From: Desulfatibacillum sp.
GTDB taxonomy: Bacteria; Desulfobacterota; Desulfobacteria; Desulfobacterales; Desulfatibacillaceae
Direction of reading: 5' to 3'
DNA: 64,000 nt
Assembly: GCA_016342355.1 (NCBI GenBank)
Contig: JAEINP010000017.1
Span: forward strand, 1-64,000
Under the pieces are notes generated by a model. It saw nothing but the letters and a program-made list of their open reading frames with translations, made no database searches and was not told where the DNA came from. Below are positions 1 to 64,000 of this stretch, piece after piece (position 1 is the stretch's first letter; each line of letters opens with the position of its first letter). The position numbers were made by a program, and so were the translations under genes.

Positions 1-450
1 CACGCCTCCGCCCATTTTGGCCATGCCCAGGATAAAGTCGGTATTGAGCTTGGCCCCAAAGGTGGGCGTTGGTTCTATGTCCTCTCCCCGGATATTGAGC
101 ACCTCGGAGACCGAATCCACGACAATGCCGATCTGTATCTTGCCCGCATCCGACTGGATTTCCACGACAATAATGCAGGTGCGCTCCGTGTAGTCCATGG
201 CATGTATGCCGAAACGCAGCCGAAGGTCCACAATAGGGATGACTTTGCCCCGGAGGTTGATGACCCCCTTGACAAAGTCGGGTGTCTGAGGAACGGTGGT
301 GACCGGCATTATGCCGATGATTTCCCTGATCTTCAGAATGCCGATGCCGTATTCCTCTCCGGCCAGCGTGAAGGTCAGGTACTTGCCTTCGTGGGTTGCC
401 ATGGCAGTCTGGTCCTTTGCCTGAGTCTCTTGTCTCATCGCGTCTCCCAT
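1..450 (-). CDS. cheW: CheW-type chemotaxis coupling protein (3' end cut by window edge)
   Basis: The complement reads as a CheW domain without interruption for 150 codons and runs off the left edge. Visible family features are the EYGIGILKIREI core, the VKGVINLRGKVIPIVDLR segment that is the hallmark of CheW, and a later IGIVVDSVSEVL strand. CheW is a cytoplasmic adaptor that links chemoreceptors to the CheA kinase. The family is usually 150-170 aa, so little is missing. The start is either the ATG at 450, with AGGAAC about 10 nt upstream, or the ATG at 438, with GGGAG five bases ahead; both are in frame. No other chemotaxis gene is visible, so its partners lie outside the window. Confidence 0.9.
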   Translation of the reverse strand, partial: MGDAMRQETQAKDQTAMATHEGKYLTFTLAGEEYGIGILKIREIIGIMPVTTVPQTPDFVKGVINLRGKVIPIVDLRLRFGIHAMDYTERTCIIVVEIQSDAGKIQIGIVVDSVSEVLNIRGEDIEPTPTFGAKLNTDFILGMAKMGGGV

Positions 451-889
451 TTTTTTGTGTTCCTGTTTCCGATTTTTCAGGGCGTTCAAACCTTTCAGTT
501 ATCCCTAATAGATTGGAGTCCTGAGAAAAGGGATTATTAAGTGGTATTGAAATTGAATCTGAAAAGTTAAGTGGTAATGATGCAAGTCCCGTGCCCAAAC
601 TGGAAGGGTAAAAATTATGAAGGGATACTCCATGAAACACCGACAATCGTATGAGTTCGCGGCAATCGGCGAACGCCTTACCCAGAGGATGGCCCCCAAA
701 ACCGGACCTTCGAAATCCTTCAAAACGCATATCCCTTGACCATTATAAAGGCCAGGGATTATGATATGGCCAGCCTTGGAAACGGTGGGTCCCCCCACGG
801 GAGATATAATAGCAGGCTTTGGCCGGGAAAAGACCGCCCCGCGTCTAACGGGCGGGATTGGCCGGGACAGGCCCGTCAAAGGAGATCAC
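451..889. other. Intergenic region between cheW and the DUF169-CoaE gene
   Basis: This stretch of about 440 bases has no well supported gene. It must contain the divergent promoters of cheW and of the gene at 890. I see a small hairpin at 655-674 (GTTCGC arms) and G/C-rich repeats of GGCCGGG and GGGCGGG just before the start at 890, which could form local stems. I do not recognise a known riboswitch class here. One weak 40-codon frame is listed separately. Confidence 0.5.
617..739 (+). CDS. Possible 40-aa small ORF, unrecognised
   Basis: An ATG at 617 follows GGAAGGG at a usable distance and opens 40 codons rich in basic residues (it begins MKGYSMKHRQ), ending in TGA. I do not recognise it. 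The frame is short enough to arise by chance in an intergenic region, so it is recorded only because it has a plausible ribosome binding site. Confidence 0.2.
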   Translation: MKGYSMKHRQSYEFAAIGERLTQRMAPKTGPSKSFKTHIP

Positions 890-2326
890 ATGAACACGAG
901 TCGCGATTGGGAAAAACCCATCCGCAGGCTTGAGCTTCTCATGCGGCTCAAGTCCTTCCCCGTAGCATTTAAAATGCTTGAAAATAAAGAGGATATCGAT
1001 TCAATTCCCTTTATACGAAGGGTAAATCACAAGGTGACCATGTGCCAGCTCACCAACCTGGTGCGTAATTTCGACTGGACCGTGGCCGCTACCGGGGATG
1101 AATTCATATCCGTCATGTGCCCGTCCATCATCGGCCTGGCCAAACTCCCGGAATTCATGACCGACGGCACCTTTAGGAGCGTGGTCTGGGCCAAATCCCG
1201 GGCGGACGGCAAGAAATACGAAAACGGCATCCCCCGTATTCCCACGGGAAAATACGAAGCCGTGGTCATGGCGCCCCTGGTATACAATCCCTTTGATCCG
1301 GACATCGTGCTCATTTACGCCAATCCGGCCCAGATGATGCTTTTGATCAACTCCCTCCAGTTTGAGGAGTACGAGGTCATGCAGTTTTTCTGCGTGGGGG
1401 AAAGTTCGTGCTCCGACGCCATCGCCCGGTGTTACAACACGGGCAAGGCCTCCCTCACCATCCCCTGTTACGGGGAACGGCGTTACGGCCACGCCCAGGA
1501 CGACGAACTGGTCATGGCCCTGCCCGCGGGCCTCATGGACAAGGCCCTGGCTGGCATGGAAACCCTGTACAAACGGGGAATCCGGTACCCCATCAGCTAC
1601 GCGGGGGCCGAGGTGGACGTGACTTCCGCTTTTCCTGCTGCTTATGCCGCCGAAGACATGATCAAAGTCCTCCGGGGCAACAAACGCCGCCTGCTCCTTG
1701 GGGTGACCGGGAGCATCGCCACAGGCAAGTCCACGGTGGCTGCAATGTTGGAGAAAAAGGGCGCTCACACCATCGACTTTGACGTGCTGAGCCGTGTCGT
1801 TGTAGAGCCCGGTACTCAAGGCTACCAGGACATTGTGAGTTATTTCGGCGAGCAGGTTTTGCAGGAAGATAAAACCCTGGACCGGGACAAGCTGCGGGAA
1901 ATCGTTTTTTCGGACATGGAAAAACGCAAAAGGCTGGAAGGCTTCACCCATCCCCGGATCGGAGAGGAGTTTTTCAAGCTGGTGGAGGAATTCACGGCCA
2001 AAGACCCGGAGGCCATCATCCAGGTGGTCATCCCCTTGCTGGTGGAGATCAACATGCAGGGAATGTTCGACAATCTGCTGATGGTCTATGCTCCTGAGGA
2101 GACGCAACTCAAAAGGCTGATAGAGCGGGACAAAAACCCGGAAGATCTTGCCAGGCGCATCATCAACTCCCAAATGCATGTGGACGATAAAAAGGGCTAT
2201 TGCGACCTGTTGGTGGACAACTCGGAAAGCCTGGAAAAAACACAGGCCCAGGTGGACGCCCTGTGGGATACATTAAAAGCTATCCAAAAAGAACGCATGG
2301 CCGAAATGGAAAAACAAAAGGCATAG
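890..2326 (+). CDS. coaE: DUF169 domain fused to dephospho-CoA kinase (CoaE)
   Basis: This 478-aa protein has two parts. Residues 1 to about 264 match the DUF169 family (function unknown): a DWEKPIRRLELLMRLK start, then KVTMCQLTNLVRNF and cysteine-containing GESSCSDAIARC segments. From about residue 268 it is a complete dephospho-CoA kinase, the enzyme for the last step of CoA synthesis (ATP-dependent 3' phosphorylation of dephospho-CoA). It has the P-loop GVTGSIATGKST near residue 271, the DFDVLSR segment and the HPRI motif of the CoaE lid region. CoaE alone is about 200 aa, which the second half equals. The ATG at 890 is chosen because AAAGGAGATCAC precedes it directly; upstream in-frame codons lack such a site. 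Followed by a strong terminator. Confidence 0.85.
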   Translation: MNTSRDWEKPIRRLELLMRLKSFPVAFKMLENKEDIDSIPFIRRVNHKVTMCQLTNLVRNFDWTVAATGDEFISVMCPSIIGLAKLPEFMTDGTFRSVVWAKSRADGKKYENGIPRIPTGKYEAVVMAPLVYNPFDPDIVLIYANPAQMMLLINSLQFEEYEVMQFFCVGESSCSDAIARCYNTGKASLTIPCYGERRYGHAQDDELVMALPAGLMDKALAGMETLYKRGIRYPISYAGAEVDVTSAFPAAYAAEDMIKVLRGNKRRLLLGVTGSIATGKSTVAAMLEKKGAHTIDFDVLSRVVVEPGTQGYQDIVSYFGEQVLQEDKTLDRDKLREIVFSDMEKRKRLEGFTHPRIGEEFFKLVEEFTAKDPEAIIQVVIPLLVEINMQGMFDNLLMVYAPEETQLKRLIERDKNPEDLARRIINSQMHVDDKKGYCDLLVDNSESLEKTQAQVDALWDTLKAIQKERMAEMEKQKA

Positions 2327-2376
2327 AATGGGAACAATCCCGAAACGGCGAACACCGTTCCTGGATTTATACAATT

Positions 2377-2407
2377 AACGCCGGGCTGCTTAAGACAGCC
2401 CGGCGTT
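2377..2407. terminator. Bidirectional hairpin terminator
   Basis: Perfect 12-bp inverted repeat (arms 2377-2388 and 2396-2407, AACGCCGGGCTG) with a 7-nt loop, followed by TTTCT on the plus strand and preceded by an A/T-rich stretch. It lies between the convergent ends of the DUF169-CoaE gene and the methyltransferase and can serve both. Confidence 0.85.
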
Positions 2408-2408
2408 T

Positions 2409-3071
2409 CTATTTAATTCCGTCCAAAACCCAGCCCGGAAGATTTTTAATGCGGGAGACGGACCATTCGGCCAGGGCAAGGTTCCCGGCAAGCTCCCGTG
2501 TGTCGTCCATATCCAGGGAAGGTCCTGACACCTTGAGCAGAAACAGGGTTCTGAACAAGGGGCGGAACAGGGAAGGAATCCTGGAATGGGCGAACAAGCG
2601 GTCCACATCAGACTGGCGGCATCCCCGGTCTGCCTCAATAATCAGCAACCTGCCGCCGGGTTTAAGCACCCGCACGCACTCACTCAGGCCCAAGCCCTGG
2701 TCCGGCCAGTGCTTGATGGAGCCGTTGCTAAGAACCAAATCAAACTTATCCGCCGGGAAGGGCAGGTTCAAGGCGCTGCCCTGGCGAATCTGAACCCGGC
2801 CCTTGTACGATGCCAAGCGATGGTTGGCCCGTTCCACCTGTTCCTCGGAAAGGTCTGCTCCAAACAGATTCGCCAGGGGAAATTTTTCGGCGATTTCTCC
2901 CAGGATCTGCCCTCCACCGCAGCCCACATCAAGCAGAAAACCCTTTTCCGGCAGGTCTATGCCCAACTCCTCCTGCAATTGATCCAAAAATGGGACCATT
3001 GCCGGGGCAATATAGGAGTCGTAAAACCAGGATTCGAATTTGGAATAGGGAGCAGAAACATCCTTCCACAT
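2409..3071 (-). CDS. Class I SAM-dependent methyltransferase
   Basis: 220 aa. Motif I of class I methyltransferases (LLDVGCGGGQ) is at residues 46-55. It is followed by an acidic FGADLSEEQ motif that would bind the ribose of SAM, a DLVLSNGSIKHWPD motif IV-like segment and VRVLKPGGRLLIIE, as in the UbiE/Methyltransf_11 group. The substrate cannot be told from sequence; the N-terminal YSKFESWFYDSYIAP stretch is typical of small-molecule or lipid methyltransferases. It is the last gene of a leftward run, 15 nt after an SDR gene, and ends at the shared terminator. Confidence 0.85.
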   Translation of the reverse strand: MWKDVSAPYSKFESWFYDSYIAPAMVPFLDQLQEELGIDLPEKGFLLDVGCGGGQILGEIAEKFPLANLFGADLSEEQVERANHRLASYKGRVQIRQGSALNLPFPADKFDLVLSNGSIKHWPDQGLGLSECVRVLKPGGRLLIIEADRGCRQSDVDRLFAHSRIPSLFRPLFRTLFLLKVSGPSLDMDDTRELAGNLALAEWSVSRIKNLPGWVLDGIK

Positions 3072-3086
3072 AGCTGGCCTCCACGC

Positions 3087-3926
3087 TTATTGTTTGAGTT
3101 GTTGTTTCGCCCTTTTTCGAAGGGCTGACTTGAAGCTGCTGGTCATCATCCATTGCATGACCGTGGGGGAAATCCGGTTGATGGTTGCCAGAATTTTTGC
3201 AAAGGCCGTCACCACAATGGTGGCCTTGTTTTTCTCCACCCCGCGCAAAACAATGGCGGCGCATTGCTCCGGGGTAATGCCTATCCAGTCGGGCGGCCTG
3301 ACCTTGTCCAGTTCGTCCCGGGAAAGGCCAACCAGTTTGGAATCCTCAAAGATGGCTGTCTTGATGTATCCCGGGCAGACCACGCTGACCTTCACTCCCC
3401 GGGCGGCGCCTTCCAGGCGCAGGGAATGGGAAAGCCCCACCACGCCGTATTTACTGGCCACATAGGAGGCCGTGCCGGGAAAAGGACACAGCCCCTCGAC
3501 GGAGGCTGTATTGACAATGTGCCCATAGCCCTGCTCCACCATAAGAGGATAGACAGCAGCCACCCCGTTCACCACCCCATAAAGGTTTATATCCAGGACA
3601 TTCCGCCAGTCTTCCAACTGGCAATCCTTGGCTTCGCCTCCCACGGCAATGCCCGCGTTGTTAAACATCAGATTGATACGGCCATGCTTTTCCAAGGTGG
3701 CGTCCACCATGTCCTTGACAGCCTGGGCGTCCCGGACATCCAGAACAAAGGCGACGCACTCCCAGCCTTTGTCCAAAAATTCCTTTTCCACTTGAGCAAT
3801 CCGGTCTTCGTTGAAGTCACTGATGACGACCTTTGCGCCCCGGGCGGCCAGGCCTTGGGCCAAAGCCTTGCCGATCCCCGAACCAGCCCCTGTGACAATA
3901 GCCACCTTATCCTTGAAAAATGACAT
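3087..3926 (-). CDS. SDR-family oxidoreductase
   Basis: 279-aa classical short-chain dehydrogenase. The nucleotide-binding TGAGSGIG is at residues 12-19, NNAG at 89-92, and the catalytic Ser142, Tyr155 and Lys159 (YVASK) are all present, so it should be active. An acidic residue after the second strand (ISDFNED) suggests NAD(H) preference. The ~30-residue basic tail beyond the usual 250-aa fold (ending RKRAKQQLKQ) is unusual and may associate with membrane. It lies between a small unknown gene (27 nt upstream) and a methyltransferase (15 nt downstream), so the three are probably co-transcribed. Substrate unknown. Confidence 0.9.
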   Translation of the reverse strand: MSFFKDKVAIVTGAGSGIGKALAQGLAARGAKVVISDFNEDRIAQVEKEFLDKGWECVAFVLDVRDAQAVKDMVDATLEKHGRINLMFNNAGIAVGGEAKDCQLEDWRNVLDINLYGVVNGVAAVYPLMVEQGYGHIVNTASVEGLCPFPGTASYVASKYGVVGLSHSLRLEGAARGVKVSVVCPGYIKTAIFEDSKLVGLSRDELDKVRPPDWIGITPEQCAAIVLRGVEKNKATIVVTAFAKILATINRISPTVMQWMMTSSFKSALRKRAKQQLKQ

Positions 3927-3953
3927 GTCTCCCCCTTTGGACTATAACCCCAA

Positions 3954-4289
3954 TCAGTCCGTTCCGATGCCTTCCTCCAGCCAGTCCGCAAAATTCAAAA
4001 GCTGCTCCGGGGAGAAATTGGCGAAAGATCTTTTGGCGATTTTTGTGAACATGGAAAGGCCAGTGTTTATGCCCATGGAAGCTCCCTTGCGGGAAACAGG
4101 ACCCGCCTTGACCCGTTTAAGCGGCTCCAGGAAAAGATGGTCCAGGATCATGGCTATGGTTCCGGAAGACACCTGGAGCATTTCGTCGGTATGCTTGCCT
4201 TTGACAGGATCATCCCGCAAAGTGGCAGCCAGGTTTTGCATTCTTATGATTTGTTCTTCAGTGATAGGCGCTTTAAGATAATACCCCAT
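3954..4289 (-). CDS. Conserved-looking hypothetical protein, 111 aa
   Basis: I do not recognise a family. The ATG at 4289 is preferred over an upstream in-frame start because GGAGGGGG lies four bases ahead of it. The product is soluble, mostly helical in composition, with no signal peptide or cysteine motif. It ends in FSPEQLLNFADWLEEGIGTD. Being first in the run with the SDR and methyltransferase genes, it may act in the same pathway. Confidence 0.65.
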   Translation of the reverse strand: MGYYLKAPITEEQIIRMQNLAATLRDDPVKGKHTDEMLQVSSGTIAMILDHLFLEPLKRVKAGPVSRKGASMGINTGLSMFTKIAKRSFANFSPEQLLNFADWLEEGIGTD

Positions 4290-4343
4290 ACAACCCCCTC
4301 CGTTCTTTTTCAATGATATCAAAATATTTCGACAATATCAGGA

Positions 4344-4964
4344 CTACCTGAAGGCCCGTTCCAGGGCAGCCTGATGCACATGCCCGGCAAAATGCACCGG
4401 GCTTTTTCCATGAATCGGGTCCCAACCAGCCGGATCAGCCACACAATAAAACTGGGTTTTAAGGCCAATGGCCACCCCGGCCTCGTCCACGGGCATGCCA
4501 AGGATCTCCCGGGCCGCCTCCCAAGTGGCGCCGCACGGGGCGCCCCTGACTACGCGCACCTCCCTGACCAGACCGTCCGCCACAATCGCTTCCAGTTCCG
4601 GCGCGCCAAAGGCCATTCCGTAGGCGCCCAGGGAAGGATGGCGGGGCAGGCCGCAGCAGGTGGGCGGGGTGAACACGCCGGGCATGCGCCATTTTTTGGA
4701 CGGAGACACGATAGGTATTTCCCTTTGGGAGCAAATCCGGCATAAGTCGTAGGAAAGGTCCGGGTGCCTGAGATAATCCAGCACCAGATCGGCTTTCATG
4801 TCCCTGGCTTGTTCCAAGATATCCCTGGTGTCATCCATCACCATGGGCAGGGCTTCGTCAATAGACACCACTTCCAGAACAAGGCTTTCCCCCGCCCTTT
4901 CCTTTACTGCGGCTATCTTGCGGGCGCCGCTATTGTTTTGCTGAAATACCTTGATTAACTGCAT
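4344..4964 (-). CDS. DUF166-like protein
   Basis: 206 aa. It resembles the DUF166 family, known mainly from archaea and anaerobes, whose function is not established. The recognisable parts are a central CSQREIPIVSPS stretch, the conserved TPPTCCGL cysteine pair, and a C-terminal RGAPCGATWEAAREILG segment. The cysteines are placed so that metal or cluster binding is possible, which is inference. It is separated from the next leftward gene by 54 nt and from the upstream protease gene by 57 nt. Assignment rests on recalled motif similarity only. Confidence 0.55.
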   Translation of the reverse strand: MQLIKVFQQNNSGARKIAAVKERAGESLVLEVVSIDEALPMVMDDTRDILEQARDMKADLVLDYLRHPDLSYDLCRICSQREIPIVSPSKKWRMPGVFTPPTCCGLPRHPSLGAYGMAFGAPELEAIVADGLVREVRVVRGAPCGATWEAAREILGMPVDEAGVAIGLKTQFYCVADPAGWDPIHGKSPVHFAGHVHQAALERAFR

Positions 4965-5021
4965 CTGTCCCCTGTTGCTTTGTTTAAAAAATCTGTCGCC
5001 TGATTAGGGGGATACCCGTGC

Positions 5022-6935
5022 CTATGGTTCCACTAATAGTTTGAGAACACCTAAAGCATCGTCCAGGCCCAATACGCCGTCCCGGTTAAAATCGCCCCCA
5101 TACATAGGATCAACAGAAAGAGTAAAATCCGTCACATGAGGGGTGGCCGCCAAATCCAGAATAATACTATGCGTGGCTATGTCCTGGCCCGTCACCACCA
5201 GGGTGATTTCGTCCCTTTGAATTCCAAAAAAGGAATACTCGCCATTTTCATCGGTGGTGACGCTTAACCCTGTTCCCGGAATTGTTACGGTCGCCCCTCG
5301 TACCGGCAGATTGCCATGGCCTGCATAGGCGGTTAAAACCCTGCCGGACACAGAGGCGGTTGTATCGGAGTCATACACGGCTAACTGGTAGTCGCCCATT
5401 TCGCCGGGAAGCTGGTTTTCCACGGTAATCATGTAGGTCTCCGTGTCCTGAGCGGTAAAGGTCAAAGGGGCGTTTTCCTGCTGTGTGGCCCCGCTGTCTC
5501 CCACCAAGCCGTTGGTATAATAGTTGTTCACCCGCACCCTGGGGTAAAAGCCTCCAGCCAAGGGATCGGAGAACACGTTGACTTGGGCTGTATCCCCGCC
5601 CTGGATATTGTTGATCACGTAATAATCGGCGTACTGGCCTGTTTCGCCCTCCTTCTGGTCTTCCATGGTGAGGGCTGCGGCAAGAGTCTGCCCCTTGGAT
5701 ATCACTGGCTCCAAAGGAGCGGTTTCTGTCCGTGGGGTCCCCAAGGGAGGGAAATACAACCTGTACACCCCATTCCCCTGCTCCTGAGCGCTTGAAACAC
5801 CCAGGCCGTAATGTATCCCTGCCTGAGGATTGAGCGTGTATGTGAGAGAGTATGACCAGCCTGCCGACAGGGTTATGATCAATTGCCCTGAATCCGCATT
5901 GAATATGGTCAGGTAGGGATGAAAACCGGAACCCGTGAGCTTGATAACCAAGGGCTCCAGGGTCGAGGTATCTGACAGGGAAAAGGATTCGAAATAATAC
6001 TGGCTCCCACGATAAGGGTCCGCGCCCGAACCCGCCTCCAGCACACTGGCCATTCGCAGGGAGTCGCTTGGCAAAAAGCCGGGAATAGTGCGTTCCCTGA
6101 TCCAGGTATCCCAATAGGAAACCCGGCTGTATATGCCGTAATAGTCTGGCAGAGCGCAGTCCTGACCAGGACCGAAACTCACGATGCCTATTTGAGTCCA
6201 GGCTGCCTCTTGCGTGTCATAAGCCAACAATGGACCTCCGCTGTCTCCGAAGCAGGAATCCTTGCCCCCTTCGGCATAGCCTGCAGCCACCATGTCCTCG
6301 GACAGGGGAATAGAGGTATAGAGGCCCGTGGCATCTGCTGTTTCCAGGGAAACCACCGGGATCTCCACCTGCATCAATACGGACGATGTCGACCCGTTAT
6401 TGGAAGTTTTGCCCCATCCAATGACCGTGGCCATCACCCCAGGGGCGTCCAGGACCAGTTCCTTGTTCATGGCGACAGGTGCATAACCGGTCACGGGTTC
6501 CTTGAGCTTGAGCAGAGCCACGTCCCCGTCAATGGAGGTGTCAAAGGCGTTTTCAAAGGCGGAATGCACGTAGATGGCTTCCACTTCCGCCCTGATATAC
6601 CCAGTATCATAAACCAAATCATGAATTCCTATAAGGACTTCCAGGTCTCCAGGAGAGCGCGTATACACACAATGGGCCGCCGTCAGCACCCACTGAGGAG
6701 CAATCAGGCTGCCGCCGCAAAACACACTGGTGGATCCTGGAGATACCAAACCCGCCATAAAGGGCCAAGCGCCCCGTGGGGCTTCGGTCCCGCCTATTAT
6801 CGATGGAGGGGCGATGGACTCATCGCCGCCAAAAGCCTGAAGACCGGGGCTGAAAACCAGCGCCAGGAGCAGAAGGGCCAAGGATAGTAGCTTTACCCGA
6901 CTGCCATTAGGGGTGGAGTGCGATGTTTTCGTCAT
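5022..6935 (-). CDS. Secreted trypsin-like serine protease with dockerin-like C-terminus
   Basis: 637 aa. Residues 1-35 are a Sec signal peptide. IIGG at 46-49 marks the activation site of an S1 (chymotrypsin family) protease, with the triad His88 (TAAHC), Asp138 (DGDVALL) and Ser232 (GDSGGP). Asp226, six residues before the serine, gives trypsin-like Arg/Lys specificity. After the protease come about 230 residues resembling repeated PPC-type beta domains. A carboxypeptidase regulatory-like domain follows (VSGRVLTAYAGHGNLPVRGATV), and the protein ends in one Ca-binding dockerin-like half-repeat (GGDFNRDGVLGLDDALGVLK). True dockerins have two such halves. Its ATG overlaps the stop of the preceding gene by 4 nt, so the two are translationally coupled and probably made together. 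Confidence 0.9.
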   Translation of the reverse strand: MTKTSHSTPNGSRVKLLSLALLLLALVFSPGLQAFGGDESIAPPSIIGGTEAPRGAWPFMAGLVSPGSTSVFCGGSLIAPQWVLTAAHCVYTRSPGDLEVLIGIHDLVYDTGYIRAEVEAIYVHSAFENAFDTSIDGDVALLKLKEPVTGYAPVAMNKELVLDAPGVMATVIGWGKTSNNGSTSSVLMQVEIPVVSLETADATGLYTSIPLSEDMVAAGYAEGGKDSCFGDSGGPLLAYDTQEAAWTQIGIVSFGPGQDCALPDYYGIYSRVSYWDTWIRERTIPGFLPSDSLRMASVLEAGSGADPYRGSQYYFESFSLSDTSTLEPLVIKLTGSGFHPYLTIFNADSGQLIITLSAGWSYSLTYTLNPQAGIHYGLGVSSAQEQGNGVYRLYFPPLGTPRTETAPLEPVISKGQTLAAALTMEDQKEGETGQYADYYVINNIQGGDTAQVNVFSDPLAGGFYPRVRVNNYYTNGLVGDSGATQQENAPLTFTAQDTETYMITVENQLPGEMGDYQLAVYDSDTTASVSGRVLTAYAGHGNLPVRGATVTIPGTGLSVTTDENGEYSFFGIQRDEITLVVTGQDIATHSIILDLAATPHVTDFTLSVDPMYGGDFNRDGVLGLDDALGVLKLLVEP

Positions 6936-7390
6936 GGACTGACCAGGGATTGAAGGATATCCAGAGCGTCATCCACGCCCACCTTACCATCGTTATTGGC
7001 GTCTCCCGGAGGATTTTTGACCATAATCAGTTCCAGCCCTCCCGCCACAGGGTTGGCGCCCAGATCCACCGCCGCCGTCAGGTTTGCCAGGCCGTCCGCC
7101 GAAATAAGGAGGGTCACCTCCTGCTCCGGTACGCTGGATATGACAAATAAACCATTTTCATCGCTATCCACACGGAGATCAATGTCCAGGATTTGAACAG
7201 ACGCGCCGATTACCGGCAGGCTGGCGTAGCCTGAAAAGGAAGTGGTGACCGTGCCTGTAATTACCCCGCCTGAACCGGATAGGGGGACATCAATCGCCTG
7301 AATGCCGGAAGCATAAGCGCTGCTGGTGAAGCCCAGCAGGGCCGCCCATCCCACGAGTGAAAGAACAAGCCGCTTAATCTTTTGATTCAT
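6932..7390 (-). CDS. Secreted protein: regulatory-like beta domain plus dockerin-like half-repeat
   Basis: 152 aa with a clear signal peptide (residues 1-27, ending ASSAYA-like). The middle (ITGTVTTSFSGYASLPVIGASV to about residue 118) is a carboxypeptidase regulatory-like or CarboxypepD_reg beta sandwich. The end, GDANNDGKVGVDDALDILQ, is one dockerin-like Ca-binding half. This two-module tail has the same order as in the protease downstream, so one gene looks like a duplicated tail of the other. The ATGA overlap makes it the first cistron of the pair. Role unknown; a companion or inhibitor-like partner of the protease is possible. Confidence 0.8.
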   Translation of the reverse strand: MNQKIKRLVLSLVGWAALLGFTSSAYASGIQAIDVPLSGSGGVITGTVTTSFSGYASLPVIGASVQILDIDLRVDSDENGLFVISSVPEQEVTLLISADGLANLTAAVDLGANPVAGGLELIMVKNPPGDANNDGKVGVDDALDILQSLVSP

Positions 7391-7425
7391 GGTGATCAGG
7401 TTCTATATCGGCGTAGGTGATAAGT

Positions 7426-7454
7426 TTGCACTTCTCCAGTAAAAACGGTATGAT
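7426..7454 (+). promoter_or_regulatory. Candidate sigma-70 promoter for the membrane protein gene
   Basis: TTGCAC at 7426-7431 and TATGAT at 7449-7454 are separated by 17 bases, matching 9-10 of 12 consensus positions. It lies about 50 bases before the ATG at 7505. The -10 region overlaps a small palindrome, GGTATGATTATACC (7447-7460). Confidence 0.55.
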
Positions 7455-7504
7455 TATACCATAAGGAACCATTTTGAACAAACACACGCAGCCTCGGGGG
7501 GGAC

Positions 7505-8011
7505 ATGGATTCCAAAAAAGCGTTGATTAAAAAATGCCTGATTGCACTTGTGGTGGGAGTAGTGGGCCTGGCCGGAATTTTAATATGGGCGCCCAAAACG
7601 CACCACCACAGCATCGCCTTTGTTTGTTTCGCCATATGCGCCACGGGCTTTTTTGTGGCGGGGTGCGTGTATTTTTTCACTCCAAAGTTCCTGCCCTATC
7701 ACCAGCAGGCCTCAGACATGGACTGGGAGGAACTCACACCCCAGTCCCGAGGCATGGCCTTAGCAGTCCTGCGTATTGTGGCCGGCGGATTTTTATGCGC
7801 CAGCGTGGCCACCTTCATATTATTGTGGATTCCTTATCGCCAGGGCCTGGTCTGGGCTGGTCCAGCCATATTTGTTATATATAACTCCATGGCTATTCCG
7901 GCCTTGTACGGCACCTATCTGGTTGCGTCCAATACCCCTTCCAATCCACCATTACTACCTGTTTTAACAGCAATAATTATTTCCTTTGTCGGCATGATTC
8001 TTTCTTTTTAA
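7505..8011 (+). CDS. Small membrane protein, four predicted helices, unknown function
   Basis: 168 aa with four hydrophobic segments, at about residues 10-28, 36-58, 85-108 and 115-165, the last possibly two helices. A short cytoplasmic-type loop (MDWEELTPQSRG) sits between helices two and three. No signature residue or known family is recognised. The gene stands alone on the plus strand behind its own promoter, with the fatty acid hydroxylase gene 100 bases further on. Confidence 0.7.
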   Translation: MDSKKALIKKCLIALVVGVVGLAGILIWAPKTHHHSIAFVCFAICATGFFVAGCVYFFTPKFLPYHQQASDMDWEELTPQSRGMALAVLRIVAGGFLCASVATFILLWIPYRQGLVWAGPAIFVIYNSMAIPALYGTYLVASNTPSNPPLLPVLTAIIISFVGMILSF

Positions 8012-8112
8012 ATGAGTTTGATTTTTTTCCAAGAAATAATTGTATTGTTTTTTTTAAAAATATTATACACAATCCTAACGTCGTCGGATAATCCCTGAAA
8101 GGATGCCCTTCC

Positions 8113-8931
8113 ATGACCGCATTCATCCTGCAAAATGAAATGCCTATCCGCCTTGGTTTTTTTTTGGGGGTGTTTTCCCTGATGGCTTTGTGGGAAATGT
8201 TTGCTCCCAAAAGGGTCTTGCAGGCACCCAAGGCAAGACGATGGGCCGACAATTTGGGCATCACGGGCGCCGGAGCCTTGGCGATAAGGTATTTTTTTTC
8301 CGCCGGCGCCACAGGCTTTGCGATGTTGGTCCAAAAAAACGGATGGGGTCTCCTGGCCCTGGTTGAACTCCCCTATTGGATAAATGTACTGGCTTGCTTT
8401 CTGGTTCTGGATTTCGCCATATACATGCAGCATCTGATTTTTCATCATGTCCCTCTTTTGTGGCGGTTGCATATGGTGCATCATGCGGACCTGGACATAG
8501 ACGTGACCACCGGGGCCCGGTTTCATCCGGTGGAGATTCTACTATCCATGATTATCAAGATGGGGGTTATTTTCCTCATTGGCGCACCGGTTTTGGCGGT
8601 GCTGGTGTTTGAGGTGGTATTGAACGCATCCGCCATGTTCAACCACTCCAACGTGCGTCTGCCATTGGGGATTGACCGGATTCTAAGATTATTCCTGGTG
8701 ACGCCGGACATGCACCGGGTGCATCACTCTGTAATCATAAAGGAATTCAATTCCAATTTCGGATTTTGCCTGTCGTGGTGGGACCGGTTGATGGGTACTT
8801 ACCGGCCCCAGCCCTTGAAGGGCCATCAGGACATGCGCATTGGGCTGGCAAAATTCCGGGAAGAAGACAAGCTGCATTTTCTGTCCTTACTTCTCATGCC
8901 TTTTGGGAGAACCACACAAAAAAACTCCTGA
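8113..8931 (+). CDS. Sterol desaturase / fatty acid hydroxylase superfamily membrane protein
   Basis: 272 aa integral membrane protein. It carries the histidine clusters that bind the di-iron centre of this superfamily: HLIFHH, then HMVHH, and HRVHH after the third hydrophobic region, followed by the NFGFCLSWWDRLMGTY signature. The family inserts oxygen into, or desaturates, lipid carbon chains using O2, which is odd for an organism that looks anaerobic. Some members act on ether lipids or hopanoids, so the substrate is open. The gene is 41 nt upstream of the MBL enzyme and possibly co-transcribed. Confidence 0.88.
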   Translation: MTAFILQNEMPIRLGFFLGVFSLMALWEMFAPKRVLQAPKARRWADNLGITGAGALAIRYFFSAGATGFAMLVQKNGWGLLALVELPYWINVLACFLVLDFAIYMQHLIFHHVPLLWRLHMVHHADLDIDVTTGARFHPVEILLSMIIKMGVIFLIGAPVLAVLVFEVVLNASAMFNHSNVRLPLGIDRILRLFLVTPDMHRVHHSVIIKEFNSNFGFCLSWWDRLMGTYRPQPLKGHQDMRIGLAKFREEDKLHFLSLLLMPFGRTTQKNS

Positions 8932-8972
8932 TGGGCGTGACATGCCACAACACATTTCCTTAGGAGGGCGCC

Positions 8973-10418
8973 ATGTTTTACAAGATTCTGGCCTTTTTTC
9001 AATTCATCCTCATTGCAGTTCTGGTTGTGCTTTTAGCGGGCCATTATATTTCCTTTGGAGGGTCCTCCCTGGTGGTGCGGGAACCGGGAATGCCCGGGGA
9101 GTCCACCCTCAACTATACCCCCCCTCCCCCGCCCACGATCCCTTTAAGCGCCTTAGGCAAGATCAGGGAAATGAAGGAGGCCTTCGCCCCCACTATCTCC
9201 AAAATCACGGATAATATCTATTATGCCAGCGGATACGCCCTGGGCGGCGTGCAGATTGTCATCACGGACGAGGGTTTGGTCATCATAGACACCACGGAAA
9301 GCATGGACGCAGCCCGGGAAATCTGGACGGAGTTTCGGAAAATCACTGATAAGCCGGTCAAATACATCATATACACCCACGGCCATGTGGACCACATTGT
9401 GGGCGCTCCCGTATTCATGGGACCGGATACCCAGGTGATCGCCACGGCCGATTGCGTGGACTTCATGAAAAAAGATTTCGGCTGGTTGGCGGAATTCCAG
9501 AGAAGAAGCCGGAAGATCCAGTCCGGGGCCATGGACACGGATTACGCCCGCCCCCTGCCCATGGAGTCCAAAGTGCGCCTTTCCCACACCCTGACGATCG
9601 ACGATATTGTCTGGCCCACCATCACCTTCGACCAGGAATATTTCTTTGAACTGGGCGGGAAAAAATTTGAAATCTACCACACCACGGGGGAGACTCCCGA
9701 CCACCTCATGGTTTGGATGCCGGAAGACAAGGCGCTATTCTGCGGAGACCTGTATTATTTGAGTTTTCCCAATCTCCACTCGCCCATGCTGGAGCCCAGA
9801 CCGGTCAGGGGCTGGTATGAATCCCTGGAACGCATGGCCGCCATGGGGGCCGAATACCTTATTCCCGGACATTCCCAAGCCCTTTTTGGGGAAGAGGAAA
9901 TCCGCGAAACCCTTCTGGCCCATGCCGAGGGCATTAAATCCGTATTTGACCAGACCATTGCCTGCATCAACCAGGGCCTGACCGTGGACGAAGCCGTGGA
10001 CAAGGTAAAACTCCCGGAACACCTTGCCTCCCGCAAACATCTGCAGGAAGCCTATGGCCGGGTGGATTGGTCGGTCCGGGGCATATACCAAGGCGAAACA
10101 GGCTGGTACGACGGGCACGGCACGGGGTTAAGCCCCCTGCCTCCCGCCTACGCAAGCAGGGAACTGGTGCAACTGGCAGGCGGAGCGGACAAAATCCTGG
10201 CCCGGGCCATGGAACTCCAGAAGGCCGGGGAGCACCAGCTTGTCGCGGAACTATGCGACGCCGTGATCAAAGCCAATCCCAATGAAAAAGTAGCCAGGGC
10301 CATGAAAGCGGACTCCCTGGACTACCTGGGATACCAAAGCGGTAATTTAAATATGTTCGGCTTTTACCGCTCCGCAGCAGCCATGGAGAGAAAAGCGGCA
10401 GGGGTCAAGCCTGAATAA
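8973..10418 (+). CDS. Alkylsulfatase-like metallo-beta-lactamase-fold hydrolase
   Basis: 481 aa. An N-terminal hydrophobic segment (residues 5-26) acts as signal anchor or signal peptide. The metal ligands of the MBL fold are present: THGHVDH at 135-141, HTTGETPDH, CGDLYY and PGHS. After about residue 330 comes the region typical of the SdsA/BDS1 alkylsulfatase dimerisation domain (VDWSVRGIYQGETGWYDGH). The family cleaves alkyl sulfate esters to alcohol and sulfate, although many homologues are untested. GGAGG lies seven bases before the ATG. The full C-terminal SCP2-like domain of SdsA seems absent. Confidence 0.8.
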   Translation: MFYKILAFFQFILIAVLVVLLAGHYISFGGSSLVVREPGMPGESTLNYTPPPPPTIPLSALGKIREMKEAFAPTISKITDNIYYASGYALGGVQIVITDEGLVIIDTTESMDAAREIWTEFRKITDKPVKYIIYTHGHVDHIVGAPVFMGPDTQVIATADCVDFMKKDFGWLAEFQRRSRKIQSGAMDTDYARPLPMESKVRLSHTLTIDDIVWPTITFDQEYFFELGGKKFEIYHTTGETPDHLMVWMPEDKALFCGDLYYLSFPNLHSPMLEPRPVRGWYESLERMAAMGAEYLIPGHSQALFGEEEIRETLLAHAEGIKSVFDQTIACINQGLTVDEAVDKVKLPEHLASRKHLQEAYGRVDWSVRGIYQGETGWYDGHGTGLSPLPPAYASRELVQLAGGADKILARAMELQKAGEHQLVAELCDAVIKANPNEKVARAMKADSLDYLGYQSGNLNMFGFYRSAAAMERKAAGVKPE

Positions 10419-10434
10419 TCCCTGCTTAAGCGCA

Positions 10435-11139
10435 TTATTCAGCCGTTTTTTCAAACCGAAAATCGCACTGGGTTCCTTTTCGCCCCAGAGTCTGGTTCCG
10501 CACAAACCGGATGCCAAAGGGTTCCAAAAAGCCGGGAAAAAAAACCTCGTCGCTATAGCAATAACATTCGCAGGCGTCCCCAACTCCCAGGAGTTGGGGA
10601 ATCCTGCTATAAGCGCAATAGTTCACATTGATAGCCAAAGCCTGGTCGGAATTTTCCACCAGATCAAATTTGTGGAGCCCGGCTTGCTGGTCCGCCTCCC
10701 ACAGTGCCAGGACATATTGGCGAAAAGCCGCAAACTCCTCTTGCTTTCCACGAAACTTCCTAATGTCCGAAGCAGGCGGCAGAATGGCAAGGTTCATGGG
10801 ACCGGCGACCTTATCCATGATTTTCCGGTGAACCTCCATGGTTTTTTCCAGCCCTATATGGTTTTTCATGGAGGAAAAAAATGCTGCGGCCTGAGCCATG
10901 TGGGCGATAAAAACCTCGTCGCTGCATCCGTTTTCCCTGATCTCGTCCAGATTCACGGCGGACATACGCGCCTTTTCTTCCCGGGTATCCCTCAATACCT
11001 TGAAGCTGGTCGCCAGCCCCAGGTTTTTCACCAGCACCCAAAGGGCATCCTTGACAATCACCGCCATGGTGGGGAAAGGAAAAGACCGGGTTGTTTCATT
11101 GAGCGGTTTGCCATAATTCTTCAGTTGTTCAATTTTCAA
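10435..11139 (-). CDS. L-2-amino-thiazoline-4-carboxylic acid hydrolase-like protein
   Basis: 234 aa. The C-terminal half has the conserved layout of the ATC hydrolase-like family: NYCAYSRIPQLLGVGDACECYCYSDE is followed by FGIRFVRNQTLGRKGTQCDFRFEK, with cysteines at regular places. Only one member is tied to thiazoline carboxylate hydrolysis; in anaerobes the family often acts as an uncharacterised Cys-containing protein. The gene faces the MBL gene, with only 16 bases between their stops and no strong terminator seen. Confidence 0.7.
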   Translation of the reverse strand: MKIEQLKNYGKPLNETTRSFPFPTMAVIVKDALWVLVKNLGLATSFKVLRDTREEKARMSAVNLDEIRENGCSDEVFIAHMAQAAAFFSSMKNHIGLEKTMEVHRKIMDKVAGPMNLAILPPASDIRKFRGKQEEFAAFRQYVLALWEADQQAGLHKFDLVENSDQALAINVNYCAYSRIPQLLGVGDACECYCYSDEVFFPGFLEPFGIRFVRNQTLGRKGTQCDFRFEKTAE

Positions 11140-11230
11140 GCGAAACTCCTTTCTCCGACCAAAAGAAAACCAAACGGTATAATACCTTATTATTAAAAAG
11201 AATGTTGTGGGGCGTCGACCATTTTGGTAG

Positions 11231-11407
11231 ATTGGAAGCTATGAAAAGTCAACAAAAACCGCACTATTGATATGTGCGGCCCGGGCCAACCCGGATTCCC
11301 ATCCGGGAATCGTGGTGCGGGTGGCCGGGTATTGCGCCTATTTCAATGATCTCCAACCCATGGTCAAGGACGAGGTGATCTGCCGCCCCAGCCACGGGGT
11401 GGAGTAG
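11231..11407 (+). pseudogene. Relic of a glycyl radical enzyme C-terminal end
   Basis: An open frame with no usable start codon translates to a stretch containing PGIVVRVAGYCAYF, then a DEVI motif, and stops at TAG (11405). VVRVAGYxAYF with a downstream [DE]E[IV]I.R is the glycyl radical loop of pyruvate formate-lyase-type enzymes, where the Gly of the VAGY motif carries the radical. About 45 codons of similarity remain; the rest of the ~800-residue enzyme is absent, and a stop (11228) lies just upstream in frame. No ribosome binding site is seen, so this is a remnant, not a YfiD-like spare part. It could derive from an alkyl- or benzylsuccinate synthase, a PFL or a diol dehydratase; the fragment is too short to choose. 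Confidence 0.7.
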
Positions 11408-11431
11408 TTCTTTTCCTAAAAGAACCCTTGC

Positions 11432-12823
11432 CTATTTTTTCACCAGCTTCGCCACGGCTTCGATATGGTGGGTGTGGGGGAACATGTCGATGGGCTGGAC
11501 TTCCTCCACGGCGTAGACCTCGGACAAAAGTTCCAGGTCCCGGGCCAGGGTGGTGGGATTGCAGGAAATATAGACCATCCTGTCCGCCGCCATGGCCGCC
11601 ACCTTTTTCACCACCTTGGGATGCATGCCGGAACGGGGCGGGTCGATGACCAGCACGTCGGGCCGGTCTGTGATCTCATCCATGGTTGTCAGGATGTCGC
11701 CCACCATAAAGCGGCAGTTATCCACCTTGTTGCGTTGGCAGTTGTCCCGGGCGTCCATAACCGCCCCTTCCACGATTTCTATGCCCAACACCTCCCCGGC
11801 CTTGGGGGATAGCCAGATGGGTATGGTCCCGGTGCCGCTGTACAGGTCCAAAACCTTTTCTCCGCCTTTCAGGTCCGCGTAATCCTCCATGGTCTGGTAG
11901 AGCTTGCGGGCCTGACGGGTGTTGGTCTGAAAAAAGGAGTTGGCCGAAACCTTGTATTCCCAAGGGCCGATGCTGTCCATGATGTAATCCTGGCCCTTGA
12001 GGCAGATTTCCGTTTCCCCCACAGCCACCCCGGATTTCCGGCCCGTAATGTTGTTCACCACGGCCACTACCTGGGGATATTGTTCCGCCAGGGAATCGGC
12101 CAGGGGCTGGACGGCCTGCTTATCCTCCCAGGCTGTGACAATATTGACCAAATATTGGTCCCTTGCCACGGAATGGCGGATGACGGCGAAACGCCAAAAG
12201 CCTTCGTGGCTTTTCAGGCCATAGGCAGGCAGGGGGGAATTTATCATGAAGGCGCGAACCGTGCTCAGGATCTGGTTGGCTACGTCGGTCTGAAGCAGGC
12301 ATTTTTCAATATCAATGACTTTATGAAATGTGCCGGGCACATGGAGCCCCAGGGCGAAACTCCGGTCCACTTCCCCTTCCACGGCGATTTCCTCGGGCAG
12401 CAGCCACCGGTGGTCGGAACAGGAAAATTCCATCTTGTTGCGGTATCCGTAAATCAATTCCGATCCCATGACCGGATGCACGGGCACGTTTTCCAGTCCG
12501 CCAATATGATGAAGGGATTCCGCCACCTGCTGTCCCTTGTATTCAAGCTGCTTTGGGTAGTCGATAAACTGCCACTTGCACCCGCCGCACATGCCGCTGT
12601 ACTGGCAAGGGGCCTGAACCCGGAACGGGGAGGGCTCCAGGAGTTCCTCCACCCGCGCCTGGGCGAAATTCTTTTTCTTCCTTATGACCAGGGCTTTCAC
12701 CCTGTCTCCGGGCGCTGTTTTTTCCACAAAAACAGCCATGCCGTCCACCCGGCATAAACCTTGGCCTCCAAAAATTGTTTTTTCTATGGTAAGGTCCAGT
12801 ATCTGACCCTTTTTTACTGACAT
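11432..12823 (-). CDS. rlmD: 23S rRNA (uracil-C5)-methyltransferase, RlmD/RumA type
   Basis: 463 aa. It has an N-terminal TRAM domain (residues 1-60), the iron-sulfur cysteines CQYSGMCGGCKW near residue 75, a SAM-binding KVLDLYSGTGTI segment, VIDPPRSGMHPK, and the catalytic Cys421 in YISCNPTTLARDL. This is the RumA/TrmA architecture that methylates C5 of a uracil in rRNA or tRNA; members with the TRAM domain and Fe-S cluster are generally RlmD or RlmCD. The divergent hydrolase gene begins 105 bases away. Confidence 0.88.
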   Translation of the reverse strand: MSVKKGQILDLTIEKTIFGGQGLCRVDGMAVFVEKTAPGDRVKALVIRKKKNFAQARVEELLEPSPFRVQAPCQYSGMCGGCKWQFIDYPKQLEYKGQQVAESLHHIGGLENVPVHPVMGSELIYGYRNKMEFSCSDHRWLLPEEIAVEGEVDRSFALGLHVPGTFHKVIDIEKCLLQTDVANQILSTVRAFMINSPLPAYGLKSHEGFWRFAVIRHSVARDQYLVNIVTAWEDKQAVQPLADSLAEQYPQVVAVVNNITGRKSGVAVGETEICLKGQDYIMDSIGPWEYKVSANSFFQTNTRQARKLYQTMEDYADLKGGEKVLDLYSGTGTIPIWLSPKAGEVLGIEIVEGAVMDARDNCQRNKVDNCRFMVGDILTTMDEITDRPDVLVIDPPRSGMHPKVVKKVAAMAADRMVYISCNPTTLARDLELLSEVYAVEEVQPIDMFPHTHHIEAVAKLVKK

Positions 12824-12928
12824 AATAGCCTCCGGGGCATGTGGCGTATTTCCTGCTTTTTTGAAAACTTAGGGGGTTGCGACCCAAATCCGCCGTGACG
12901 GACGGCCTCCCCGGACAAAAGGAGTATT

Positions 12929-13660
12929 ATGGCACAAGAAGACTTGAGAGAAAACGAGAAAATCATTTCCCTGGAAGTGGATGGGATTTTGCTGAAGGGA
13001 ACCTTCCATGATCCGGGAGTTTCCTATCCTCCGGTGGTCATTGGCTGCCATGGGCTTTTCGCCGACCGCCAATCCCCCAAACAAACAGCCCTGGCGCGGG
13101 CGGTCTGCAAAGAAGGCATTGCTTTTTTGCGGTTGGATCACCGGGGTTGCGGAGACAGCCAAGGGGATTTTAAAAGAGTGACCACCCTGGCCAACCGGCT
13201 TCGGGATTTATTGGGGGCCATGGATTTTGTTAAGAGCCAGATGGGTCTGAGGGGTAAAATGGGCCTGTTCGGCTCCAGCATGGGAGGAGCGGTCTGCCTG
13301 AAAGCCGCCATGAAAAAGCCCGTGGACTGTTTGATCGCCAACGCAGCGCCTATTGATTTTACTTCGGTCATTGATGTCTTGCGAAAAAGCGGGCAGCACA
13401 ACCTCTTGAGTCAGGCCTTTTACGAGGAAAACCCTGTGCTGGTGAAGGACCAGGACCTGCCCATCTCCCGCATTCTGGTTTTTCATGGGCACCAGGATGA
13501 AACCGTGCCTGTGTCCCATGCGCTGGCTTTACATGCCATGTGCCAGGAACCCAAAAAACTGAGGCTTTTTAAAAACGGAGACCATCGCATGTCCAGTTCC
13601 CAGGACCAGGGCATTTTTATTAGAGAATCCGTCAAGTGGTACAAGGAGTTTCTCTTATAG
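12929..13660 (+). CDS. Alpha/beta hydrolase (serine hydrolase)
   Basis: 243 aa, cytoplasmic. It shows the oxyanion HG motif (GCHGLFADR), the nucleophile elbow FGSSMGG with Ser near 115, the acid residue in HGHQDETVP and the base in GDHRMS, a complete triad. This arrangement, with DHRGCGDSQG, matches the group of small acyl or peptidase-like hydrolases (DLH/Hydrolase_4). The substrate is unknown. GGAG lies seven bases before the ATG. Confidence 0.85.
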   Translation: MAQEDLRENEKIISLEVDGILLKGTFHDPGVSYPPVVIGCHGLFADRQSPKQTALARAVCKEGIAFLRLDHRGCGDSQGDFKRVTTLANRLRDLLGAMDFVKSQMGLRGKMGLFGSSMGGAVCLKAAMKKPVDCLIANAAPIDFTSVIDVLRKSGQHNLLSQAFYEENPVLVKDQDLPISRILVFHGHQDETVPVSHALALHAMCQEPKKLRLFKNGDHRMSSSQDQGIFIRESVKWYKEFLL

Positions 13661-13955
13661 GTAAAAAGCCATCCCGTTTTAAAAGCTCATTACCCCCCAT
13701 CCTGTCCATCCCCTGCCTTATATGGCCGTCTCCTTATTAAACCCATGCCCCCGGATCATGAACAGCACTAACGAAAGCCTCCAATGGCAAGGGTTTGAAC
13801 GGATTAGCGGCCAAGGTTTACCCAACCCTGTTTCCACAGGCGAAGCGGGTCTGACGGCGCTTGCTAAAACAATGCCTTTTCGCTATAAGGGGCAGAATTG
13901 CAATCAGATAACAAACCCCCAACCCGTTCCCCCACGGGCTGCACAGGAGGCGTTC
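13661..13955. other. Upstream region of purD-purE
   Basis: About 295 bases without a supported gene. It contains a short CCTGT/ACAGG hairpin near 13830 and several in-frame codons that could extend the PurD frame upward, but the GGAGG five bases before 13956 sets the start. No purine riboswitch core was recognised. Confidence 0.45.
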
Positions 13956-15728
13956 ATGAAAGTATTGGTTATAGGTTCAGGCGGCAGGGAGCACGCTTTG
14001 GTCTGGAAACTGGCCCAAAGCCCCAAGGTCAGCAAAGTGTATTGCGCCCCGGGAAACGCGGGCATGGAAGGCATGGCCGAATGCCTGCCCATTAAGGCTG
14101 AAGATATTCCCGCTCTCCTGGCTTTCGCCAAGGAAAACGCCATCGGCCTTACGGTGGTGGGCCCCGAGGCTCCCCTGACCGAGGGCATTGTGGATAAATT
14201 CGAGAAGGCAGGCCTCATGGTCTTTGGCGCCAGCAAGGCGGCCGCCCGTCTGGAAGGGAGCAAGTCCTTTGCCAAGGCGCTCATGAACAAATACGGCATT
14301 CCCACGGCCCAGGGCAAGACCTTCACGGACATGGAAAAAGCCCACGCCTACTTGGAAGAGGTGGGGGGACGTGTGGTGGTGAAGGCGGACGGCCTGGCTG
14401 CCGGTAAAGGCGTCATGGTGTGCACCACCAAGAAGCAGGCTTTGGAAGCCGTGGATCTGGTCATGGGTCAGAAGGCATTTGGCGACGCCGGAAAAAAGAT
14501 GGTCATCGAGGAGTTTCTGGTAGGCGAGGAAGCCTCGTTCCTGGCGTTTACGGACGGAAAAACCGTGATCGCCCTGCCCTCGTCCCAGGATCACAAGGCC
14601 ATTTTCGACGGAGACAAAGGCCCCAATACCGGCGGCATGGGGGCTTATTCCCCGGCGCCTGTGGTGGATGCTTACATGCACGACAAGATCATGACCGAAG
14701 TCATGATTCCCACGGTCAGGGCCATGGCTGCCGAAGGCGTCCCCTACAAAGGGGTTTTGTACGCCGGACTCATGATTGACGGGGATGACATTAAGGTTTT
14801 GGAATTCAACGCCCGCTTTGGCGACCCCGAGGCCCAACCTCTGCTGATGCGTCTGAAAACCGATCTGGTGGACATCATGGAGGCCATTTCCAGGGAGCAA
14901 CTCCACACCATAAACCTGGAGATCGACTCCCGCGCCGCTGTGTGCGTGGTTCTGGCCAGCAAAGGCTATCCCGGTTCCTATGACAAGGGCATGCCCATAT
15001 CCGGCCTGGACGACGTGAAACGCATGAAAGATGTGTTTGTGTTTCACGCGGGAACCGCTTTGGAAGATGGCAAAATTGTAACTGCCGGAGGCCGGGTTTT
15101 GGGCGTGACCGCCCTGGGCGACACCATTGATAAAGCTATAGACAAGGCTTACAAGGCCACGGACAAAATCAAGTGGACCGGCGTTTACAAACGGAAGGAT
15201 ATCGGCCAAAAGGCAGGCAAGCACGCTTCTCCTGCGCCCCTGGTTTCCATTGTCATGGGCAGTGATTCCGATTTGAAAGTCATGCAGGGCGCCACGGAAA
15301 TGCTCACCAAATTGCGGATTCCCTACGAAATGACCGTGGCCTCGGCCCACCGGACCCCGGAACGGGCCGCAGAGATCGCCCGCACAGCCCGGGAAAGGGG
15401 CATCAAGGTTATCATCGCCGGAGCAGGGGCTGCCGCCCATCTTGCCGGCGCCCTGGCTGCCCAGACCACACTTCCCATTATTGGCATTCCCATAGACGCT
15501 ACCCCCTTGGGGGGCTTCGACGCCCTTCTTTCCACGGTGCAGATGCCTCCGGGAATTCCCGTGGCGACCGTAGCCGTGGGAAAAATGGGGGCCAAGAACG
15601 CCGGTGTCCTGGCAGCCCAGATCATAGGTGTGGCGGACGAACGTGTAGCCAAAAGGCTGGCGATGTTTAAGGAAAAAATGGCGGAAGAAGTGATAGCCAA
15701 GGCCAAAAAGATAGAAGCGCTGCAATAG
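13956..15728 (+). CDS. purD/purE: Bifunctional PurD-PurE fusion
   Basis: 590 aa. Residues 1 to about 424 are phosphoribosylamine-glycine ligase (PurD, ATP-grasp), starting [15 protein letters not shown] and carrying [12 protein letters not shown] and [11 protein letters not shown]. From residue 427 ([13 protein letters not shown]) the rest is N5-carboxyaminoimidazole ribonucleotide mutase (PurE) of class I type, with SAHRTPERA and the LLSTVQMP segment. They catalyse purine steps 2 and 6. Class I PurE needs a PurK partner, which is not in the window. The start is set by CAGGAGGCGTTC before ATG 13956. TsaC follows after 23 nt. Confidence 0.92.
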
Positions 15729-15751
15729 AACTTCAACCAGGGATTTGGATT

Positions 15752-16414
15752 ATGGCCCGGATTATTCCCGTTGACCCGGCAAATCCTCCGGAGGAGGTTA
15801 TTGCCCAGGCAGCTCGGATCATGGAAGAGGGCGAGGTGGTGGTGTTTCCCACCACCGGCCTGTATGGCCTGGGGGCCGACGCCCTCAATCCCTATGCCAT
15901 TGCCAGGATTTTCCAGGTCAAGGGCCGTCCTGAAAGAAAGCCGTTGCTGGTCCTGGTCAATTCCCTGGATCAGGTGGAGCCCTTGGTTCGGGAAATCCCC
16001 CCGGACGGACAGATTTTGATGGAAAAACTCTGGCCCGGCGGAATCACCCTGGTATTCTGGGCCTCGGGCCTTGTGCCTCCCTCTTTATGTGGGGGCACGG
16101 GCAAGATCGGCATTCGCATGGCCGCCCATCCCGTGGCCCGGGCTTTAGTGGCTGAGTTTGGCCGCCCCATTACCGGAACCAGCGCCAACCTTTCGGGAGA
16201 TCCCGGAGTCAGCAATTTTCCAGAGATGTCCCGGGATGTATTGGAAAGAGTATCCATGGTCTTGGATGCGGGCAAACTTGCCGGTGGAACAGGCTCCACA
16301 GTGGTGGATATGACTGCCAAACCTCCTGTTGTACTGCGCCAGGGCGCGGTTTCCGAGGAGGCCATTGCCCGGGCGCTATCATCTAATCAATCCCATAATC
16401 TCAACGATTTTTAA
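15752..16414 (+). CDS. tsaC: L-threonylcarbamoyladenylate synthase (TsaC/Sua5 domain)
   Basis: 220 aa YrdC-fold protein. The N-terminal [25 protein letters not shown] and TGTSANLSG segments are the substrate-binding signatures. It makes threonylcarbamoyl-AMP from threonine, bicarbonate and ATP for the t6A37 tRNA modification. It lacks the extra Sua5 C-terminal domain, so it is the short TsaC form. It sits 23 nt after purDE and 12 nt before the TIGR03032-like gene, in an apparent operon that continues into the repeat-protein array. Confidence 0.9.
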
Positions 16415-16426
16415 CGAGGTACATGC

Positions 16427-18469
16427 ATGGACCCCATTATACCCCAGCAACAAGCAGCCAAACCGCCCGTGGAAATCACCTGTTCCAGGGATTTTCTTCC
16501 CTGGCTGGAGAGGGAGGGTGTGAGCCTGGCTTTCACCACCTATCAGAGCAGCCGTTTGTTTTTTCTGGGACTCAAGGAAAACGGGGCGCTTTCCGCCTTT
16601 GAGCGGTTGTTTGACCATGCCATGGGGCTTTGGGCCACGCCCGATTCCCTGATAATGAGCAGCCGGTATCAGCTTTGGCGTTTTGAAAACGCCCTGGCGC
16701 CCGGAGAATTATACAATGACTATGACAGGCTGTATGTCCCCAGAACCGCCCACACCACCGGTGACCTGGATGTCCACGACGTGGTGGTGGACAAGCGCGG
16801 CGACATTATTTTTGTAAACACCCTTTACAGTTGCCTTGCCAAGGTAAGCGACCGTTATAGCTTCGTGCCTTTTTGGCAGCCGCCGTTCATATCCAAACTG
16901 GCCCACGAGGACCGGTGCCACCTGAACGGTCTGGCTTTGGTGAAGGGCGAACCCAAATATGTGACCGCCGTCAGCCGGTCGGACGTGGCTGCCGGATGGC
17001 GGGACCGCCGGAACGATGGCGGAATCGTGATGGATATCCAAACCAACGAGGTAATCGCCCAGGGCCTTTCCATGCCCCACTCCCCCCGGTATTACAGGGG
17101 CAGGCTGTGGATATGCAATTCAGGCAAGGGGTATTTCGGATATATCGACATGAAGTCCGGAGAATTCGTGCCCGTGACCTTTTGCCCCGGATACATGCGC
17201 GGTTTGGCTTTTTGGGGGGATTACGCCGTGGTGGGCCTGTCCAAACCCAGGAACAAGGCCTTCACCGGCCTGGACCTGGACAAGGAACTGGAAAAAAAGG
17301 ACGCGGAAGCCCGGTGCGGCTTCATGGTTATCAATATCAATACCGGAGACGTGGCCCACTGGGTTCAGATGGAAGGGGTGGTATCGGAACTGTATGACGT
17401 CCAGGTCCTTCCCGGAGTGCGCCGCCCCATGGCGCTTGGCCTCAAAAGCAAGGAGATCTGGCACATCATCACCGTGGAATCCGATAATGTTGCGGACGGG
17501 AAAAAGACTCCTCACACCTGGCAGGTGCCTGTGGAGGACAAAACCTCCAAATACCGTTTTGAGACACAAACCGAACTCAGCCCCTCCCAGGCCATGGCCC
17601 ATGATCCCTTTTCCTTTCCCAAATTGTCGGTAAGGTGGCGCAGCCGCCCCCCGGTGGGCAATGTGAATGTGGTGACCGCGTCCAACGCGGAGGGAATTGT
17701 GGGGTCCTGCCTGTCCGAAGTCCGGCCTGACAATGTGTCGGCTGAAATCATTTCCCTGCTTGTGGCGCCTGTATACCGAAATCAGGGGATCGCAAGGAAA
17801 CTGGTGGCCATGACAGAAGACCTGCTCAGGCAAAATGGAATTAAGGCCATGGACCTGACATACCGAACCAACTGGGATGGATGCGCCGCCGTGGAACAGA
17901 TCGCCCAAAAACAGGGATGGGCCGGGTCCATGCCGCTAAGGCTCTTGGCAAAAAGTTTAACCCGGACCATTTCCAGCGCCCCTTGGCTGAATACCCCGTT
18001 TCCACACCATCTTTGCGAGGTGTTTGACTGGTCTTTATTGACCAGTGGTGAAAGGAGTGCTATCGAGCAACGCATAGGTAATGAAAAAGGATTCCCCTTG
18101 GAATTATCCCCGTTTCAGGAAGAAAGCATGATTGAACCCCTGACCAGTTTGGGGATTCGTTACAAAGGAGAAGTAGCAGGTTGGAGCGTAACCCATCGGG
18201 TCGCCCCGGATACTATCCAATATACGGCGGCATATCTTCGCGAAGATCTGCGCGGCCTGGGTGTGTCGTTGCCCTTGGCCGCAGAGTCTGCCAGAAGAAG
18301 GATAGCCTCGGGGGTGCCCAAGGCCATATTTATGATAGACGCACGCAATCATGCCGCGCTCAAATTTTTTGACAAAAACTTAAGGCCTTACATGGAGTCC
18401 ATTGCGGAAGCCCGCATGGTCCATAAACTGCTGGAGCCAGTTCAGGAACAAAGTTCCGGCCTGAACTAA
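16427..18469 (+). CDS. TIGR03032-like domain fused to two GNAT acetyltransferase domains
   Basis: 680 aa. Residues 15 to about 385 resemble TIGR03032/DUF4915: FLPWLEREGVSLAFTTYQS, DLDVHDVVVDKRGDIIFVNT, HLNGLALVKGEPKYVTAV and the LWICNSGKGYFG segment, a likely six-bladed beta propeller of unknown role. Residues ~410-540 form a GNAT domain with the acetyl-CoA loop RNQGIARKL near 451, and residues ~558-664 a second, more divergent GNAT (DLRGLGVSLPLAAES). No signal peptide, so cytoplasmic. It lies 49 nt upstream of the first FG-GAP paralogue, and a decayed piece of a related GNAT end sits inside the array at 26735, which ties it to that family. Function is not known; protein or small-molecule acetylation is a guess. 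Confidence 0.8.
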   Translation: MDPIIPQQQAAKPPVEITCSRDFLPWLEREGVSLAFTTYQSSRLFFLGLKENGALSAFERLFDHAMGLWATPDSLIMSSRYQLWRFENALAPGELYNDYDRLYVPRTAHTTGDLDVHDVVVDKRGDIIFVNTLYSCLAKVSDRYSFVPFWQPPFISKLAHEDRCHLNGLALVKGEPKYVTAVSRSDVAAGWRDRRNDGGIVMDIQTNEVIAQGLSMPHSPRYYRGRLWICNSGKGYFGYIDMKSGEFVPVTFCPGYMRGLAFWGDYAVVGLSKPRNKAFTGLDLDKELEKKDAEARCGFMVININTGDVAHWVQMEGVVSELYDVQVLPGVRRPMALGLKSKEIWHIITVESDNVADGKKTPHTWQVPVEDKTSKYRFETQTELSPSQAMAHDPFSFPKLSVRWRSRPPVGNVNVVTASNAEGIVGSCLSEVRPDNVSAEIISLLVAPVYRNQGIARKLVAMTEDLLRQNGIKAMDLTYRTNWDGCAAVEQIAQKQGWAGSMPLRLLAKSLTRTISSAPWLNTPFPHHLCEVFDWSLLTSGERSAIEQRIGNEKGFPLELSPFQEESMIEPLTSLGIRYKGEVAGWSVTHRVAPDTIQYTAAYLREDLRGLGVSLPLAAESARRRIASGVPKAIFMIDARNHAALKFFDKNLRPYMESIAEARMVHKLLEPVQEQSSGLN

Positions 18470-18518
18470 AGTTTTGCCCATTCATGATTTCATGCTATTT
18501 CGAACAAGGAGGTTCCTC

Positions 18519-21044
18519 GTGAAGACAAATACCATTGAATCAAGACAACCCTCCCAAAAGGATTTGGGGATTCTTTTAGCCGAATTGGGCTCCACCATGG
18601 TTCTGAGCCGCCCTGATCTAAACTGCGCCATGGCTGTCAAGCCCGGTAAAAAGGGGCTGAAGCATAAAGTGCATCATTTTTCTTCCCCAAAGGCTTTCGA
18701 CTCCCAAGGCGCTCTAACCAGCCAGGGCTGGGATGAAATCCGGGCCTCGGGTTTGCTCCCGGGCGTGGGGCTGGGGGCAAAATCCTCCCAGGCCCGGCTG
18801 ATAGCCCGGGGTGCTGCCACCGCATTAATGGCGGGGGCCTTCACCCTTTTCCTGGGAACGGCAAATGTCCAGGCCCGGGATCAGATAGCCTATTTTGGAG
18901 GCGCCAACCCCTTTGAAGACATTGTCATCGGGAGCCCCAAACCCGCCTTTGTGGATATTGACGCCGACGGCGACATGGATCTTTTTGTGGGGGCGGAATG
19001 GGGCCAGGTGCGCTTTTTTGAAAACAAAGGCCAAGCTGGTTTTGCGGAGATCACCGACGGCAATCCCTTGTCCGGAACCTGGGTGGGCGATCTGGCCTCT
19101 CCTGCTTTTGTGGACATAGACGGCGACGGCGACATGGATTGCTTTGTGGGAACCGAGGAATCGTATAATTACAATTATTACTCTGCGGTTTCCTTTTTCG
19201 AAAATGTGGGCACTCCCACAGAGCCGGTTTTCGAGTGGCAGGTCGGGGACAGGAAGGACCCCATGTCCGGCATGGGTTACAACCCCCTTTGGAACGTGGA
19301 TTTGACCTACGCATCCCCAACCTTTGCGGACATAGATGGCGACGGCGACATGGACGCCTTTGTGGGCGGGGCGCCTGATTATGGAAACAGTGATGCCTCC
19401 TATGTCCTTTTCTATGAAAACGTCACGGGTGAGGAGTTACAAAAGAATGGCGAATCCATCCGATTCTCCTATGGCGGCGTGCTGACCCATACAGCCGGGT
19501 TCGTGGGGTTTGAAACCCCCGATTGCGCACCTGCATTTATGGACGCAGACGGCGACGGGGACCTGGACCTTTTTGTGGGCGGGACTCTTGGTAATGTTGG
19601 TTACTATAAAAACATCGGCGACAGGAATACCCCCTTGTTCCAGGAAGTGACAGACGGCGCCCATCCTCTGAACATTAACACCTGGTCTTTTGCGGCTCCG
19701 GCTTTCACGGACGTGGACGGCGACGGACGCCTGGATGCGGTGGTCGGCAGCGGTTTTTTTAACAGCTATGATATTTCCCGAAAAAAGGTCGATTTCAATA
19801 GCGAACTCTTAACCAACCAGTCGATCCGGTATTACAGGAACGTGGGCACATCCACCGCACCCAAATTCCGGTCCAGGGGCGACAATCCCTTTAACCTGGG
19901 GCCAGCCGGATTTGGTGCGTTCCCCACCTTCGGGGACATAGACGGAGACGGGGACCTGGACGCCATGGTGGGACACCTGAGCTATTTCGCCTTATATTTG
20001 ACGAGCTCTCCTTCCAAAACCGAGATCAATCCTTTCTTCAATAAGGGCATGTTCTACTACGAAAACACCGGCACAGCCGGAGACCCCGTGTTTGTTCGGC
20101 GGATCATGGGCGAAGACCCTTTCCGGGAATTTGGATATCCCTTTTTTGTGGCTCCGGCCACGGCGGACCTCAACGATGACGGAGTCCTGGAAACCTACTT
20201 TGGTATTAATGGGATCACCGCCGGAGGGGATAAATCCGGGCCTCCAGCCTATGTGGTGGCGGGACAATATGACTCTGAGGAAAACCTGATTGTGGAATCA
20301 CAATTCAATCCCATGGAAGAACTGGAGGTCCCCTTTTTCCCTGCCCCCGCCTTTGTGGACATAGACGGGGACGGCGACCTGGACGCCTTTGTAAGCGGCA
20401 TGAATTACAGCGGGGAATACGGAAACAGCTATCTGTCGCCCACGGTGTCTTTCTTCCTCAATGAGGGCACACCCATTACACCCGGCTTTGCACCCATTAC
20501 CGCCACCAACCCCCTGGCCGACATTTTTCCCATAAGCGACACCGTGCCCATTTCCCAGTCCGTTTTTCCGGACTTTCCAAGGGTGGTTTTTGGGGACATG
20601 GATGGGGACGGGGACAACGATGCCGTCCTGGGCGCTGTTTCATTGGATGCTCTTATGAGTCGGGACAGAAAAATAAGCCAGACTGAGACACTGGATTTTC
20701 CCACAGTACGTTATTTTGAAAACACCGGAGGCAGGGCGAACGCCGTGTTCACAGAACGCACGGGAAACGCCAATCCTTTTGCCGATGCGGGTGAAAGGTT
20801 CCATGGCGCCATGCCCACATTGGCGGACGTGGATAACGACGGCGACGTGGACGCATTTATCTCGGATTGGCAGGGTAGTTGGTACTATTACCGGCACCTC
20901 ACCACCGAGGAGGCCATCGCCGCGATCAAGGATAACGGTTGGGACTTGTGCTTTGTGGATAACGCCAAACAGGAGGAATCCCTGTGGCAAACCATTAAGA
21001 AAGGGATGGGGAAGCTCTTTGGCTTTTCCAATGATATTGAATAG
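18519..21044 (+). CDS. FG-GAP/VCBS repeat protein, array member 1 (most divergent)
   Basis: 841 aa. The GTG at 18519 is chosen because AAGGAGG lies six bases ahead; two upstream in-frame starts have no such site. Residues 1-90 are the family extension, including DLNCAMAV with Cys36. At 92-119 comes a basic-hydrophobic signal-like segment ending near NVQA. Then ten FG-GAP/VCBS-type repeats follow, with the DxDxDGDxD Ca-binding loops (FVDIDGDGDMDCFVG and variants). One repeat is degenerate (ADLNDDGVLETYFG). The end (TTEEAIAAIKDNGWDLCFVD...FGFSNDIE) is only distantly like the tails of members 2-5. It lacks the shared leader and terminator of the other members. Confidence 0.85.
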   Translation: MKTNTIESRQPSQKDLGILLAELGSTMVLSRPDLNCAMAVKPGKKGLKHKVHHFSSPKAFDSQGALTSQGWDEIRASGLLPGVGLGAKSSQARLIARGAATALMAGAFTLFLGTANVQARDQIAYFGGANPFEDIVIGSPKPAFVDIDADGDMDLFVGAEWGQVRFFENKGQAGFAEITDGNPLSGTWVGDLASPAFVDIDGDGDMDCFVGTEESYNYNYYSAVSFFENVGTPTEPVFEWQVGDRKDPMSGMGYNPLWNVDLTYASPTFADIDGDGDMDAFVGGAPDYGNSDASYVLFYENVTGEELQKNGESIRFSYGGVLTHTAGFVGFETPDCAPAFMDADGDGDLDLFVGGTLGNVGYYKNIGDRNTPLFQEVTDGAHPLNINTWSFAAPAFTDVDGDGRLDAVVGSGFFNSYDISRKKVDFNSELLTNQSIRYYRNVGTSTAPKFRSRGDNPFNLGPAGFGAFPTFGDIDGDGDLDAMVGHLSYFALYLTSSPSKTEINPFFNKGMFYYENTGTAGDPVFVRRIMGEDPFREFGYPFFVAPATADLNDDGVLETYFGINGITAGGDKSGPPAYVVAGQYDSEENLIVESQFNPMEELEVPFFPAPAFVDIDGDGDLDAFVSGMNYSGEYGNSYLSPTVSFFLNEGTPITPGFAPITATNPLADIFPISDTVPISQSVFPDFPRVVFGDMDGDGDNDAVLGAVSLDALMSRDRKISQTETLDFPTVRYFENTGGRANAVFTERTGNANPFADAGERFHGAMPTLADVDNDGDVDAFISDWQGSWYYYRHLTTEEAIAAIKDNGWDLCFVDNAKQEESLWQTIKKGMGKLFGFSNDIE

Positions 21045-21249
21045 GAAATGTTGTTGTTTTACTGGTGTGGCGCGGAAAGAGGGGAAATCCCTGCGCCTAC
21101 CCAACGCTGTTGGTAAAACATTATTAACAGGGATGGGGAACTTTTTTGGTTTTTCCAATAATTTTGGAAGCTATTTCTGTTTTTTTGGGGTGTGGCGTGA
21201 GAAGAGGGGGAATTCTCGCGTCTGACCCGGGTTTGCTAACCCTTTACGC
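21003..21249 (+). repeat. 127-nt tandem duplication covering the 3' end of paralogue 1 and leader
   Basis: The block beginning GGGATGGGGAAG at 21003 (last codons of paralogue 1) recurs, diverged, from 21130. Each copy continues through a CTTTTCCAATGA-like stretch and a GTGTGGCG...GAGGGG leader hairpin (21066-21100 and 21190-21220). The second copy carries the leader used by paralogue 2. The first leader copy has lost its base pairing. Confidence 0.7.
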
Positions 21250-21269
21250 GTATAGGAGTGGTAGTATTT
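21190..21269 (+). promoter_or_regulatory. Shared leader element L2 before paralogue 2
   Basis: Contains the arms CGTGAGAA and TTCTCGCG around a G-rich loop (AGAGGGGGA), then ACCCTTT and AGGAG about 11 nt before ATG 21270. The stem pairs fully with a G-T wobble. Compared with the other copies the stem has exchanged base pairs, as described in the findings. Confidence 0.6.
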
Positions 21270-23792
21270 ATGAACAGAGGGAAATTGGTTACTACAAACG
21301 ATCCACAAGAAGTTGAGAAGGCGCTGGCTCAGGTCGGCTCAACCGTGCTTTTGGCGAATTCCAAAATGGGATGCGCCATGGCGCTTACTAACACAGGCAA
21401 AGGCATTGAAACAAAGGCCCATTGCTTTTCAACCCCCCACCCCATCACCGCCAAGGGCGCACTCAGCCGTAGTGCCCATAAAGAGATTACTGCTTCCGGA
21501 ATCATGCCTTCCATGGCCTGTGGTTCCCATGCCTCCACGAAAAGGCTTGTGGCCCGCGGCGCCATGGCGGCCGCTTTCTCCGGCGCCCTGTTTCTGGGCA
21601 TGGGAGCGGACAATGCCATGGCCCAGAGTTTGGGGTACAATTATTTTGGCGGAACCAACCCCCTGGGAGAGGTGGTGGCCACCTTGTCCAAGCCAGCCTT
21701 TGTGGACATAGACCATGATGGCGACATGGATTGCTTCATCGGGGAAATGGAAGGATCCATTCAGTACTGGAAAAACAACGGTCAAGCAGGCTCACCGGAC
21801 TTTATGCAGTTGACCGGGGACGCAAACCCCCTCACCGGCACCCGAAGTTTCATGGACCGGCCGGCTCCCACCTTTGTGGATATTGATGGCGACGGCGACA
21901 TGGACTGCTTCATCGGCAGTGAGTACCCAGTGACCCAAAGATTGATGCTTGAAAAAGGCGACAGCGTTCAATCGGCGGTATCCTTTGTGGAAAACATAGG
22001 CACCCCCCAGGCTCCGGTGTTTGACTGGTCCGGAGTGATTACCGACACCCGTAAAACCATCACCCAAAATCCCCTTCTTGTACAAAGTGTCTATTGCGCC
22101 GTTCCCACCTTTGTGGATATCGATGGCGACGGCGACATGGACGCCTTTGTGGGGGATTACCGGGGCTATATCCATGGTTACGAAAACGTGACCGGCGAGC
22201 CAAACAAAAGCATAACGTCCACCATTGCCTTTTATGCCAAGGGCCTGCTCCAGGATTCCAATGGGGATAATATTCAGGCATACTACGGATATGCGGCGCC
22301 CGTTTTTATGGACGGGGACAACGACGGCGACATGGACCTGTTTGTGGGCAACCGGTTCGGCCTTATCCAGTATTACGAAAACACCGGAGATAATGAGAAT
22401 CCTGAGTTCAACGAACGGACCATGGACCAGAATCCCCTGCCGGTGAATCCCGGGCAGAATTCCGCCCCCGCTTTCGCCGATATCAACGGGGACGGCCGGA
22501 TGGATGCGTTCTTCGGCACATCATTGTCCATCTATGCCAGCAAAGCGGAGGATTTGCCCCATTCCTTGACCAGTATGAACATGCGGTATTACCAGAATGT
22601 GGGGACAGCCGCCAAGCCGGACTTCCGGTCCCGGGGAGATAACCCGTTTAATCTGGGTCCCAAGGCCTTTGCGCCTAACCCCGTCCTGGGAGACGTGGAC
22701 GGGGACGGCGATCTGGACGCCCTGGTTGGAAGCGACGACAATTTTTACTCGTTCATCTGGCTCATCCAGGGTTATGAGGGCAAGACGGACGACGCAAAAC
22801 TTATATCCAAACTTTATGGCCAGACCCTGGGATACTATGAGAACACAGGCACTGTAAGCGATCCGGTTTTCGCCGCCAAGCAGGGAGAGAACAATCCTTG
22901 GGGAGACCGGAACTGGTACCTTCCTTCCCCGGCCATCGCGGACCTGAACGGAGACGGCCTAAATGAAGTCTATGTGGGCCATACAGAAGAAAATGATTAC
23001 CTGGTGCTGTCACGAAAACAAAACAGTTTCGAGACCGGAGTCATTGACGCCTACGCCTATCGTAATATCTCGGATACCAGGTCTTTCGAATCCATGGACG
23101 TGAATCCTTTCCGAAACCTGGAATTGCCAATCTATCCCAGCCCTGCTTTCACGGATATTGACGGGGACGGCGATCTGGACGTTTTTGTTGCCGGAACTGT
23201 AGGCAACGGCTACAGCTATAATGCGCAAATCCAGTTCTTCCGCAACGTAGGATCGGCCATTTCTCCCACTTTCACGTTGGTGCAAGGGGATGCCAATCCT
23301 CTGACCGGCGTGGAGGGAATGATCTATCCCCGTTTGAGTTTTGCCGATGTGGACGGGGACGGCGATCTGGACGCGGTCTTGACCGATCTCCCCTTACAGG
23401 CCCCCAGGAAAGACGGGATGGAAGAACCGGTCTATCCCGGAGTCCGGTATTTTAAAAATACAGGGACCAAAACCGCCCCGGTATTCGTGGAGAAATTGGA
23501 AGGCGCCAATCCCTTTGACGTGGTGGTTGACAAAGCCATTCCCACGGGCGTGGCCCTGGCCGATATTGATAACGACAAGGATGTGGACGCCGTGGTCGGG
23601 GATGTTTTCGGCAAGGTGTATTACTTCCGTAACATCAAGACCGTAGAGGAAGCCAACGCCATCCTCAAGGATGATGATAACTGGCTGTGCTTTGTAAACA
23701 GCGCCCAGTCCGAGACCTCACTTTGGGACAGGCTGACCGATTCTTGCAAGCAGAGCGCCCAAAAAATTAAGGACTTTTTTTCTCCGTCCTGA
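21270..23792 (+). CDS. FG-GAP/VCBS repeat protein, array member 2
   Basis: 840 aa, ATG 21270 within the shared leader context. Residues 1-90 are the conserved extension (NDPQEVEKALA, MGCAMALTNTGKG with Cys35). KRLVARGAMAAAFSGALF at 91-108 leads to an AMAQ cleavage-like site near 118. Ten Ca-binding repeats follow (FVDIDGDGDMDCFIG type; DLNGDGLNEVYVG is the weaker seventh). The tail begins IKTVEEANAILKDDDNWLCF and ends DFFSPS. FG-GAP repeats of this kind form beta-propeller blades in integrin-like or secreted proteins, so export is inferred. A strong terminator follows. Confidence 0.87.
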   Translation: MNRGKLVTTNDPQEVEKALAQVGSTVLLANSKMGCAMALTNTGKGIETKAHCFSTPHPITAKGALSRSAHKEITASGIMPSMACGSHASTKRLVARGAMAAAFSGALFLGMGADNAMAQSLGYNYFGGTNPLGEVVATLSKPAFVDIDHDGDMDCFIGEMEGSIQYWKNNGQAGSPDFMQLTGDANPLTGTRSFMDRPAPTFVDIDGDGDMDCFIGSEYPVTQRLMLEKGDSVQSAVSFVENIGTPQAPVFDWSGVITDTRKTITQNPLLVQSVYCAVPTFVDIDGDGDMDAFVGDYRGYIHGYENVTGEPNKSITSTIAFYAKGLLQDSNGDNIQAYYGYAAPVFMDGDNDGDMDLFVGNRFGLIQYYENTGDNENPEFNERTMDQNPLPVNPGQNSAPAFADINGDGRMDAFFGTSLSIYASKAEDLPHSLTSMNMRYYQNVGTAAKPDFRSRGDNPFNLGPKAFAPNPVLGDVDGDGDLDALVGSDDNFYSFIWLIQGYEGKTDDAKLISKLYGQTLGYYENTGTVSDPVFAAKQGENNPWGDRNWYLPSPAIADLNGDGLNEVYVGHTEENDYLVLSRKQNSFETGVIDAYAYRNISDTRSFESMDVNPFRNLELPIYPSPAFTDIDGDGDLDVFVAGTVGNGYSYNAQIQFFRNVGSAISPTFTLVQGDANPLTGVEGMIYPRLSFADVDGDGDLDAVLTDLPLQAPRKDGMEEPVYPGVRYFKNTGTKTAPVFVEKLEGANPFDVVVDKAIPTGVALADIDNDKDVDAVVGDVFGKVYYFRNIKTVEEANAILKDDDNWLCFVNSAQSETSLWDRLTDSCKQSAQKIKDFFSPS

Positions 23793-23811
23793 TTTTTAAG
23801 TCCCAATAGCA

Positions 23812-23860
23812 AAACCTAAGAAGGGGGAGCCCTTAAAGGGGCTCCCCCTTCTTTAGGTTT
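23812..23860 (+). terminator. Terminator after paralogue 2
   Basis: Long, almost perfect stem (AAACCTAAGAAGGGGGAGCCC paired with GGGCTCCCCC...TTAGGTTT, one bulged base). The same hairpin follows paralogue 4 with AAACG/CGTTT in place of AAACC/GGTTT, a compensatory exchange that supports selection on the structure. Confidence 0.85.
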
Positions 23861-24043
23861 GCGGGGTTACGTTTTTCGCCTACGGGCAGTTTTTTTTTGC
23901 AAACTCAAATTCAGTCCAGCATTGCACCCGGTTTCCGGGAGACTCGGGCGCCAAAAAAAATGAAAAAATATAAATTCAGTTTGATTTATTGTGTTGGTAA
24001 TATACGCTTATTAAAATGATGATAATATCCAATTGGGGGATGG
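23812..24043 (+). repeat. Intergenic repeat copy A (paralogues 2-3)
   Basis: About 230 bases nearly identical to copy B (29619-29872) between paralogues 4 and 5. It contains the terminator, a GCATTGCACCCGGTTTCCGG stem region (arms GCACCCG / CGGGYGC) and an A/T-rich tract ending in ATACGCTTATTAAAATGATG. It shows that a gene-plus-spacer block was duplicated. Confidence 0.8.
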
Positions 24044-24045
24044 GG

Positions 24046-24122
24046 GAGCAGCGCGGGAAGAGGGGGAATTCTCGCGGCTACCTAACAACGCAGTAACCTT
24101 TAACGATTTAGGAGTAGAATTC
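24046..24122 (+). promoter_or_regulatory. Shared leader element L3 before paralogue 3
   Basis: CGCGGGAA and TTCTCGCG arms around the loop GAGGGGGA, then AACCTTT and TTAGGAG eight bases before ATG 24123. This copy has the most perfect 8-bp stem. Confidence 0.6.
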
Positions 24123-26609
24123 ATGGAAAGCGGGAAAATGTTGAACACGAACAACCCACAGGAAGTGGCGAAGGCATTGGCCGTCGTTGGTTCCAGCGTG
24201 CTTTTGGCAAACCCTAAAATGGGGTGCGCCATGGCTCTCACGAACACAGGCAAAGGCCTTGAAACAAAGGCCCATGTGTTTTCAACCCCCCACCCCATCA
24301 CGACCAAGGGCGCACTCAGCCTTGCGGCCTGCAACGAACTGGCTGCTTCAGGAATTATGCCTTCCATGGAATGCAGTTCCCATGCCTCCACGAAAAGGCT
24401 TGTGGCCCGCGGAGCCATGGCGGCCGCTTTCTCCGGCGCCCTGTTGTTTGGAATGGGAGCCTCCGACGCCATGGCCCAGGGTTTTGGTTACAATTATTAT
24501 GGAGGAACCAATCCTCTGGAAGATGTCTGGGCATACAACGCCAAACCAGCTTTCGTGGATATTGATAATGACGGTGATTTGGACTGCTTTGTCGGTGAAA
24601 ATGGCGGAACCGTGCAATTCTGGAAAAATTCCGGCACTCCGAGAGCGGCATCCTTCACCCGGATGATCGGGGCGGATAATCCCCTGAGCGATACCAATGT
24701 GTTGGACCTCGCCTCTCCTGCTTTTGTGGATATCGACGGCGACGGCGACATGGATGCCTTTATCGGCCATGCGAATGAAATGTATCAGACATGGGGCGAA
24801 TATTCAGGTGAGGAATCCCTTGTCACCTTCCTGGAAAACACTGGCACCCCCGAGGCTCCGGTATTCAATTTTAACGCTGTGGCGTCCGACACCCGCAAGA
24901 CCATCACCGAAAACCCGCTCATTGTGCAGGGCGGCTATTTCGCTGCCCCCACCTTTGCCGATATTGACGGCGATGGCGATATGGACGCCTTTGTGGGTGA
25001 CAGCTACGGGAATATCCGCCGCTATGAAAACGTGACCGGAGAGAACCCGAGCAAAGCCATCAGGTCTACCATTGTTTTTGTGTCCCGGGGGCCACTCCCG
25101 GGTAAAGACAGCTACCCAATTGACGCCGACAACGGAAATGCAGCGCCTTCCTTTGTGGACGTAGACGGCGACGGGGACCTGGACCTTTTTGTGGGCAACA
25201 AGTACGGCGCTATCCAGTATTTCGAAAACACAGGATCGGCCCAGGAATTTGAATTCACGGAACGGACCATGAGCCAGAATCCTTTGAGGGTAAACCCCGG
25301 AATCAATTCCGCCCCTGTCTTTGCCGATATTAACGGGGATGGATTGGCGGACTGTTTTATGGGTTCTTCCTGGACGAATACTAAAAGACGTATTCAAGAG
25401 CCAACAGAGTCTCCAACGGACTTCTACTCAAACCTTTTTGTGCGCTACTACCAGAACACCGGGACAGCCACAAAACCCGCTTTCCTGTCCCGGGGAGACA
25501 ATCCTTTCAATCTGGGCCCCAACGCTCTCATGGCCTCACCCGCCTTGGGAGATATTGACAACGACGGCGACTTGGATGCCCTGGTAGGCAGCATGTCCAT
25601 CGGTAAAAAAGCTCAGTCTAAAGACAACAAGGGCTCGTATTTTGGATCAAGGGCTTTGCGGTATTATGAAAATACAGGTGAAGCCAGCGCTCCGGTCTTT
25701 GCCCTATGGTCCGGGGAAGATGACCCGTGGTCTATCCCGTCGAATTGGCAACTGCCCACTCCCGCCATCGCCGACCTGAACGGAGACGGGTTTAACGAAG
25801 TCTACATGGGCTATACCAGCTATGCTGGAGGCAAGGAGTCATCTTCCTATACTAATCATATTGACGCCTATCAGTTCATTACCGACACAAAATCCTTTGT
25901 GGCCGCCAGCCAGAACCCCCTGAACGACCTTGTGGACCTGCCCGGGTATCCAGGCCCGGCCTTTGTGGACATAGACGGCGACGGCGACCTGGACCTTTTT
26001 GTCGCCGGTTCGGAATACATGGGTGAGTATATTAGGCCCAATGGCCAAATCCTGTTCTATCGCAACGAAGGCACGTCCATCAGTCCCACCTTTGCCTTGG
26101 TGACAGGGGATGCCAATCCTCTAACGGGTATTGAAGGAATGGTGATTTCCAGGCTGAGTTTCGCCGACGTGGACGGCGACGGCGACATGGACGCTGTCCT
26201 GAGCGAGATGTACCCAAATGACTCAGCCTTTAGAAAAAGCGCTGAACCAACCATGGGAACCCGGTATTTTAAAAATACGGGAACTAAAACCAGTCCCGTA
26301 TTTGAAGAAAAGGTTGACAACGCCAATCCCTTTGAGGTCACCAAGACAAAGACCATTCTCGGAGCCACGGCTTTGGCGGATCTGGACAATGACCATGATA
26401 TCGACGCTGTGATGGGCGACTACAATGGCAAGCTGTATTACTTCCGTAACATCAAGACTGTTGAGGAAGCCAACGCCATCCTGAAGGATGATGACGACTG
26501 GTTGTGCTTTGTGGACAGCGCCCAATCCGAAGTCTCTCTTTGGAACAGGCTGACCGATTCTTGCAAGCAGAGCGCCCAAAAAATTAAGAACTTTTTTTCT
26601 CCGTCCTGA
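24123..26609 (+). CDS. FG-GAP/VCBS repeat protein, array member 3
   Basis: 828 aa. The ATG at 24123 follows AGGAG at eight bases; an earlier in-frame start 30 codons up would read through the leader and is rejected. The extension (NNPQEVAKALA, MGCAMALTNTGKG, Cys35) and the KRLVARGAMAAAFSGALL segment are nearly identical to member 2, as is the tail (ending KNFFSPS). Ten repeats are present; the fifth (ADINGDGLADCFMG) and seventh are weaker. Closest in sequence and flanks to member 2. Confidence 0.87.
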   Translation: MESGKMLNTNNPQEVAKALAVVGSSVLLANPKMGCAMALTNTGKGLETKAHVFSTPHPITTKGALSLAACNELAASGIMPSMECSSHASTKRLVARGAMAAAFSGALLFGMGASDAMAQGFGYNYYGGTNPLEDVWAYNAKPAFVDIDNDGDLDCFVGENGGTVQFWKNSGTPRAASFTRMIGADNPLSDTNVLDLASPAFVDIDGDGDMDAFIGHANEMYQTWGEYSGEESLVTFLENTGTPEAPVFNFNAVASDTRKTITENPLIVQGGYFAAPTFADIDGDGDMDAFVGDSYGNIRRYENVTGENPSKAIRSTIVFVSRGPLPGKDSYPIDADNGNAAPSFVDVDGDGDLDLFVGNKYGAIQYFENTGSAQEFEFTERTMSQNPLRVNPGINSAPVFADINGDGLADCFMGSSWTNTKRRIQEPTESPTDFYSNLFVRYYQNTGTATKPAFLSRGDNPFNLGPNALMASPALGDIDNDGDLDALVGSMSIGKKAQSKDNKGSYFGSRALRYYENTGEASAPVFALWSGEDDPWSIPSNWQLPTPAIADLNGDGFNEVYMGYTSYAGGKESSSYTNHIDAYQFITDTKSFVAASQNPLNDLVDLPGYPGPAFVDIDGDGDLDLFVAGSEYMGEYIRPNGQILFYRNEGTSISPTFALVTGDANPLTGIEGMVISRLSFADVDGDGDMDAVLSEMYPNDSAFRKSAEPTMGTRYFKNTGTKTSPVFEEKVDNANPFEVTKTKTILGATALADLDNDHDIDAVMGDYNGKLYYFRNIKTVEEANAILKDDDDWLCFVDSAQSEVSLWNRLTDSCKQSAQKIKNFFSPS

Positions 26610-26635
26610 TTTTTAAAGTAAAATCGATGACATAG

Positions 26636-26668
26636 AAAGGGGGAACCTCATAACGGGGTTCCCCCTTT
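26636..26668 (+). terminator. Terminator after paralogue 3
   Basis: AAAGGGGGAACC arm, 8-nt loop, GGTTCCCCCTTT arm, followed by GCATTTTTT. Same position and length as the terminators after members 2, 4 and 5 but with AACC/GGTT in place of AGCC/GGCT, which keeps pairing. Confidence 0.8.
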
Positions 26669-26734
26669 GCATTTTTTGGATTGGACTCAGGGCGCAAAGG
26701 CCATTTTTTATGCTGGACGCGCAAACAAAAATGA

Positions 26735-26872
26735 GTTAAAATTCGCGTATACATATCTGTGTGTTACATGAAGCCTCTTGCAGAAGCCCGTATGATTCAT
26801 CATTTTTTTTTGAACCGGATGGGGCCTAATAATCGTAAATTGGATCTGATACTGCTTGAAACGGCGGTTTGA
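26735..26872 (+). pseudogene. Remnant of a GNAT acetyltransferase C-terminal end
   Basis: An open frame with no plausible own start contains YMKPLAEARMIHHFF. The end of the GNAT protein at 18391-18450 reads YMESIAEARMVHKLL: nine of thirteen residues agree over the core. It stops at 26870. Nothing of the upstream propeller or first GNAT is visible here, so this is a decayed duplicate fragment. Confidence 0.6.
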
Positions 26873-27002
26873 TACACAGGGACGCCAGACGAATGCAAGC
26901 CTATGCAGCCAATCAAACCCCATAGTATCAATTGCTTTTGAACACTGAGAAAACGGTCCTTGGCTGCAGGAATTCTTCAATTGATATAGCCCGTTTTGTT
27001 TT

Positions 27003-27078
27003 TGGCGCGGGAAGAGGGGGAATTCTCACGTCGATCTCATACTTGCGTTAACCTTTAAGAATTCGGGAGTGGATGACT
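27003..27078 (+). promoter_or_regulatory. Shared leader element L4 before paralogue 4
   Basis: CGCGGGAA and TTCTCACG arms (one mismatch) around GAGGGGGA, then AACCTTT and CGGGAG before ATG 27079. The spacer upstream of it (26873-27002) differs from copies A and B. Confidence 0.6.
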
Positions 27079-29601
27079 ATGGACAGAGGAAAAAAGGTGA
27101 ACACAAACGATCCGCAGGAAGTGGCGAAGGCGCTGGCCCAGGTCGGCTCCAGCGTGCTCCTGGCCAACCCTAAAATGGGGTGCGCCATGGCGCTTACCAA
27201 CACCGGCGATGGGCTGGAAAAAAAGGCCCATTGGTTTTCAACCTCCCACCCCATTACCGCCAAGGGAGCGCTTAGCCGTGCGGCCCGCAATGAACTGGCG
27301 GCCTCAGGGCTTGTGCCTTCCATCGCATGCGGGACAAGCGCTTCCACCAAAAGGCTTGTGGCGCGGGGCGCCATGGCGGCGGCCTTTTCCGGCGCTATGT
27401 TGTTTGGCATGGGAGCCACCGATGCCATGGCCCGGGATTTTGGTTTCACCTATTATGGAGGAACCAACCCCCTGGGAGAGGTTTTCGCATCCGGCGCCAA
27501 GCCCGCGTTTGTGGATATCGACAAAGACGGCGACATGGACTGCTTTATCGGTGAAAATGGTGGATCCGTTCAGTATTGGAAAAACAATTCCCAGGGTGGC
27601 GCCGCTTCCTTTACCAGGGTGACCGGCGAAGGCAACCCCTTTTCTGATACCGATGTCCTGTATTGGGCGGCCCCCACATTCGTGGATATTGACGGCGACG
27701 GCGACATGGACGCCTTTATCGGCCATGCCACAGAGCTGTATCAATACTGGCCCACAAAGAATGGCGGCAGCGACTCGCTTGTATCATTTATAGAAAATAC
27801 AGGCACTCCCCAGGTCCCCGTGTTTGACTCTGGAGTATTCACAGATACCATCCGCAAAACCATCCCCCAAAACCCCCTCATTGTGCAGGGCGACCATTGC
27901 GCGGTCCCCACCTTTGCCGATATTGACGGCGACGGCGACATGGACGCCTTTGTGGGTGATAGCGAAGGCTATATCCGCGTTTATGAAAATGTGACAGGGG
28001 AAGACCCGAGAAAAGTCATCACCGCTACCATTGACTTTATGAGCCAGGGGCTACTCCCGGGCAACGATGGCTACCCCATTTATGCCTACAACGGATATGC
28101 GGCGCCTTCCTTTGTGGACGTGGACGGCGACGGGGACCTGGACCTTTTTGTGGGCAACAAGTACGGCGCTATCCAGTATTTTCAAAACACGGGGACAGCC
28201 CAGAGTTTTCAATTCACGGAAATGACCCTGTGCCAGAATCCCATCAAGGTGAATCCCGGGGCTTATTCCGCCCCTGCGTTTACCGATATAAATGGGGACG
28301 GACGCATGGATGCTTTTTTGGGCGCCTCCTGGTTCTATGGGTTTGGCCGAAAACAAGAACAAGAGATAGGTACGAGCTTCTATTCAAGCCTTTTTGTGCG
28401 CTATTACCAGAACACCGGGACAGCCACGGAACCCGCCTTCCGGTCCCGTGGGGACAATCCCTTCAACCTGGGACCCGACGCCATGATGCCCTCGCCCGCC
28501 TTGGGAGACATTGACAACGACGGCGACCTGGACGCCATTGTAGGCTGTTTTTCCCCGATTTGGTATAACTACGCCGCCAAGGAAGAGGCCGGAAAGGGCA
28601 AACCAGTTTACCTCAAACAGAGTTTGCGGTACTATGAAAATACAGGCACAGTAGGAGATCCTGTCTTTGCCTTGTGGTCCGCCGCGGCTGATCCGTGGGA
28701 AAACCGCATGGATTGGTATCTGCCCTCCCCCGCCATCGCCGATCTGGACGGGGACGGCTCAAATGAAGTCTATGTGGGCTATTCGGTGGACGAGGAAATT
28801 CTTAGGAGTTCAAAGGATCCCATAACCTATACCAGCTATATTGAAGCCTATCAGTACATCACCAACACAAGATCCTTTGTGACTGCCTGCCAGAATCCCT
28901 TGGGCGATTTTGCCGACCTGCCCATGTACCCGTCCCCTGCCTTTGTGGACGTGGATGGCGACGGCGACCTGGACGTCTTTATTTCGGGTCGTTTTGAGGA
29001 AGTGGAATATGCCCCGCTCCTGCGAAAGGGGGATGTTGTCACATACACTTACGAGGCGGACATCGCGTTCTACCGCAATGAAGGGACGGCCATCACTCCC
29101 ACCTTCACTCTGGTGGAAGGAGAGGGCAATCCCCTCACCGGTGTTGAGGGAATGATGATGCCCAGGCTGAGTTTCGCCGACGTGGACGGCGACGGCGACA
29201 TGGATGCTGTCCTGAGCGAATTGTTCCCCTATGGCGGATTGACCTTGGGAAACCGATACTTTCAAAACACCGGCACAAAGACAGAGCCGGTTTTCGAGGA
29301 ACGGGAAGGCAACGCCAATCCCTTGGAGGTCATGACCAAAATAACCATCCCCGGGGCGACTGCCTTGGCGGACCTTGATAATGACAAGGACGTGGACGCT
29401 ATCGTCGGAGACTATTTTGGCAAACTGTATTACTTCCGGAACATTAAAACCGTCGAGGAAGCCAACGCCATCCTCAAGGATAACGACGACTGGCTGTGTT
29501 TTGTGGACAGCGCCCAATCCGAGGTTTCACTGTGGAACAGGCTGACCGAGTCCTGCAAGCAGGGTGCCCAGAAAATCAGGATGCTCTTTTCACCTTCCTG
29601 A
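27079..29601 (+). CDS. FG-GAP/VCBS repeat protein, array member 4
   Basis: 840 aa. The ATG at 27079 is preferred over the ATG two codons earlier because it gives a nine-base spacing from GGGAG. Same architecture: extension with MGCAMALTNTGDG (Cys35), KRLVARGAMAAAFSGAML segment, an AMAR cleavage-like site, ten Ca-binding repeats and a VEEANAILKDNDDWLCF tail ending MLFSPS. It differs from member 5 mainly in loops between repeats. Confidence 0.87.
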   Translation: MDRGKKVNTNDPQEVAKALAQVGSSVLLANPKMGCAMALTNTGDGLEKKAHWFSTSHPITAKGALSRAARNELAASGLVPSIACGTSASTKRLVARGAMAAAFSGAMLFGMGATDAMARDFGFTYYGGTNPLGEVFASGAKPAFVDIDKDGDMDCFIGENGGSVQYWKNNSQGGAASFTRVTGEGNPFSDTDVLYWAAPTFVDIDGDGDMDAFIGHATELYQYWPTKNGGSDSLVSFIENTGTPQVPVFDSGVFTDTIRKTIPQNPLIVQGDHCAVPTFADIDGDGDMDAFVGDSEGYIRVYENVTGEDPRKVITATIDFMSQGLLPGNDGYPIYAYNGYAAPSFVDVDGDGDLDLFVGNKYGAIQYFQNTGTAQSFQFTEMTLCQNPIKVNPGAYSAPAFTDINGDGRMDAFLGASWFYGFGRKQEQEIGTSFYSSLFVRYYQNTGTATEPAFRSRGDNPFNLGPDAMMPSPALGDIDNDGDLDAIVGCFSPIWYNYAAKEEAGKGKPVYLKQSLRYYENTGTVGDPVFALWSAAADPWENRMDWYLPSPAIADLDGDGSNEVYVGYSVDEEILRSSKDPITYTSYIEAYQYITNTRSFVTACQNPLGDFADLPMYPSPAFVDVDGDGDLDVFISGRFEEVEYAPLLRKGDVVTYTYEADIAFYRNEGTAITPTFTLVEGEGNPLTGVEGMMMPRLSFADVDGDGDMDAVLSELFPYGGLTLGNRYFQNTGTKTEPVFEEREGNANPLEVMTKITIPGATALADLDNDKDVDAIVGDYFGKLYYFRNIKTVEEANAILKDNDDWLCFVDSAQSEVSLWNRLTESCKQGAQKIRMLFSPS

Positions 29602-29618
29602 TTTTAAGTTCCCATACC

Positions 29619-29669
29619 AAACGCTAAAAAAGGGGGAGCCTCTAAAAGGGCTCCCCCTTCTTTACGTTT
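29619..29669 (+). terminator. Terminator after paralogue 4
   Basis: AAACGCTAAAAAAGGGGGAGCC arm pairs with GGCTCCCCCTTCTTTACGTTT, with a 7-nt loop. Compensatory partner of the terminator after paralogue 2. Confidence 0.85.
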
Positions 29670-29872
29670 GTGGGGTTATATTTTTCGCCTATGGACAATT
29701 TTTTGCAACCTCAAATTCAGTCCCAGCATTGCACCCGGTTTCCGGGAGACTCGGGTGCCTAAAAAAAATGAAAATATAAAATTCAGTTTGATTTATTATG
29801 TGTTGGTAATGTAAGTTCAAGAATTAGTAACATACGCTTATTAAAATGATGATAAAAATTTCCAATTGGGGG
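29619..29872 (+). repeat. Intergenic repeat copy B (paralogues 4-5)
   Basis: Second copy of the ~230-bp spacer found at 23812-24043. It keeps the GCACCCGGTTTCCGGGAGAC block exactly but has an extra ~25-nt insertion (GTTCAAGAATTAGTAACA-like) in the A/T-rich part. Confidence 0.8.
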
Positions 29873-29874
29873 AG

Positions 29875-29951
29875 TAGCGCGGGAAGAGGGGGGGAATTCT
29901 CACCTCTATCCAATACTATCGGTAACCTTTCAGGATTCAGGAGTGGAACTT
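29875..29951 (+). promoter_or_regulatory. Shared leader element L5 before paralogue 5
   Basis: CGCGGGAA and TTCTCACC arms around an expanded loop GAGGGGGGGA, then GGTAACCTTT and GGAG eight bases before ATG 29952. The lower stem is weakened to a few pairs in this copy. Confidence 0.55.
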
Positions 29952-32516
29952 ATGGACAGAGAAAAAATGGTGAACACAAACGATCCGCAGGAAGTTGCAA
30001 AGGCGTTGGCCCGGGTTGGCTCCACAGTGCTCCTGGCCAATCCCAAAATGGGATGCGCCATGGCCCTTACCAACACCGGCAACGGCCTGGAAAAAAGGGC
30101 CCATTGGTTTTCAACCTCCCACCCCATCACGACCAAGGGCGCCCTTAGCGGCCCAGCCTGCAAGGAACTGACGGCTTCAGGAATCCTGCCTTCCATGGCG
30201 AATGGATCGGGCTCTCCCACCAAAAGGCTTGTGGCCCGAGGCGCCATGGCGGCTGCCTTTTCCGGCGCCATGTTGCTTGGCATGGGAACCACCGATGCCA
30301 TGGCCCGGGATTTTGGTTTTACCTACTATGGAGGAACCAACCCTCTGGCGGATGTTTTGGCGCCAGGCGCCAAGCCAGCCTTTGTGGATATAGACAATGA
30401 CGGCGACCTGGACTGCTTTGTCGGAAGCGAGAACGGAGACATTGTCTATTTGAAAAACGGCGGAAACTCTTCCAGCCCCAGTTTTTCTGTGGTCGCAGGG
30501 GACGCCAACCCCTTGAGCGGTACAGATTATTTCAGACACACCTCTCCCGCTTTTGTGGACATCGACGGCGACGGCGATATGGATTGCTTTGTGGGAACCT
30601 TTGAGGGGGACTATTATCAGACCTGGGAAGCCAAAGGTTCAAGTGATTATTCTTCCATCAGTTTTTTTGAAAACACCGGAACGCCCCAGGTCCCTGTTTT
30701 CAACGTGAACAATGTCGTTTTGTCAGACACCCGAAAGACCATGGTTTATAATCCTCTTGTTGTGGGAGACATCTGGAATGCCTCCCCCGTCTTTGTGGAC
30801 ATCGACGGCGACGGCGATATGGATGCCTTTGTGGGCGACTTCTACGGAGTCATTCATAGTTTTGAAAACATGACAATTAATCCCGATTCCACAAAAGGCG
30901 CCATAACCGGTACAGTCGCTTTTGAGGACCGGGGAGTGTTGCAAGACTACGACGGCAATTACATATGGGCTTATAACGGATATGCCTCCCCCGCCTTCTC
31001 GGACGTGGATGGCGACGGCGACATGGACCTTTTTGTGGGAAACAAGTACGGGGCGGTCCAGTATTTCGAGAACACGGGAACGAGCACGGATTTCAAGTTC
31101 ACGGAACGCACCATGTGTCAGAATCCTGCAAGATTGAATCCCGGCATGTACTCCGCCCCCGCATTTGCGGACATCAACGGAGACGGTCTGGCGGACCTGT
31201 TCTTTGGCGCGTCCCCGTTTGAATGGTCTGACAAAAAGGGCGAGGAACCAACATTCCTTACCGATTTCAATTCCAACCTGTCTATTCGCTACTACCAGAA
31301 CACGGGGACAGCCACAGAACCCGCCTTCCGGTCACGCGGGGACAACCCCTTTAACCTGGGGCCCGCATTCATGATGCCGTCTCCTGCTTTGGGCGACATT
31401 GACGGCGACGGAGATCTGGACGCAATTGTTGGCGCTTTTGTCTACATTGATCGAGATAAGGCGAAAACAAAAGATAAACAGGAAAGCCAGGAAAGCCAGG
31501 AAAGCCTAAAGTATTACGAGAATATCGGCTCGGAGTCCAATCCGAATTTCGCCTTGTGGAGTATGGAATCCAATCCGTGGAACGTGCCTCGTAAGAATCT
31601 AAGCAACGGATGGTATATGCCTTCCCCGGCCATCGCCGATCTGGACGGAGACGGCTCAAATGAAGTCTATGTGGGCTATTCCGTGGACCAGGAGGTCCTT
31701 AATAGTTCAAAGGGTCCCCTAACCTATACCAGATATATTGAAGCCTACAATTACATTACCAACACAAGATCCTTTGAGGCTGCCGACCAGAACCCCCTGG
31801 GAGACCTTGATGACCTACCCTTGTTTCCCGGCCCGGCTTTTGTGGACATTGACGGGGACGGGGACCTGGACGTTTTTATTTCGGGTCTTTTTGAGGAAGT
31901 GGAATATGCCACGCTCCTGCGAAGGGGGGGCGTTGTCACAATCACTAACGAGGCGGACATCGCGTTCTACCGTAATGAAGGGACGCCCATCACGCCCACA
32001 TTCACCTTGGTGACCGGGGAAGACAATCCTCTCACCGGCGTTGTGGGAGTGATGCTGCCCAGGCTGAATTTTGCCGATGTGGATGGCGATGGCGACCAAG
32101 ACGCTGTCCTGGGAGACCTGTACCCTTTGGGCTATTTTTTCGGGGGAGAAGACTCAACCGGGAGAGCCCGGTACTTTGAAAACACCGGCACAAAGGCAGA
32201 ACCGGTCTTTGTGGAGCGGGAAGGCAACGCCAATCCCTTTGAAGTCATGACTAAAAAGACCATCCCCGGTGCGACTGTCCTGGCGGACCTGGATAACGAC
32301 AAGGACGTGGACGCTATCACCGGAGATTATTTTGGTAAGCTGACATATTTCCGCAACATCAAAACCGTGGAGGAAGCCAACGCCATCCTCAAGGATGACG
32401 ACGACTGGTTGTGCTTTGTGGACAGCGCGGAATCCCAAGCCTCCTTGTGGGACAAGTTGACCGAGTCCTGCAAGCAGGGCGCCCAAAAAATCAGGGAGTT
32501 CTTTTCACCTTCCTGA
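29952..32516 (+). CDS. FG-GAP/VCBS repeat protein, array member 5
   Basis: 854 aa; ATG 29952 follows GGAG at eight bases. Conserved extension (NDPQEVAKALARVGS, Cys35 in MGCAMALTNTGNG), KRLVARGAMAAAFSGAML segment with AMAR site, ten repeats, and the VEEANAILKDDDDWLCF tail ending FFSPS. The loop near residue 503 carries an ESQESQES-like microrepeat (from three AGGAAAGCC copies, about 31480-31505), a sign of recent slippage. Last member of the array. Confidence 0.87.
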   Translation: MDREKMVNTNDPQEVAKALARVGSTVLLANPKMGCAMALTNTGNGLEKRAHWFSTSHPITTKGALSGPACKELTASGILPSMANGSGSPTKRLVARGAMAAAFSGAMLLGMGTTDAMARDFGFTYYGGTNPLADVLAPGAKPAFVDIDNDGDLDCFVGSENGDIVYLKNGGNSSSPSFSVVAGDANPLSGTDYFRHTSPAFVDIDGDGDMDCFVGTFEGDYYQTWEAKGSSDYSSISFFENTGTPQVPVFNVNNVVLSDTRKTMVYNPLVVGDIWNASPVFVDIDGDGDMDAFVGDFYGVIHSFENMTINPDSTKGAITGTVAFEDRGVLQDYDGNYIWAYNGYASPAFSDVDGDGDMDLFVGNKYGAVQYFENTGTSTDFKFTERTMCQNPARLNPGMYSAPAFADINGDGLADLFFGASPFEWSDKKGEEPTFLTDFNSNLSIRYYQNTGTATEPAFRSRGDNPFNLGPAFMMPSPALGDIDGDGDLDAIVGAFVYIDRDKAKTKDKQESQESQESLKYYENIGSESNPNFALWSMESNPWNVPRKNLSNGWYMPSPAIADLDGDGSNEVYVGYSVDQEVLNSSKGPLTYTRYIEAYNYITNTRSFEAADQNPLGDLDDLPLFPGPAFVDIDGDGDLDVFISGLFEEVEYATLLRRGGVVTITNEADIAFYRNEGTPITPTFTLVTGEDNPLTGVVGVMLPRLNFADVDGDGDQDAVLGDLYPLGYFFGGEDSTGRARYFENTGTKAEPVFVEREGNANPFEVMTKKTIPGATVLADLDNDKDVDAITGDYFGKLTYFRNIKTVEEANAILKDDDDWLCFVDSAESQASLWDKLTESCKQGAQKIREFFSPS

Positions 32517-32533
32517 TTTTCAGTTCTCATAGC

Positions 32534-32565
32534 AAACACTAAAAAAGGGGGAGCCTTAAAAAAGG
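32534..32565. terminator. Terminator after paralogue 5
   Basis: AAAGGGGGAGCC arm, A-rich loop, GGTTCCCCCTTT arm with one wobble pair. It lies between the array and the convergent TIGR03084-like gene and may serve both. Confidence 0.75.
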
Positions 32566-32598
32566 TTCCCCCTTTGAATTGATGTCTGCTTGTTGGGA

Positions 32599-33390
32599 CT
32601 ACTTTCTCTGCCCGGGAACAGGCGGGGTTTCAGGAGGCCCGGCAAAAGCCTGGGCGAATTCCATCCATTGTCTGGCCGTGTCTCCCGTCACTACCAAGCC
32701 TGTATCCCCCACATTGCGGCGCTGGGTGACCACCAGGCAAAAATCCAGGGCATCACCCTTTACAACTTGGTCCGTGTCTCCGCTTCCGAGTGTCCAGATT
32801 TCCCCTGAGGGGCTGGTTAACTCCACGCGCACGGTCTTTTCCGGAACCGACGCCTGGCGGTTGACAAAACTCCATTTGAACGTGATGAAACCTATATGCG
32901 CCACATGGGCCAATCGATCCGTGGCTTCCCGGTCTGCGCCCAGAGCGTCCACCACGTCCTGACCATGGGCCCAGGTTTCCATGAGCCTGGCGGTGGCAAA
33001 AGACCGGGCGCTCATGTCCGGGCCATACCAGGGCAGGCGGTCCTTGGGCTGCAAGGCTTCCAGAGCCTTGAGTTCGGCTGCGCGTTCTTCGCGCCACCAA
33101 GCCATGAGTTCAACGGCATTTTTTTTCCGCCCAATAGCGTGGACCCTTTTGTGGACATCATCGAAATCCTTGATGCCTTCTATGAGGCCCTGAAGCTGCT
33201 GGTTAAAAGCCTCAAGATCGGTGGCGGCCAGTTTTCCCGCTTCGTCAAAAAAAGCGATGTGAGAAATCTCGTCCCGGATGGTCCACCCGAAAAATGGGGT
33301 GACTGTATCCAGGGCCTTGTCATCCAGGTTCGCCACCAAGGCGTCCAGGGCATCGTATTCCGATTTCAGGTCATTACAGATATCTTTCAT
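32599..33390 (-). CDS. TIGR03084-like / mycothiol-type maleylpyruvate isomerase family protein
   Basis: 263 aa. The N-terminal half is the DinB-like four-helix fold with metal-binding His (DEISHIAFFDE and TWAHGQDVVDALG). The rest fits the TIGR03084 group (ETWAHGQD and VVKGDALDFCLVVTQRRNV). These proteins are predicted metal-dependent transferases using thiols; mycothiol is unlikely here, so the cofactor is unknown. Its start overlaps the stop of the TetR gene by 4 nt (ATGA), so the regulator and this protein are coupled. Confidence 0.75.
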   Translation of the reverse strand: MKDICNDLKSEYDALDALVANLDDKALDTVTPFFGWTIRDEISHIAFFDEAGKLAATDLEAFNQQLQGLIEGIKDFDDVHKRVHAIGRKKNAVELMAWWREERAAELKALEALQPKDRLPWYGPDMSARSFATARLMETWAHGQDVVDALGADREATDRLAHVAHIGFITFKWSFVNRQASVPEKTVRVELTSPSGEIWTLGSGDTDQVVKGDALDFCLVVTQRRNVGDTGLVVTGDTARQWMEFAQAFAGPPETPPVPGQRK

Positions 33391-34055
33391 TCCAGCTTCC
33401 CTCCCTCCGTAGCTATCAGGCTTTGGATTCCCCCCACAACAAAGGCGACAGTTTCTTCCCCCACAGTCTTCAGCGCTTCAGGATCCATTTGACTGAGCTT
33501 GTAAAAATACCCCAGGCGGTCGTAAACACCCACGGTGCACACTGCCATGATTTCCGGGGACATGATGGACTTAAACTCCATTCCCGAGGCTTCCTGAACC
33601 CGAAAAATTGCGCTTTTCACGTCCTCGATCATCTGGATCGACCAGAGTTTTCTCGCACGCTGAAACTGCTCGCTGTTGCCTATGCTTTCTTCGTAAAACA
33701 GGGCCAGCTTTTCCGGGTGGTGAATGCACAGCACTTCAAAAAAGGCCATCCCAGCCAGGCGAATGCCCTCCAGAGTGGTTGCCGCCTTTCGAAATTCACT
33801 GCCCACAAGTCGCCGCACGAAAAAACCAATATCGTCCAACACGCTCATGAGAAGGTCTTCCTTGTTTTTGAAATACCCGTACACCGTGCCCACAGAAACG
33901 TCCGCCATTCCGGCGATGTCTTCAATCCGGGTTTTCCGGTATCCCTGTTGGGCGAAAAGGTTTTCCGCGGCCTGCAAAATTGCCTGACGGCGCTCTTTGC
34001 GTTGCCTGTCCCTGCGCTTAATGCCGGGGATTGTATCAATAGTATTTTCTTGCAT
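33387..34055 (-). CDS. TetR-family transcriptional regulator
   Basis: 222 aa. The N-terminal helix-turn-helix is at residues 21-70 (QAILQAAENLFAQQGYRKTRIEDIA...VSVGTVYGYFKNKEDLL), the signature of TetR regulators. The C-terminal ligand domain is not assignable. Lying in one direction with enoyl-CoA hydratase genes, it may sense acyl-CoA or a degradation intermediate; whether it binds the palindromes at 44953-45000 is a hypothesis. Confidence 0.9.
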   Translation of the reverse strand: MQENTIDTIPGIKRRDRQRKERRQAILQAAENLFAQQGYRKTRIEDIAGMADVSVGTVYGYFKNKEDLLMSVLDDIGFFVRRLVGSEFRKAATTLEGIRLAGMAFFEVLCIHHPEKLALFYEESIGNSEQFQRARKLWSIQMIEDVKSAIFRVQEASGMEFKSIMSPEIMAVCTVGVYDRLGYFYKLSQMDPEALKTVGEETVAFVVGGIQSLIATEGGKLE

Positions 34056-34107
34056 GGTCCATTCGTTTAACGGTTATTGCGGTTAAGGCCAAGGTTCCTG
34101 TTCGATT

Positions 34108-34890
34108 CTAACAACCCTTGAAGGAGGGCAGCCTTTTTTCCAGCAAAGCGGCGATACCTTCTTTGGCGTCTTCCATTTCAAAGGTCCGGGACTGGCAATG
34201 CGCTTCCCAACGAGCCGCCTCTTTATAGTTCCAGTCCAATCCCTGGAGGATGGATTGCTTCATCATTTGGACAGCCGCCGGGGCGCTTAGGGCTATCTCA
34301 CCAGCCAACTCCAGGGCCTTGGGCAGCACCTGATCAGGCGCCAGTGCATAACTGGCCCATCCCATTTCCCTGGCTTCGGCGCCATCAAACAGCCTGCCGG
34401 TAAACAAAAGCTCATTGGCTTTGGAAAAGCCCACAAGGCGCGGCAGAACATAGGACACCGCCATTCCCGAGTGAATACCCAGCCTGGCGAAATTGGCCCC
34501 ATACTTTCCCTGGGTGGAGGCCACTCGGATATCGCACATCATGGCAAGGCCAAACCCGCCGCCGATTGCATGGCCGTTCAAAGCCCCTATGGTGGGCATG
34601 GGCAAGTCCGCCACGGCCAGAAATGGCTCGTACACCTTTTCAAAAACCTGGTTGGGCAACAAATGGGTGTCTTTGGGAAAGGCGGCGTGAAAATCCATAC
34701 CAGCGCAAAAACTCTTGCCTGTGCCGGTGATCACAAGACACCGGATGTCATCCCGGCTCCTGACCTGATCGATGGCTTCCTTGAAAGCCGGAAGCAATTC
34801 CGCATCCATGCTGTTGCGGTTGCCGGGGCGATTCAGGGTGATTGTGGCCACCTTGTCCGTCACATCAAAAAGAACTGGCGAATCAGTCAT
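34108..34890 (-). CDS. Enoyl-CoA hydratase/isomerase family protein
   Basis: 260 aa crotonase fold. CoA and oxyanion motifs are present (KSFCAGMD and GHAIGGGFGLAMMCD). At the place of the first catalytic Glu of enoyl-CoA hydratase the sequence is YGANFARLG with no Glu, while the second Glu (KANELLFTG) is present. A hydratase role is therefore not certain and an isomerase or other reaction is possible. It is nine bases after the ferredoxin-like gene and 52 bases before the TetR gene, so the run 37191-32599 is probably one operon. Confidence 0.85.
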   Translation of the reverse strand: MTDSPVLFDVTDKVATITLNRPGNRNSMDAELLPAFKEAIDQVRSRDDIRCLVITGTGKSFCAGMDFHAAFPKDTHLLPNQVFEKVYEPFLAVADLPMPTIGALNGHAIGGGFGLAMMCDIRVASTQGKYGANFARLGIHSGMAVSYVLPRLVGFSKANELLFTGRLFDGAEAREMGWASYALAPDQVLPKALELAGEIALSAPAAVQMMKQSILQGLDWNYKEAARWEAHCQSRTFEMEDAKEGIAALLEKRLPSFKGC

Positions 34891-34899
34891 TGTCCTCCC

Positions 34900-35991
34900 C
34901 TATTTCCCTGCCATCTTCAACGGTACGAGATTGGTTCCGCGCTTGGCGGCAATGCTCATAAACAATTCCTGTTCACTGGCCGGAGGCATTCTTCGCTGAC
35001 CCTCAGGCACAGGCTGCAGGGTGATGGCTTCGGTGGGGCAGGTTGTGACGCACAGGCCGCAGCCAATACAGCGGTCCAGGTTGATGACCGGAATTTCGTC
35101 TTCGTTGTAGGTGATAGCCAAAACCTGGCATCGGTCTTCGCATTCTCCACAAGAAGTACATGCTTCGCCGTCCACCACAGCCTGATGGTTGGTCAACACA
35201 ATTTCCACAGGCCTGGGATGCTTTTTCAAGGCCCTCAATACGCCGCAGCAGCACCCGCAGCAGTTGCACATGCCGCCTGGATTCACCACGTTGAAAGGCT
35301 GGTTCACCAACCCGTATTCCTGGCATTTGTCCTGAACTTCCAGGGCTTCCTCCAGGGAAACCATTCGGGCCAGACCGTTTTCCACATAATAATCCGCATG
35401 GCTGCCAAAAACAAAACAAACTTCCAGAGGCTTGGCGCACATGTTTCCAGTTTTGTGTTGTTGCACCCGGCAAATGCATTCGGCCAAGGCGATTTTCTTT
35501 TGTTTCTTTAGAATGGCTTTGGCGTTTTCATGATCCGCTACGGGGAAAGAGCCATCTATGGCTTGGTTCACCGGGATGGTGCGCATGGGAGCGTCCGCAT
35601 CGTTCTGAAAAGTCAGAAGGGCTTCATCCATGTATTGGTCGCAGAGTTGGGCGAATTCCTCGTCCATGTTCTTGAGCTGGAATTCGTAGGAACCCACCAC
35701 AAAGGGAACAGCCGCATAGCGCACTTGGTCGCCCTTGCGATGCCGGAAAATAAGCCCGTTCTTTGCCATTTGATCGCAAAGGTCGGTGACACGGTCCAGG
35801 TCCAACCCGGCCCGGGTTGCAATTTCCGCGGGTGTTTCCAAAAAGAGGGTCATGTCCAGGTACATCCCGGCTTCCTCTTCCGTGAAAATCTTTTGCAGGA
35901 TTTTAATTTCCACTCCGGATTCCGTGGCCGGATATCCTAAGGAATATTGGTCGAGCTGTTCACGCAACAATTGATAGATGTCTTTGGACAT
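34900..35991 (-). CDS. Cysteine-rich ferredoxin-domain protein with N-terminal winged-helix-like region
   Basis: 363 aa, cytoplasmic. Residues 1-110 look like a helix-turn-helix or winged helix (TPAEIATRAGLDLDRVTDLCDQMAKNG). The middle has ECICR and a very cysteine-dense CNCCGCCCGVLRAL segment, and the end two 4Fe-4S ferredoxin motifs (CTSCGECEDRC and CIGCGLCVTTC). This layout matches a family of 4Fe-4S proteins in sulfate reducers placed next to acyl-CoA genes; an electron-transfer role is plausible. A shorter relative is at 39590. Confidence 0.8.
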   Translation of the reverse strand: MSKDIYQLLREQLDQYSLGYPATESGVEIKILQKIFTEEEAGMYLDMTLFLETPAEIATRAGLDLDRVTDLCDQMAKNGLIFRHRKGDQVRYAAVPFVVGSYEFQLKNMDEEFAQLCDQYMDEALLTFQNDADAPMRTIPVNQAIDGSFPVADHENAKAILKKQKKIALAECICRVQQHKTGNMCAKPLEVCFVFGSHADYYVENGLARMVSLEEALEVQDKCQEYGLVNQPFNVVNPGGMCNCCGCCCGVLRALKKHPRPVEIVLTNHQAVVDGEACTSCGECEDRCQVLAITYNEDEIPVINLDRCIGCGLCVTTCPTEAITLQPVPEGQRRMPPASEQELFMSIAAKRGTNLVPLKMAGK

Positions 35992-36010
35992 GTGTCCCTC
36001 CCTTTATATT

Positions 36011-36409
36011 TTAACTGGAAAAAGTATAGTCGCTTTTTTCATCTCCGTGTTGATGGCCGCATTCATGGCCGTGATCACTGCATCCAATGCCTGAATCCTT
36101 GATCTTGCCGTCCAGCCAAAGTTGCAGGACTTCCTTGATTTCCCCGGCGCAGCCGCGGACCACCTGGATGCCTGCCCGGGTCAGCTTGTCCACTGCGCCC
36201 TGCCCCATGTTGCCGGCGAGCATGATGGTCACGCCTTGTGCGGAAAGCTCCTCAGCTATGTTGGATTTGCAGCCGCAACCCTGAGGCGACTCCACGGTTT
36301 GTTCTGTGGTCACGTTTTTATTTGCATCCAAAGTGAATACCGTAAAGTGGTCACAATGGCCAAAATGATCGTCAATATGTCCGTCTCTTGTGGGTACTGC
36401 CAGTTTCAT
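36011..36409 (-). CDS. NifX/NifB-type iron-molybdenum cofactor domain protein
   Basis: 132 aa, single dinitrogenase iron-molybdenum cofactor biosynthesis domain (LAVPTRDGHIDDHFGHCDHF then QGCGCKSNIAEEL and AGNMGQGA). It is followed by a His/Cys-rich tail (CSDHGHECGHQHGD) likely to bind metal. The ATG at 36409 has GGGAG seven bases ahead. Such proteins are common in anaerobes without nitrogenase and may handle Fe-S or Mo clusters, here next to a cysteine-rich ferredoxin. Confidence 0.85.
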   Translation of the reverse strand: MKLAVPTRDGHIDDHFGHCDHFTVFTLDANKNVTTEQTVESPQGCGCKSNIAEELSAQGVTIMLAGNMGQGAVDKLTRAGIQVVRGCAGEIKEVLQLWLDGKIKDSGIGCSDHGHECGHQHGDEKSDYTFSS

Positions 36410-36420
36410 GCTTTGTCTCC

Positions 36421-37191
36421 CTACGTTTTTGGCATCCTTTCCAGGAATGCCTTTATAGCTTCCTTGTGATCCTGGCTCATGAGCAAAAGAGGTTGTAAAT
36501 GGGCTTCCAGGTCCAAGGCTGTTCTTAAATCCACTCTGGAAACTGTGCTCATTGCCCGTTTGGTCCATGCAAGGGCCTTGGCTGACCGGGAAGCAATTTT
36601 TGTAGCCAATTCCATAACTTCTTCGCTTATAGACTCATGGGGCGATACCTTATTTATCAGACCCATGTCCAGGGCTTTTTCAGCATTAAACATTTTGCCG
36701 GTAAACACAAGCTCCCGGGCTTTGGCCATTCCCACCCGCTCCGTAAGAAAATACGCACACCCCAAATCAGGGACCGCGGCTATCTGGATGAAAAAAACCG
36801 AGAACACGGCCCGTTCCGTGGCATAGGTGATATCGGAAGCCAGGGCCAGGCCCATGCCTCCGCCCACGGCGAAGCCGTCCACTTCCGTTATAACTGGTTT
36901 GGGGCCCTGGGAAAGCATGAGCAAGATATCGTTGACCTTGACCATCGCCTCGCTTAAAATAACCGGATCCAGATTTTCGCCCAGCATGTTGGCGTCTCCA
37001 CCCGTGGAAAAATTGCCGCCCTCACCCCGAAGCACAATAACCTTTACCGAGTCGTCCGCCATAAGCCGGGGGATTGTCTCCAACATAGGAAAAATCAGGT
37101 CCGCCCCCATGGCGTTCATGTTTTTAGGGTTGTTCATACTGCAACGGGCCACGCCGCCAATTCTTTCCACCTTGAAAAAATCCGATTCCAT
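36421..37191 (-). CDS. Enoyl-CoA hydratase/isomerase family protein (PaaG-like active site)
   Basis: 256 aa; the ATG at 37191 follows GGAG at six bases. Crotonase fold with STGGDANMLG and GFAVGGGMGLALASD. Where hydratases have a catalytic Glu it reads IQIAAVPDLGCAYFLTERVG. This is the layout of PaaG-type isomerases, which use the Asp of the VPD motif, so isomerisation is more likely than hydration. It is the first gene of the run, 11 nt upstream of the NifX-like gene. Confidence 0.85.
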   Translation of the reverse strand: MESDFFKVERIGGVARCSMNNPKNMNAMGADLIFPMLETIPRLMADDSVKVIVLRGEGGNFSTGGDANMLGENLDPVILSEAMVKVNDILLMLSQGPKPVITEVDGFAVGGGMGLALASDITYATERAVFSVFFIQIAAVPDLGCAYFLTERVGMAKARELVFTGKMFNAEKALDMGLINKVSPHESISEEVMELATKIASRSAKALAWTKRAMSTVSRVDLRTALDLEAHLQPLLLMSQDHKEAIKAFLERMPKT

Positions 37192-37279
37192 ACCAATCTC
37201 CTTCCTCAACTCACAAATGCGGGCATTGCATGTCGCATGATCCCCCCCGGGCATCAGGCCTGCGTTATTTGCTTTGGCG

Positions 37280-38629
37280 CTATTCCGGCCTATCCTTTTT
37301 AAACCGGCGCCACAAATGGTCTATATGAAAAATTTGATAAAGAACAACCGCCAGGACTGTTGTTGAAGACAAAGGATCGCTGAAAAAAGGCCTTAGGAAA
37401 TGGGGCATGCGGGCAAAGACTTCAGGCACCAAGCCCGTGCCCACTCCCAATATAAAGGCGATGCCCATAGCAAACACCTTTCTTTCGTTCAGCTTTTCCG
37501 TGGTCATTTCCTGCAGGCCGGTGACGATCATAAAGGAAACCGCGAACAACAGACACGCGCCCACGACAGGGCCAGGAACCATGGCAATAGCCGTAGAAAG
37601 TTTGGGAGAAAAGCCCAGTATGGCGAAGATTGTCCCTGCGCAAATGGCTATCCACCGGCTCACCGCGCCGGTAGCCGCAGCCAGCCCCACATTGCTGGAC
37701 GAGGTGTCCACAGCCATGCCGCCCATGAGCCCTGCCATGGAGGTGGTGAATCCGTCGGCCAGCAGTCCCTTGCCGATGGGCTTCATGTCCAGCTCCTTCA
37801 GGTCGGGCTCGGAAATCTTTTGAGCCGCCACCAGGTTGCCGAAACTTTTTAACGAGCCGCATAAAGAAATGACCAGGAAAGGCACGATGAGCTTGGACGA
37901 AAAGCCCAGGCTCAACTGGTTGAGATCGTGCACGGGAAAGGCTATCCAAGGCTCGTGAATAATACGATTCATATCGCTCAAGGCGTCGGGGATGATTACC
38001 AGGGCCAGTATCCATCCCGCCAAAACCCCCAGCAACAGGCAGAACATCTTAACCGCCCGTTTCCCCCAAATATTGGCGCTTACCATCACTGCCAAAGCAA
38101 CCAAACCCACCGTGACATCCTGCCAGGCGATGCTGTCTCCTGCGTATTTGATTCCGAAGAAATTGGAAACCGATACAGGGATGACGCTCACGCCCACCAT
38201 CATCACCACCAGCCCAACCACGACAGGAGGGAAAAGAAAAGTGAGTTTTTTGATGACTCCGCTGAGGAGCATTTCCACCACCCCGGCAAAGACAATCATC
38301 CCGCGCATGACAGGAAAACCGCCGCTCCAGGCTGCCTGCATGGAAACCGCGATATACGAAGGGCCGCACACATTGGGGCAGAGGTAGCCCGAGCCCATCC
38401 ATTTGTTGCGGCTTGCCTGGATGACGCTGCCAATCCCGGCGGCTATCATGGTCAGGGCTACCATGGAACCAGCCTCCTCAATGGTCCCGCCTACCTCCTT
38501 CACCAGCATGGCTGGAAAGGTGGCGGCGGTAAAAAGCAGCAGCATCTGCTGGATGCTTAATAGCAGAAGGTCCTTGACGGGCGGGACATCGTTTAATCCA
38601 TAGATTATGTTGCTGTCGGGCTTTCCCAT
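37280..38629 (-). CDS. NCS2-family nucleobase/solute permease
   Basis: 449 aa with about 12-14 hydrophobic segments. The family signatures are VCGPSYIAVSMQAAW near residue 90 (helix 3 substrate site) and STAIAMVPGPVVGACLLFAVSFM near 350, as in xanthine/uracil permeases. Substrate specificity is not readable. It is separated from the cache lipoprotein gene by 3 nt, so the two are co-transcribed and the cache protein may deliver or sense the same ligand. Confidence 0.88.
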   Translation of the reverse strand: MGKPDSNIIYGLNDVPPVKDLLLLSIQQMLLLFTAATFPAMLVKEVGGTIEEAGSMVALTMIAAGIGSVIQASRNKWMGSGYLCPNVCGPSYIAVSMQAAWSGGFPVMRGMIVFAGVVEMLLSGVIKKLTFLFPPVVVGLVVMMVGVSVIPVSVSNFFGIKYAGDSIAWQDVTVGLVALAVMVSANIWGKRAVKMFCLLLGVLAGWILALVIIPDALSDMNRIIHEPWIAFPVHDLNQLSLGFSSKLIVPFLVISLCGSLKSFGNLVAAQKISEPDLKELDMKPIGKGLLADGFTTSMAGLMGGMAVDTSSSNVGLAAATGAVSRWIAICAGTIFAILGFSPKLSTAIAMVPGPVVGACLLFAVSFMIVTGLQEMTTEKLNERKVFAMGIAFILGVGTGLVPEVFARMPHFLRPFFSDPLSSTTVLAVVLYQIFHIDHLWRRFKKDRPE

Positions 38630-38632
38630 ACT

Positions 38633-39553
38633 TTATTTCATCCATGCCGGGCGGGGTAATTCGGAAATTGCGCCCACAATGACGGGTTGCCCGTCCATGT
38701 GCGCAACCCTTCCGTAAATGCTCATTTTAATGGGATGTTCGCCTGCATGCTCGGAACACAGCATGCCCACGGTGGCGTGGTCCACGCCGCCTTCTAATCG
38801 GTTTTTCAATTCCAGCAGGGGAGTATGTCCGGTGAAATCCTTATATTCAAACAAAGAATCAGTAATCGTCATGTCCATGCCCGGAGAGATCAAACAGACT
38901 CCGTCCATAGCCATGACAAACACACGCGAGTTCAATACCGTGAAGCGGGATTCCGGGGATTTAAGAACAGGCAACGCGTCCGCGCCCTGGCTTTCAATCA
39001 GGCGAACCGCGTCATCCACCAGAATCCGGAAGAATTCCCTTTCCGGCCTGGATGCGTCCAGCCCGCTGCCCACCACAACCGTCTGGCCGTTTGGCATGGT
39101 CACCCTTAGGTTGCAGGATGATTTCCACGTGGGATGCAGGCTGCCGGGCGAATTCCACAGATAGTGGACCCAGCCGTTAGGATTGTTGGGATTTTTAGTT
39201 TCCTGGTAAATCATCTGCATGGCCTTCTTGCCCCAAAGGTCTTTAAAATCATACAGATTGCGGCCTACTAATTCCGGGTATCCCCCGTGAAACAGGTTGA
39301 CGCCGTCTTCTGCATAGACATACAGATAGGCGTTATCCAACTTCCAGGTATCGGTATCTGTGGCAAAGGCCACAAATGCGGCTTCGCCCTGGACCTCGAT
39401 CAGGGCCGCTGCCTGATGCACCAGGGTGAGCAGACGCCTGGTATCCCGATAGTCATAAGCCGAAAAATCCGGGAGCGATTGGCGTTGCGTGAGCCCGCAC
39501 CCCACCCCGCCAGCAACCAGGCCTATCAACACTATCCAAATAAATTTTTTCAT
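38633..39553 (-). CDS. Exported protein with two cache-like domains, possible lipoprotein
   Basis: 306 aa. An N-terminal signal sequence ends near GGVGC, a weak lipobox, so the protein may be lipid-anchored. Two similar halves follow, each with a cache-domain pattern (YLYVYAEDGVNLFHGGYPELVGRNLYDFKD; then FVMAMDGVCLISPGM and SLFEYKDFTGH). There is no transmembrane anchor or signalling domain, so it is a stand-alone binding protein. Small carboxylate or nucleobase ligands are possible, given the NCS2 permease three bases downstream. Confidence 0.75.
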   Translation of the reverse strand: MKKFIWIVLIGLVAGGVGCGLTQRQSLPDFSAYDYRDTRRLLTLVHQAAALIEVQGEAAFVAFATDTDTWKLDNAYLYVYAEDGVNLFHGGYPELVGRNLYDFKDLWGKKAMQMIYQETKNPNNPNGWVHYLWNSPGSLHPTWKSSCNLRVTMPNGQTVVVGSGLDASRPEREFFRILVDDAVRLIESQGADALPVLKSPESRFTVLNSRVFVMAMDGVCLISPGMDMTITDSLFEYKDFTGHTPLLELKNRLEGGVDHATVGMLCSEHAGEHPIKMSIYGRVAHMDGQPVIVGAISELPRPAWMK

Positions 39554-39589
39554 TGCATATGTCCCAATAAAGTTGACTTGTTTTTCTGC

Positions 39590-40456
39590 TTAGATTGTCA
39601 CCACAGAAAGCAGACGCGCTACCACATCCTCCACCACATTGGGATTGTCCAGCCGGATTTTGATAGCCTTTTGCTTGCAAGTCGCCGCACAACGCCCGCA
39701 CACACGGCAAATATCCTTCCTGTGGACCTTTCCATCCACTATTTCTAGTGCATTAAGATAACAAACGTCAACACATTCTCCACAGCCGATACAATCTTCC
39801 GTGATTTCTATGGATATTCCCTCCACAGGATGCTGGAGAGAATCCACCAGTTCCGGGGGAAGGGGGGCCAGGAACCGGCTCAGACAGCAGCACTCGCAAC
39901 AAAAGCAGATGGTCATGAGCTTGCCACGGTCCTGGATGCCCAAGGTGTCGCTATCAAAGCGGATTTTCCCCACCATAGGCACCAGTCCAAAACCCACCCC
40001 CTTGCGGGCATGGGCTTTGGCCTCGTCCTTGGAAACAATCCTCCGCCACTTTTTGGGCGTATCCAAGGCCGATTCCCCCAAAAACAGACAGGCATGGTCA
40101 TCAGGATATTTTTGGCAGTCATAATTAACCCGGCAAACGCATTTGCTCAGGATAGCCCGGTGGGAGGAACGATCGATCAAAGCGTCAATGATTTCTATGG
40201 GCAGGGCCTGGTCCTCGGCGCCTTCGATATCCTGATTTATGGGAATCATGGAGAAATTGCTTTTGGCGGGATCAAATACGGCCATGCGCTTTCTGAGAAA
40301 ACCGATGCGCCCCAAAACAGCAAAATGCTCGGGGCCGAATAAAAGCGCCCTCCGGACAAATTTGGGAAGTTTCTTATCCCTCCCATATAGCCTTTGCATT
40401 GCCAGCCCGGACAGAAAAGTAAAAATATCAAACTCCCGGATTATTTTTATAAGCAT
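39590..40456 (-). CDS. Cysteine-rich ferredoxin-domain protein (shorter relative of 34900-35991)
   Basis: 288 aa. It shares the KCVCRVNYDCQ element, the dense CFCCECCCLSRFL segment and two C-terminal ferredoxin motifs (CIGCGECVDVC and CRVCGRCAATC) with the protein at 34900. It lacks the winged-helix-like N-terminus. The N-terminal region (FDIFTFLSGLAMQRLYG) is amphipathic and may touch the membrane. It is upstream of the cache and NCS2 genes in one direction. Confidence 0.8.
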   Translation of the reverse strand: MLIKIIREFDIFTFLSGLAMQRLYGRDKKLPKFVRRALLFGPEHFAVLGRIGFLRKRMAVFDPAKSNFSMIPINQDIEGAEDQALPIEIIDALIDRSSHRAILSKCVCRVNYDCQKYPDDHACLFLGESALDTPKKWRRIVSKDEAKAHARKGVGFGLVPMVGKIRFDSDTLGIQDRGKLMTICFCCECCCLSRFLAPLPPELVDSLQHPVEGISIEITEDCIGCGECVDVCYLNALEIVDGKVHRKDICRVCGRCAATCKQKAIKIRLDNPNVVEDVVARLLSVVTI

Positions 40457-40571
40457 GACTTTCTGTCTCCTAAATGGCCTGCGACGAACTGGTCAAGGCT
40501 GCTATGAACGGATCACATGAATTTTTTTCGAATAAAATCTTAGGATGGAATCTGTTTTGGGGCAGGAGGTT

Positions 40572-40593
40572 GGGGACCACCTTGGTGGTCCCC
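40572..40593 (-). terminator. Hairpin after the acyl-CoA dehydrogenase gene
   Basis: Perfect palindrome with arms GGGGACCACC and GGTGGTCCCC and a 2-nt centre, 130 bases past the acyl-CoA dehydrogenase stop. No T-run follows on either strand, so it may be an attenuating hairpin or mRNA end rather than a classic terminator. Confidence 0.5.
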
Positions 40594-40724
40594 ATTGTAT
40601 CTTACCCCTTGCGCCACAATGGGCCAGGCCGCTATTTTTGGCATCTTACGCCCTAATGCCCCCCCGGCAAAAAAGGCCTGGCAAGAAAAGCCGACAAGCC
40701 CCTTTTTCATTTTTTAAGTATGGT

Positions 40725-41876
40725 CTACAGACCGGAGGTCTTGAAAATGATTTCGTGCATGACTTCGTTGGCCCCGCCGCCAATGGAAATGAGCTTGGCG
40801 TCGCGCATGTACCGGGAGACCCACATCTCGTTCATGAACCCTATTCCGCCATGCATCTGGAGGCATCCGTCCGCCACCCTGTTCAAGAGCTGTCCGGCAA
40901 GGAGTTTGCCCATGGAAATTTCCCGGGTGGCGTCCTGGCCTGCTTGTTTCAGATTGACAATATGATACGTCAAAGCCCGCAATGCCTGGGATTCGGCCAT
41001 CCATTGTGCCAATCTGTGGCGCAGAACCTGTTTGGTAAGGAGAGGCTTGCCAAACACAATGCGGCCCTTCAGATATTCTGCGGTCTTTTTGATGGCCTTA
41101 TCCACTCCCACGTAAGTCATGGGCAGGGCTGTAAAGCGCTCATGCTGGAACTGCTGCATCTGCTGGATGAAGCCTTCCCCTTCCTTGCCGATGAGGTTTT
41201 CGGCGGGAATCCTCATGTTGTCGAAATAGAGTTCCGCCGTGTCCGAAGAACGCATACCCAGTTTGTCCAGTTTTTTGCTGATCTGGAAGCCGGGAAGATT
41301 GGTGGGCACGACAAACAGAGAGAAACAATGGTAGCCGGGATCGTCACTGGTGCGGGCTAAAAGGGTCAGGAAATCCGCCTGGGTCCCGTTGGTGATATAG
41401 GTTTTGGAACCATTGAGGATATAATGGTCGCCTTCCTTTTTTGCGTAGGTTTTCAGGGCCGCAACGTCCGATCCTGCGTCCGGCTCGGTCACGGCAATGG
41501 CGGATACCATATCACCCAAAACAGCCGGTTTCAGGTAGGTTTCCTTCAAATATTCGCTGCCGAATTCATTGATGGCAGGAGTAGCCATGCCGGTCTGAAC
41601 AGCAATGGCCATGGGAATGCCGCCGCAGTCAATTCCGCTCATTTCCTCTAAAAAGGCGCACTCGGCCCAGTAATCCATGCCTTGGCCGCCGTATTTGGGG
41701 TCGTAGCGGATTCCCAGGAATCCCAGGTCCCCCATTTTCTTGAACAGTTCGTGCAAGGGGGTGATTCCCGCCTCTTCCCACTCATCCACGTAAGGATTCA
41801 CTTCCTTTTTTACAAAATCGCGGACTGCGCCACGTACCATCTGGGCTTCTTTATCAAAATACAAATCTTTTGCCAT
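40725..41876 (-). CDS. Acyl-CoA dehydrogenase
   Basis: 383 aa with FAD-binding TEPDAGSDVAALKT and GSKTYITNGTQADF, and the C-terminal QMHGGIGFMNEMWVSRYMRDAK. The final segment has GGGANEVM instead of YEGT, so the canonical catalytic Glu at that position is missing, as in isovaleryl- and long-chain-type enzymes where the base is elsewhere. It oxidises acyl-CoA to 2-enoyl-CoA in the cytoplasm, with electrons passed to ETF. It lies 36 nt after an enoyl-CoA hydratase gene, which supports successive beta-oxidation steps. Confidence 0.92.
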   Translation of the reverse strand: MAKDLYFDKEAQMVRGAVRDFVKKEVNPYVDEWEEAGITPLHELFKKMGDLGFLGIRYDPKYGGQGMDYWAECAFLEEMSGIDCGGIPMAIAVQTGMATPAINEFGSEYLKETYLKPAVLGDMVSAIAVTEPDAGSDVAALKTYAKKEGDHYILNGSKTYITNGTQADFLTLLARTSDDPGYHCFSLFVVPTNLPGFQISKKLDKLGMRSSDTAELYFDNMRIPAENLIGKEGEGFIQQMQQFQHERFTALPMTYVGVDKAIKKTAEYLKGRIVFGKPLLTKQVLRHRLAQWMAESQALRALTYHIVNLKQAGQDATREISMGKLLAGQLLNRVADGCLQMHGGIGFMNEMWVSRYMRDAKLISIGGGANEVMHEIIFKTSGL

Positions 41877-41912
41877 TGTGCCCCTCCTTTGATGCGTTGG
41901 AATATGAAAATT

Positions 41913-42692
41913 TTATTTGCCTGTGAACTTGGGTTCCCGTTTTTCCAAAAAGGCGGTAATGCCTTCCCGTGCGTCATCTGTGGCCGCCACTTCCTTGAGC
42001 TTGCCGGCAAGAAGATCCAGGGCGCTTTCCAAATCCATGGTATCCACGGCGAAAAAAGCCTCCTTGCCCAACTTCATGCCGATGGGGCTCTTTTTGGCCA
42101 GAATGGCGAGCACCTTGCCAACCTCCGCGTCCAGTTCCTCGGGAGAAACCACCCGGGTCAGCATGCCCATTTCCAGGGCCTTGGCTGCGGAAATCTTGTC
42201 TCCCAAAAGGATCATTTCCATGGCGGTCTTCCGGGGAACATTCCGAAAAATCAGTGCGCCGATCATAAAGGGAAAAAGGCCCACATTCACCTCGGGAGTT
42301 CCGAATTTGGCCTTGTCCGAAGCAATGACTATGTCGCAGGCAAGCATGAACCCGGTTCCCCCGGCCACGCACGACCCGTTCACCCGGGCCACCGTGGGCT
42401 TGGGAAAACCGGCGAGTCTTTTCAACAAATCGGCATACGCCTGATACCCGCTGTCTGCTTTTCCCCCTCCGCTAGCCATTCCTCCCGCCAAATCCGCGCC
42501 TGCACAAAAAGCCCGGTCCCCGGCGCCGGTCACGCAAACAGCCCTGACCTCCGTGTCCTTTTCCGCGTCATCCAGGTACTGGAAAAAACGGTCCAACACC
42601 TCCCCGTTGATGGAATTACGGTTCTTTTCCCGGTTGATTGTCAGCCATGCCACGTTGTCTGCCACACGGTACAGCAAATCTCCTGAATCCAT
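41913..42692 (-). CDS. Enoyl-CoA hydratase
   Basis: 259 aa; the ATG at 42692 follows AGGGG at six bases, and upstream codons in frame have no site. It has DRAFCAGADLAGG and GSCVAGGTGFMLACD. Both catalytic Glu are present (GTPEVNVGL and MEMILLGDK), so hydratase activity is expected. Upstream of and close to the acyl-CoA dehydrogenase gene. Confidence 0.9.
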   Translation of the reverse strand: MDSGDLLYRVADNVAWLTINREKNRNSINGEVLDRFFQYLDDAEKDTEVRAVCVTGAGDRAFCAGADLAGGMASGGGKADSGYQAYADLLKRLAGFPKPTVARVNGSCVAGGTGFMLACDIVIASDKAKFGTPEVNVGLFPFMIGALIFRNVPRKTAMEMILLGDKISAAKALEMGMLTRVVSPEELDAEVGKVLAILAKKSPIGMKLGKEAFFAVDTMDLESALDLLAGKLKEVAATDDAREGITAFLEKREPKFTGK

Positions 42693-43451
42693 AGTCAACC
42701 CCTGTTTCTGAATGTTAAGATGCTGCGGACAACCCCGGCCTGGAATCACAATCCAAACCGTTTGGCTTTCCTCTTTATTTGCGTTCTTCCGGGAAGACAG
42801 ACCCTCCAAAGAATATGGTTATCCTGGCGGCCGTGCATCTTCCTGCCATGTTTGCTTAGATCCTGCAGGTATGCCCACTTTGGAAGGCCGGACCAGGCGC
42901 ACCGGATTTTCCCAATAATTTGTTGGCCATAAAATGGAAGGAGCATATGCAGGGCCTTGATTCTTTGCATGGTGATCCTTTGTTTGCGGACGGGGCGCAT
43001 CCGTGAAGGGCGCGCCTTCAGGCCGCTGGTATCGAACCTGAATATTTTAATAAAATATTCAGAAAGTGAAGTCAAGATAAACTTATTCAATTTTGCAAGG
43101 AAAAACATTCAACTCAACAATCTGTCTGTTTTTCCAGGGAATTGATGCCTGGACGAATATCTATTCGATTAAAATTAGCGGTCTTTGCAGGACGCCATCC
43201 AAAATGGAAAGTGTTTAGGTCCCCACTACAAAGATATTTTGCATCATTCGGAGTATCCTGTAAAGCATCCATGACCGGGAGCATGTGTCTGCCCCGGATA
43301 AGGGCCGCCTGTAACAGCTTTGCCGTTCCTTTTGCGCCATCAAAAATGGGCGCCAAGGAAAAATCCTTGCGCCCATCCATTTATAATATCCCGTCAGCAT
43401 AGGGGTATGCTTTCATTGCTTTCCGCCCCTATGCCCGCCCGCTTCACACAA
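42693..43451. other. Long intergenic region before aldehyde dehydrogenase
   Basis: About 760 bases without a convincing gene. It holds the promoter side of the hydratase-dehydrogenase pair and the terminator of the aldehyde dehydrogenase gene (listed separately). A frame on the minus strand at 43114-43380 would start inside that terminator and shows no family, so I do not call it. The stretch 43190-43320 may be a dispersed repeat, which I cannot test here. Confidence 0.45.
43346..43376 (-). terminator. Terminator of the aldehyde dehydrogenase gene
   Basis: Arms ATGGGCGCCAAGGA and TCCTTGCGCCCAT with one bulge and an A-rich loop. Read on the minus strand the hairpin is followed by TTTTTG, a usable terminator about 75 bases past the stop. 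Confidence 0.7.
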
Positions 43452-44885
43452 TCACCGATCTATAAGAAACCGGAGAATCTTTTCCAGCCCCTTGCTGTAA
43501 GGAGGCCGGATGAGCTTGTGGCTGCTGGGGCTCCCCTGAAAAAAGACGCCCCGCTTGTTGGAGAAGGTCTCAAAACCCTCGGGACCATGGTAGGCGCCCA
43601 TGCCGCTAGGACCGACGCCGCCAAAAGGCAAGTCGTCCTGAGCCACATGGAGGAGCGTGTTGTTGATGGTGACGCCTCCTGACTGGGTCATATGAAGAAT
43701 CTTGTTAATCCAGGGTTTTTGATTGCTGAAATAATACAGGGCCAGGGGTTTGGGCCGGGCGTTCACATAGGCAATGGCCTGATCCAGGTCGGAATAGGGC
43801 ACGACAGGCAGGATGGGGCCGAAAATCTCGTCCTGAAGCAGGATCATGTCGTCGTTTCCGCCCAGGACCAAAGTGGGCGCAATCTTTTTGTCCGCCGGGT
43901 CCAAGGTTTCCTTGGCGGGATTGATGGAAATGACTTTGGCGCCCTTTTCCTCCGCGTCCTTGAGGCCCGTATGCAGACGTTCGAAATGGCGTTGGGTGAT
44001 GATGGCTGTATAGTCCGAATTTTTGGCCAGGGTGGGGTAAAAAATGTGAATCGCATTCTGAAAAGCCTCCACAAACTGGTCCACTTTTCCCTCGGGCGCC
44101 AAGGCGTAGTCCGGGGCGATGCATGTCTGGCCTGCGTTAAAGCACTTTCCATGGGCGATTCGTTCAGCGCCTGCCACTATGTCATAATCATGGGCGATAA
44201 TGGCGGGTGACTTTCCCCCAAGCTCCAGGGTCACAGGGGTCAGATTTTCCGAGGCCGCACGCATGACCTGTCTCCCCACGCTGGTGGAACCCGTAAAGCA
44301 GATGTGATCAAAAGCCAAATTGGAAAAAGCCGAACCCACGCCAGGACCGCTGAATATCACGCTTACCTTTTCAGGCTCGAACACGGCTCCAAACAGGTCC
44401 TTCATGCACTGGGACGTCCGGGGCGTGAACACCGAAGGCTTGAGCATGACCCGGTTTCCGGCGGCCAGGGCCGATATCACCGGAACCATGGCCAGATAGA
44501 AGGGATAGTTCCATGGCGATATAACGCCCACCACACCCAAAGGCTCCATATATACCCGGGCCTTGCCTGGCATAAAAATCATGCCCACGCAACGCTTGCG
44601 GGGGCGCATCCATTTTTTCAGGTTCTTCTTGGTGTAGTGGATGATGGACAGGGTGGTGTTGATTTCGGCTATCAGGATTTCATGGCGAGACCTGGACCCG
44701 AAATCCTCCACCATGGCGTCTACAATCTGGTCGCAACGCTGGCGAATGGCCGTGCCGATTCTATCCAGTTCCTTGATTCTTTGTTCATAGCCGGTAGGAC
44801 CCTGGGCAATAAAGGCGGCCTTTTGTTTGTCCAGGATTTCCTGCATGGCGTCCATTTTAGGGGCTTTTTGCTTGGCGGCAGTCAT
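43452..44885 (-). CDS. Aldehyde dehydrogenase (coniferyl-type subgroup)
   Basis: 477 aa NAD(P)-dependent aldehyde dehydrogenase fold. The catalytic Cys255 is in NAGQTC, and the general base Glu221 is in LELGGKSP. FTGSTSVGRQVM binds the nucleotide. The sequence style (VGVISPWNYPF) fits the coniferyl/long-chain aldehyde subgroup, which turns fatty or aromatic aldehydes into acids. It probably oxidises alcohols or aldehydes together with the GMC enzyme next to it. The palindromic pair upstream (44953-45000) marks it as regulated. Confidence 0.9.
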   Translation of the reverse strand: MTAAKQKAPKMDAMQEILDKQKAAFIAQGPTGYEQRIKELDRIGTAIRQRCDQIVDAMVEDFGSRSRHEILIAEINTTLSIIHYTKKNLKKWMRPRKRCVGMIFMPGKARVYMEPLGVVGVISPWNYPFYLAMVPVISALAAGNRVMLKPSVFTPRTSQCMKDLFGAVFEPEKVSVIFSGPGVGSAFSNLAFDHICFTGSTSVGRQVMRAASENLTPVTLELGGKSPAIIAHDYDIVAGAERIAHGKCFNAGQTCIAPDYALAPEGKVDQFVEAFQNAIHIFYPTLAKNSDYTAIITQRHFERLHTGLKDAEEKGAKVISINPAKETLDPADKKIAPTLVLGGNDDMILLQDEIFGPILPVVPYSDLDQAIAYVNARPKPLALYYFSNQKPWINKILHMTQSGGVTINNTLLHVAQDDLPFGGVGPSGMGAYHGPEGFETFSNKRGVFFQGSPSSHKLIRPPYSKGLEKILRFLIDR

Positions 44886-44952
44886 GATTTTACCTCGTGT
44901 TGGCTTGGCATGTTGATGAAGGGGTCATGGGCCATTAGACTGGAAACCATAA

Positions 44953-45000
44953 TGACCAAGGGTCAACAGATGATTGCCCACCATAACTGACCTTTGGTCA
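44953..45000. promoter_or_regulatory. Pair of palindromic operator-like sites
   Basis: TGACCAAGGGTCA (44953-44965) and TGACCTTTGGTCA (44988-45000) are each palindromes of the form TGACC-N3-GGTCA, centred 35 bases apart. Together they form a larger inverted repeat (13 of 14 bases). They lie 68-115 bases upstream of the aldehyde dehydrogenase start. A dimeric regulator site is likely; the regulator is unknown. Confidence 0.7.
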
Positions 45001-45136
45001 TAAATCAATCAAAAAAACAGGGAGACGCGGCAGTTTTTTTTTAAATATCCGTGCCTCCCTTAGATGAAAATCACTTGGAGCAGCCATTTTTAGTGAACTG
45101 CATGACTATTTAACGACCATACCTGCTCCCTCAGCC

Positions 45137-46426
45137 TCAGCCAGCCAGATGCCTGGACAGGCGCTTGGCCATGGCAATAATCGCCAGCGTGGGGGGCAGG
45201 CCCCAGGCCTCGGGAATAACCGAACAATCACACACATAGAGATTCTCATGCCTGGTTTGCAGATTGGCGTCCACCACTTCGCCCAGCTTGGCGGTTCCTC
45301 CGGGATGGGCGGCAATGTACCAGGTTTTATAAACTGTGGTGGCGCCCGCGTTTTTCAATATCTGTTTGGCCCTTTCAAAGCCCCTGTTCAGGCTGGCCTT
45401 GTCATGTTTGGAAAGCCTTTTGTTAACTATCCCTCTTTTGGTGATTTCACCCCCCAAGGCGTCCTTGGCCTTGATCATAATGCCCATGGTGTTGCGATGA
45501 GTGACGGCGCTTCCCAGCCGGAGCACCTGGGCGCTGAAGGCCATGTGCATCATCTGGTGCAGGGTCATGTCGGTCATCATGAAGCCTTCTTCCTTGATGT
45601 GCACTCCTGCGGCCATGGGCATCTCCCCGGTTCCCTCCAGGCCCGGAACAACCCCCACGGTTACAAACAGGGGATCAAAAAAGAAATTATACCCCGCCTC
45701 CTTGATGCCTGCCGTACGCAGGAGCATGGGCGTGCCAATGCCGCCGGCGCTGATAATCACTTTGGGGGCATAGGCCTTGTGCTCCTTGCCGTACTTTTTA
45801 TATGCAACACCCACGGCCTTATCGCCGTCCATGAGAATTTGAGTGGCCTTGGCCCGGTTCAAAAGTTTTGCGCCGTTTTGGACCGCTTCCTCCATATACC
45901 ACCGGGAAGACCACTTGGCCCGGTTGGGGCATCCGTAATAGCACCGGTAACAACCCTTTTCGCAATTTTCCTGGACCAGGTACTTGTCCAGGTTTTCCCA
46001 AGAATAGCCCAGGTCCCGGGCGCTTTTCTGAATCAAAAGGGACTGGGGCGCCATGTACGCCGCGTCAATTTTCCTTATGGGTAATTCCTGGCGGGCTGCT
46101 TGCGTGTCCGGCGCCAAGTCCACACCATAACGCCGGAACATTTCATGGTCCGGTTCAAAGGCTGTCCCGCAATACACCACGGAACCGCCGCCGGTGGTGA
46201 TTCCCCGGGCCATGGCCAGTCCCTCGGTGGTGAACAGCATGCCCTTTCCCGGCGTGCCCAAAATGTCCACTGCCTGGCCAACAGAACCTTTTAATGGCTC
46301 GTTTCCGCCCCATTCCAGAACCAAAGGCTTTTGTCCGCGAAGGGTAAGTTCCCGGGCCAAAGTGCCTCCGCCAGGTCCCGATCCCACGATAATAGCGTCA
46401 AATTCTTGAGTTGTTGAAGTATTCAT
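45137..46426 (-). CDS. GMC-type FAD oxidoreductase
   Basis: 429 aa; the ATG at 46426 follows GGAG at six bases. The N-terminal FAD motif is IIVGSGPGGGTLARE near residue 12. A cysteine group, CEKGCYRCYYGC, near 160 is unusual and could bind a cluster or metal. The C-terminal GMC signature (YIAAHPGGTAKLGEVVDANLQT, then CDCSVIPEAWGLPPTLAIIAMA) is present. Substrates of this family are alcohols, sugars or long-chain alcohols. Oriented with the aldehyde dehydrogenase gene, it would supply its aldehyde substrate. Confidence 0.85.
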   Translation of the reverse strand: MNTSTTQEFDAIIVGSGPGGGTLARELTLRGQKPLVLEWGGNEPLKGSVGQAVDILGTPGKGMLFTTEGLAMARGITTGGGSVVYCGTAFEPDHEMFRRYGVDLAPDTQAARQELPIRKIDAAYMAPQSLLIQKSARDLGYSWENLDKYLVQENCEKGCYRCYYGCPNRAKWSSRWYMEEAVQNGAKLLNRAKATQILMDGDKAVGVAYKKYGKEHKAYAPKVIISAGGIGTPMLLRTAGIKEAGYNFFFDPLFVTVGVVPGLEGTGEMPMAAGVHIKEEGFMMTDMTLHQMMHMAFSAQVLRLGSAVTHRNTMGIMIKAKDALGGEITKRGIVNKRLSKHDKASLNRGFERAKQILKNAGATTVYKTWYIAAHPGGTAKLGEVVDANLQTRHENLYVCDCSVIPEAWGLPPTLAIIAMAKRLSRHLAG

Positions 46427-46698
46427 GAGGGTCTCCGCTTGGTGAGGATTGACTGATAGACGGCAAGTTACAAAAAACATATCCCGGTGCGACGCAATGC
46501 GTCAACAATTATTTAACGATCGGTTGAGTTTTTTTGGGATTGCCCGGAAGAAATGCCGCACCCGCAGCCCCTTTCCCAATATCCCCCCGGAAAGTTTGTG
46601 AAAAGCTAACGGGCATTGACCCCCGGGTGTGGTTCTGATAATTCCTATCTATTATAAAGAGGTGTATATGACAACCCCCCAATAGCATGGGAGACAAT

Positions 46699-47451
46699 AT
46701 GAAGGATAAGTTAAGAGTCGGCGCCTTGATATCGGGCGGCGGAACCAATCTTCAGGCGATTATTGACGCTTGCGAGGCCGAACGTATTAACGCCCGGGTG
46801 GTCTTTGTGGGGTCGGATCAACCCGGGGTCAAAGGTTTGGCAAGGGCTGAAAAACACGGTATTCCCAGTTTTGTCATGGAATACGGTCCCATTCTCCAGC
46901 GACCCTGCGAATACAGGCTCCCGGAGGACCTGGACCTGGACGATGTGGTGAGCAAGCAGCATTTGTTTTCCCGGGACCAAACCCCCGACCGGGCAAGGGA
47001 TTATTGTTCGGCCAGAGCCGTTGCCGAAGCAAAACTGCTGGCTGAGATGGAAAAATTTCCGTTTGATATCCTGGTGCTTGCCGGATTCATGCGCATTTTC
47101 TCACCGTATATAATTGACAAAATCAATATCGGGCATGATTTACCCAGAATCATGAACATCCATCCGGCCCTTTTGCCTGCCTTCCCGGGCGTGGACGGAT
47201 ACGGCGACACCTTCGCCTATGGCTGCAAAGTAGGCGGCTGCACCGTTCATTTTGTGGATTATGGTGAGGATTCCGGTCCCATCATCGGTCAGAAAGCCTA
47301 CACCATAGACCCTGGCGATTCGGAAATGGACATCCGGAAAAAAGGCCTGGAACTGGAATGGAAGCTTTACCCCGAATGCGTGGGCCTGTTCGCGGACGGC
47401 CGCCTTTCCATGGCATCCCGCGGCAAACGGACCGTGGTGGAAATCCGGTAG
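46699..47451 (+). CDS. purN: PurN-like phosphoribosylglycinamide formyltransferase with insertion
   Basis: 250 aa. It has the GAR-binding GALISGGGTNLQAIIDAC, the catalytic Asn and His in MNIHPALLPAFPG, and the DYGEDSGPIIGQ loop with the Asp. It transfers a formyl group from formyl-tetrahydrofolate to GAR in purine synthesis. Typical PurN is about 200-215 aa. The extra ~40-50 residues lie between FVMEYGP and ARAVAEAKLL and are acidic/arginine-rich. The ATG at 46699 has GGGAG before it; an ATG four codons earlier is less supported. Confidence 0.8.
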   Translation: MKDKLRVGALISGGGTNLQAIIDACEAERINARVVFVGSDQPGVKGLARAEKHGIPSFVMEYGPILQRPCEYRLPEDLDLDDVVSKQHLFSRDQTPDRARDYCSARAVAEAKLLAEMEKFPFDILVLAGFMRIFSPYIIDKINIGHDLPRIMNIHPALLPAFPGVDGYGDTFAYGCKVGGCTVHFVDYGEDSGPIIGQKAYTIDPGDSEMDIRKKGLELEWKLYPECVGLFADGRLSMASRGKRTVVEIR

Positions 47452-47648
47452 ACGGCGCATCGGCAAATCCATTTTTTCAAACCGGACAGGCATCTGCCTG
47501 AGATTGACGGGAAATACCCGGGTATTATATTCTTTTCAAATTCCAGGGAATGGCGGCGGGAAATGCCGCAGCCGCCTGTTCTCCAATGGAACCAATTGAT
47601 TGTTTTAATGTTTTCATCAACCATTTTTTTGGTTGAAGGAGGGTTCCC

Positions 47649-49301
47649 ATGGCTTTGCATCCCCTGGCCGGTAAAAAGGCTCCCAGGAACATGCTGGAAA
47701 ACATTCCCAGGCTGGTGACGGAGTATTATGCGTCCCGGCCAGACCCCGCCAATCCCCTGGAACAGGTCTCCTTCGGGACGTCCGGGCACCGGGGATCCTC
47801 CGCCCTCAACAGTTTCAATGAGGACCACATTCTTGCCGTGTCCCAGGCGATTTGCCAATACCGGGCAGCCAAAAAGATAAACGGCCCCCTGTTCCTGGGT
47901 ATGGACACCCACGCTCTTTCCGAGCCCGCCTTTGCCACGGCACTGGAGGTGTTCGCGGCCAACAGGCAGCATGTGGTCATCCAGGAAGGCCGCACCTATA
48001 CCCCCACGCCGGTCATCTCCCATGCCATACTGGTTCATAACCGGTCCGGCAAGGGAGGCACAGCCGACGGCGTGGTCATCACCCCCTCCCACAATCCTCC
48101 CGGTGACGGCGGAATTAAGTACAACCCCCCAGAAGCCGGACCCGCGGGCAGTGAAATCACCAAAGTTATCCAGGACCGGGCCAATGAAATCATGAAGAAC
48201 GGGCTTAAGAGCGTCAAAAGGATTTCCTTGAAAAAGGCCCTGGCCGCAGAAACCACGGAGGAAAGGGATTACCTGGTTCCCTATGTGGACGATTTAAAAA
48301 ATGTCCTGGACATGGAAGCCATTTCCAGGGCCGGGCTGCGTATAGGCTCAGACCCCTTGGGAGGTTCGGGCCTGGCTTTCTGGGAAGTGATTGCAGCCAG
48401 ATACAAGATAGCCATTGATGTGGTAAATCCCAACCTGGACCCCTCCTTTGCCTTCATGACCCTGGACAAGGACGGCAAAATCCGCATGGATTGCTCGTCT
48501 CCCTATGCCATGGCCGGACTGATCGGCCTGAAGGACAATTTTGACATCGCCTTTGGAAATGATCCCGACTTTGACCGCCACGGCATCGTGACCAAAAGCG
48601 CCGGGCTCATGAACCCCAATCATTACCTCGCCGTGGCGTGCTGGTACCTTTTTTCCAACCGGCCCCAGTGGAAGCCGTCCGCGGGAATCGGCAAGACCCT
48701 GGTTTCCAGTTCCATGCTGGACAGGGTGGCCCACGCCCTCAATCGCCCAATCTGCGAAGTGCCGGTAGGCTTTAAGTGGTTTACCCAAGGCCTCATTAGC
48801 GGAGACTTCGCCTTTGCCGGGGAGGAAAGCGCCGGCGCCTCCTTTTCCCGGTTGGACGGGACGGTCTGGACCACGGACAAGGACGGATTCATCATGGATC
48901 TGCTGGCCGCAGAAATCACCGCAAAGACTGACACGGATCCGGGCCTTATATACAAGGACCTGGAGGCCCGCTTTGGCAGCCCGGTTTACAGCCGCATGGA
49001 CGCCCCTGCTTCTCCCAGACAAAAGGATGTGCTCAAGGCCCTGACTCCGGACATGGTGGAAGGCAATGAACTGGCGGGCGAAACCATCGAGGCCAAGCTG
49101 ACCAATGCTCCCGGTAATGGGGCCGCCATCGGAGGCCTGAAGGTCATCACAAAAAACGGCTGGTTTGCGGCTCGGCCTTCGGGAACCGAGGACATTTACA
49201 AAATTTATACCGAGAGCTTTTTGGGCCAGGATCACCTGAAACAAATTCAGGAACAGGCCCGGGCCATGGTTTCCAAGGCCTTTAAGTCAGCAGGCGTTTA
49301 A
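47649..49301 (+). CDS. pgm: Phosphoglucomutase (alpha-D-glucose phosphate-specific)
   Basis: 550 aa, full length for the family. The phosphoserine loop is [13 protein letters not shown] with Ser147. [10 protein letters not shown] is the metal site and [14 protein letters not shown] the sugar-binding loop; the C-terminal ARPSGTED ([14 protein letters not shown]) binds phosphate. It interconverts glucose 1- and 6-phosphate. GGAGG lies six bases before ATG 47649. No carbohydrate operon is visible. Confidence 0.95.
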
Positions 49302-49452
49302 GCCAAAAATCATTCTGTTGCATTTAAGCAACATGGTCGGCTCAGGGGAGATTCCGCCCAAGGGATATGGTGCACCCTGGCAACCCAGAGGTCTAAAAAT
49401 GTGATTTGCTTCACACAACAGCCGGAAAACCTACAAAATTCCGTCATTAACG

Positions 49453-49481
49453 TTGACTTTCTTCGCTTCGTTTCGTATACT
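49453..49481 (+). promoter_or_regulatory. Sigma-70 type promoter
   Basis: TTGACT and TATACT separated by exactly 17 bases, ten of twelve consensus positions. The ATG at 49556 lies about 70 bases further on. Confidence 0.75.
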
Positions 49482-49555
49482 CCTATCCTGTGGAGTACAA
49501 TTATTTCGTCCGTTGTTACTTTTTTTTTACCTTCCATCACGGTCCGGGGGATAAC

Positions 49556-50908
49556 ATGAAGAAACCATCAGCCATCCGATATATTGCTGTGGCAATTGCC
49601 TTTTTCGTGGTTGGCCTGACGCCCTTGACATCCTGGTCAGCGGACAAGAGCCAGGCTGGCGCCCTGTTAGATAAAGGCCTCATGGCCTATGACGCCAAGC
49701 AATATGACCAAGCTATTGATATCTGGACCGAGTCCCTGGCCGTAGACCCTTCCCAGCATAAAGTCTACTTCAACAGGGGCATGGCATGGTTTAAATTGGG
49801 CCAAAATCCCAAAGCCCTGGCTGATTTTACCCAGGCCATAGAAAAAAATCCCGACTATGCTGCGGCTTATACCTCCCGGGGTTATTTATGGAACAAAATC
49901 GGAGAATACGAGAAGGCCAAAGGCGACTTTATAAGCGCCCTCACCTCCAATCCCGACATGGCCGATCCCTATTACCAACTGGCGCGTATTTATGCCTTGT
50001 GTCCGAACGAAAAATATCGGGACGGCGAACAAGCGGTTATGTGGGCCCTGAAAACCCGGGAACTGCGGAACGACCCACAAACCGCAATGCTCCTGGCCGC
50101 AGCCTATGCGGAAAACGGGAATTTCAAGGATGCCATCACCACTCAGCAACAGGCCATTGACTGGCTCCGCCGTGAAAATATGGTCTACGCGTTGGAAGGC
50201 GCCCAGGCCCAATTGGCGCGATACAAGGAAAACAGGCCCCTGATTGATCGGCAGTTGGAAGAGGAAGAAGTCAAAGATTCCTATACAGCAGCGCCCAAGC
50301 CCGCCCCTGCTCCCGTTGCATCAGGTTTTACCGAAAAACCTGTGGAAACGGCTGAGGTTAAAACCCCACCTGCTCCGGCCCCCAAACCTGCTCCGGCGGC
50401 AACTCCGGTTCCTGCCCCGGCCCAATCGGACAAGGGCGCTTACCATGCAGCCCAGGCCTATCCCTATGTCATACAGGTCAGTGCTTACAAGGATTCCAAA
50501 AAGGCCAACGACGTTGCCCTGGACCTCAAGCATAAAGGCGATGCAGCCTTTACCGCCCATGCCATCATTCCTGAAAAAGGGGAGTGGTACCGGGTTTTTG
50601 TGGGGTATTATCCCTCCATGGCCGAATGCAAGGCTGCGGTTAACGACTTAAAGGCCCGGCATTTCACCTATGCCATGCCCACTAAAAAACCCTGGACTGT
50701 GTCCGTGGGAGACTATAACAATGAGCAAGCCCTGAACAATATGGAAAAGGCCCTCCTTGCCAAAGGCTACCTGACCTACCGCCTGGAGGGAACCGGGGGA
50801 AGCGCCACCCGCCTTGCCATCGGAGCCTATGGCACCGCCAAGGAAGCCAACCGGATGAGCCAGGAAATCCAGAACGACGGCTTTCCCGTGCAGGTGGTAA
50901 AACGCTGA
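49556..50908 (+). CDS. Exported TPR protein with SPOR domains
   Basis: 450 aa; ATG 49556 follows CGGGGGATA. Residues 1-30 are a signal peptide. Three or four tetratricopeptide repeats follow (for example KVYFNRGMAWFKLGQNPKALADFTQAI). A Pro/Ala/Lys linker leads to two SPOR-like segments (YVIQVSAYKDSKKANDVALDLK and WTVSVGDYNNEQALNNMEKAL). SPOR binds denuded peptidoglycan at division sites, so a periplasmic role in envelope or septum is likely. It has its own promoter and terminator. Confidence 0.85.
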   Translation: MKKPSAIRYIAVAIAFFVVGLTPLTSWSADKSQAGALLDKGLMAYDAKQYDQAIDIWTESLAVDPSQHKVYFNRGMAWFKLGQNPKALADFTQAIEKNPDYAAAYTSRGYLWNKIGEYEKAKGDFISALTSNPDMADPYYQLARIYALCPNEKYRDGEQAVMWALKTRELRNDPQTAMLLAAAYAENGNFKDAITTQQQAIDWLRRENMVYALEGAQAQLARYKENRPLIDRQLEEEEVKDSYTAAPKPAPAPVASGFTEKPVETAEVKTPPAPAPKPAPAATPVPAPAQSDKGAYHAAQAYPYVIQVSAYKDSKKANDVALDLKHKGDAAFTAHAIIPEKGEWYRVFVGYYPSMAECKAAVNDLKARHFTYAMPTKKPWTVSVGDYNNEQALNNMEKALLAKGYLTYRLEGTGGSATRLAIGAYGTAKEANRMSQEIQNDGFPVQVVKR

Positions 50909-50936
50909 TCATTATTCCCAAAAATTGCTAAACTCC

Positions 50937-50973
50937 AAAGGGGCCGGGATTCATTTCCCGGCCCCTTTTTTTT
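50937..50973 (+). terminator. Terminator after the TPR-SPOR gene
   Basis: Arms AAAGGGGCCGGGA and TCCCGGCCCCTTT with a 5-6-nt loop, followed by a run of T. Strong rho-independent form. The region 50974-51212 up to the activase gene holds no gene I can support. Confidence 0.9.
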
Positions 50974-51212
50974 GTAAAGGAATGACGGACCCGGGCGGCA
51001 TGGTTTTTCGGGTAGCTGCGGCAACCCCACGCCCGGGTCCCAAGGAACAAGCGCCTTTGAAAAGGCCGCGGCACTCCGTCCTGGGCTTTTTGATGCTCAA
51101 TCTTCAACACCCGGTAAATAAAGGTAAAATTTCCCCTTTCCCTTGCCACTTGCCTTAAAAAGAATTAGAATCACCGCTAACGACGAAAAACAATTCAGCG
51201 GGAGTTCAAAAA

Positions 51213-54200
51213 ATGGAAAACTGTTTCCTGGGAATAGATGTGGGGTCCGTGTCGGTTTCCGTGGCTTTGGTCACGCAAGATAAAATGGTGGTTAACACCG
51301 CCTATGCCTTTCACCACGGCGATGTGGCGGGCTGCCTGGGCAAAATCCTGGACCAGGGTTTTGACCTTTCGGCTGTCCGTGCCATTGCCGCCACCACGTC
51401 CACGCCCGGCTTTGTGAACGCGGACACCCGGATAGACAATCGGGTCGCCACCATTGCGGGCGTTAAGGTTTTTCACCCGGACGTACGGTCCATCTTGATT
51501 GTGGGAGCGGAAAAATTCGGCCTGATCCTTTTTGACGAGCAGGGCGATTACACCGGCTACAAATCCAATACCTCCTGCGCGGCGGGTACCGGCAGCTTTC
51601 TGGATCAGCAGGCAAACCGGCTGAACCTTGCGGGTATCGAAGACCTGTGCCTGGTTGCCCTGACCAACCAGGGAGGCATCCCGAAAATCGCCTCCCGATG
51701 TGCGGTTTTCGCAAAAACCGATCTGGTCCACGCCCAGCAGGAGGGTTATTCGTTACCGGAAATCTGCGACGGCCTGTGCATGGGATTGGCGAAAAACATC
51801 GCCGACACCCTCACCAGCAGGCACGGCCAGGTTTTGGAGCCCCTCATTTTTGTGGGCGGGGTATCCAAGAACAAGGCGGTTCAGCGGCATTTGGAAAGCC
51901 TTATGGGGAAAATAATCACGCCCGACGCCACCGGCGTGTATCCCGCCATAGGCGCTGCCTGCATCCTGGCGGAGGAAAACATCCAAGCCTCCGGAACCTG
52001 GACTGCGGCCTCCCTCATTAAGGATCGGGAGGAACTCACGACTTCCTTTACTTCGCCCCTGGAATTGTCCCTGTCCGTCCATCCTGATTTTGGCTCCCAT
52101 GCTTATTTGTATCCCCAGGAAAAAGAAAAAACCCCGGAAAGCGTGGAAGTGGATGTGTACACCCCCGATCTGCCCCGGAACGCCACCCTGTTCATGGGGC
52201 TGGATATCGGCTCCACCAGCACCAAGACCGTGTTCACCCTGCCGGACGGCGCGGTGGCCGCCGGTTTTTACACCCGCACGGCCGGACGGCCCCTGACCGC
52301 CACCCAGCGCATTTTCAAGGCCATGGATCATTTTCTCCGGGAATACGCCCCGGACGCCGCAATCGCCGGTGCCGCAACCACAGGCTCGGGCAGGAAGTTC
52401 ATTGGGCAGATCATTGGGGCTGACCTGGTCTTGGACGAAATCACGGCCCACGCCCGGGCCGCCTGCCAACTGGAACCTTTGGTGGACACCATCATTGAAA
52501 TCGGAGGCCAGGATTCCAAATTTACCTGCCTGAAAAACGGGTCCGTGGTTTTTTCCACCATGAACACCGTGTGCGCGGCGGGTACGGGCTCCTTTGTGGA
52601 GGAACAGGCCCAGCGCCTGGGATGCCCTTTGGAAGACTATTCGGCCCGGGCCATGGGGAGGCAGGCCCCCGTGACCAGTGACCGGTGCACGGTTTTTATG
52701 GAAAGGGACATTAATTATTTCCTGGCGTCCGGGTGCACCAAGGACGAAATGCTGGCTTCCACCCTCCATTCCATCTGCGAGAACTATCTCACCAAGGTGG
52801 CCACGGCCAGCAGGATAGGGGACAGGATCATTTTCACAGGGGCCACGGCCAAGAACAAGGCCCTGGTCGCCGCCTTTGAACAAAAACTTGGCAAGCCCAT
52901 TTTGGTGTCCAAATATTGCCACCTGACAGGGGCCTTGGGCGCGGCCCTGGCCCTGGCCGACTCCCCGGCTCTGGAATCCCGGTTTGCGGGCATGGATCTC
53001 TATAAGAAGGACATCCCCGTGGAGTCCGAGGTCTGCCAGTTGTGCACCAACCATTGCAAGATCACCAAAGCCATGATCAATGGCCGCACCTCCGCCTTTG
53101 GCTTTTTGTGCGGCAGGGATTACGATACCCAAAAAAAGGTGGATTCCAACACATCCGGCTTTGACCTGTTCAGGGAAAGAAAAAATCTCCACGCCTTCAC
53201 CCCTGCGGCGAAGCAGGGGCCGGTGGTGGGCATTCCATCCGCTTTGCATGTGTTTGACGACGTGACTATGTGGCGCAGGTTTTTCGATCACTTGGGCATA
53301 CGAACCATCACCAGCAGCGCCTATAAAACCGCCATCAAGGACGGGAAAAGCCTGTGCCGGACCGATTTTTGCGCTCCCATAACCGCCCTGCACGGCCATG
53401 CCAGTCATTTGCTGTCCAAGGCGGAGTTTGTGTTCATGCCCTTTTACCTGGAGCAAAAGCAAAACACCCGCAAGGTCAGACGCCAGTATTGCTATTACAC
53501 CCAATATGCCCCGGCCCTGGCCGAATCCGTGGGAGACCGGGACCGCTTCTTAACCCCTTTGGTGAACTATGTGTACAGTCCTTGGCATGTCAAAAAACAG
53601 CTTTATGAGATGCTAAAAAAAATCCCCGGGACAGACATCGGGTTCATGAAGGTGTCCGAAGCCTATGACCTGGCCCAGGAAGAAAAAAACGCCCGCCAGG
53701 AAGCGTTGCAGGGCATGTACGAAAAATTTTCCTCCCCGGATAACCTGAACGTGGTGCTTCTGGGCAGGCCCTACACCATTTTAAGCCCGGGCATGAACAA
53801 GAACATCCCGGGCATTTTTTCCTCCATGGGCATCCGTACTTTTTATTCCGACATGGTAAAGACACAGGGCAAGGACCTCTCCCAGATCAGGGAAATCCTG
53901 GACACTCTCCATTGGCACTATGCATCCAAAATCCTGGAAACAGCCGCCGCCGTGGCCCAAACCGAAGGGGCTTATCCGGTGTTTATCACCTCTTTCCGGT
54001 GCTCCCCCGACGCCTTTGTGACCGATTATTTCAAACGGGTCATGGAAGCCCATGGCAAGCCCTATCTGGTGCTTCAACTGGACGAGCATGATTCCGCCGT
54101 GGGGTACGAAACCCGCATTGAGGCGGCCATCAGGTCCTTTAGGAACCATTTTGAACAAACCCGCCGACCTGCTGTTTCGTCTCTCCCGCCCATGACCTTC

Positions 54201-55415
54201 GCCAAAGAGGAATACGTGGACGGCAAAACCCTGGTTATTCCCAATTGGGACCCCATCGCCATGCCTCTGGTGGCGGCCGTGCTCCAGGGCCGGGGAATCG
54301 ACGCCCGGCTTTTGGAGGAAAGCGAGCCGGTTATCATGAAAAGCATGCGCCACAACACCGGCCAGTGCGTGCCCATGAACGTCATCGCCGAGGAATTCCG
54401 GGAATATGTCACCAAGCATGACCTGGACCCGGCCAAGACCCTCTTGTGGGCGCCCGAGGGAAAATGGGCGTGCAACCTGGGTGTCTTTCCCCTGTATCTT
54501 AAGAACGCCATCAACAGCATGGGCGGGGGCATGGAAAAGGCTGGAGTCTACGCCGGAAACGCCTCGTTCATGGATATATCCGTCAAACTGCCGGTTTCCA
54601 TTTATCTGTGCTATCTATTGGGCGGTCTGGTTAATAGGGTCGGGTGCGCCATCCGTCCCTATGAAACTGTGCCGGGAATGACCGACGCCATCCTGGACCG
54701 GTCCCTCAGCCATTTGGCCGAGGCTTTTTTCAACAATTCCGGCGAATACGAAGCCGCTGAAAAAGTGGTCACATGGTTTCAAAGCATTCCTGTTAATCGC
54801 ACGAACCGGCCCAAGGCCGCCATCATGGGCGATATGTACGTGGTGGATAACCACGTCATGAACCAGAACCTGGTCCGCTTTATTGAAGCCAACGGGGGCG
54901 AGGCCGTCACCACACCGTACAGTTCCCACCTCAAGATGATTGCCGGGGCCTATCTGCGGCGTTGGTTCATGGAAGGCCTTTACCTGAGCGCCATATCCTC
55001 CAAGGCATTCCTTGCCGCTTCGGTCCAGATAGAAAAGAAATACAATCGTTTGTTCGCTCAGTTGTTGGGCGAGCAGAACGAAAGTTTCGAAGAGCCCTTT
55101 ACGGAAATCCTGCCCAAATACGGGGTGCTTCGCGAAAACACAGGAGAGACCATGGACAACATCGTCAAGGCCTGGTACTTGAAAAGGCAATATCCGGATT
55201 TGGCGTTGATCATCCACACCACTCCGGCGTTTTGTTGCCCCTCCATGGTCACGGAGGCCTTGGCCCATAAAATCGAGGAGATTACCGGCGTGCCTTTTGT
55301 TTCTGTAACCTACGATGGCACTGGCGGCAGCAAGAACGACGCCATCATCCCCTATTTGAAATATCCCAAAACCAAAACACCTCCCATGCCCGAGGAAACC
55401 AGGAGAGTGTATTGA
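51213..55415 (+). CDS. 1400-aa BadF/BadG/BcrA/BcrD-type (HgdC) activase with two ATPase domains and DUF2229-like C-terminus
   Basis: Two ASKHA ATPase domains follow one another. The first has GIDVGSVSVSVAL near residue 6, SCAAGTGSFLDQQANRL near 123 and FVGGVSKNKA near 213. The second has MGLDIGSTSTKTVF near 328, GGQDSKFTC near 431, VCAAGTGSFVEEQAQRLG near 453 and FTGATAKNKALV near 545. These resemble activators of 2-hydroxyacyl-CoA dehydratases and benzoyl-CoA reductases, which hydrolyse ATP to drive low-potential electron transfer. A Cys-rich CQLCTNHCKITK segment near 606, CRTDFCAP near 713 and NTGQCVPMN near 1048 lie in a DUF2229/HgdB-like part. Its dehydratase partner is not in the window. 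Confidence 0.85.
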   Translation: MENCFLGIDVGSVSVSVALVTQDKMVVNTAYAFHHGDVAGCLGKILDQGFDLSAVRAIAATTSTPGFVNADTRIDNRVATIAGVKVFHPDVRSILIVGAEKFGLILFDEQGDYTGYKSNTSCAAGTGSFLDQQANRLNLAGIEDLCLVALTNQGGIPKIASRCAVFAKTDLVHAQQEGYSLPEICDGLCMGLAKNIADTLTSRHGQVLEPLIFVGGVSKNKAVQRHLESLMGKIITPDATGVYPAIGAACILAEENIQASGTWTAASLIKDREELTTSFTSPLELSLSVHPDFGSHAYLYPQEKEKTPESVEVDVYTPDLPRNATLFMGLDIGSTSTKTVFTLPDGAVAAGFYTRTAGRPLTATQRIFKAMDHFLREYAPDAAIAGAATTGSGRKFIGQIIGADLVLDEITAHARAACQLEPLVDTIIEIGGQDSKFTCLKNGSVVFSTMNTVCAAGTGSFVEEQAQRLGCPLEDYSARAMGRQAPVTSDRCTVFMERDINYFLASGCTKDEMLASTLHSICENYLTKVATASRIGDRIIFTGATAKNKALVAAFEQKLGKPILVSKYCHLTGALGAALALADSPALESRFAGMDLYKKDIPVESEVCQLCTNHCKITKAMINGRTSAFGFLCGRDYDTQKKVDSNTSGFDLFRERKNLHAFTPAAKQGPVVGIPSALHVFDDVTMWRRFFDHLGIRTITSSAYKTAIKDGKSLCRTDFCAPITALHGHASHLLSKAEFVFMPFYLEQKQNTRKVRRQYCYYTQYAPALAESVGDRDRFLTPLVNYVYSPWHVKKQLYEMLKKIPGTDIGFMKVSEAYDLAQEEKNARQEALQGMYEKFSSPDNLNVVLLGRPYTILSPGMNKNIPGIFSSMGIRTFYSDMVKTQGKDLSQIREILDTLHWHYASKILETAAAVAQTEGAYPVFITSFRCSPDAFVTDYFKRVMEAHGKPYLVLQLDEHDSAVGYETRIEAAIRSFRNHFEQTRRPAVSSLPPMTFAKEEYVDGKTLVIPNWDPIAMPLVAAVLQGRGIDARLLEESEPVIMKSMRHNTGQCVPMNVIAEEFREYVTKHDLDPAKTLLWAPEGKWACNLGVFPLYLKNAINSMGGGMEKAGVYAGNASFMDISVKLPVSIYLCYLLGGLVNRVGCAIRPYETVPGMTDAILDRSLSHLAEAFFNNSGEYEAAEKVVTWFQSIPVNRTNRPKAAIMGDMYVVDNHVMNQNLVRFIEANGGEAVTTPYSSHLKMIAGAYLRRWFMEGLYLSAISSKAFLAASVQIEKKYNRLFAQLLGEQNESFEEPFTEILPKYGVLRENTGETMDNIVKAWYLKRQYPDLALIIHTTPAFCCPSMVTEALAHKIEEITGVPFVSVTYDGTGGSKNDAIIPYLKYPKTKTPPMPEETRRVY

Positions 55416-56218
55416 AAAACTTCGTCCGGGCGGCGGTATTGGTTCTGTTGGTGTTGCTGATTCCTGGCTGCATCTCCAAATTGGTTTATCATCCCACCCG
55501 GGACTTTCAATATACCCCTCAGGATATAGGCCTGGCCTTCGAGGAAGTGTTCCTGGAAAGCACCCGGGGAAATGAAATTCACGGATGGTATGTGCCCTGC
55601 CAGAACGCCCGGGCTACGGTGCTGTTTTGCCATGGCAACGCAGGCAACATCAGTCACCGTATTTCCCATGTGAAAATTTTTCATGACCTGTCCCTGTCCC
55701 TGTTGATTTTCGATTACCAGGGCTTTGGGAAAAGCCAGGGCAACCCCTCGGAGCAAGCCACCTATGACGACGCCCGGGCCGGTTGGGATTTTCTTGTTAA
55801 GGAAAAAGGCGCTCTGCCGGAAGACATCGTGATTTTCGGCAAGTCCCTTGGCGGGGCCATTGCCATTGAACTGGCCGCGGAGGTTCAACCCGGCGCCTTG
55901 TTCGTGGATTCCTCGTTCACCTCCACCTATGACGTTGCCAAGGCCCATTATGGTTGGGCGCCTCGTTTTTTGTTGAGGAACTACCCCTACGACTCCATTT
56001 CCCGGATTTCCAAGCTACAGGCTCCGGTTTGTTTTTTCCACAGCCAACTGGACGACGTCATCCCCTACGAACAAGGCGTGGCCCTGTTCCAGGCGGCGCC
56101 TGAACCCAAGGCATTTGTAGAGTTATCCGGCTCCCATAACGACGGGTTTGTGAAATCCCTGGATCTTTATTCGAAGGCCATAGACGCATTTATAAAAGAA
56201 CACATGGAAGATTTATGA
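55412..56218 (+). CDS. Lipoprotein alpha/beta hydrolase, TTG start
   Basis: 268 aa. The TTG at 55412 overlaps the stop of the activase (TTGA), with AGGAG six bases before, so translation is coupled. The signal sequence ends in a lipobox, LIPGC with Cys20. The alpha/beta hydrolase core is complete: FCHGNAGN, the nucleophile elbow FGKSLGG near 149, the acid in QLDDVIP and the base in GSHNDGF. It matches the BEM46-like lipoprotein hydrolase group. Substrate unknown; anchored to the membrane or envelope. Confidence 0.85.
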   Translation: MKNFVRAAVLVLLVLLIPGCISKLVYHPTRDFQYTPQDIGLAFEEVFLESTRGNEIHGWYVPCQNARATVLFCHGNAGNISHRISHVKIFHDLSLSLLIFDYQGFGKSQGNPSEQATYDDARAGWDFLVKEKGALPEDIVIFGKSLGGAIAIELAAEVQPGALFVDSSFTSTYDVAKAHYGWAPRFLLRNYPYDSISRISKLQAPVCFFHSQLDDVIPYEQGVALFQAAPEPKAFVELSGSHNDGFVKSLDLYSKAIDAFIKEHMEDL

Positions 56219-56754
56219 AGATAAAAATTTGTATTATGGCGGCGGCCCTGGTTTTTGTGTTCGGGGCCGTCTTTTCATCTTATGCCGAGGACTCCAGGCA
56301 GGAGGCCATGGACCTTCTGGCCGAGGCCCGTGTGGAAAGATGCCGCATTTGCGTGGAAAAGCTCCGGGCCAAGGCATTCAAAATGCTGGACTATGTGTAT
56401 TATCCGGGTCTGGAAATCGCCTCGACCGAATCCTGTGTGTTTGAAAAATCAGAGTTGGAAAATCAGCTTGTTCTGAACTGCAATGGGGAAACGCCCAGCA
56501 ATCCCGACTATCCCCGTGTGACCTTTCTGTTTCATACCCGGGAGACTCATCTGGTGGGCATTGACCCCCAGGATTACACTTCGGATGGCATGGCTGAAAC
56601 AATCCGCAACGCCCCGGAGGGAGCCAGGTTTGCAGGCCGGATTCTTATCGTGGCATATCTATACGGAGACGGGGACGGATTCAACCTTTACCCGTCCTCC
56701 AATCATCTTCAGGTTCATTGTAAAATTGAAAATGCAGAAGTGGTTCAGGAGTAA
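56215..56754 (+). CDS. Small secreted protein, unknown
   Basis: 179 aa. A signal peptide ends near SSYAE (residue 24). The rest has four or five cysteines (CRICVEKL, ESCVFEK, LNCNGE, VHCKIE), likely disulfides, and no family I know. It overlaps the hydrolase gene by ATGA, so the activase, hydrolase and this gene form a coupled run. Followed by a hairpin terminator. Confidence 0.7.
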   Translation: MKIKICIMAAALVFVFGAVFSSYAEDSRQEAMDLLAEARVERCRICVEKLRAKAFKMLDYVYYPGLEIASTESCVFEKSELENQLVLNCNGETPSNPDYPRVTFLFHTRETHLVGIDPQDYTSDGMAETIRNAPEGARFAGRILIVAYLYGDGDGFNLYPSSNHLQVHCKIENAEVVQE

Positions 56755-56775
56755 GAAAAAATTCATGGCGCAGGA

Positions 56776-56797
56776 CTGCGGGGCCGAAGCCCCGCAG
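56776..56797. terminator. Hairpin between convergent genes
   Basis: CTGCGGGGC arm, CGAA tetraloop, GCCCCGCAG arm: perfect 9-bp stem with a stable loop between the stop of the secreted protein and the stop of the permease. No long T-run, so modest strength. Confidence 0.7.
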
Positions 56798-56814
56798 CCA
56801 TGGAACCAAAAAGT

Positions 56815-58032
56815 TTATTCGTAGCGCAAAGCCTCGATGGGGTGGAGGCTGGCGGCCTTGCGGGCCGGATAAAAGCCGAAGAATACACCCACCACGGCTG
56901 TAAAAGCCACAGCCATGACGATCACGGACAGATCGGTTTTCACCGAACATCCCAAAACCTCCCCCAGGCCAAAAGCCAGGCCCAGGCCCAATATAATTCC
57001 AAACAGACCGCCAATGAGGCTGAGAATAATGGCCTCCACAAGAAACTGGGCCAGGATGTCGCTGCCCCTGGCCCCCACAGCCATGCGGATGCCAATCTCC
57101 CGGGTGCGTTCGGTCACGGAAACCAGCATGATGTTCATGATGCCTATGCCGCCCACCAAAAGTGACACCCCGGCAATGGCGCTTAACAGGACCGTCAGGG
57201 TGCCTGTGACCTTGGAGGCCATGTCGATGATTTCGGTCTGGCTCCTCAGGCTAAAGTCGTCCTCTTCATTTGCGTGGAGTTTGTGGGTCTTTCGCAAAAT
57301 GGCTGTAATTTCCTCCTTGGCGGCGTCCACCGTATCTTCTGAAACCGCGCTGGCAAGGATGACGCGCACGGTTTTTCCGTCCGACAGCCTGTATAAGGCC
57401 GTGGTGGAAGGGGTAAGAATCACGTCGTCCTGGTCGTTGCCCATGGAGCTTTGGCCCTTTTCCGCCAACACGCCGATGACCTTAAAGGGCACGTTCCGAA
57501 ATCGGATTCTTGCGCCAATGGGGTTTTTATCCCCGAAAAGATTATCCACCACGGTTTGTCCCAAGACCGCCACCTTGGCCCTGATTTTCACGTCCCGCTC
57601 AGTGAAAAAGGTCCCGCTGGCCATCTCATAATTCCTGATGGACAAATATTGCGGGGACACGCCTTCCACCGAGGTGTTCCAGTTGGCGTTCCCTGCAATG
57701 ACCTGGCCCGAAACCCGGACAGACGGGGATACGGCGGCCAACGTGGCGGCTTTTTCACGCAATTCATCCACGTCGTCCATGGTGATGGTGGCCAAGGAAC
57801 CTGAGCCGTGACTCACCCCGCCGGTCCGGCCGGATGAAGAGTGGACCATTATCAGGTTGGTCCCCATGGACGATACCTGGGTTGTGATATCGGCCTGGGA
57901 CCCCTGGCCCAGAGCCATGAGGGAAATAACCGAGCCCACACCAATAATGACGCCCAGCATGGTCAAGAGGCTGCGCATACGGTTTTTCAGAATGCTTTGT
58001 AAAGCCACTTTGACGAACTTGAACCATTTCAT
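56815..58032 (-). CDS. MacB-type ABC transporter permease (FtsX family)
   Basis: 405 aa. One N-terminal transmembrane helix (residues 20-42), a large periplasmic domain of the MacB_PCD type, and three C-terminal helices with the FtsX signature (GGIGIMNIMLVSVTERTREIGIRMAVGAR). Unlike E. coli MacB, the ATPase is a separate gene. It works with the adaptor and TolC protein in export of lipoproteins, peptides or drugs. Start overlaps the ATPase stop by 4 nt. Confidence 0.92.
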   Translation of the reverse strand: MKWFKFVKVALQSILKNRMRSLLTMLGVIIGVGSVISLMALGQGSQADITTQVSSMGTNLIMVHSSSGRTGGVSHGSGSLATITMDDVDELREKAATLAAVSPSVRVSGQVIAGNANWNTSVEGVSPQYLSIRNYEMASGTFFTERDVKIRAKVAVLGQTVVDNLFGDKNPIGARIRFRNVPFKVIGVLAEKGQSSMGNDQDDVILTPSTTALYRLSDGKTVRVILASAVSEDTVDAAKEEITAILRKTHKLHANEEDDFSLRSQTEIIDMASKVTGTLTVLLSAIAGVSLLVGGIGIMNIMLVSVTERTREIGIRMAVGARGSDILAQFLVEAIILSLIGGLFGIILGLGLAFGLGEVLGCSVKTDLSVIVMAVAFTAVVGVFFGFYPARKAASLHPIEALRYE

Positions 58033-58790
58033 GAAATAGCCTCCCGGGGGCCTGATATGTTCGGGAGAGACGCCCCCCCTACCCTTCCGCCGGGATGCAA
58101 GGCCTTGCCGTTCAAATGATCTTCAATAATCCGGCCGTCCCGCATAGTGATCACCCTTTGGGCATGCTGGCCCACTTCCGGCTCATGGGTGACTATCACG
58201 ATGGTGATTCCCTGCAGGTTGAGTTCCCTGAAAAGATTCAACACGTCCAGAGTGGTTTTACTGTCCAGGTTGCCGGTGGGTTCGTCCGCCAGGATAATGG
58301 CCGGATCATTCACCAAGGCCCTGGCAATGGCGACCCGCTGTTGTTGGCCGCCTGAAAGCTGATTGGGCTCGTGGTCCATGCGATTGCCAAGGCCTACCCG
58401 TTCCAACGCCTCGGCAGCCCGTTTTTTGGGATTGTCTCCCTTGCGTTTGCGGCTGTAAAACAGGGGCAGTTGGACGTTTTCCAGGGCGGTTGTCCGGGGC
58501 AGGAGGTTGAATCCCTGAAACACAAACCCGATGCGCTGATTGCGGACATCCGCCAGACGGGCCTTGTCCATGCCGCTCACGTTCACCCCTTCCAGATGGT
58601 ATTCGCCTTCCGTCAGGGTATCCAGGCAGCCAAATATGTTCATGAGGGTGGATTTGCCCGATCCCGAAGTCCCCATGATGGCTACAAATTCCCCGGATAA
58701 AATGGACAGGGACACCCCGTCCAGGGCATGCACCTTTTCTCCCCCCAGGCTGAAGATTTTTTTTGCGTCCTTAAGCAATATGGTTTCCAT
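58029..58790 (-). CDS. ABC transporter ATP-binding protein (MacB/LolD type)
   Basis: 253 aa. Walker [11 protein letters not shown] at residues 39-48, signature [15 protein letters not shown], and Walker [16 protein letters not shown]. The group pairs with FtsX-like permeases. The C-terminal ~25 residues beyond the ATPase core are not conserved in type. The gene sits between the adaptor (71 nt upstream) and the permease. Confidence 0.93.
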
Positions 58791-58861
58791 ACCTATTTTC
58801 CTTTATGAGCCTATCAAATACTCTTACGCTGCGAACCTTCAATACCGGGCTGCTTACCATC

Positions 58862-60049
58862 TCAGGGAGGGCCGCCGCCGCTCCGCCTCGGGGGCCTTGG
58901 CATGAGGCGGGAAAGGATTCCCGTCTTGGACTCCGCCTTTTCCTTTTTGTATCCGGTGATCACCTTGTCGCCCGCATTAATGGTCCCGGAAAGAATGATT
59001 GTATTGGCGCCATCGCTGATACCGATCTCCACCGGAACGGTCCTGGGCCTTTCGCCATTTCGGGCCACAACAAGGGCGCTCCCTTTATTTTCCTGATCCG
59101 CAAACTCGGATGCGGCAAAGACAAGGGCCGAGTTGGGCGCCAAAAGCGCGTCCTTTATCTGAGCGACGACAAAATCCATGGTGGCGGTCATACCCGGCAA
59201 CAATTTGCCGGTATCGTTGGGGGCATCCACCACCACAGTGTAGGTCACCACGTTGGAAACCACTGTGGGGTTCAAACGGATTTGGGAGACTTCCCCCGTA
59301 AAAACCGCGTCCGGGTATGCCTGGACCGTAAAGCGCACGGGTTGCCCTTTGAGGATTTGCCCGATATCGCTTTCATCAACGTCCGCCTCTATCTGCATTT
59401 TGGAAAGATCCTCGGCAATGAGAAACAGGGTGGGAGTGCTGTAACTGGCCGCCACGGTCTGGCCTTCCTCAATGGCCCGTTCGATAACGGTTCCGTCAAT
59501 GGGAGATTTAATGACGGCGTTACCAAGATTGGTCTTTGCCCTGTCCAGGTCCGCCTGGGAGGAAAGGATCGAAGCCTCGGCCGTATCCCTGTCTGTCTCG
59601 TAGCCTAAAAACTCCTGGGCGGACAAATGGCCCTTTTCAAACAAGGGCAGGTTACGGTCATACTCTGCCTTTGCCTGCCTGAGTTTGGCTTTTGCCTGGG
59701 CCAGACCAGCTTTTGCCTGGTTGACCGACGCCACAAACAGGGAAGTGTCCAATTCCGCCAGAACCTGATCCTTTTTCACCGTATCGTTGAAATCCGCCAG
59801 CACCCGGGTGATAATGCCGGAAACCTGGGTGCCCACCTCCACCGTACCTACGGCAGCCAGGGTGCCTGTGCTGGAAACCAGGGTCTCCATATTGCCTTGG
59901 GTTACAGCCATGGTCTGAAAAGGAGAAGTTTCGGCGGTGGGTGTTTCCGTTGAATAGTAATACCGGCGGGCGCCCAATAGAATAAAAGCTATCCCGCACA
60001 CAATAAGCAGGCCCTTTAATATTTTAAACAACACTTTGAGTATTTTCAT
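58862..60049 (-). CDS. Periplasmic adaptor (MacA/HlyD family)
   Basis: 395 aa. N-terminal membrane anchor (residues 5-25), a biotinyl-lipoyl-like half (GTVEVGTQVSGIITRVLADFNDTVKKDQVLAELD), a coiled-coil hairpin (QAKAGLAQAKAKLRQAKAEYDR) and beta-barrel regions (GQPVRFTVQAYPDAVFTGEV), as in MacA. It bridges the inner membrane permease and TolC. The C-terminus ends in a proline/arginine tract (PRPPRRSGGGPP). The start overlaps the stop of the TolC gene by one base (TAATG). Confidence 0.9.
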   Translation of the reverse strand: MKILKVLFKILKGLLIVCGIAFILLGARRYYYSTETPTAETSPFQTMAVTQGNMETLVSSTGTLAAVGTVEVGTQVSGIITRVLADFNDTVKKDQVLAELDTSLFVASVNQAKAGLAQAKAKLRQAKAEYDRNLPLFEKGHLSAQEFLGYETDRDTAEASILSSQADLDRAKTNLGNAVIKSPIDGTVIERAIEEGQTVAASYSTPTLFLIAEDLSKMQIEADVDESDIGQILKGQPVRFTVQAYPDAVFTGEVSQIRLNPTVVSNVVTYTVVVDAPNDTGKLLPGMTATMDFVVAQIKDALLAPNSALVFAASEFADQENKGSALVVARNGERPRTVPVEIGISDGANTIILSGTINAGDKVITGYKKEKAESKTGILSRLMPRPPRRSGGGPP

Positions 60050-61404
60050 TATTCTTCCTCCGATGCAAAGGCCGATGCGTCCAGGGTTCCCGTATAAAAA
60101 GCCAGGGCCAATGCCTGGACCCGCAGGTTCACATCCGCTTCGATTCGGCCATATTGGGCTTCCACATAGGTTGTGCGGGCCTGGGTGAGTTCCGTCAAAG
60201 TGGAGGCCCCCACGCTATAACGTTGGTAACTGGATTCCATGGCCTGAGCCGCATATTGCAACCGATCCCGGGTGACCTGCACCTTTTTGGCGGCGGTTTC
60301 ATAGTCCGCCACGGCCTGGCCGATTTCCGCCTCCACCTGCCTTTTGAGCTTTTCCAATTGCAGTTCCGTGTTGTTCAGGCTGATGCGAGCCTTGGCCACA
60401 TTGTTTTTAGTAATATTCCGGTCAAAAATCGGGATGGCCAGGGATAAGCCTACCCGGGCGTCCATGCTTTCATCCCAGAACTGATCCTCGAAACTGTTAT
60501 TCTGAAGGCTGGAATAATTTGTTCCCACCTCTCCGAATAGATCCAGGCTGGGCCAGAATCCCGCCTTGCTTTCCCGGATTTGGGCCTGGGCCGAGGAAAT
60601 GGATTCCACCCGGGCCAGAATGTCAGGCCGCTGGGAAAACGCCGAATTGAGCATGGTTGGCATATCCACAGTTTCAGTGAGAACCTCCTGGCTGAGATTG
60701 GGCGCCGTCACCTCGAAATTCGCCGTGGCAGGCATGCCGATGGCTTCCATGAGCTTTATTCGGCTCACCGAATAGTCCCTCTGGGCGGTCAGCAGCGTCA
60801 ATTGGGCCGACGAAGTCTCCGCCTGCTGCTGGTAAAGATCGGTTATGGGACGGGACCCTGCATTGAAAAACGCCTGAATCTCCTCCAGTTGCCGGGTATT
60901 TTCGTCCAGGTTGTTTTCCGCCACACCAATGCTTTCCTTGTCCGTGTACGCCTGGAAATAGGCCGCCATGGTTTGGTAAATCACACTCTGCACGGTCCGG
61001 GATTGGGTGTTTTGCTCCGCAGACAGGGAGTATTGAGATTTTTCCAAAGAGGCTTGGTCTGCATACCCGTTGAACAAATTGACATTGGTGGACAAGGCCC
61101 CGCTCAAAGATTGATAGGTATCGTCCTGGGTGGATTCCTTACGGTCCGCCGTGGTGGACCAGGACGAACTGGCCGACAGGCTGGGCAGGAAATCGTCCTT
61201 ATCCTGTTTGAGAGAAATTTTTGCGCTTTTAACGCTGTTGCCCGCCAGCCCCAGGTCCTGGTTATGCTCCAGGGCCATGGACACGGCTTTTTCCATGGTC
61301 AGAATCGGGGCGTCCTGGGCAAGGGCCTGCAGGGCGCCTGAAAATAGCCCCAGGATCAGCGCCACCGCAAAAAGTAATTTGTGTCTTGTGCTACACCGTT
61401 TCAT
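60049..61404 (-). CDS. TolC-family outer membrane efflux protein
   Basis: 451 aa with signal peptide (first 29 residues). Two repeats of the outer membrane efflux protein type are visible: long helices with heptads such as QARKLYQTMEDY-like and the NLDENTRQLEEIQAFFNAG segment, and the later SYQRYSVGASTLTELTQARTTYVEAQ. It forms a trimeric channel. First gene of the efflux operon. Confidence 0.88.
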   Translation of the reverse strand: MKRCSTRHKLLFAVALILGLFSGALQALAQDAPILTMEKAVSMALEHNQDLGLAGNSVKSAKISLKQDKDDFLPSLSASSSWSTTADRKESTQDDTYQSLSGALSTNVNLFNGYADQASLEKSQYSLSAEQNTQSRTVQSVIYQTMAAYFQAYTDKESIGVAENNLDENTRQLEEIQAFFNAGSRPITDLYQQQAETSSAQLTLLTAQRDYSVSRIKLMEAIGMPATANFEVTAPNLSQEVLTETVDMPTMLNSAFSQRPDILARVESISSAQAQIRESKAGFWPSLDLFGEVGTNYSSLQNNSFEDQFWDESMDARVGLSLAIPIFDRNITKNNVAKARISLNNTELQLEKLKRQVEAEIGQAVADYETAAKKVQVTRDRLQYAAQAMESSYQRYSVGASTLTELTQARTTYVEAQYGRIEADVNLRVQALALAFYTGTLDASAFASEEE

Positions 61405-61747
61405 TTTTTTGCTCCTGAATAGGGATTCCTTTTACCGCCGTTCGATCGTTCAAGGTTTTCTGTCTCCAAAGCGTGAGTCCTGTCCTTCGTTATGATCCTG
61501 GCTCCAACCATACTCCCTTTTTATGCTAAGTGCTGTCAATTTCAGGTGAAATTTGGTTAAGAAATGTAAACTCATTCACCTGGTTGTTTACAATTCTTAA
61601 CCACATGGAGTTTGATTTCCGGCCTGAAAACATGCCATGTTTAACAAGACGTTATGCAGGCCAAAAGGGCCGACAACAAAAACCACCACCGTAGTCGCCA
61701 AACAGGCCGGTTGGGTCACATAATCTTCACGACAGGGAAAATACGGT
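61405..61747. other. Divergent control region between efflux operon and two-component system
   Basis: About 340 bases with no gene. Besides the inverted repeat listed separately, it has an A/T-rich tract around 61530-61560 typical of promoters. The stretch 61610-61740 shows nothing I can identify. Confidence 0.5.
61555..61602. promoter_or_regulatory. 17-bp inverted repeat, candidate operator
   Basis: GGTTAAGAAATGTAAAC (61555-61571) and GTTTACAATTCTTAACC (61586-61602) pair at 16 of 17 positions around a 14-base spacer. The arms contain GTAAAC, like a CpxR half-site. The site lies between the TolC operon and the OmpR-family regulator gene, so autoregulation and control of efflux is a reasonable guess. 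Confidence 0.6.
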
Positions 61748-62467
61748 ATGGACAGCCAAAAACCAATTTTGGTTATTGATGATGATGTGGAGTTATGCGA
61801 ACTGCTCCAGGACTTCCTGACCCCGGAGGGTTTTACCGTGGAGCCGGTCCATGAGTCCCGCCAGGGCGTTGAACGGGCCTTGTCCGGGGATCATTCCATG
61901 GTGGTGCTGGATGTCATGCTGCCGGGGATGAGCGGGTTTGACGTCCTCCGGCATATCCGGGTCGAAAGCAGCATCCCCATCATCATGCTGACAGCCCGGG
62001 GGGATGACGTGGACAAAATCGTGGGCCTGGAAATGGGGGCGGACGATTATTTGCCCAAACCCTTCAACCCCCGGGAACTGGTGGCCAGAATCCGGGCCAT
62101 TCAAAGAAGGGCCGTCTCTTCCAACTCCCGGGAACAGACCCCGGGAGATAATAAGAAATCCCTGTCGTTGGGTAATGTTGTTTTGTGTCCCATGACCCGG
62201 GCGGTCACCCTGGATAATCAGGAAATCGCTTTAACCGCAGTGGAATTCTCCCTGCTTCACGAGCTCATGCTCAACGCGGGCGCCGTGGTCAGCCGGGACG
62301 GCTTGGCCGAAAAGGTTCTGGGCAGAAGCCTGGCGCCCTTTGACCGAAGCATTGATGTGCATGTGGCCAGCCTTCGTAAAAAACTGGGCCATGAGTGCCG
62401 GGGCAGGGAGCGCATTCGCACAGTGCGGGGAGTGGGATATCTGTACGCCTTGCAGCCTAATGATTAA
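61748..62467 (+). CDS. OmpR-family response regulator (CpxR-like)
   Basis: 239 aa. Receiver domain with acidic pocket (IDDDVEL at 10-16), phosphoryl Asp55 in VVLDVMLPG and Lys in YLPKPF. The winged-helix output domain ends in SIDVHVASLRKKLG...IRTVRGVGYLYAL. It is followed after 30 bases by a CpxA-like kinase and faces the efflux operon. Confidence 0.93.
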   Translation: MDSQKPILVIDDDVELCELLQDFLTPEGFTVEPVHESRQGVERALSGDHSMVVLDVMLPGMSGFDVLRHIRVESSIPIIMLTARGDDVDKIVGLEMGADDYLPKPFNPRELVARIRAIQRRAVSSNSREQTPGDNKKSLSLGNVVLCPMTRAVTLDNQEIALTAVEFSLLHELMLNAGAVVSRDGLAEKVLGRSLAPFDRSIDVHVASLRKKLGHECRGRERIRTVRGVGYLYALQPND

Positions 62468-62497
62468 ATAGAGCGGCATCCACCGCAGAGGAAAACC

Positions 62498-63886
62498 ATG
62501 CGAAGCCTGTTTATGAAATTGTTCCTGAGCATTTGGCTGGTCATCAACCTGTCCATGGTGTTCATGATTATCCTGGCTGTCACCTCCACTTCAGGACCAG
62601 TATCCCGGCACAGAAAGATTGTTCGGGAACACCGGGACCTTTTGGCCTATCAGGCCATGACCATGTACGGGTATGCAGCTATGGAATTTCAGGGGGCTCT
62701 GGGAAATGAAAAGGCTCAGGGATACATAGATAAGCTATACCAGGACGTGGGAGTACGGGTGAGCGTTCTGGATCAAAATCATAAGGTGTTGCTGGGGGAG
62801 GCCCCGGCCTCCCGGGTGATGGAGCTTGTTAGACAAATCAACACGGAAAAGGTGCGTACAGCCCGCGGAGAAAAAGGGGTCTTGAACGTGGCCTGCCGCA
62901 CTGTCGGACCTTCCGGGCAATCCCTTATCCTGACAGGCATGCTGCCCGGGCCGGACCCGGACACTTTTGGCCCTCATTATCCCTTTCCCCCGGATTTGTG
63001 GGAAAAATTGGCCATATCCTTTATCCTGTGCGGGCTTTTATGCCTGTGGCTCACCAGAAATATCGCCGGTCCCATTCGAAAGTTAAGGGCCGCCACAAAC
63101 AAGGTGGCCGAGGGGGACCTGTCAGTTCGGGTAAGCCCGGGCCTTGGCAAACGCAAAGACGAAATCGCTGGCCTGGCCCAGGATTTCGATTATATGGCCT
63201 CCCGGGTGGAAATCCTGTTGGCTTCCCAAAAACGCTTGCTTAGGGATATTTCCCATGAGTTGCGGTCCCCCCTTGCAAGGCTGAATGTGGCCCTGGAACT
63301 GGCAAGTCAGCACGCGGGCGAAAAAGCCGATCCCTATTTGAAAAAAATCGGATTGGAATCTCACCGCCTGAACGAACTCATCGGCCACTTGCACACCCTC
63401 ACCATGATGGAAAATCAACCGGGACTGCACTTCGAAGAGGTGGATCTGGACGCCCTCCTGGCCCGCATTGTGGAGGACGCCCGTTTTGAATCCAGCCACA
63501 AAGGGGTTTCCGTATCCCTGGATTCCCCCCATCCGGTTATTGTCGCGGGCATTCCCGAAATGCTGCATAGGGCGGTGGAAAATGTCGTGCGGAACGCCAT
63601 AATTTTTACGCGGGATAAATCGGAGGTTGTGGTCAGCCTTTCCAAGGCCCCCGGCGGCATGGCTGTAATTACGGTTCAGGATCAGGGAACGGGCGTACCG
63701 GAATCGGAGCTTTCAAATCTGGTTAAACCCTTTTACCGAGTCCAGGAAGACCGGGCGCGAAAAACCGGCGGGGCAGGGGTGGGTCTGGCTATTGCTGATA
63801 GGGCCGTGGCGCTCCATAAAGGCCGGTTGGAAGTGGAAAACTCCCCGGAAGGCGGCTTGGTGGTCAGGATCAGGCTGCCTGTTTAA
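62498..63886 (+). CDS. Sensor histidine kinase (CpxA-like)
   Basis: 462 aa. N-terminal transmembrane helix (residues 8-30), a periplasmic sensor of about 140 aa, second helix near 170-188, HAMP (GPIRKLRAATNKVAEGDLSVR), His253 in the H-box DISHELRSPLARLN, N-box ENVVRNAIIF, G-boxes QDQGTGVPE and GGAGVGLAIAD. It phosphorylates the regulator upstream. Signal unknown; envelope stress or efflux substrates are likely by analogy. Confidence 0.93.
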   Translation: MRSLFMKLFLSIWLVINLSMVFMIILAVTSTSGPVSRHRKIVREHRDLLAYQAMTMYGYAAMEFQGALGNEKAQGYIDKLYQDVGVRVSVLDQNHKVLLGEAPASRVMELVRQINTEKVRTARGEKGVLNVACRTVGPSGQSLILTGMLPGPDPDTFGPHYPFPPDLWEKLAISFILCGLLCLWLTRNIAGPIRKLRAATNKVAEGDLSVRVSPGLGKRKDEIAGLAQDFDYMASRVEILLASQKRLLRDISHELRSPLARLNVALELASQHAGEKADPYLKKIGLESHRLNELIGHLHTLTMMENQPGLHFEEVDLDALLARIVEDARFESSHKGVSVSLDSPHPVIVAGIPEMLHRAVENVVRNAIIFTRDKSEVVVSLSKAPGGMAVITVQDQGTGVPESELSNLVKPFYRVQEDRARKTGGAGVGLAIADRAVALHKGRLEVENSPEGGLVVRIRLPV

Positions 63887-63927
63887 TACCAAATTGCTAT
63901 TAACTGAGTAAGTTCCACGAATTGGGG

Positions 63928-64000
63928 GGACACGATCTTTATCTCAACCATCTAAATTTATTAGCTATTATCGTTGCTTCAGGAGATAAGAGTCGTGTCC
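63928..64000. repeat. Inverted repeat at the right window edge
   Basis: GGACACGATCTTTATCTC (63928-63945) and GAGATAAGAGTCGTGTCC (63983-64000) are complementary at 15 of 18 positions. The right arm ends exactly at the window edge, so the element continues or stops there. The form recalls hairpin ends of IS200/RAYT-type elements, which is a guess; no transposase is visible. Confidence 0.55.

Follow-up and report, generated by a model that had tools for sequence, protein, structure and literature searches.

Genes of the TIGR03032 family adjoin large exported proteins in several phyla, which suggests an undescribed chemical tailoring of secreted proteins

A TIGR03032-acetyltransferase gene and its five FG-GAP neighbours

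The window, by which we mean the whole stretch of 64,000 nucleotides that was analysed, carries between 16427 and 32516 six genes, all on the forward strand, the first coding for a TIGR03032-GNAT protein and the other five for FG-GAP paralogues in head-to-tail arrangement (Table 1). Every copy of the array is intact and has its own Shine-Dalgarno-like site, by which the start codons were chosen by eye; paralogue 1 starts 49 nt 3' of the stop codon of the TIGR03032-GNAT gene. The preliminary description of this DNA had reported five paralogues of 828-854 aa with ten calcium-binding repeats each, and both statements hold: a repeat HMM trained on the window itself finds ten repeats in five of the five proteins, whose repeat families are PF13517/PF01839, and PF13517 (FG-GAP_3) matches all of them with 120-153 bits against a cut-off of 26.9. 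Paralogue 1 is 42-43% identical to paralogues 2-5. With a pS of 0.51-0.66 between their mature parts, members 2-5 are old copies, and the array would have grown by old tandem duplication; the longest exact run common to two members is 59 nt. Members 2 and 3 differ less in their tails (pS 0.27) than in the mature part (pS 0.65).

Table 1. Features of the TIGR03032-GNAT gene and the FG-GAP array, with positions in the window
Feature	Position	Strand	Remarks
TIGR03032-GNAT gene	16427..18469	+	TIGR03032/DUF4915 six-bladed propeller (res. 16-349, predicted) and tandem GNAT (res. ~377-660); RNQGIA, which we take to be a CoA-type motif, at res. 451
FG-GAP paralogue 1	18519..21044	+	841 aa; GTG start; most diverged of the five
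FG-GAP paralogue 2	21270..23792	+	840 aa
FG-GAP paralogue 3	24123..26609	+	828 aa
FG-GAP paralogue 4	27079..29601	+	840 aa; modelled fold consistent with two five-bladed propellers in tandem (res. ~127-458, ~457-789)
FG-GAP paralogue 5	29952..32516	+	854 aa
Pre-signal extension of paralogue 4	27079..27345	+	res. 1-89; counterparts in the other members
Acidic Cys-containing C-tail of paralogue 4	29452..29598	+	DDWLCFVDSAQSE...; similar to NF041763, the putative CFI-box sorting motif
Terminator-like hairpin 3' of paralogue 2	23818..23853	+	full stem listed on the - strand
Counterpart hairpins after paralogues 3, 4 and 5	26636-26668, 29630-29659, ~32544-32575		last one by eye
Leader element	21199..21217	+	matches GRGAAGAGGGGGAATTCTC, as do 24055-24073 and 27009-27027; variant 5' of paralogue 5
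Possible 3'-end remnant of a second TIGR03032-GNAT gene	26764..26800	+	weak

The upstream gene had been read as a TIGR03032-like propeller fused to two acetyltransferase domains, a reading confirmed by the family scores and by two modelled GNAT folds. The matches to TIGR03032 (483.2 bits against a cut-off of 251.5, E 3.6e-145) and to DUF4915 (PF16261; 481.2 bits against 35, E 1.9e-144) are both full-length, and the GNAT domain is recognised by Acetyltransf_1 with 48 bits against 20.7. For the C-terminal half, which is predicted to form the two GNAT folds, Foldseek ranks tandem-GNAT structures first (5kgh, E 2e-11); the nearest solved fold is a glucosamine N-acetyltransferase, and the target may therefore be a sugar. 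The TIGR03032 part is modelled with confidence over the greater part of the propeller, and the model resembles six-bladed folds of the YWTD/NHL type such as Nidogen (1npe; Z 23.6, rmsd 3.0, 237 aligned); arylsulfate sulfotransferase (3ett, Z 19.6) is listed among many six-bladed propellers, a comparison at the level of the fold. In these fold lists, as in those for the GNAT and FG-GAP models, a family that is absent is not counted as excluded. Residues invariant in 37 TIGR03032 sequences include H117, D118, R163, H165, N167, H218, R221, R258, R275, E321 and D324; judging by their spacing they may line the central funnel, and the charged ones suggest a catalytic or ligand site. The family is widespread (at least 567 candidates confirmed by tblastn) and has no named function: the entries in NCBIfam (TIGR03032, a hypothetical equivalog) and Pfam (DUF4915, PF16261) both lack one, no description was found in open-licence PMC articles, and neither TIGR03032 nor the FG-GAP part found a match when their sequences were searched against the PDB.

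Propellers of the GH43 type are five-bladed, and those of integrin FG-GAP proteins are seven-bladed. The model of paralogue 4 is of modest quality (pLDDT 68.8, 12 sequences). Its first half (res. 128-458) aligns with propellers of this GH43 type (3qed; Z 17.6, rmsd 3.6, 253 residues aligned), its second half (res. 457-789) with the GH43 propeller 5zqx (Z 16.2, rmsd 3.9, 257 residues aligned). Of the 50 structure matches listed, the majority cover the first half, only two are restricted to the second, and some extend over both. With Foldseek alone, the top ranks went to CRTAC1, UmbA4 and DDB1, and integrins were listed too. Repeat counts made before this structural comparison agree with the model, exactly 5 or 10 repeats being present in 22 of the 24 FG-GAP proteins that score at least 140 bits; the two exceptions are the protein of G081 (11 repeats by profile, 10 by motif) and that of locus L067 (sevens). 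The sole large insertion in the protein of locus L057 sits between repeats 5 and 6, and one Azospirillum protein, counted afterwards, groups its repeats as 5|5|5. The lower-scoring FG-GAP neighbours of TIGR03032 genes mostly have about seven repeats with a spacing of about 72 residues, and two giant proteins show a break after every seven repeats in most blocks. Each window paralogue is predicted to form two five-bladed propellers, unlike the seven-bladed FG-GAP propeller of integrins, and such a five-repeat unit would extend the FG-GAP fold beyond the latter. Nothing on a propeller array beside TIGR03032 was found in the excerpts of the literature on five-bladed FG-GAP propellers.

The conserved pre-signal extension noted previously is about 88 residues long and is followed by a signal-peptide-like segment, identified by eye, that ends near AMA (residue ~118 in paralogue 4). 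Among members 2-5 the extension has a pN/pS of 0.25-0.30 (0.14-0.22 after Jukes-Cantor correction); member 1 is the outlier, paralogues 1 and 4 being 35% identical over extension and signal. The extension behaves like coding sequence, and this purifying selection together with the placed start codons indicates that it is translated. When we looked for the extension elsewhere, its profile matched the window's own genome (five matches) and one congener (two), with no other among 116 relatives and none in plasmid sequences; because the single further match in 297 genomes of the phylum has an E of 7.8e-4 and internal stop codons, it is taken as chance. The extension is hence a local embellishment, whereas the linkage of TIGR03032 to exoproteins is far broader. 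At the other end of the proteins, the conserved tail reported for members 2-5 proved to be recognisable in member 1 as well, and runs from an acidic stretch through CFVxxA to a short helix. None of the window tails scanned with NF041763 (those of paralogues 2, 3 and 5) matched at the cut-off of 15.9 bits, which was exceeded only by one tail of the relative G077 (L032; 17.5 bits); a second tail of G077 reached 14.6 bits and one of G001 13.4 bits, both below the cut-off.

The terminators described after members 2-5 were recovered as long hairpins, computed for members 2-4 and spotted by eye after member 5. As predicted promoters (13 versus 11.7) and terminators (24 versus 23.0) are no commoner in the window than in its shuffles, only long stems were relied on. 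Rfam gave nothing at gathering cut-offs across the window, and between 20900 and 30100 sub-threshold matches only, mostly miRNA-like ones on the terminator hairpins. A leader element recurs before members 2-5; its hairpin shows no covariation (no pair changed on both sides in six sequences), and its core pattern, with up to two mismatches permitted, has three matches in the genome, all without mismatch, and none in the congener. The leader is therefore treated as part of the duplicated unit. A GNAT fragment had also been placed inside the array. A stretch of 37 nt there does match the 3' end of the upstream gene at 78%, with a nucleotide score of 34 that none of 1000 block shuffles reaches (best shuffle 32); another intergenic stretch scores 29 in the same comparison, and at the protein level the score is reached by 2 of 200 shuffles, so that the support is narrow and the stretch is a weak candidate for a gene remnant.

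Neighbourhoods of TIGR03032 genes in other genomes

The partner gene had been proposed to be dedicated to the array, and this is supported. Neither of the two outcomes named beforehand as speaking against the proposal was obtained: the extension proved to be confined to two of the genomes searched, and linkage of TIGR03032 to exported repeat proteins was found in other genomes and recurs across phyla. In the window's own phylum, a profile of the FG-GAP array (E <= 1e-15) matches four of 116 relatives, and all four are among the five of 116 with TIGR03032 over its cut-off (Fisher 7e-7). The congener has a TIGR03032-GNAT gene and two FG-GAP genes; in G077 the TIGR03032 gene is flanked by two FG-GAP genes on each side, with two more far from it; and G081 has one FG-GAP gene at its TIGR03032 locus. 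In the fifth relative (G017), TIGR03032 adjoins a DUF4347/cadherin exoprotein. Two further genomes of the phylum exceed the TIGR03032 cut-off: in G123 the gene adjoins an autotransporter, and in G170 no exoprotein was recognised at the locus. An exoprotein thus stands beside TIGR03032 in six of the seven genomes of the phylum that have it over the cut-off.

A wider genome scan used a profile built from six FG-GAP-linked TIGR03032 members and retained the best 80 of the at least 567 tblastn-confirmed matches; L096, with no single ORF across its match, was left out, and the resulting 79 loci are not a random sample (nine of the 80 had been dropped in a first pass). Gene calling at these loci was crude, with some ORFs misplaced, and some loci are cut short where their contig stops. 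FG-GAP genes take up 29 of the 394 positions within three genes of TIGR03032 and none of the 448 further out (p 1.5e-10, which like the other linkage p-values ignores phylogeny), and 27 of the 29 lie on the same strand as TIGR03032. Such a neighbour is present at 28 of the 79 loci (51 without), and an FG-GAP or RTX gene at 39 (40 without, some of them because the contig ends early). An FG-GAP neighbour stands at each of the six loci whose TIGR03032 is fused to GNAT (five cyanobacterial, one from Nitrosomonas), at 6 of the 18 loci of the GT41 class and at 16 of the remaining 55. Many of the FG-GAP matches at these loci are weak, at 15-45 bits, and belong to seven-repeat or RTX-bearing proteins; based on the repeat counts of the neighbours, both FG-GAP types accompany TIGR03032, and the five-repeat type accompanies the GNAT fusions. 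A Pfam scan of same-strand neighbours of at least 150 aa, with smaller or opposite-strand neighbours left out, found FG-GAP in 21 of 45 and HemolysinCabind in 16 of 45 downstream neighbours, and FG-GAP in 10 of 47 and GT41 in 9 of 47 upstream ones. Three of the 125 listed proteins were left out of one protein alignment scan. Besides the window's own phylum, the TIGR03032-FG-GAP linkage occurs in Cyanobacteria and Betaproteobacteria; in Planctomycetes, TIGR03032 is linked with weaker, seven-repeat FG-GAP genes.

Plasmids widen the range of neighbours. The window's TIGR03032 domain matched 15 annotated plasmid records, of which 14 were examined (H22 was left out), and in 12 of the 14 an exoprotein gene is adjacent to TIGR03032 or one gene off; the other two have no exoprotein beside it, one of these genes lying near the end of its record. 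The exoprotein is of the FG-GAP, cadherin-like, VCBS or Ig-like type in five records, an autotransporter in four and a choice-of-anchor Q protein in two, and in one record a sulfotransferase gene separates TIGR03032 from the gene of an IPTL-CTERM protein. The best plasmid matches of paralogue 4 are Nostoc genes adjoining TIGR03032 genes; its Azospirillum matches do not adjoin any, the five-repeat FG-GAP of Azospirillum having no TIGR03032 within 10 kb. Five phmmer queries (E <= 1e-6) found no relatives of the sulfotransferase, autotransporter or choice-of-anchor proteins in the genes of the 80 loci, and the sulfotransferase and autotransporter links therefore come from the plasmid records and G123. 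Since the plasmid neighbours include cadherin-like, autotransporter and choice-of-anchor proteins, FG-GAP proteins would be one of several client types: the linkage to FG-GAP genes stands, but it is not exclusive to them, RTX proteins also being among the neighbours.

The companions that recur beside TIGR03032 are enzymes, namely GNAT and GT41 proteins. Among 19 TIGR03032 proteins longer than 420 aa, seven are fused to GT41 and five to GNAT; 60 of the 79 sampled are 340-400 aa long. Genes for GT41 occupy 13 of 280 positions within two genes of TIGR03032 and 1 of 562 beyond, and APS-kinase-like genes 7 of 280 and 0 of 562, respectively (p 4e-4; 7 of 79 loci). Three of the APS-kinase-like genes are CysN-sized, and annotated cysC genes adjoin two Nostoc TIGR03032 loci. 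Of 13 GNAT-fused proteins, 12 carry a presumed CoA-type motif; the one that lacks it is a 493-aa ORF (L111).

A proposed system for the modification of exported proteins

The adjacency of the genes, the content of the fusions, the repeat architecture and the intact motifs are directly observed, and in their light we propose, with about even confidence, that TIGR03032/DUF4915 stands at the centre of a system by which large exoproteins are modified in the cytosol, ahead of their export, and that it is encoded beside its client and works with exchangeable group-transfer partners, these being GNAT, GT41/TPR glycosyltransferase and sometimes sulfate-activation enzymes. In the window's genome the partner would be the fused tandem GNAT and the clients the five calcium-binding FG-GAP proteins. 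The neighbouring exoprotein is inferred to be the substrate and the transferred group to be an acyl group. The FG-GAP precursor would be kept export-competent in the cytosol, probably via the pre-signal extension, which would delay export; the TIGR03032 propeller would bind the precursor, and the CoA-type GNAT would acylate the protein or a sugar on it. Cleavage of the signal peptide would also take off the extension. Outside the cell, calcium would fold the two five-bladed propellers, the blade number following the repeat counts and the model, for a possible function in adhesion or glycan binding, and the acidic, CFI-box-like Cys tail might sort or anchor the exoprotein. Sec-exported clients are an awkward fit for a cytosolic enzyme and count against this proposal. 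A bolder form of it, which we advance only tentatively, makes TIGR03032/DUF4915 itself a new group-transfer enzyme, a six-bladed propeller with a set of invariant His, Arg and Asp residues, that would act on exported repeat proteins whatever their export route (type I, type V or Sec). Its GNAT, GT41 and PAPS-supply partners would be interchangeable, and acylation, glycosylation or sulfation in the cytosol would result. Sulfation may be among these, given the APS-kinase-like genes and the sulfotransferase annotated on the plasmid record.

GT41 is a family of protein glycosyltransferases, and this bears on the strongest alternative, in which TIGR03032 and the fused GNAT or glycosyltransferase build or modify a surface glycan or small molecule that cooperates with the exoprotein and the exoprotein itself is left untouched. 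The resemblance of the tandem GNAT to a glucosamine N-acetyltransferase speaks for such a role, as do the surroundings of two TIGR03032 genes, one near glycosyltransferase, epimerase, LicD and sulfotransferase-family genes and another near glycosyltransferase, acyltransferase and ACP genes; against it, the exoprotein neighbour recurs while the companions vary, and GT41 enzymes act on proteins, so that we consider it unlikely. Somewhat harder to sustain is the view that TIGR03032 serves large repeat proteins as a dedicated chaperone or as an escort in export, with GNAT and GT41 as accessories. The majority of TIGR03032 proteins are indeed too short for a fused enzyme, and the clients span RTX, autotransporter and signal-peptide types of export; yet a single chaperone for unrelated export routes would be unexpected, and the many invariant charged residues resemble a catalytic or ligand site. 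That TIGR03032 and exoproteins merely co-reside in surface-gene islands, their linkage having no functional meaning, fits the plasmid-borne copies and the TIGR03032 genes without exoprotein neighbours, but is improbable given the absence of FG-GAP genes beyond three genes, their shared strand and their presence at every GNAT-fusion locus. Finally, the earlier suggestion of a variable-protein system of recombination cassettes is unsupported and very improbable: the five tandem paralogues share tail and leader, and members 2 and 3 are closer in their tails than in the mature part, but all copies are intact with their own ribosome-binding sites, the mature parts of members 2-5 are well diverged, and no two members share an exact run longer than 59 nt.

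Under the proposed tailoring of exported proteins in the cytosol, the occurrence of TIGR03032 beside very different exoproteins and with fused transferases would give an orphan family a testable hypothesis of its role and, if true, a handle on the control of surface adhesion in cyanobacteria and other bacteria.

Comparison with known systems

The window's upstream gene is a full-length member of TIGR03032/DUF4915. Its product is comparable in fold to the arylsulfate sulfotransferase, a PAPS-independent enzyme described as a six-bladed propeller with a sulfated His (PMC13426309). The window's FG-GAP proteins share the repeat families PF13517/PF01839 with integrin-type proteins; the latter have seven repeats, whereas those of the window have ten each, in five-repeat units with a GH43-type model match. 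FG-GAP-like propeller motifs of unknown function have been described in cyanobacteria (PMC4735018), in an account whose consulted excerpt mentions neither TIGR03032 nor a five-repeat FG-GAP unit and whose five-bladed lectins are another family. Nothing was found in the literature on the CFI-box, from which the window tails differ in reading CFV rather than CFI.

Relatives of the bacterial OGTs, GT41 proteins with TPRs, are fused to TIGR03032 or stand beside it in many relatives, whereas the window's genome has no GT41 match. Bacterial OGT is described in PMC4683255, in the excerpted part of which no tie to exoproteins is made. A parallel in organisation is that of HlyC/RtxC and the RTX proteins, where the gene of a GNAT-fold enzyme likewise lies beside that of a calcium-binding repeat exoprotein. 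RtxC is described as using an acyl-ACP donor and as devoid of CoA-interacting elements (PMC8339906). The window's TIGR03032-GNAT protein has no RtxC family match at E <= 0.01 and matches Acetyltransf_1 instead, and the TIGR03032-GNAT fusions differ from RtxC in retaining the presumed CoA-type motif in 12 of 13 cases and in being joined to a propeller. By analogy, the cassette of the window may work as HlyC does on RTX toxins, while differing from that system in donor motif, architecture and client and not being a member of it.

Leader element and further features of the window

A hairpin element lies in the leaders of array paralogues 2-5, upstream of each, and its pattern has three matches in the window's genome; no covariation support was found for this hairpin. 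Judged by eye, a single 668-aa ORF reads as a putative PurD-PurE fusion.

Coordinates of features in the window
Feature	Position
Leader hairpin	21199-21217
Leader hairpin	24055-24073
Leader hairpin	27009-27027
668-aa ORF	13722-15728
Possible remnant	26764-26800

FG-GAP genes away from TIGR03032

On Azospirillum brasilense plasmid p3 (L040), the gene at 3086-14896 codes for a giant protein with a SwmB domain, whose FG-GAP repeats form three blocks of five with about 254 residues between blocks, and no annotated TIGR03032 gene lies within 10 kb of the match. The array profile matched two further FG-GAP genes in G077, a genome of the window's own phylum, at C1:1457k and C1:2346k, distant from its TIGR03032 locus.

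Neighbors of TIGR03032 and tandem units

Autotransporter genes occur beside TIGR03032 on four alphaproteobacterial plasmids and in G123, from the window's phylum (L171, L172, L173, L175, L166), with direct adjacency in four of the five. Genes for APS kinase or CysN- or CysD-like proteins adjoin TIGR03032 or its exoprotein at other loci (L054, L064, L075, L094, L099, L102, L115; L010; L169), and these sulfate-activation neighbors hint at sulfation. At L061 (10001-21053), TIGR03032-GNAT-GT41, a ten-repeat FG-GAP gene and a second TIGR03032-GNAT-GT2 follow in tandem; this arrangement is a repeated unit, and the possible remnant in the window may be the trace of a similar one.
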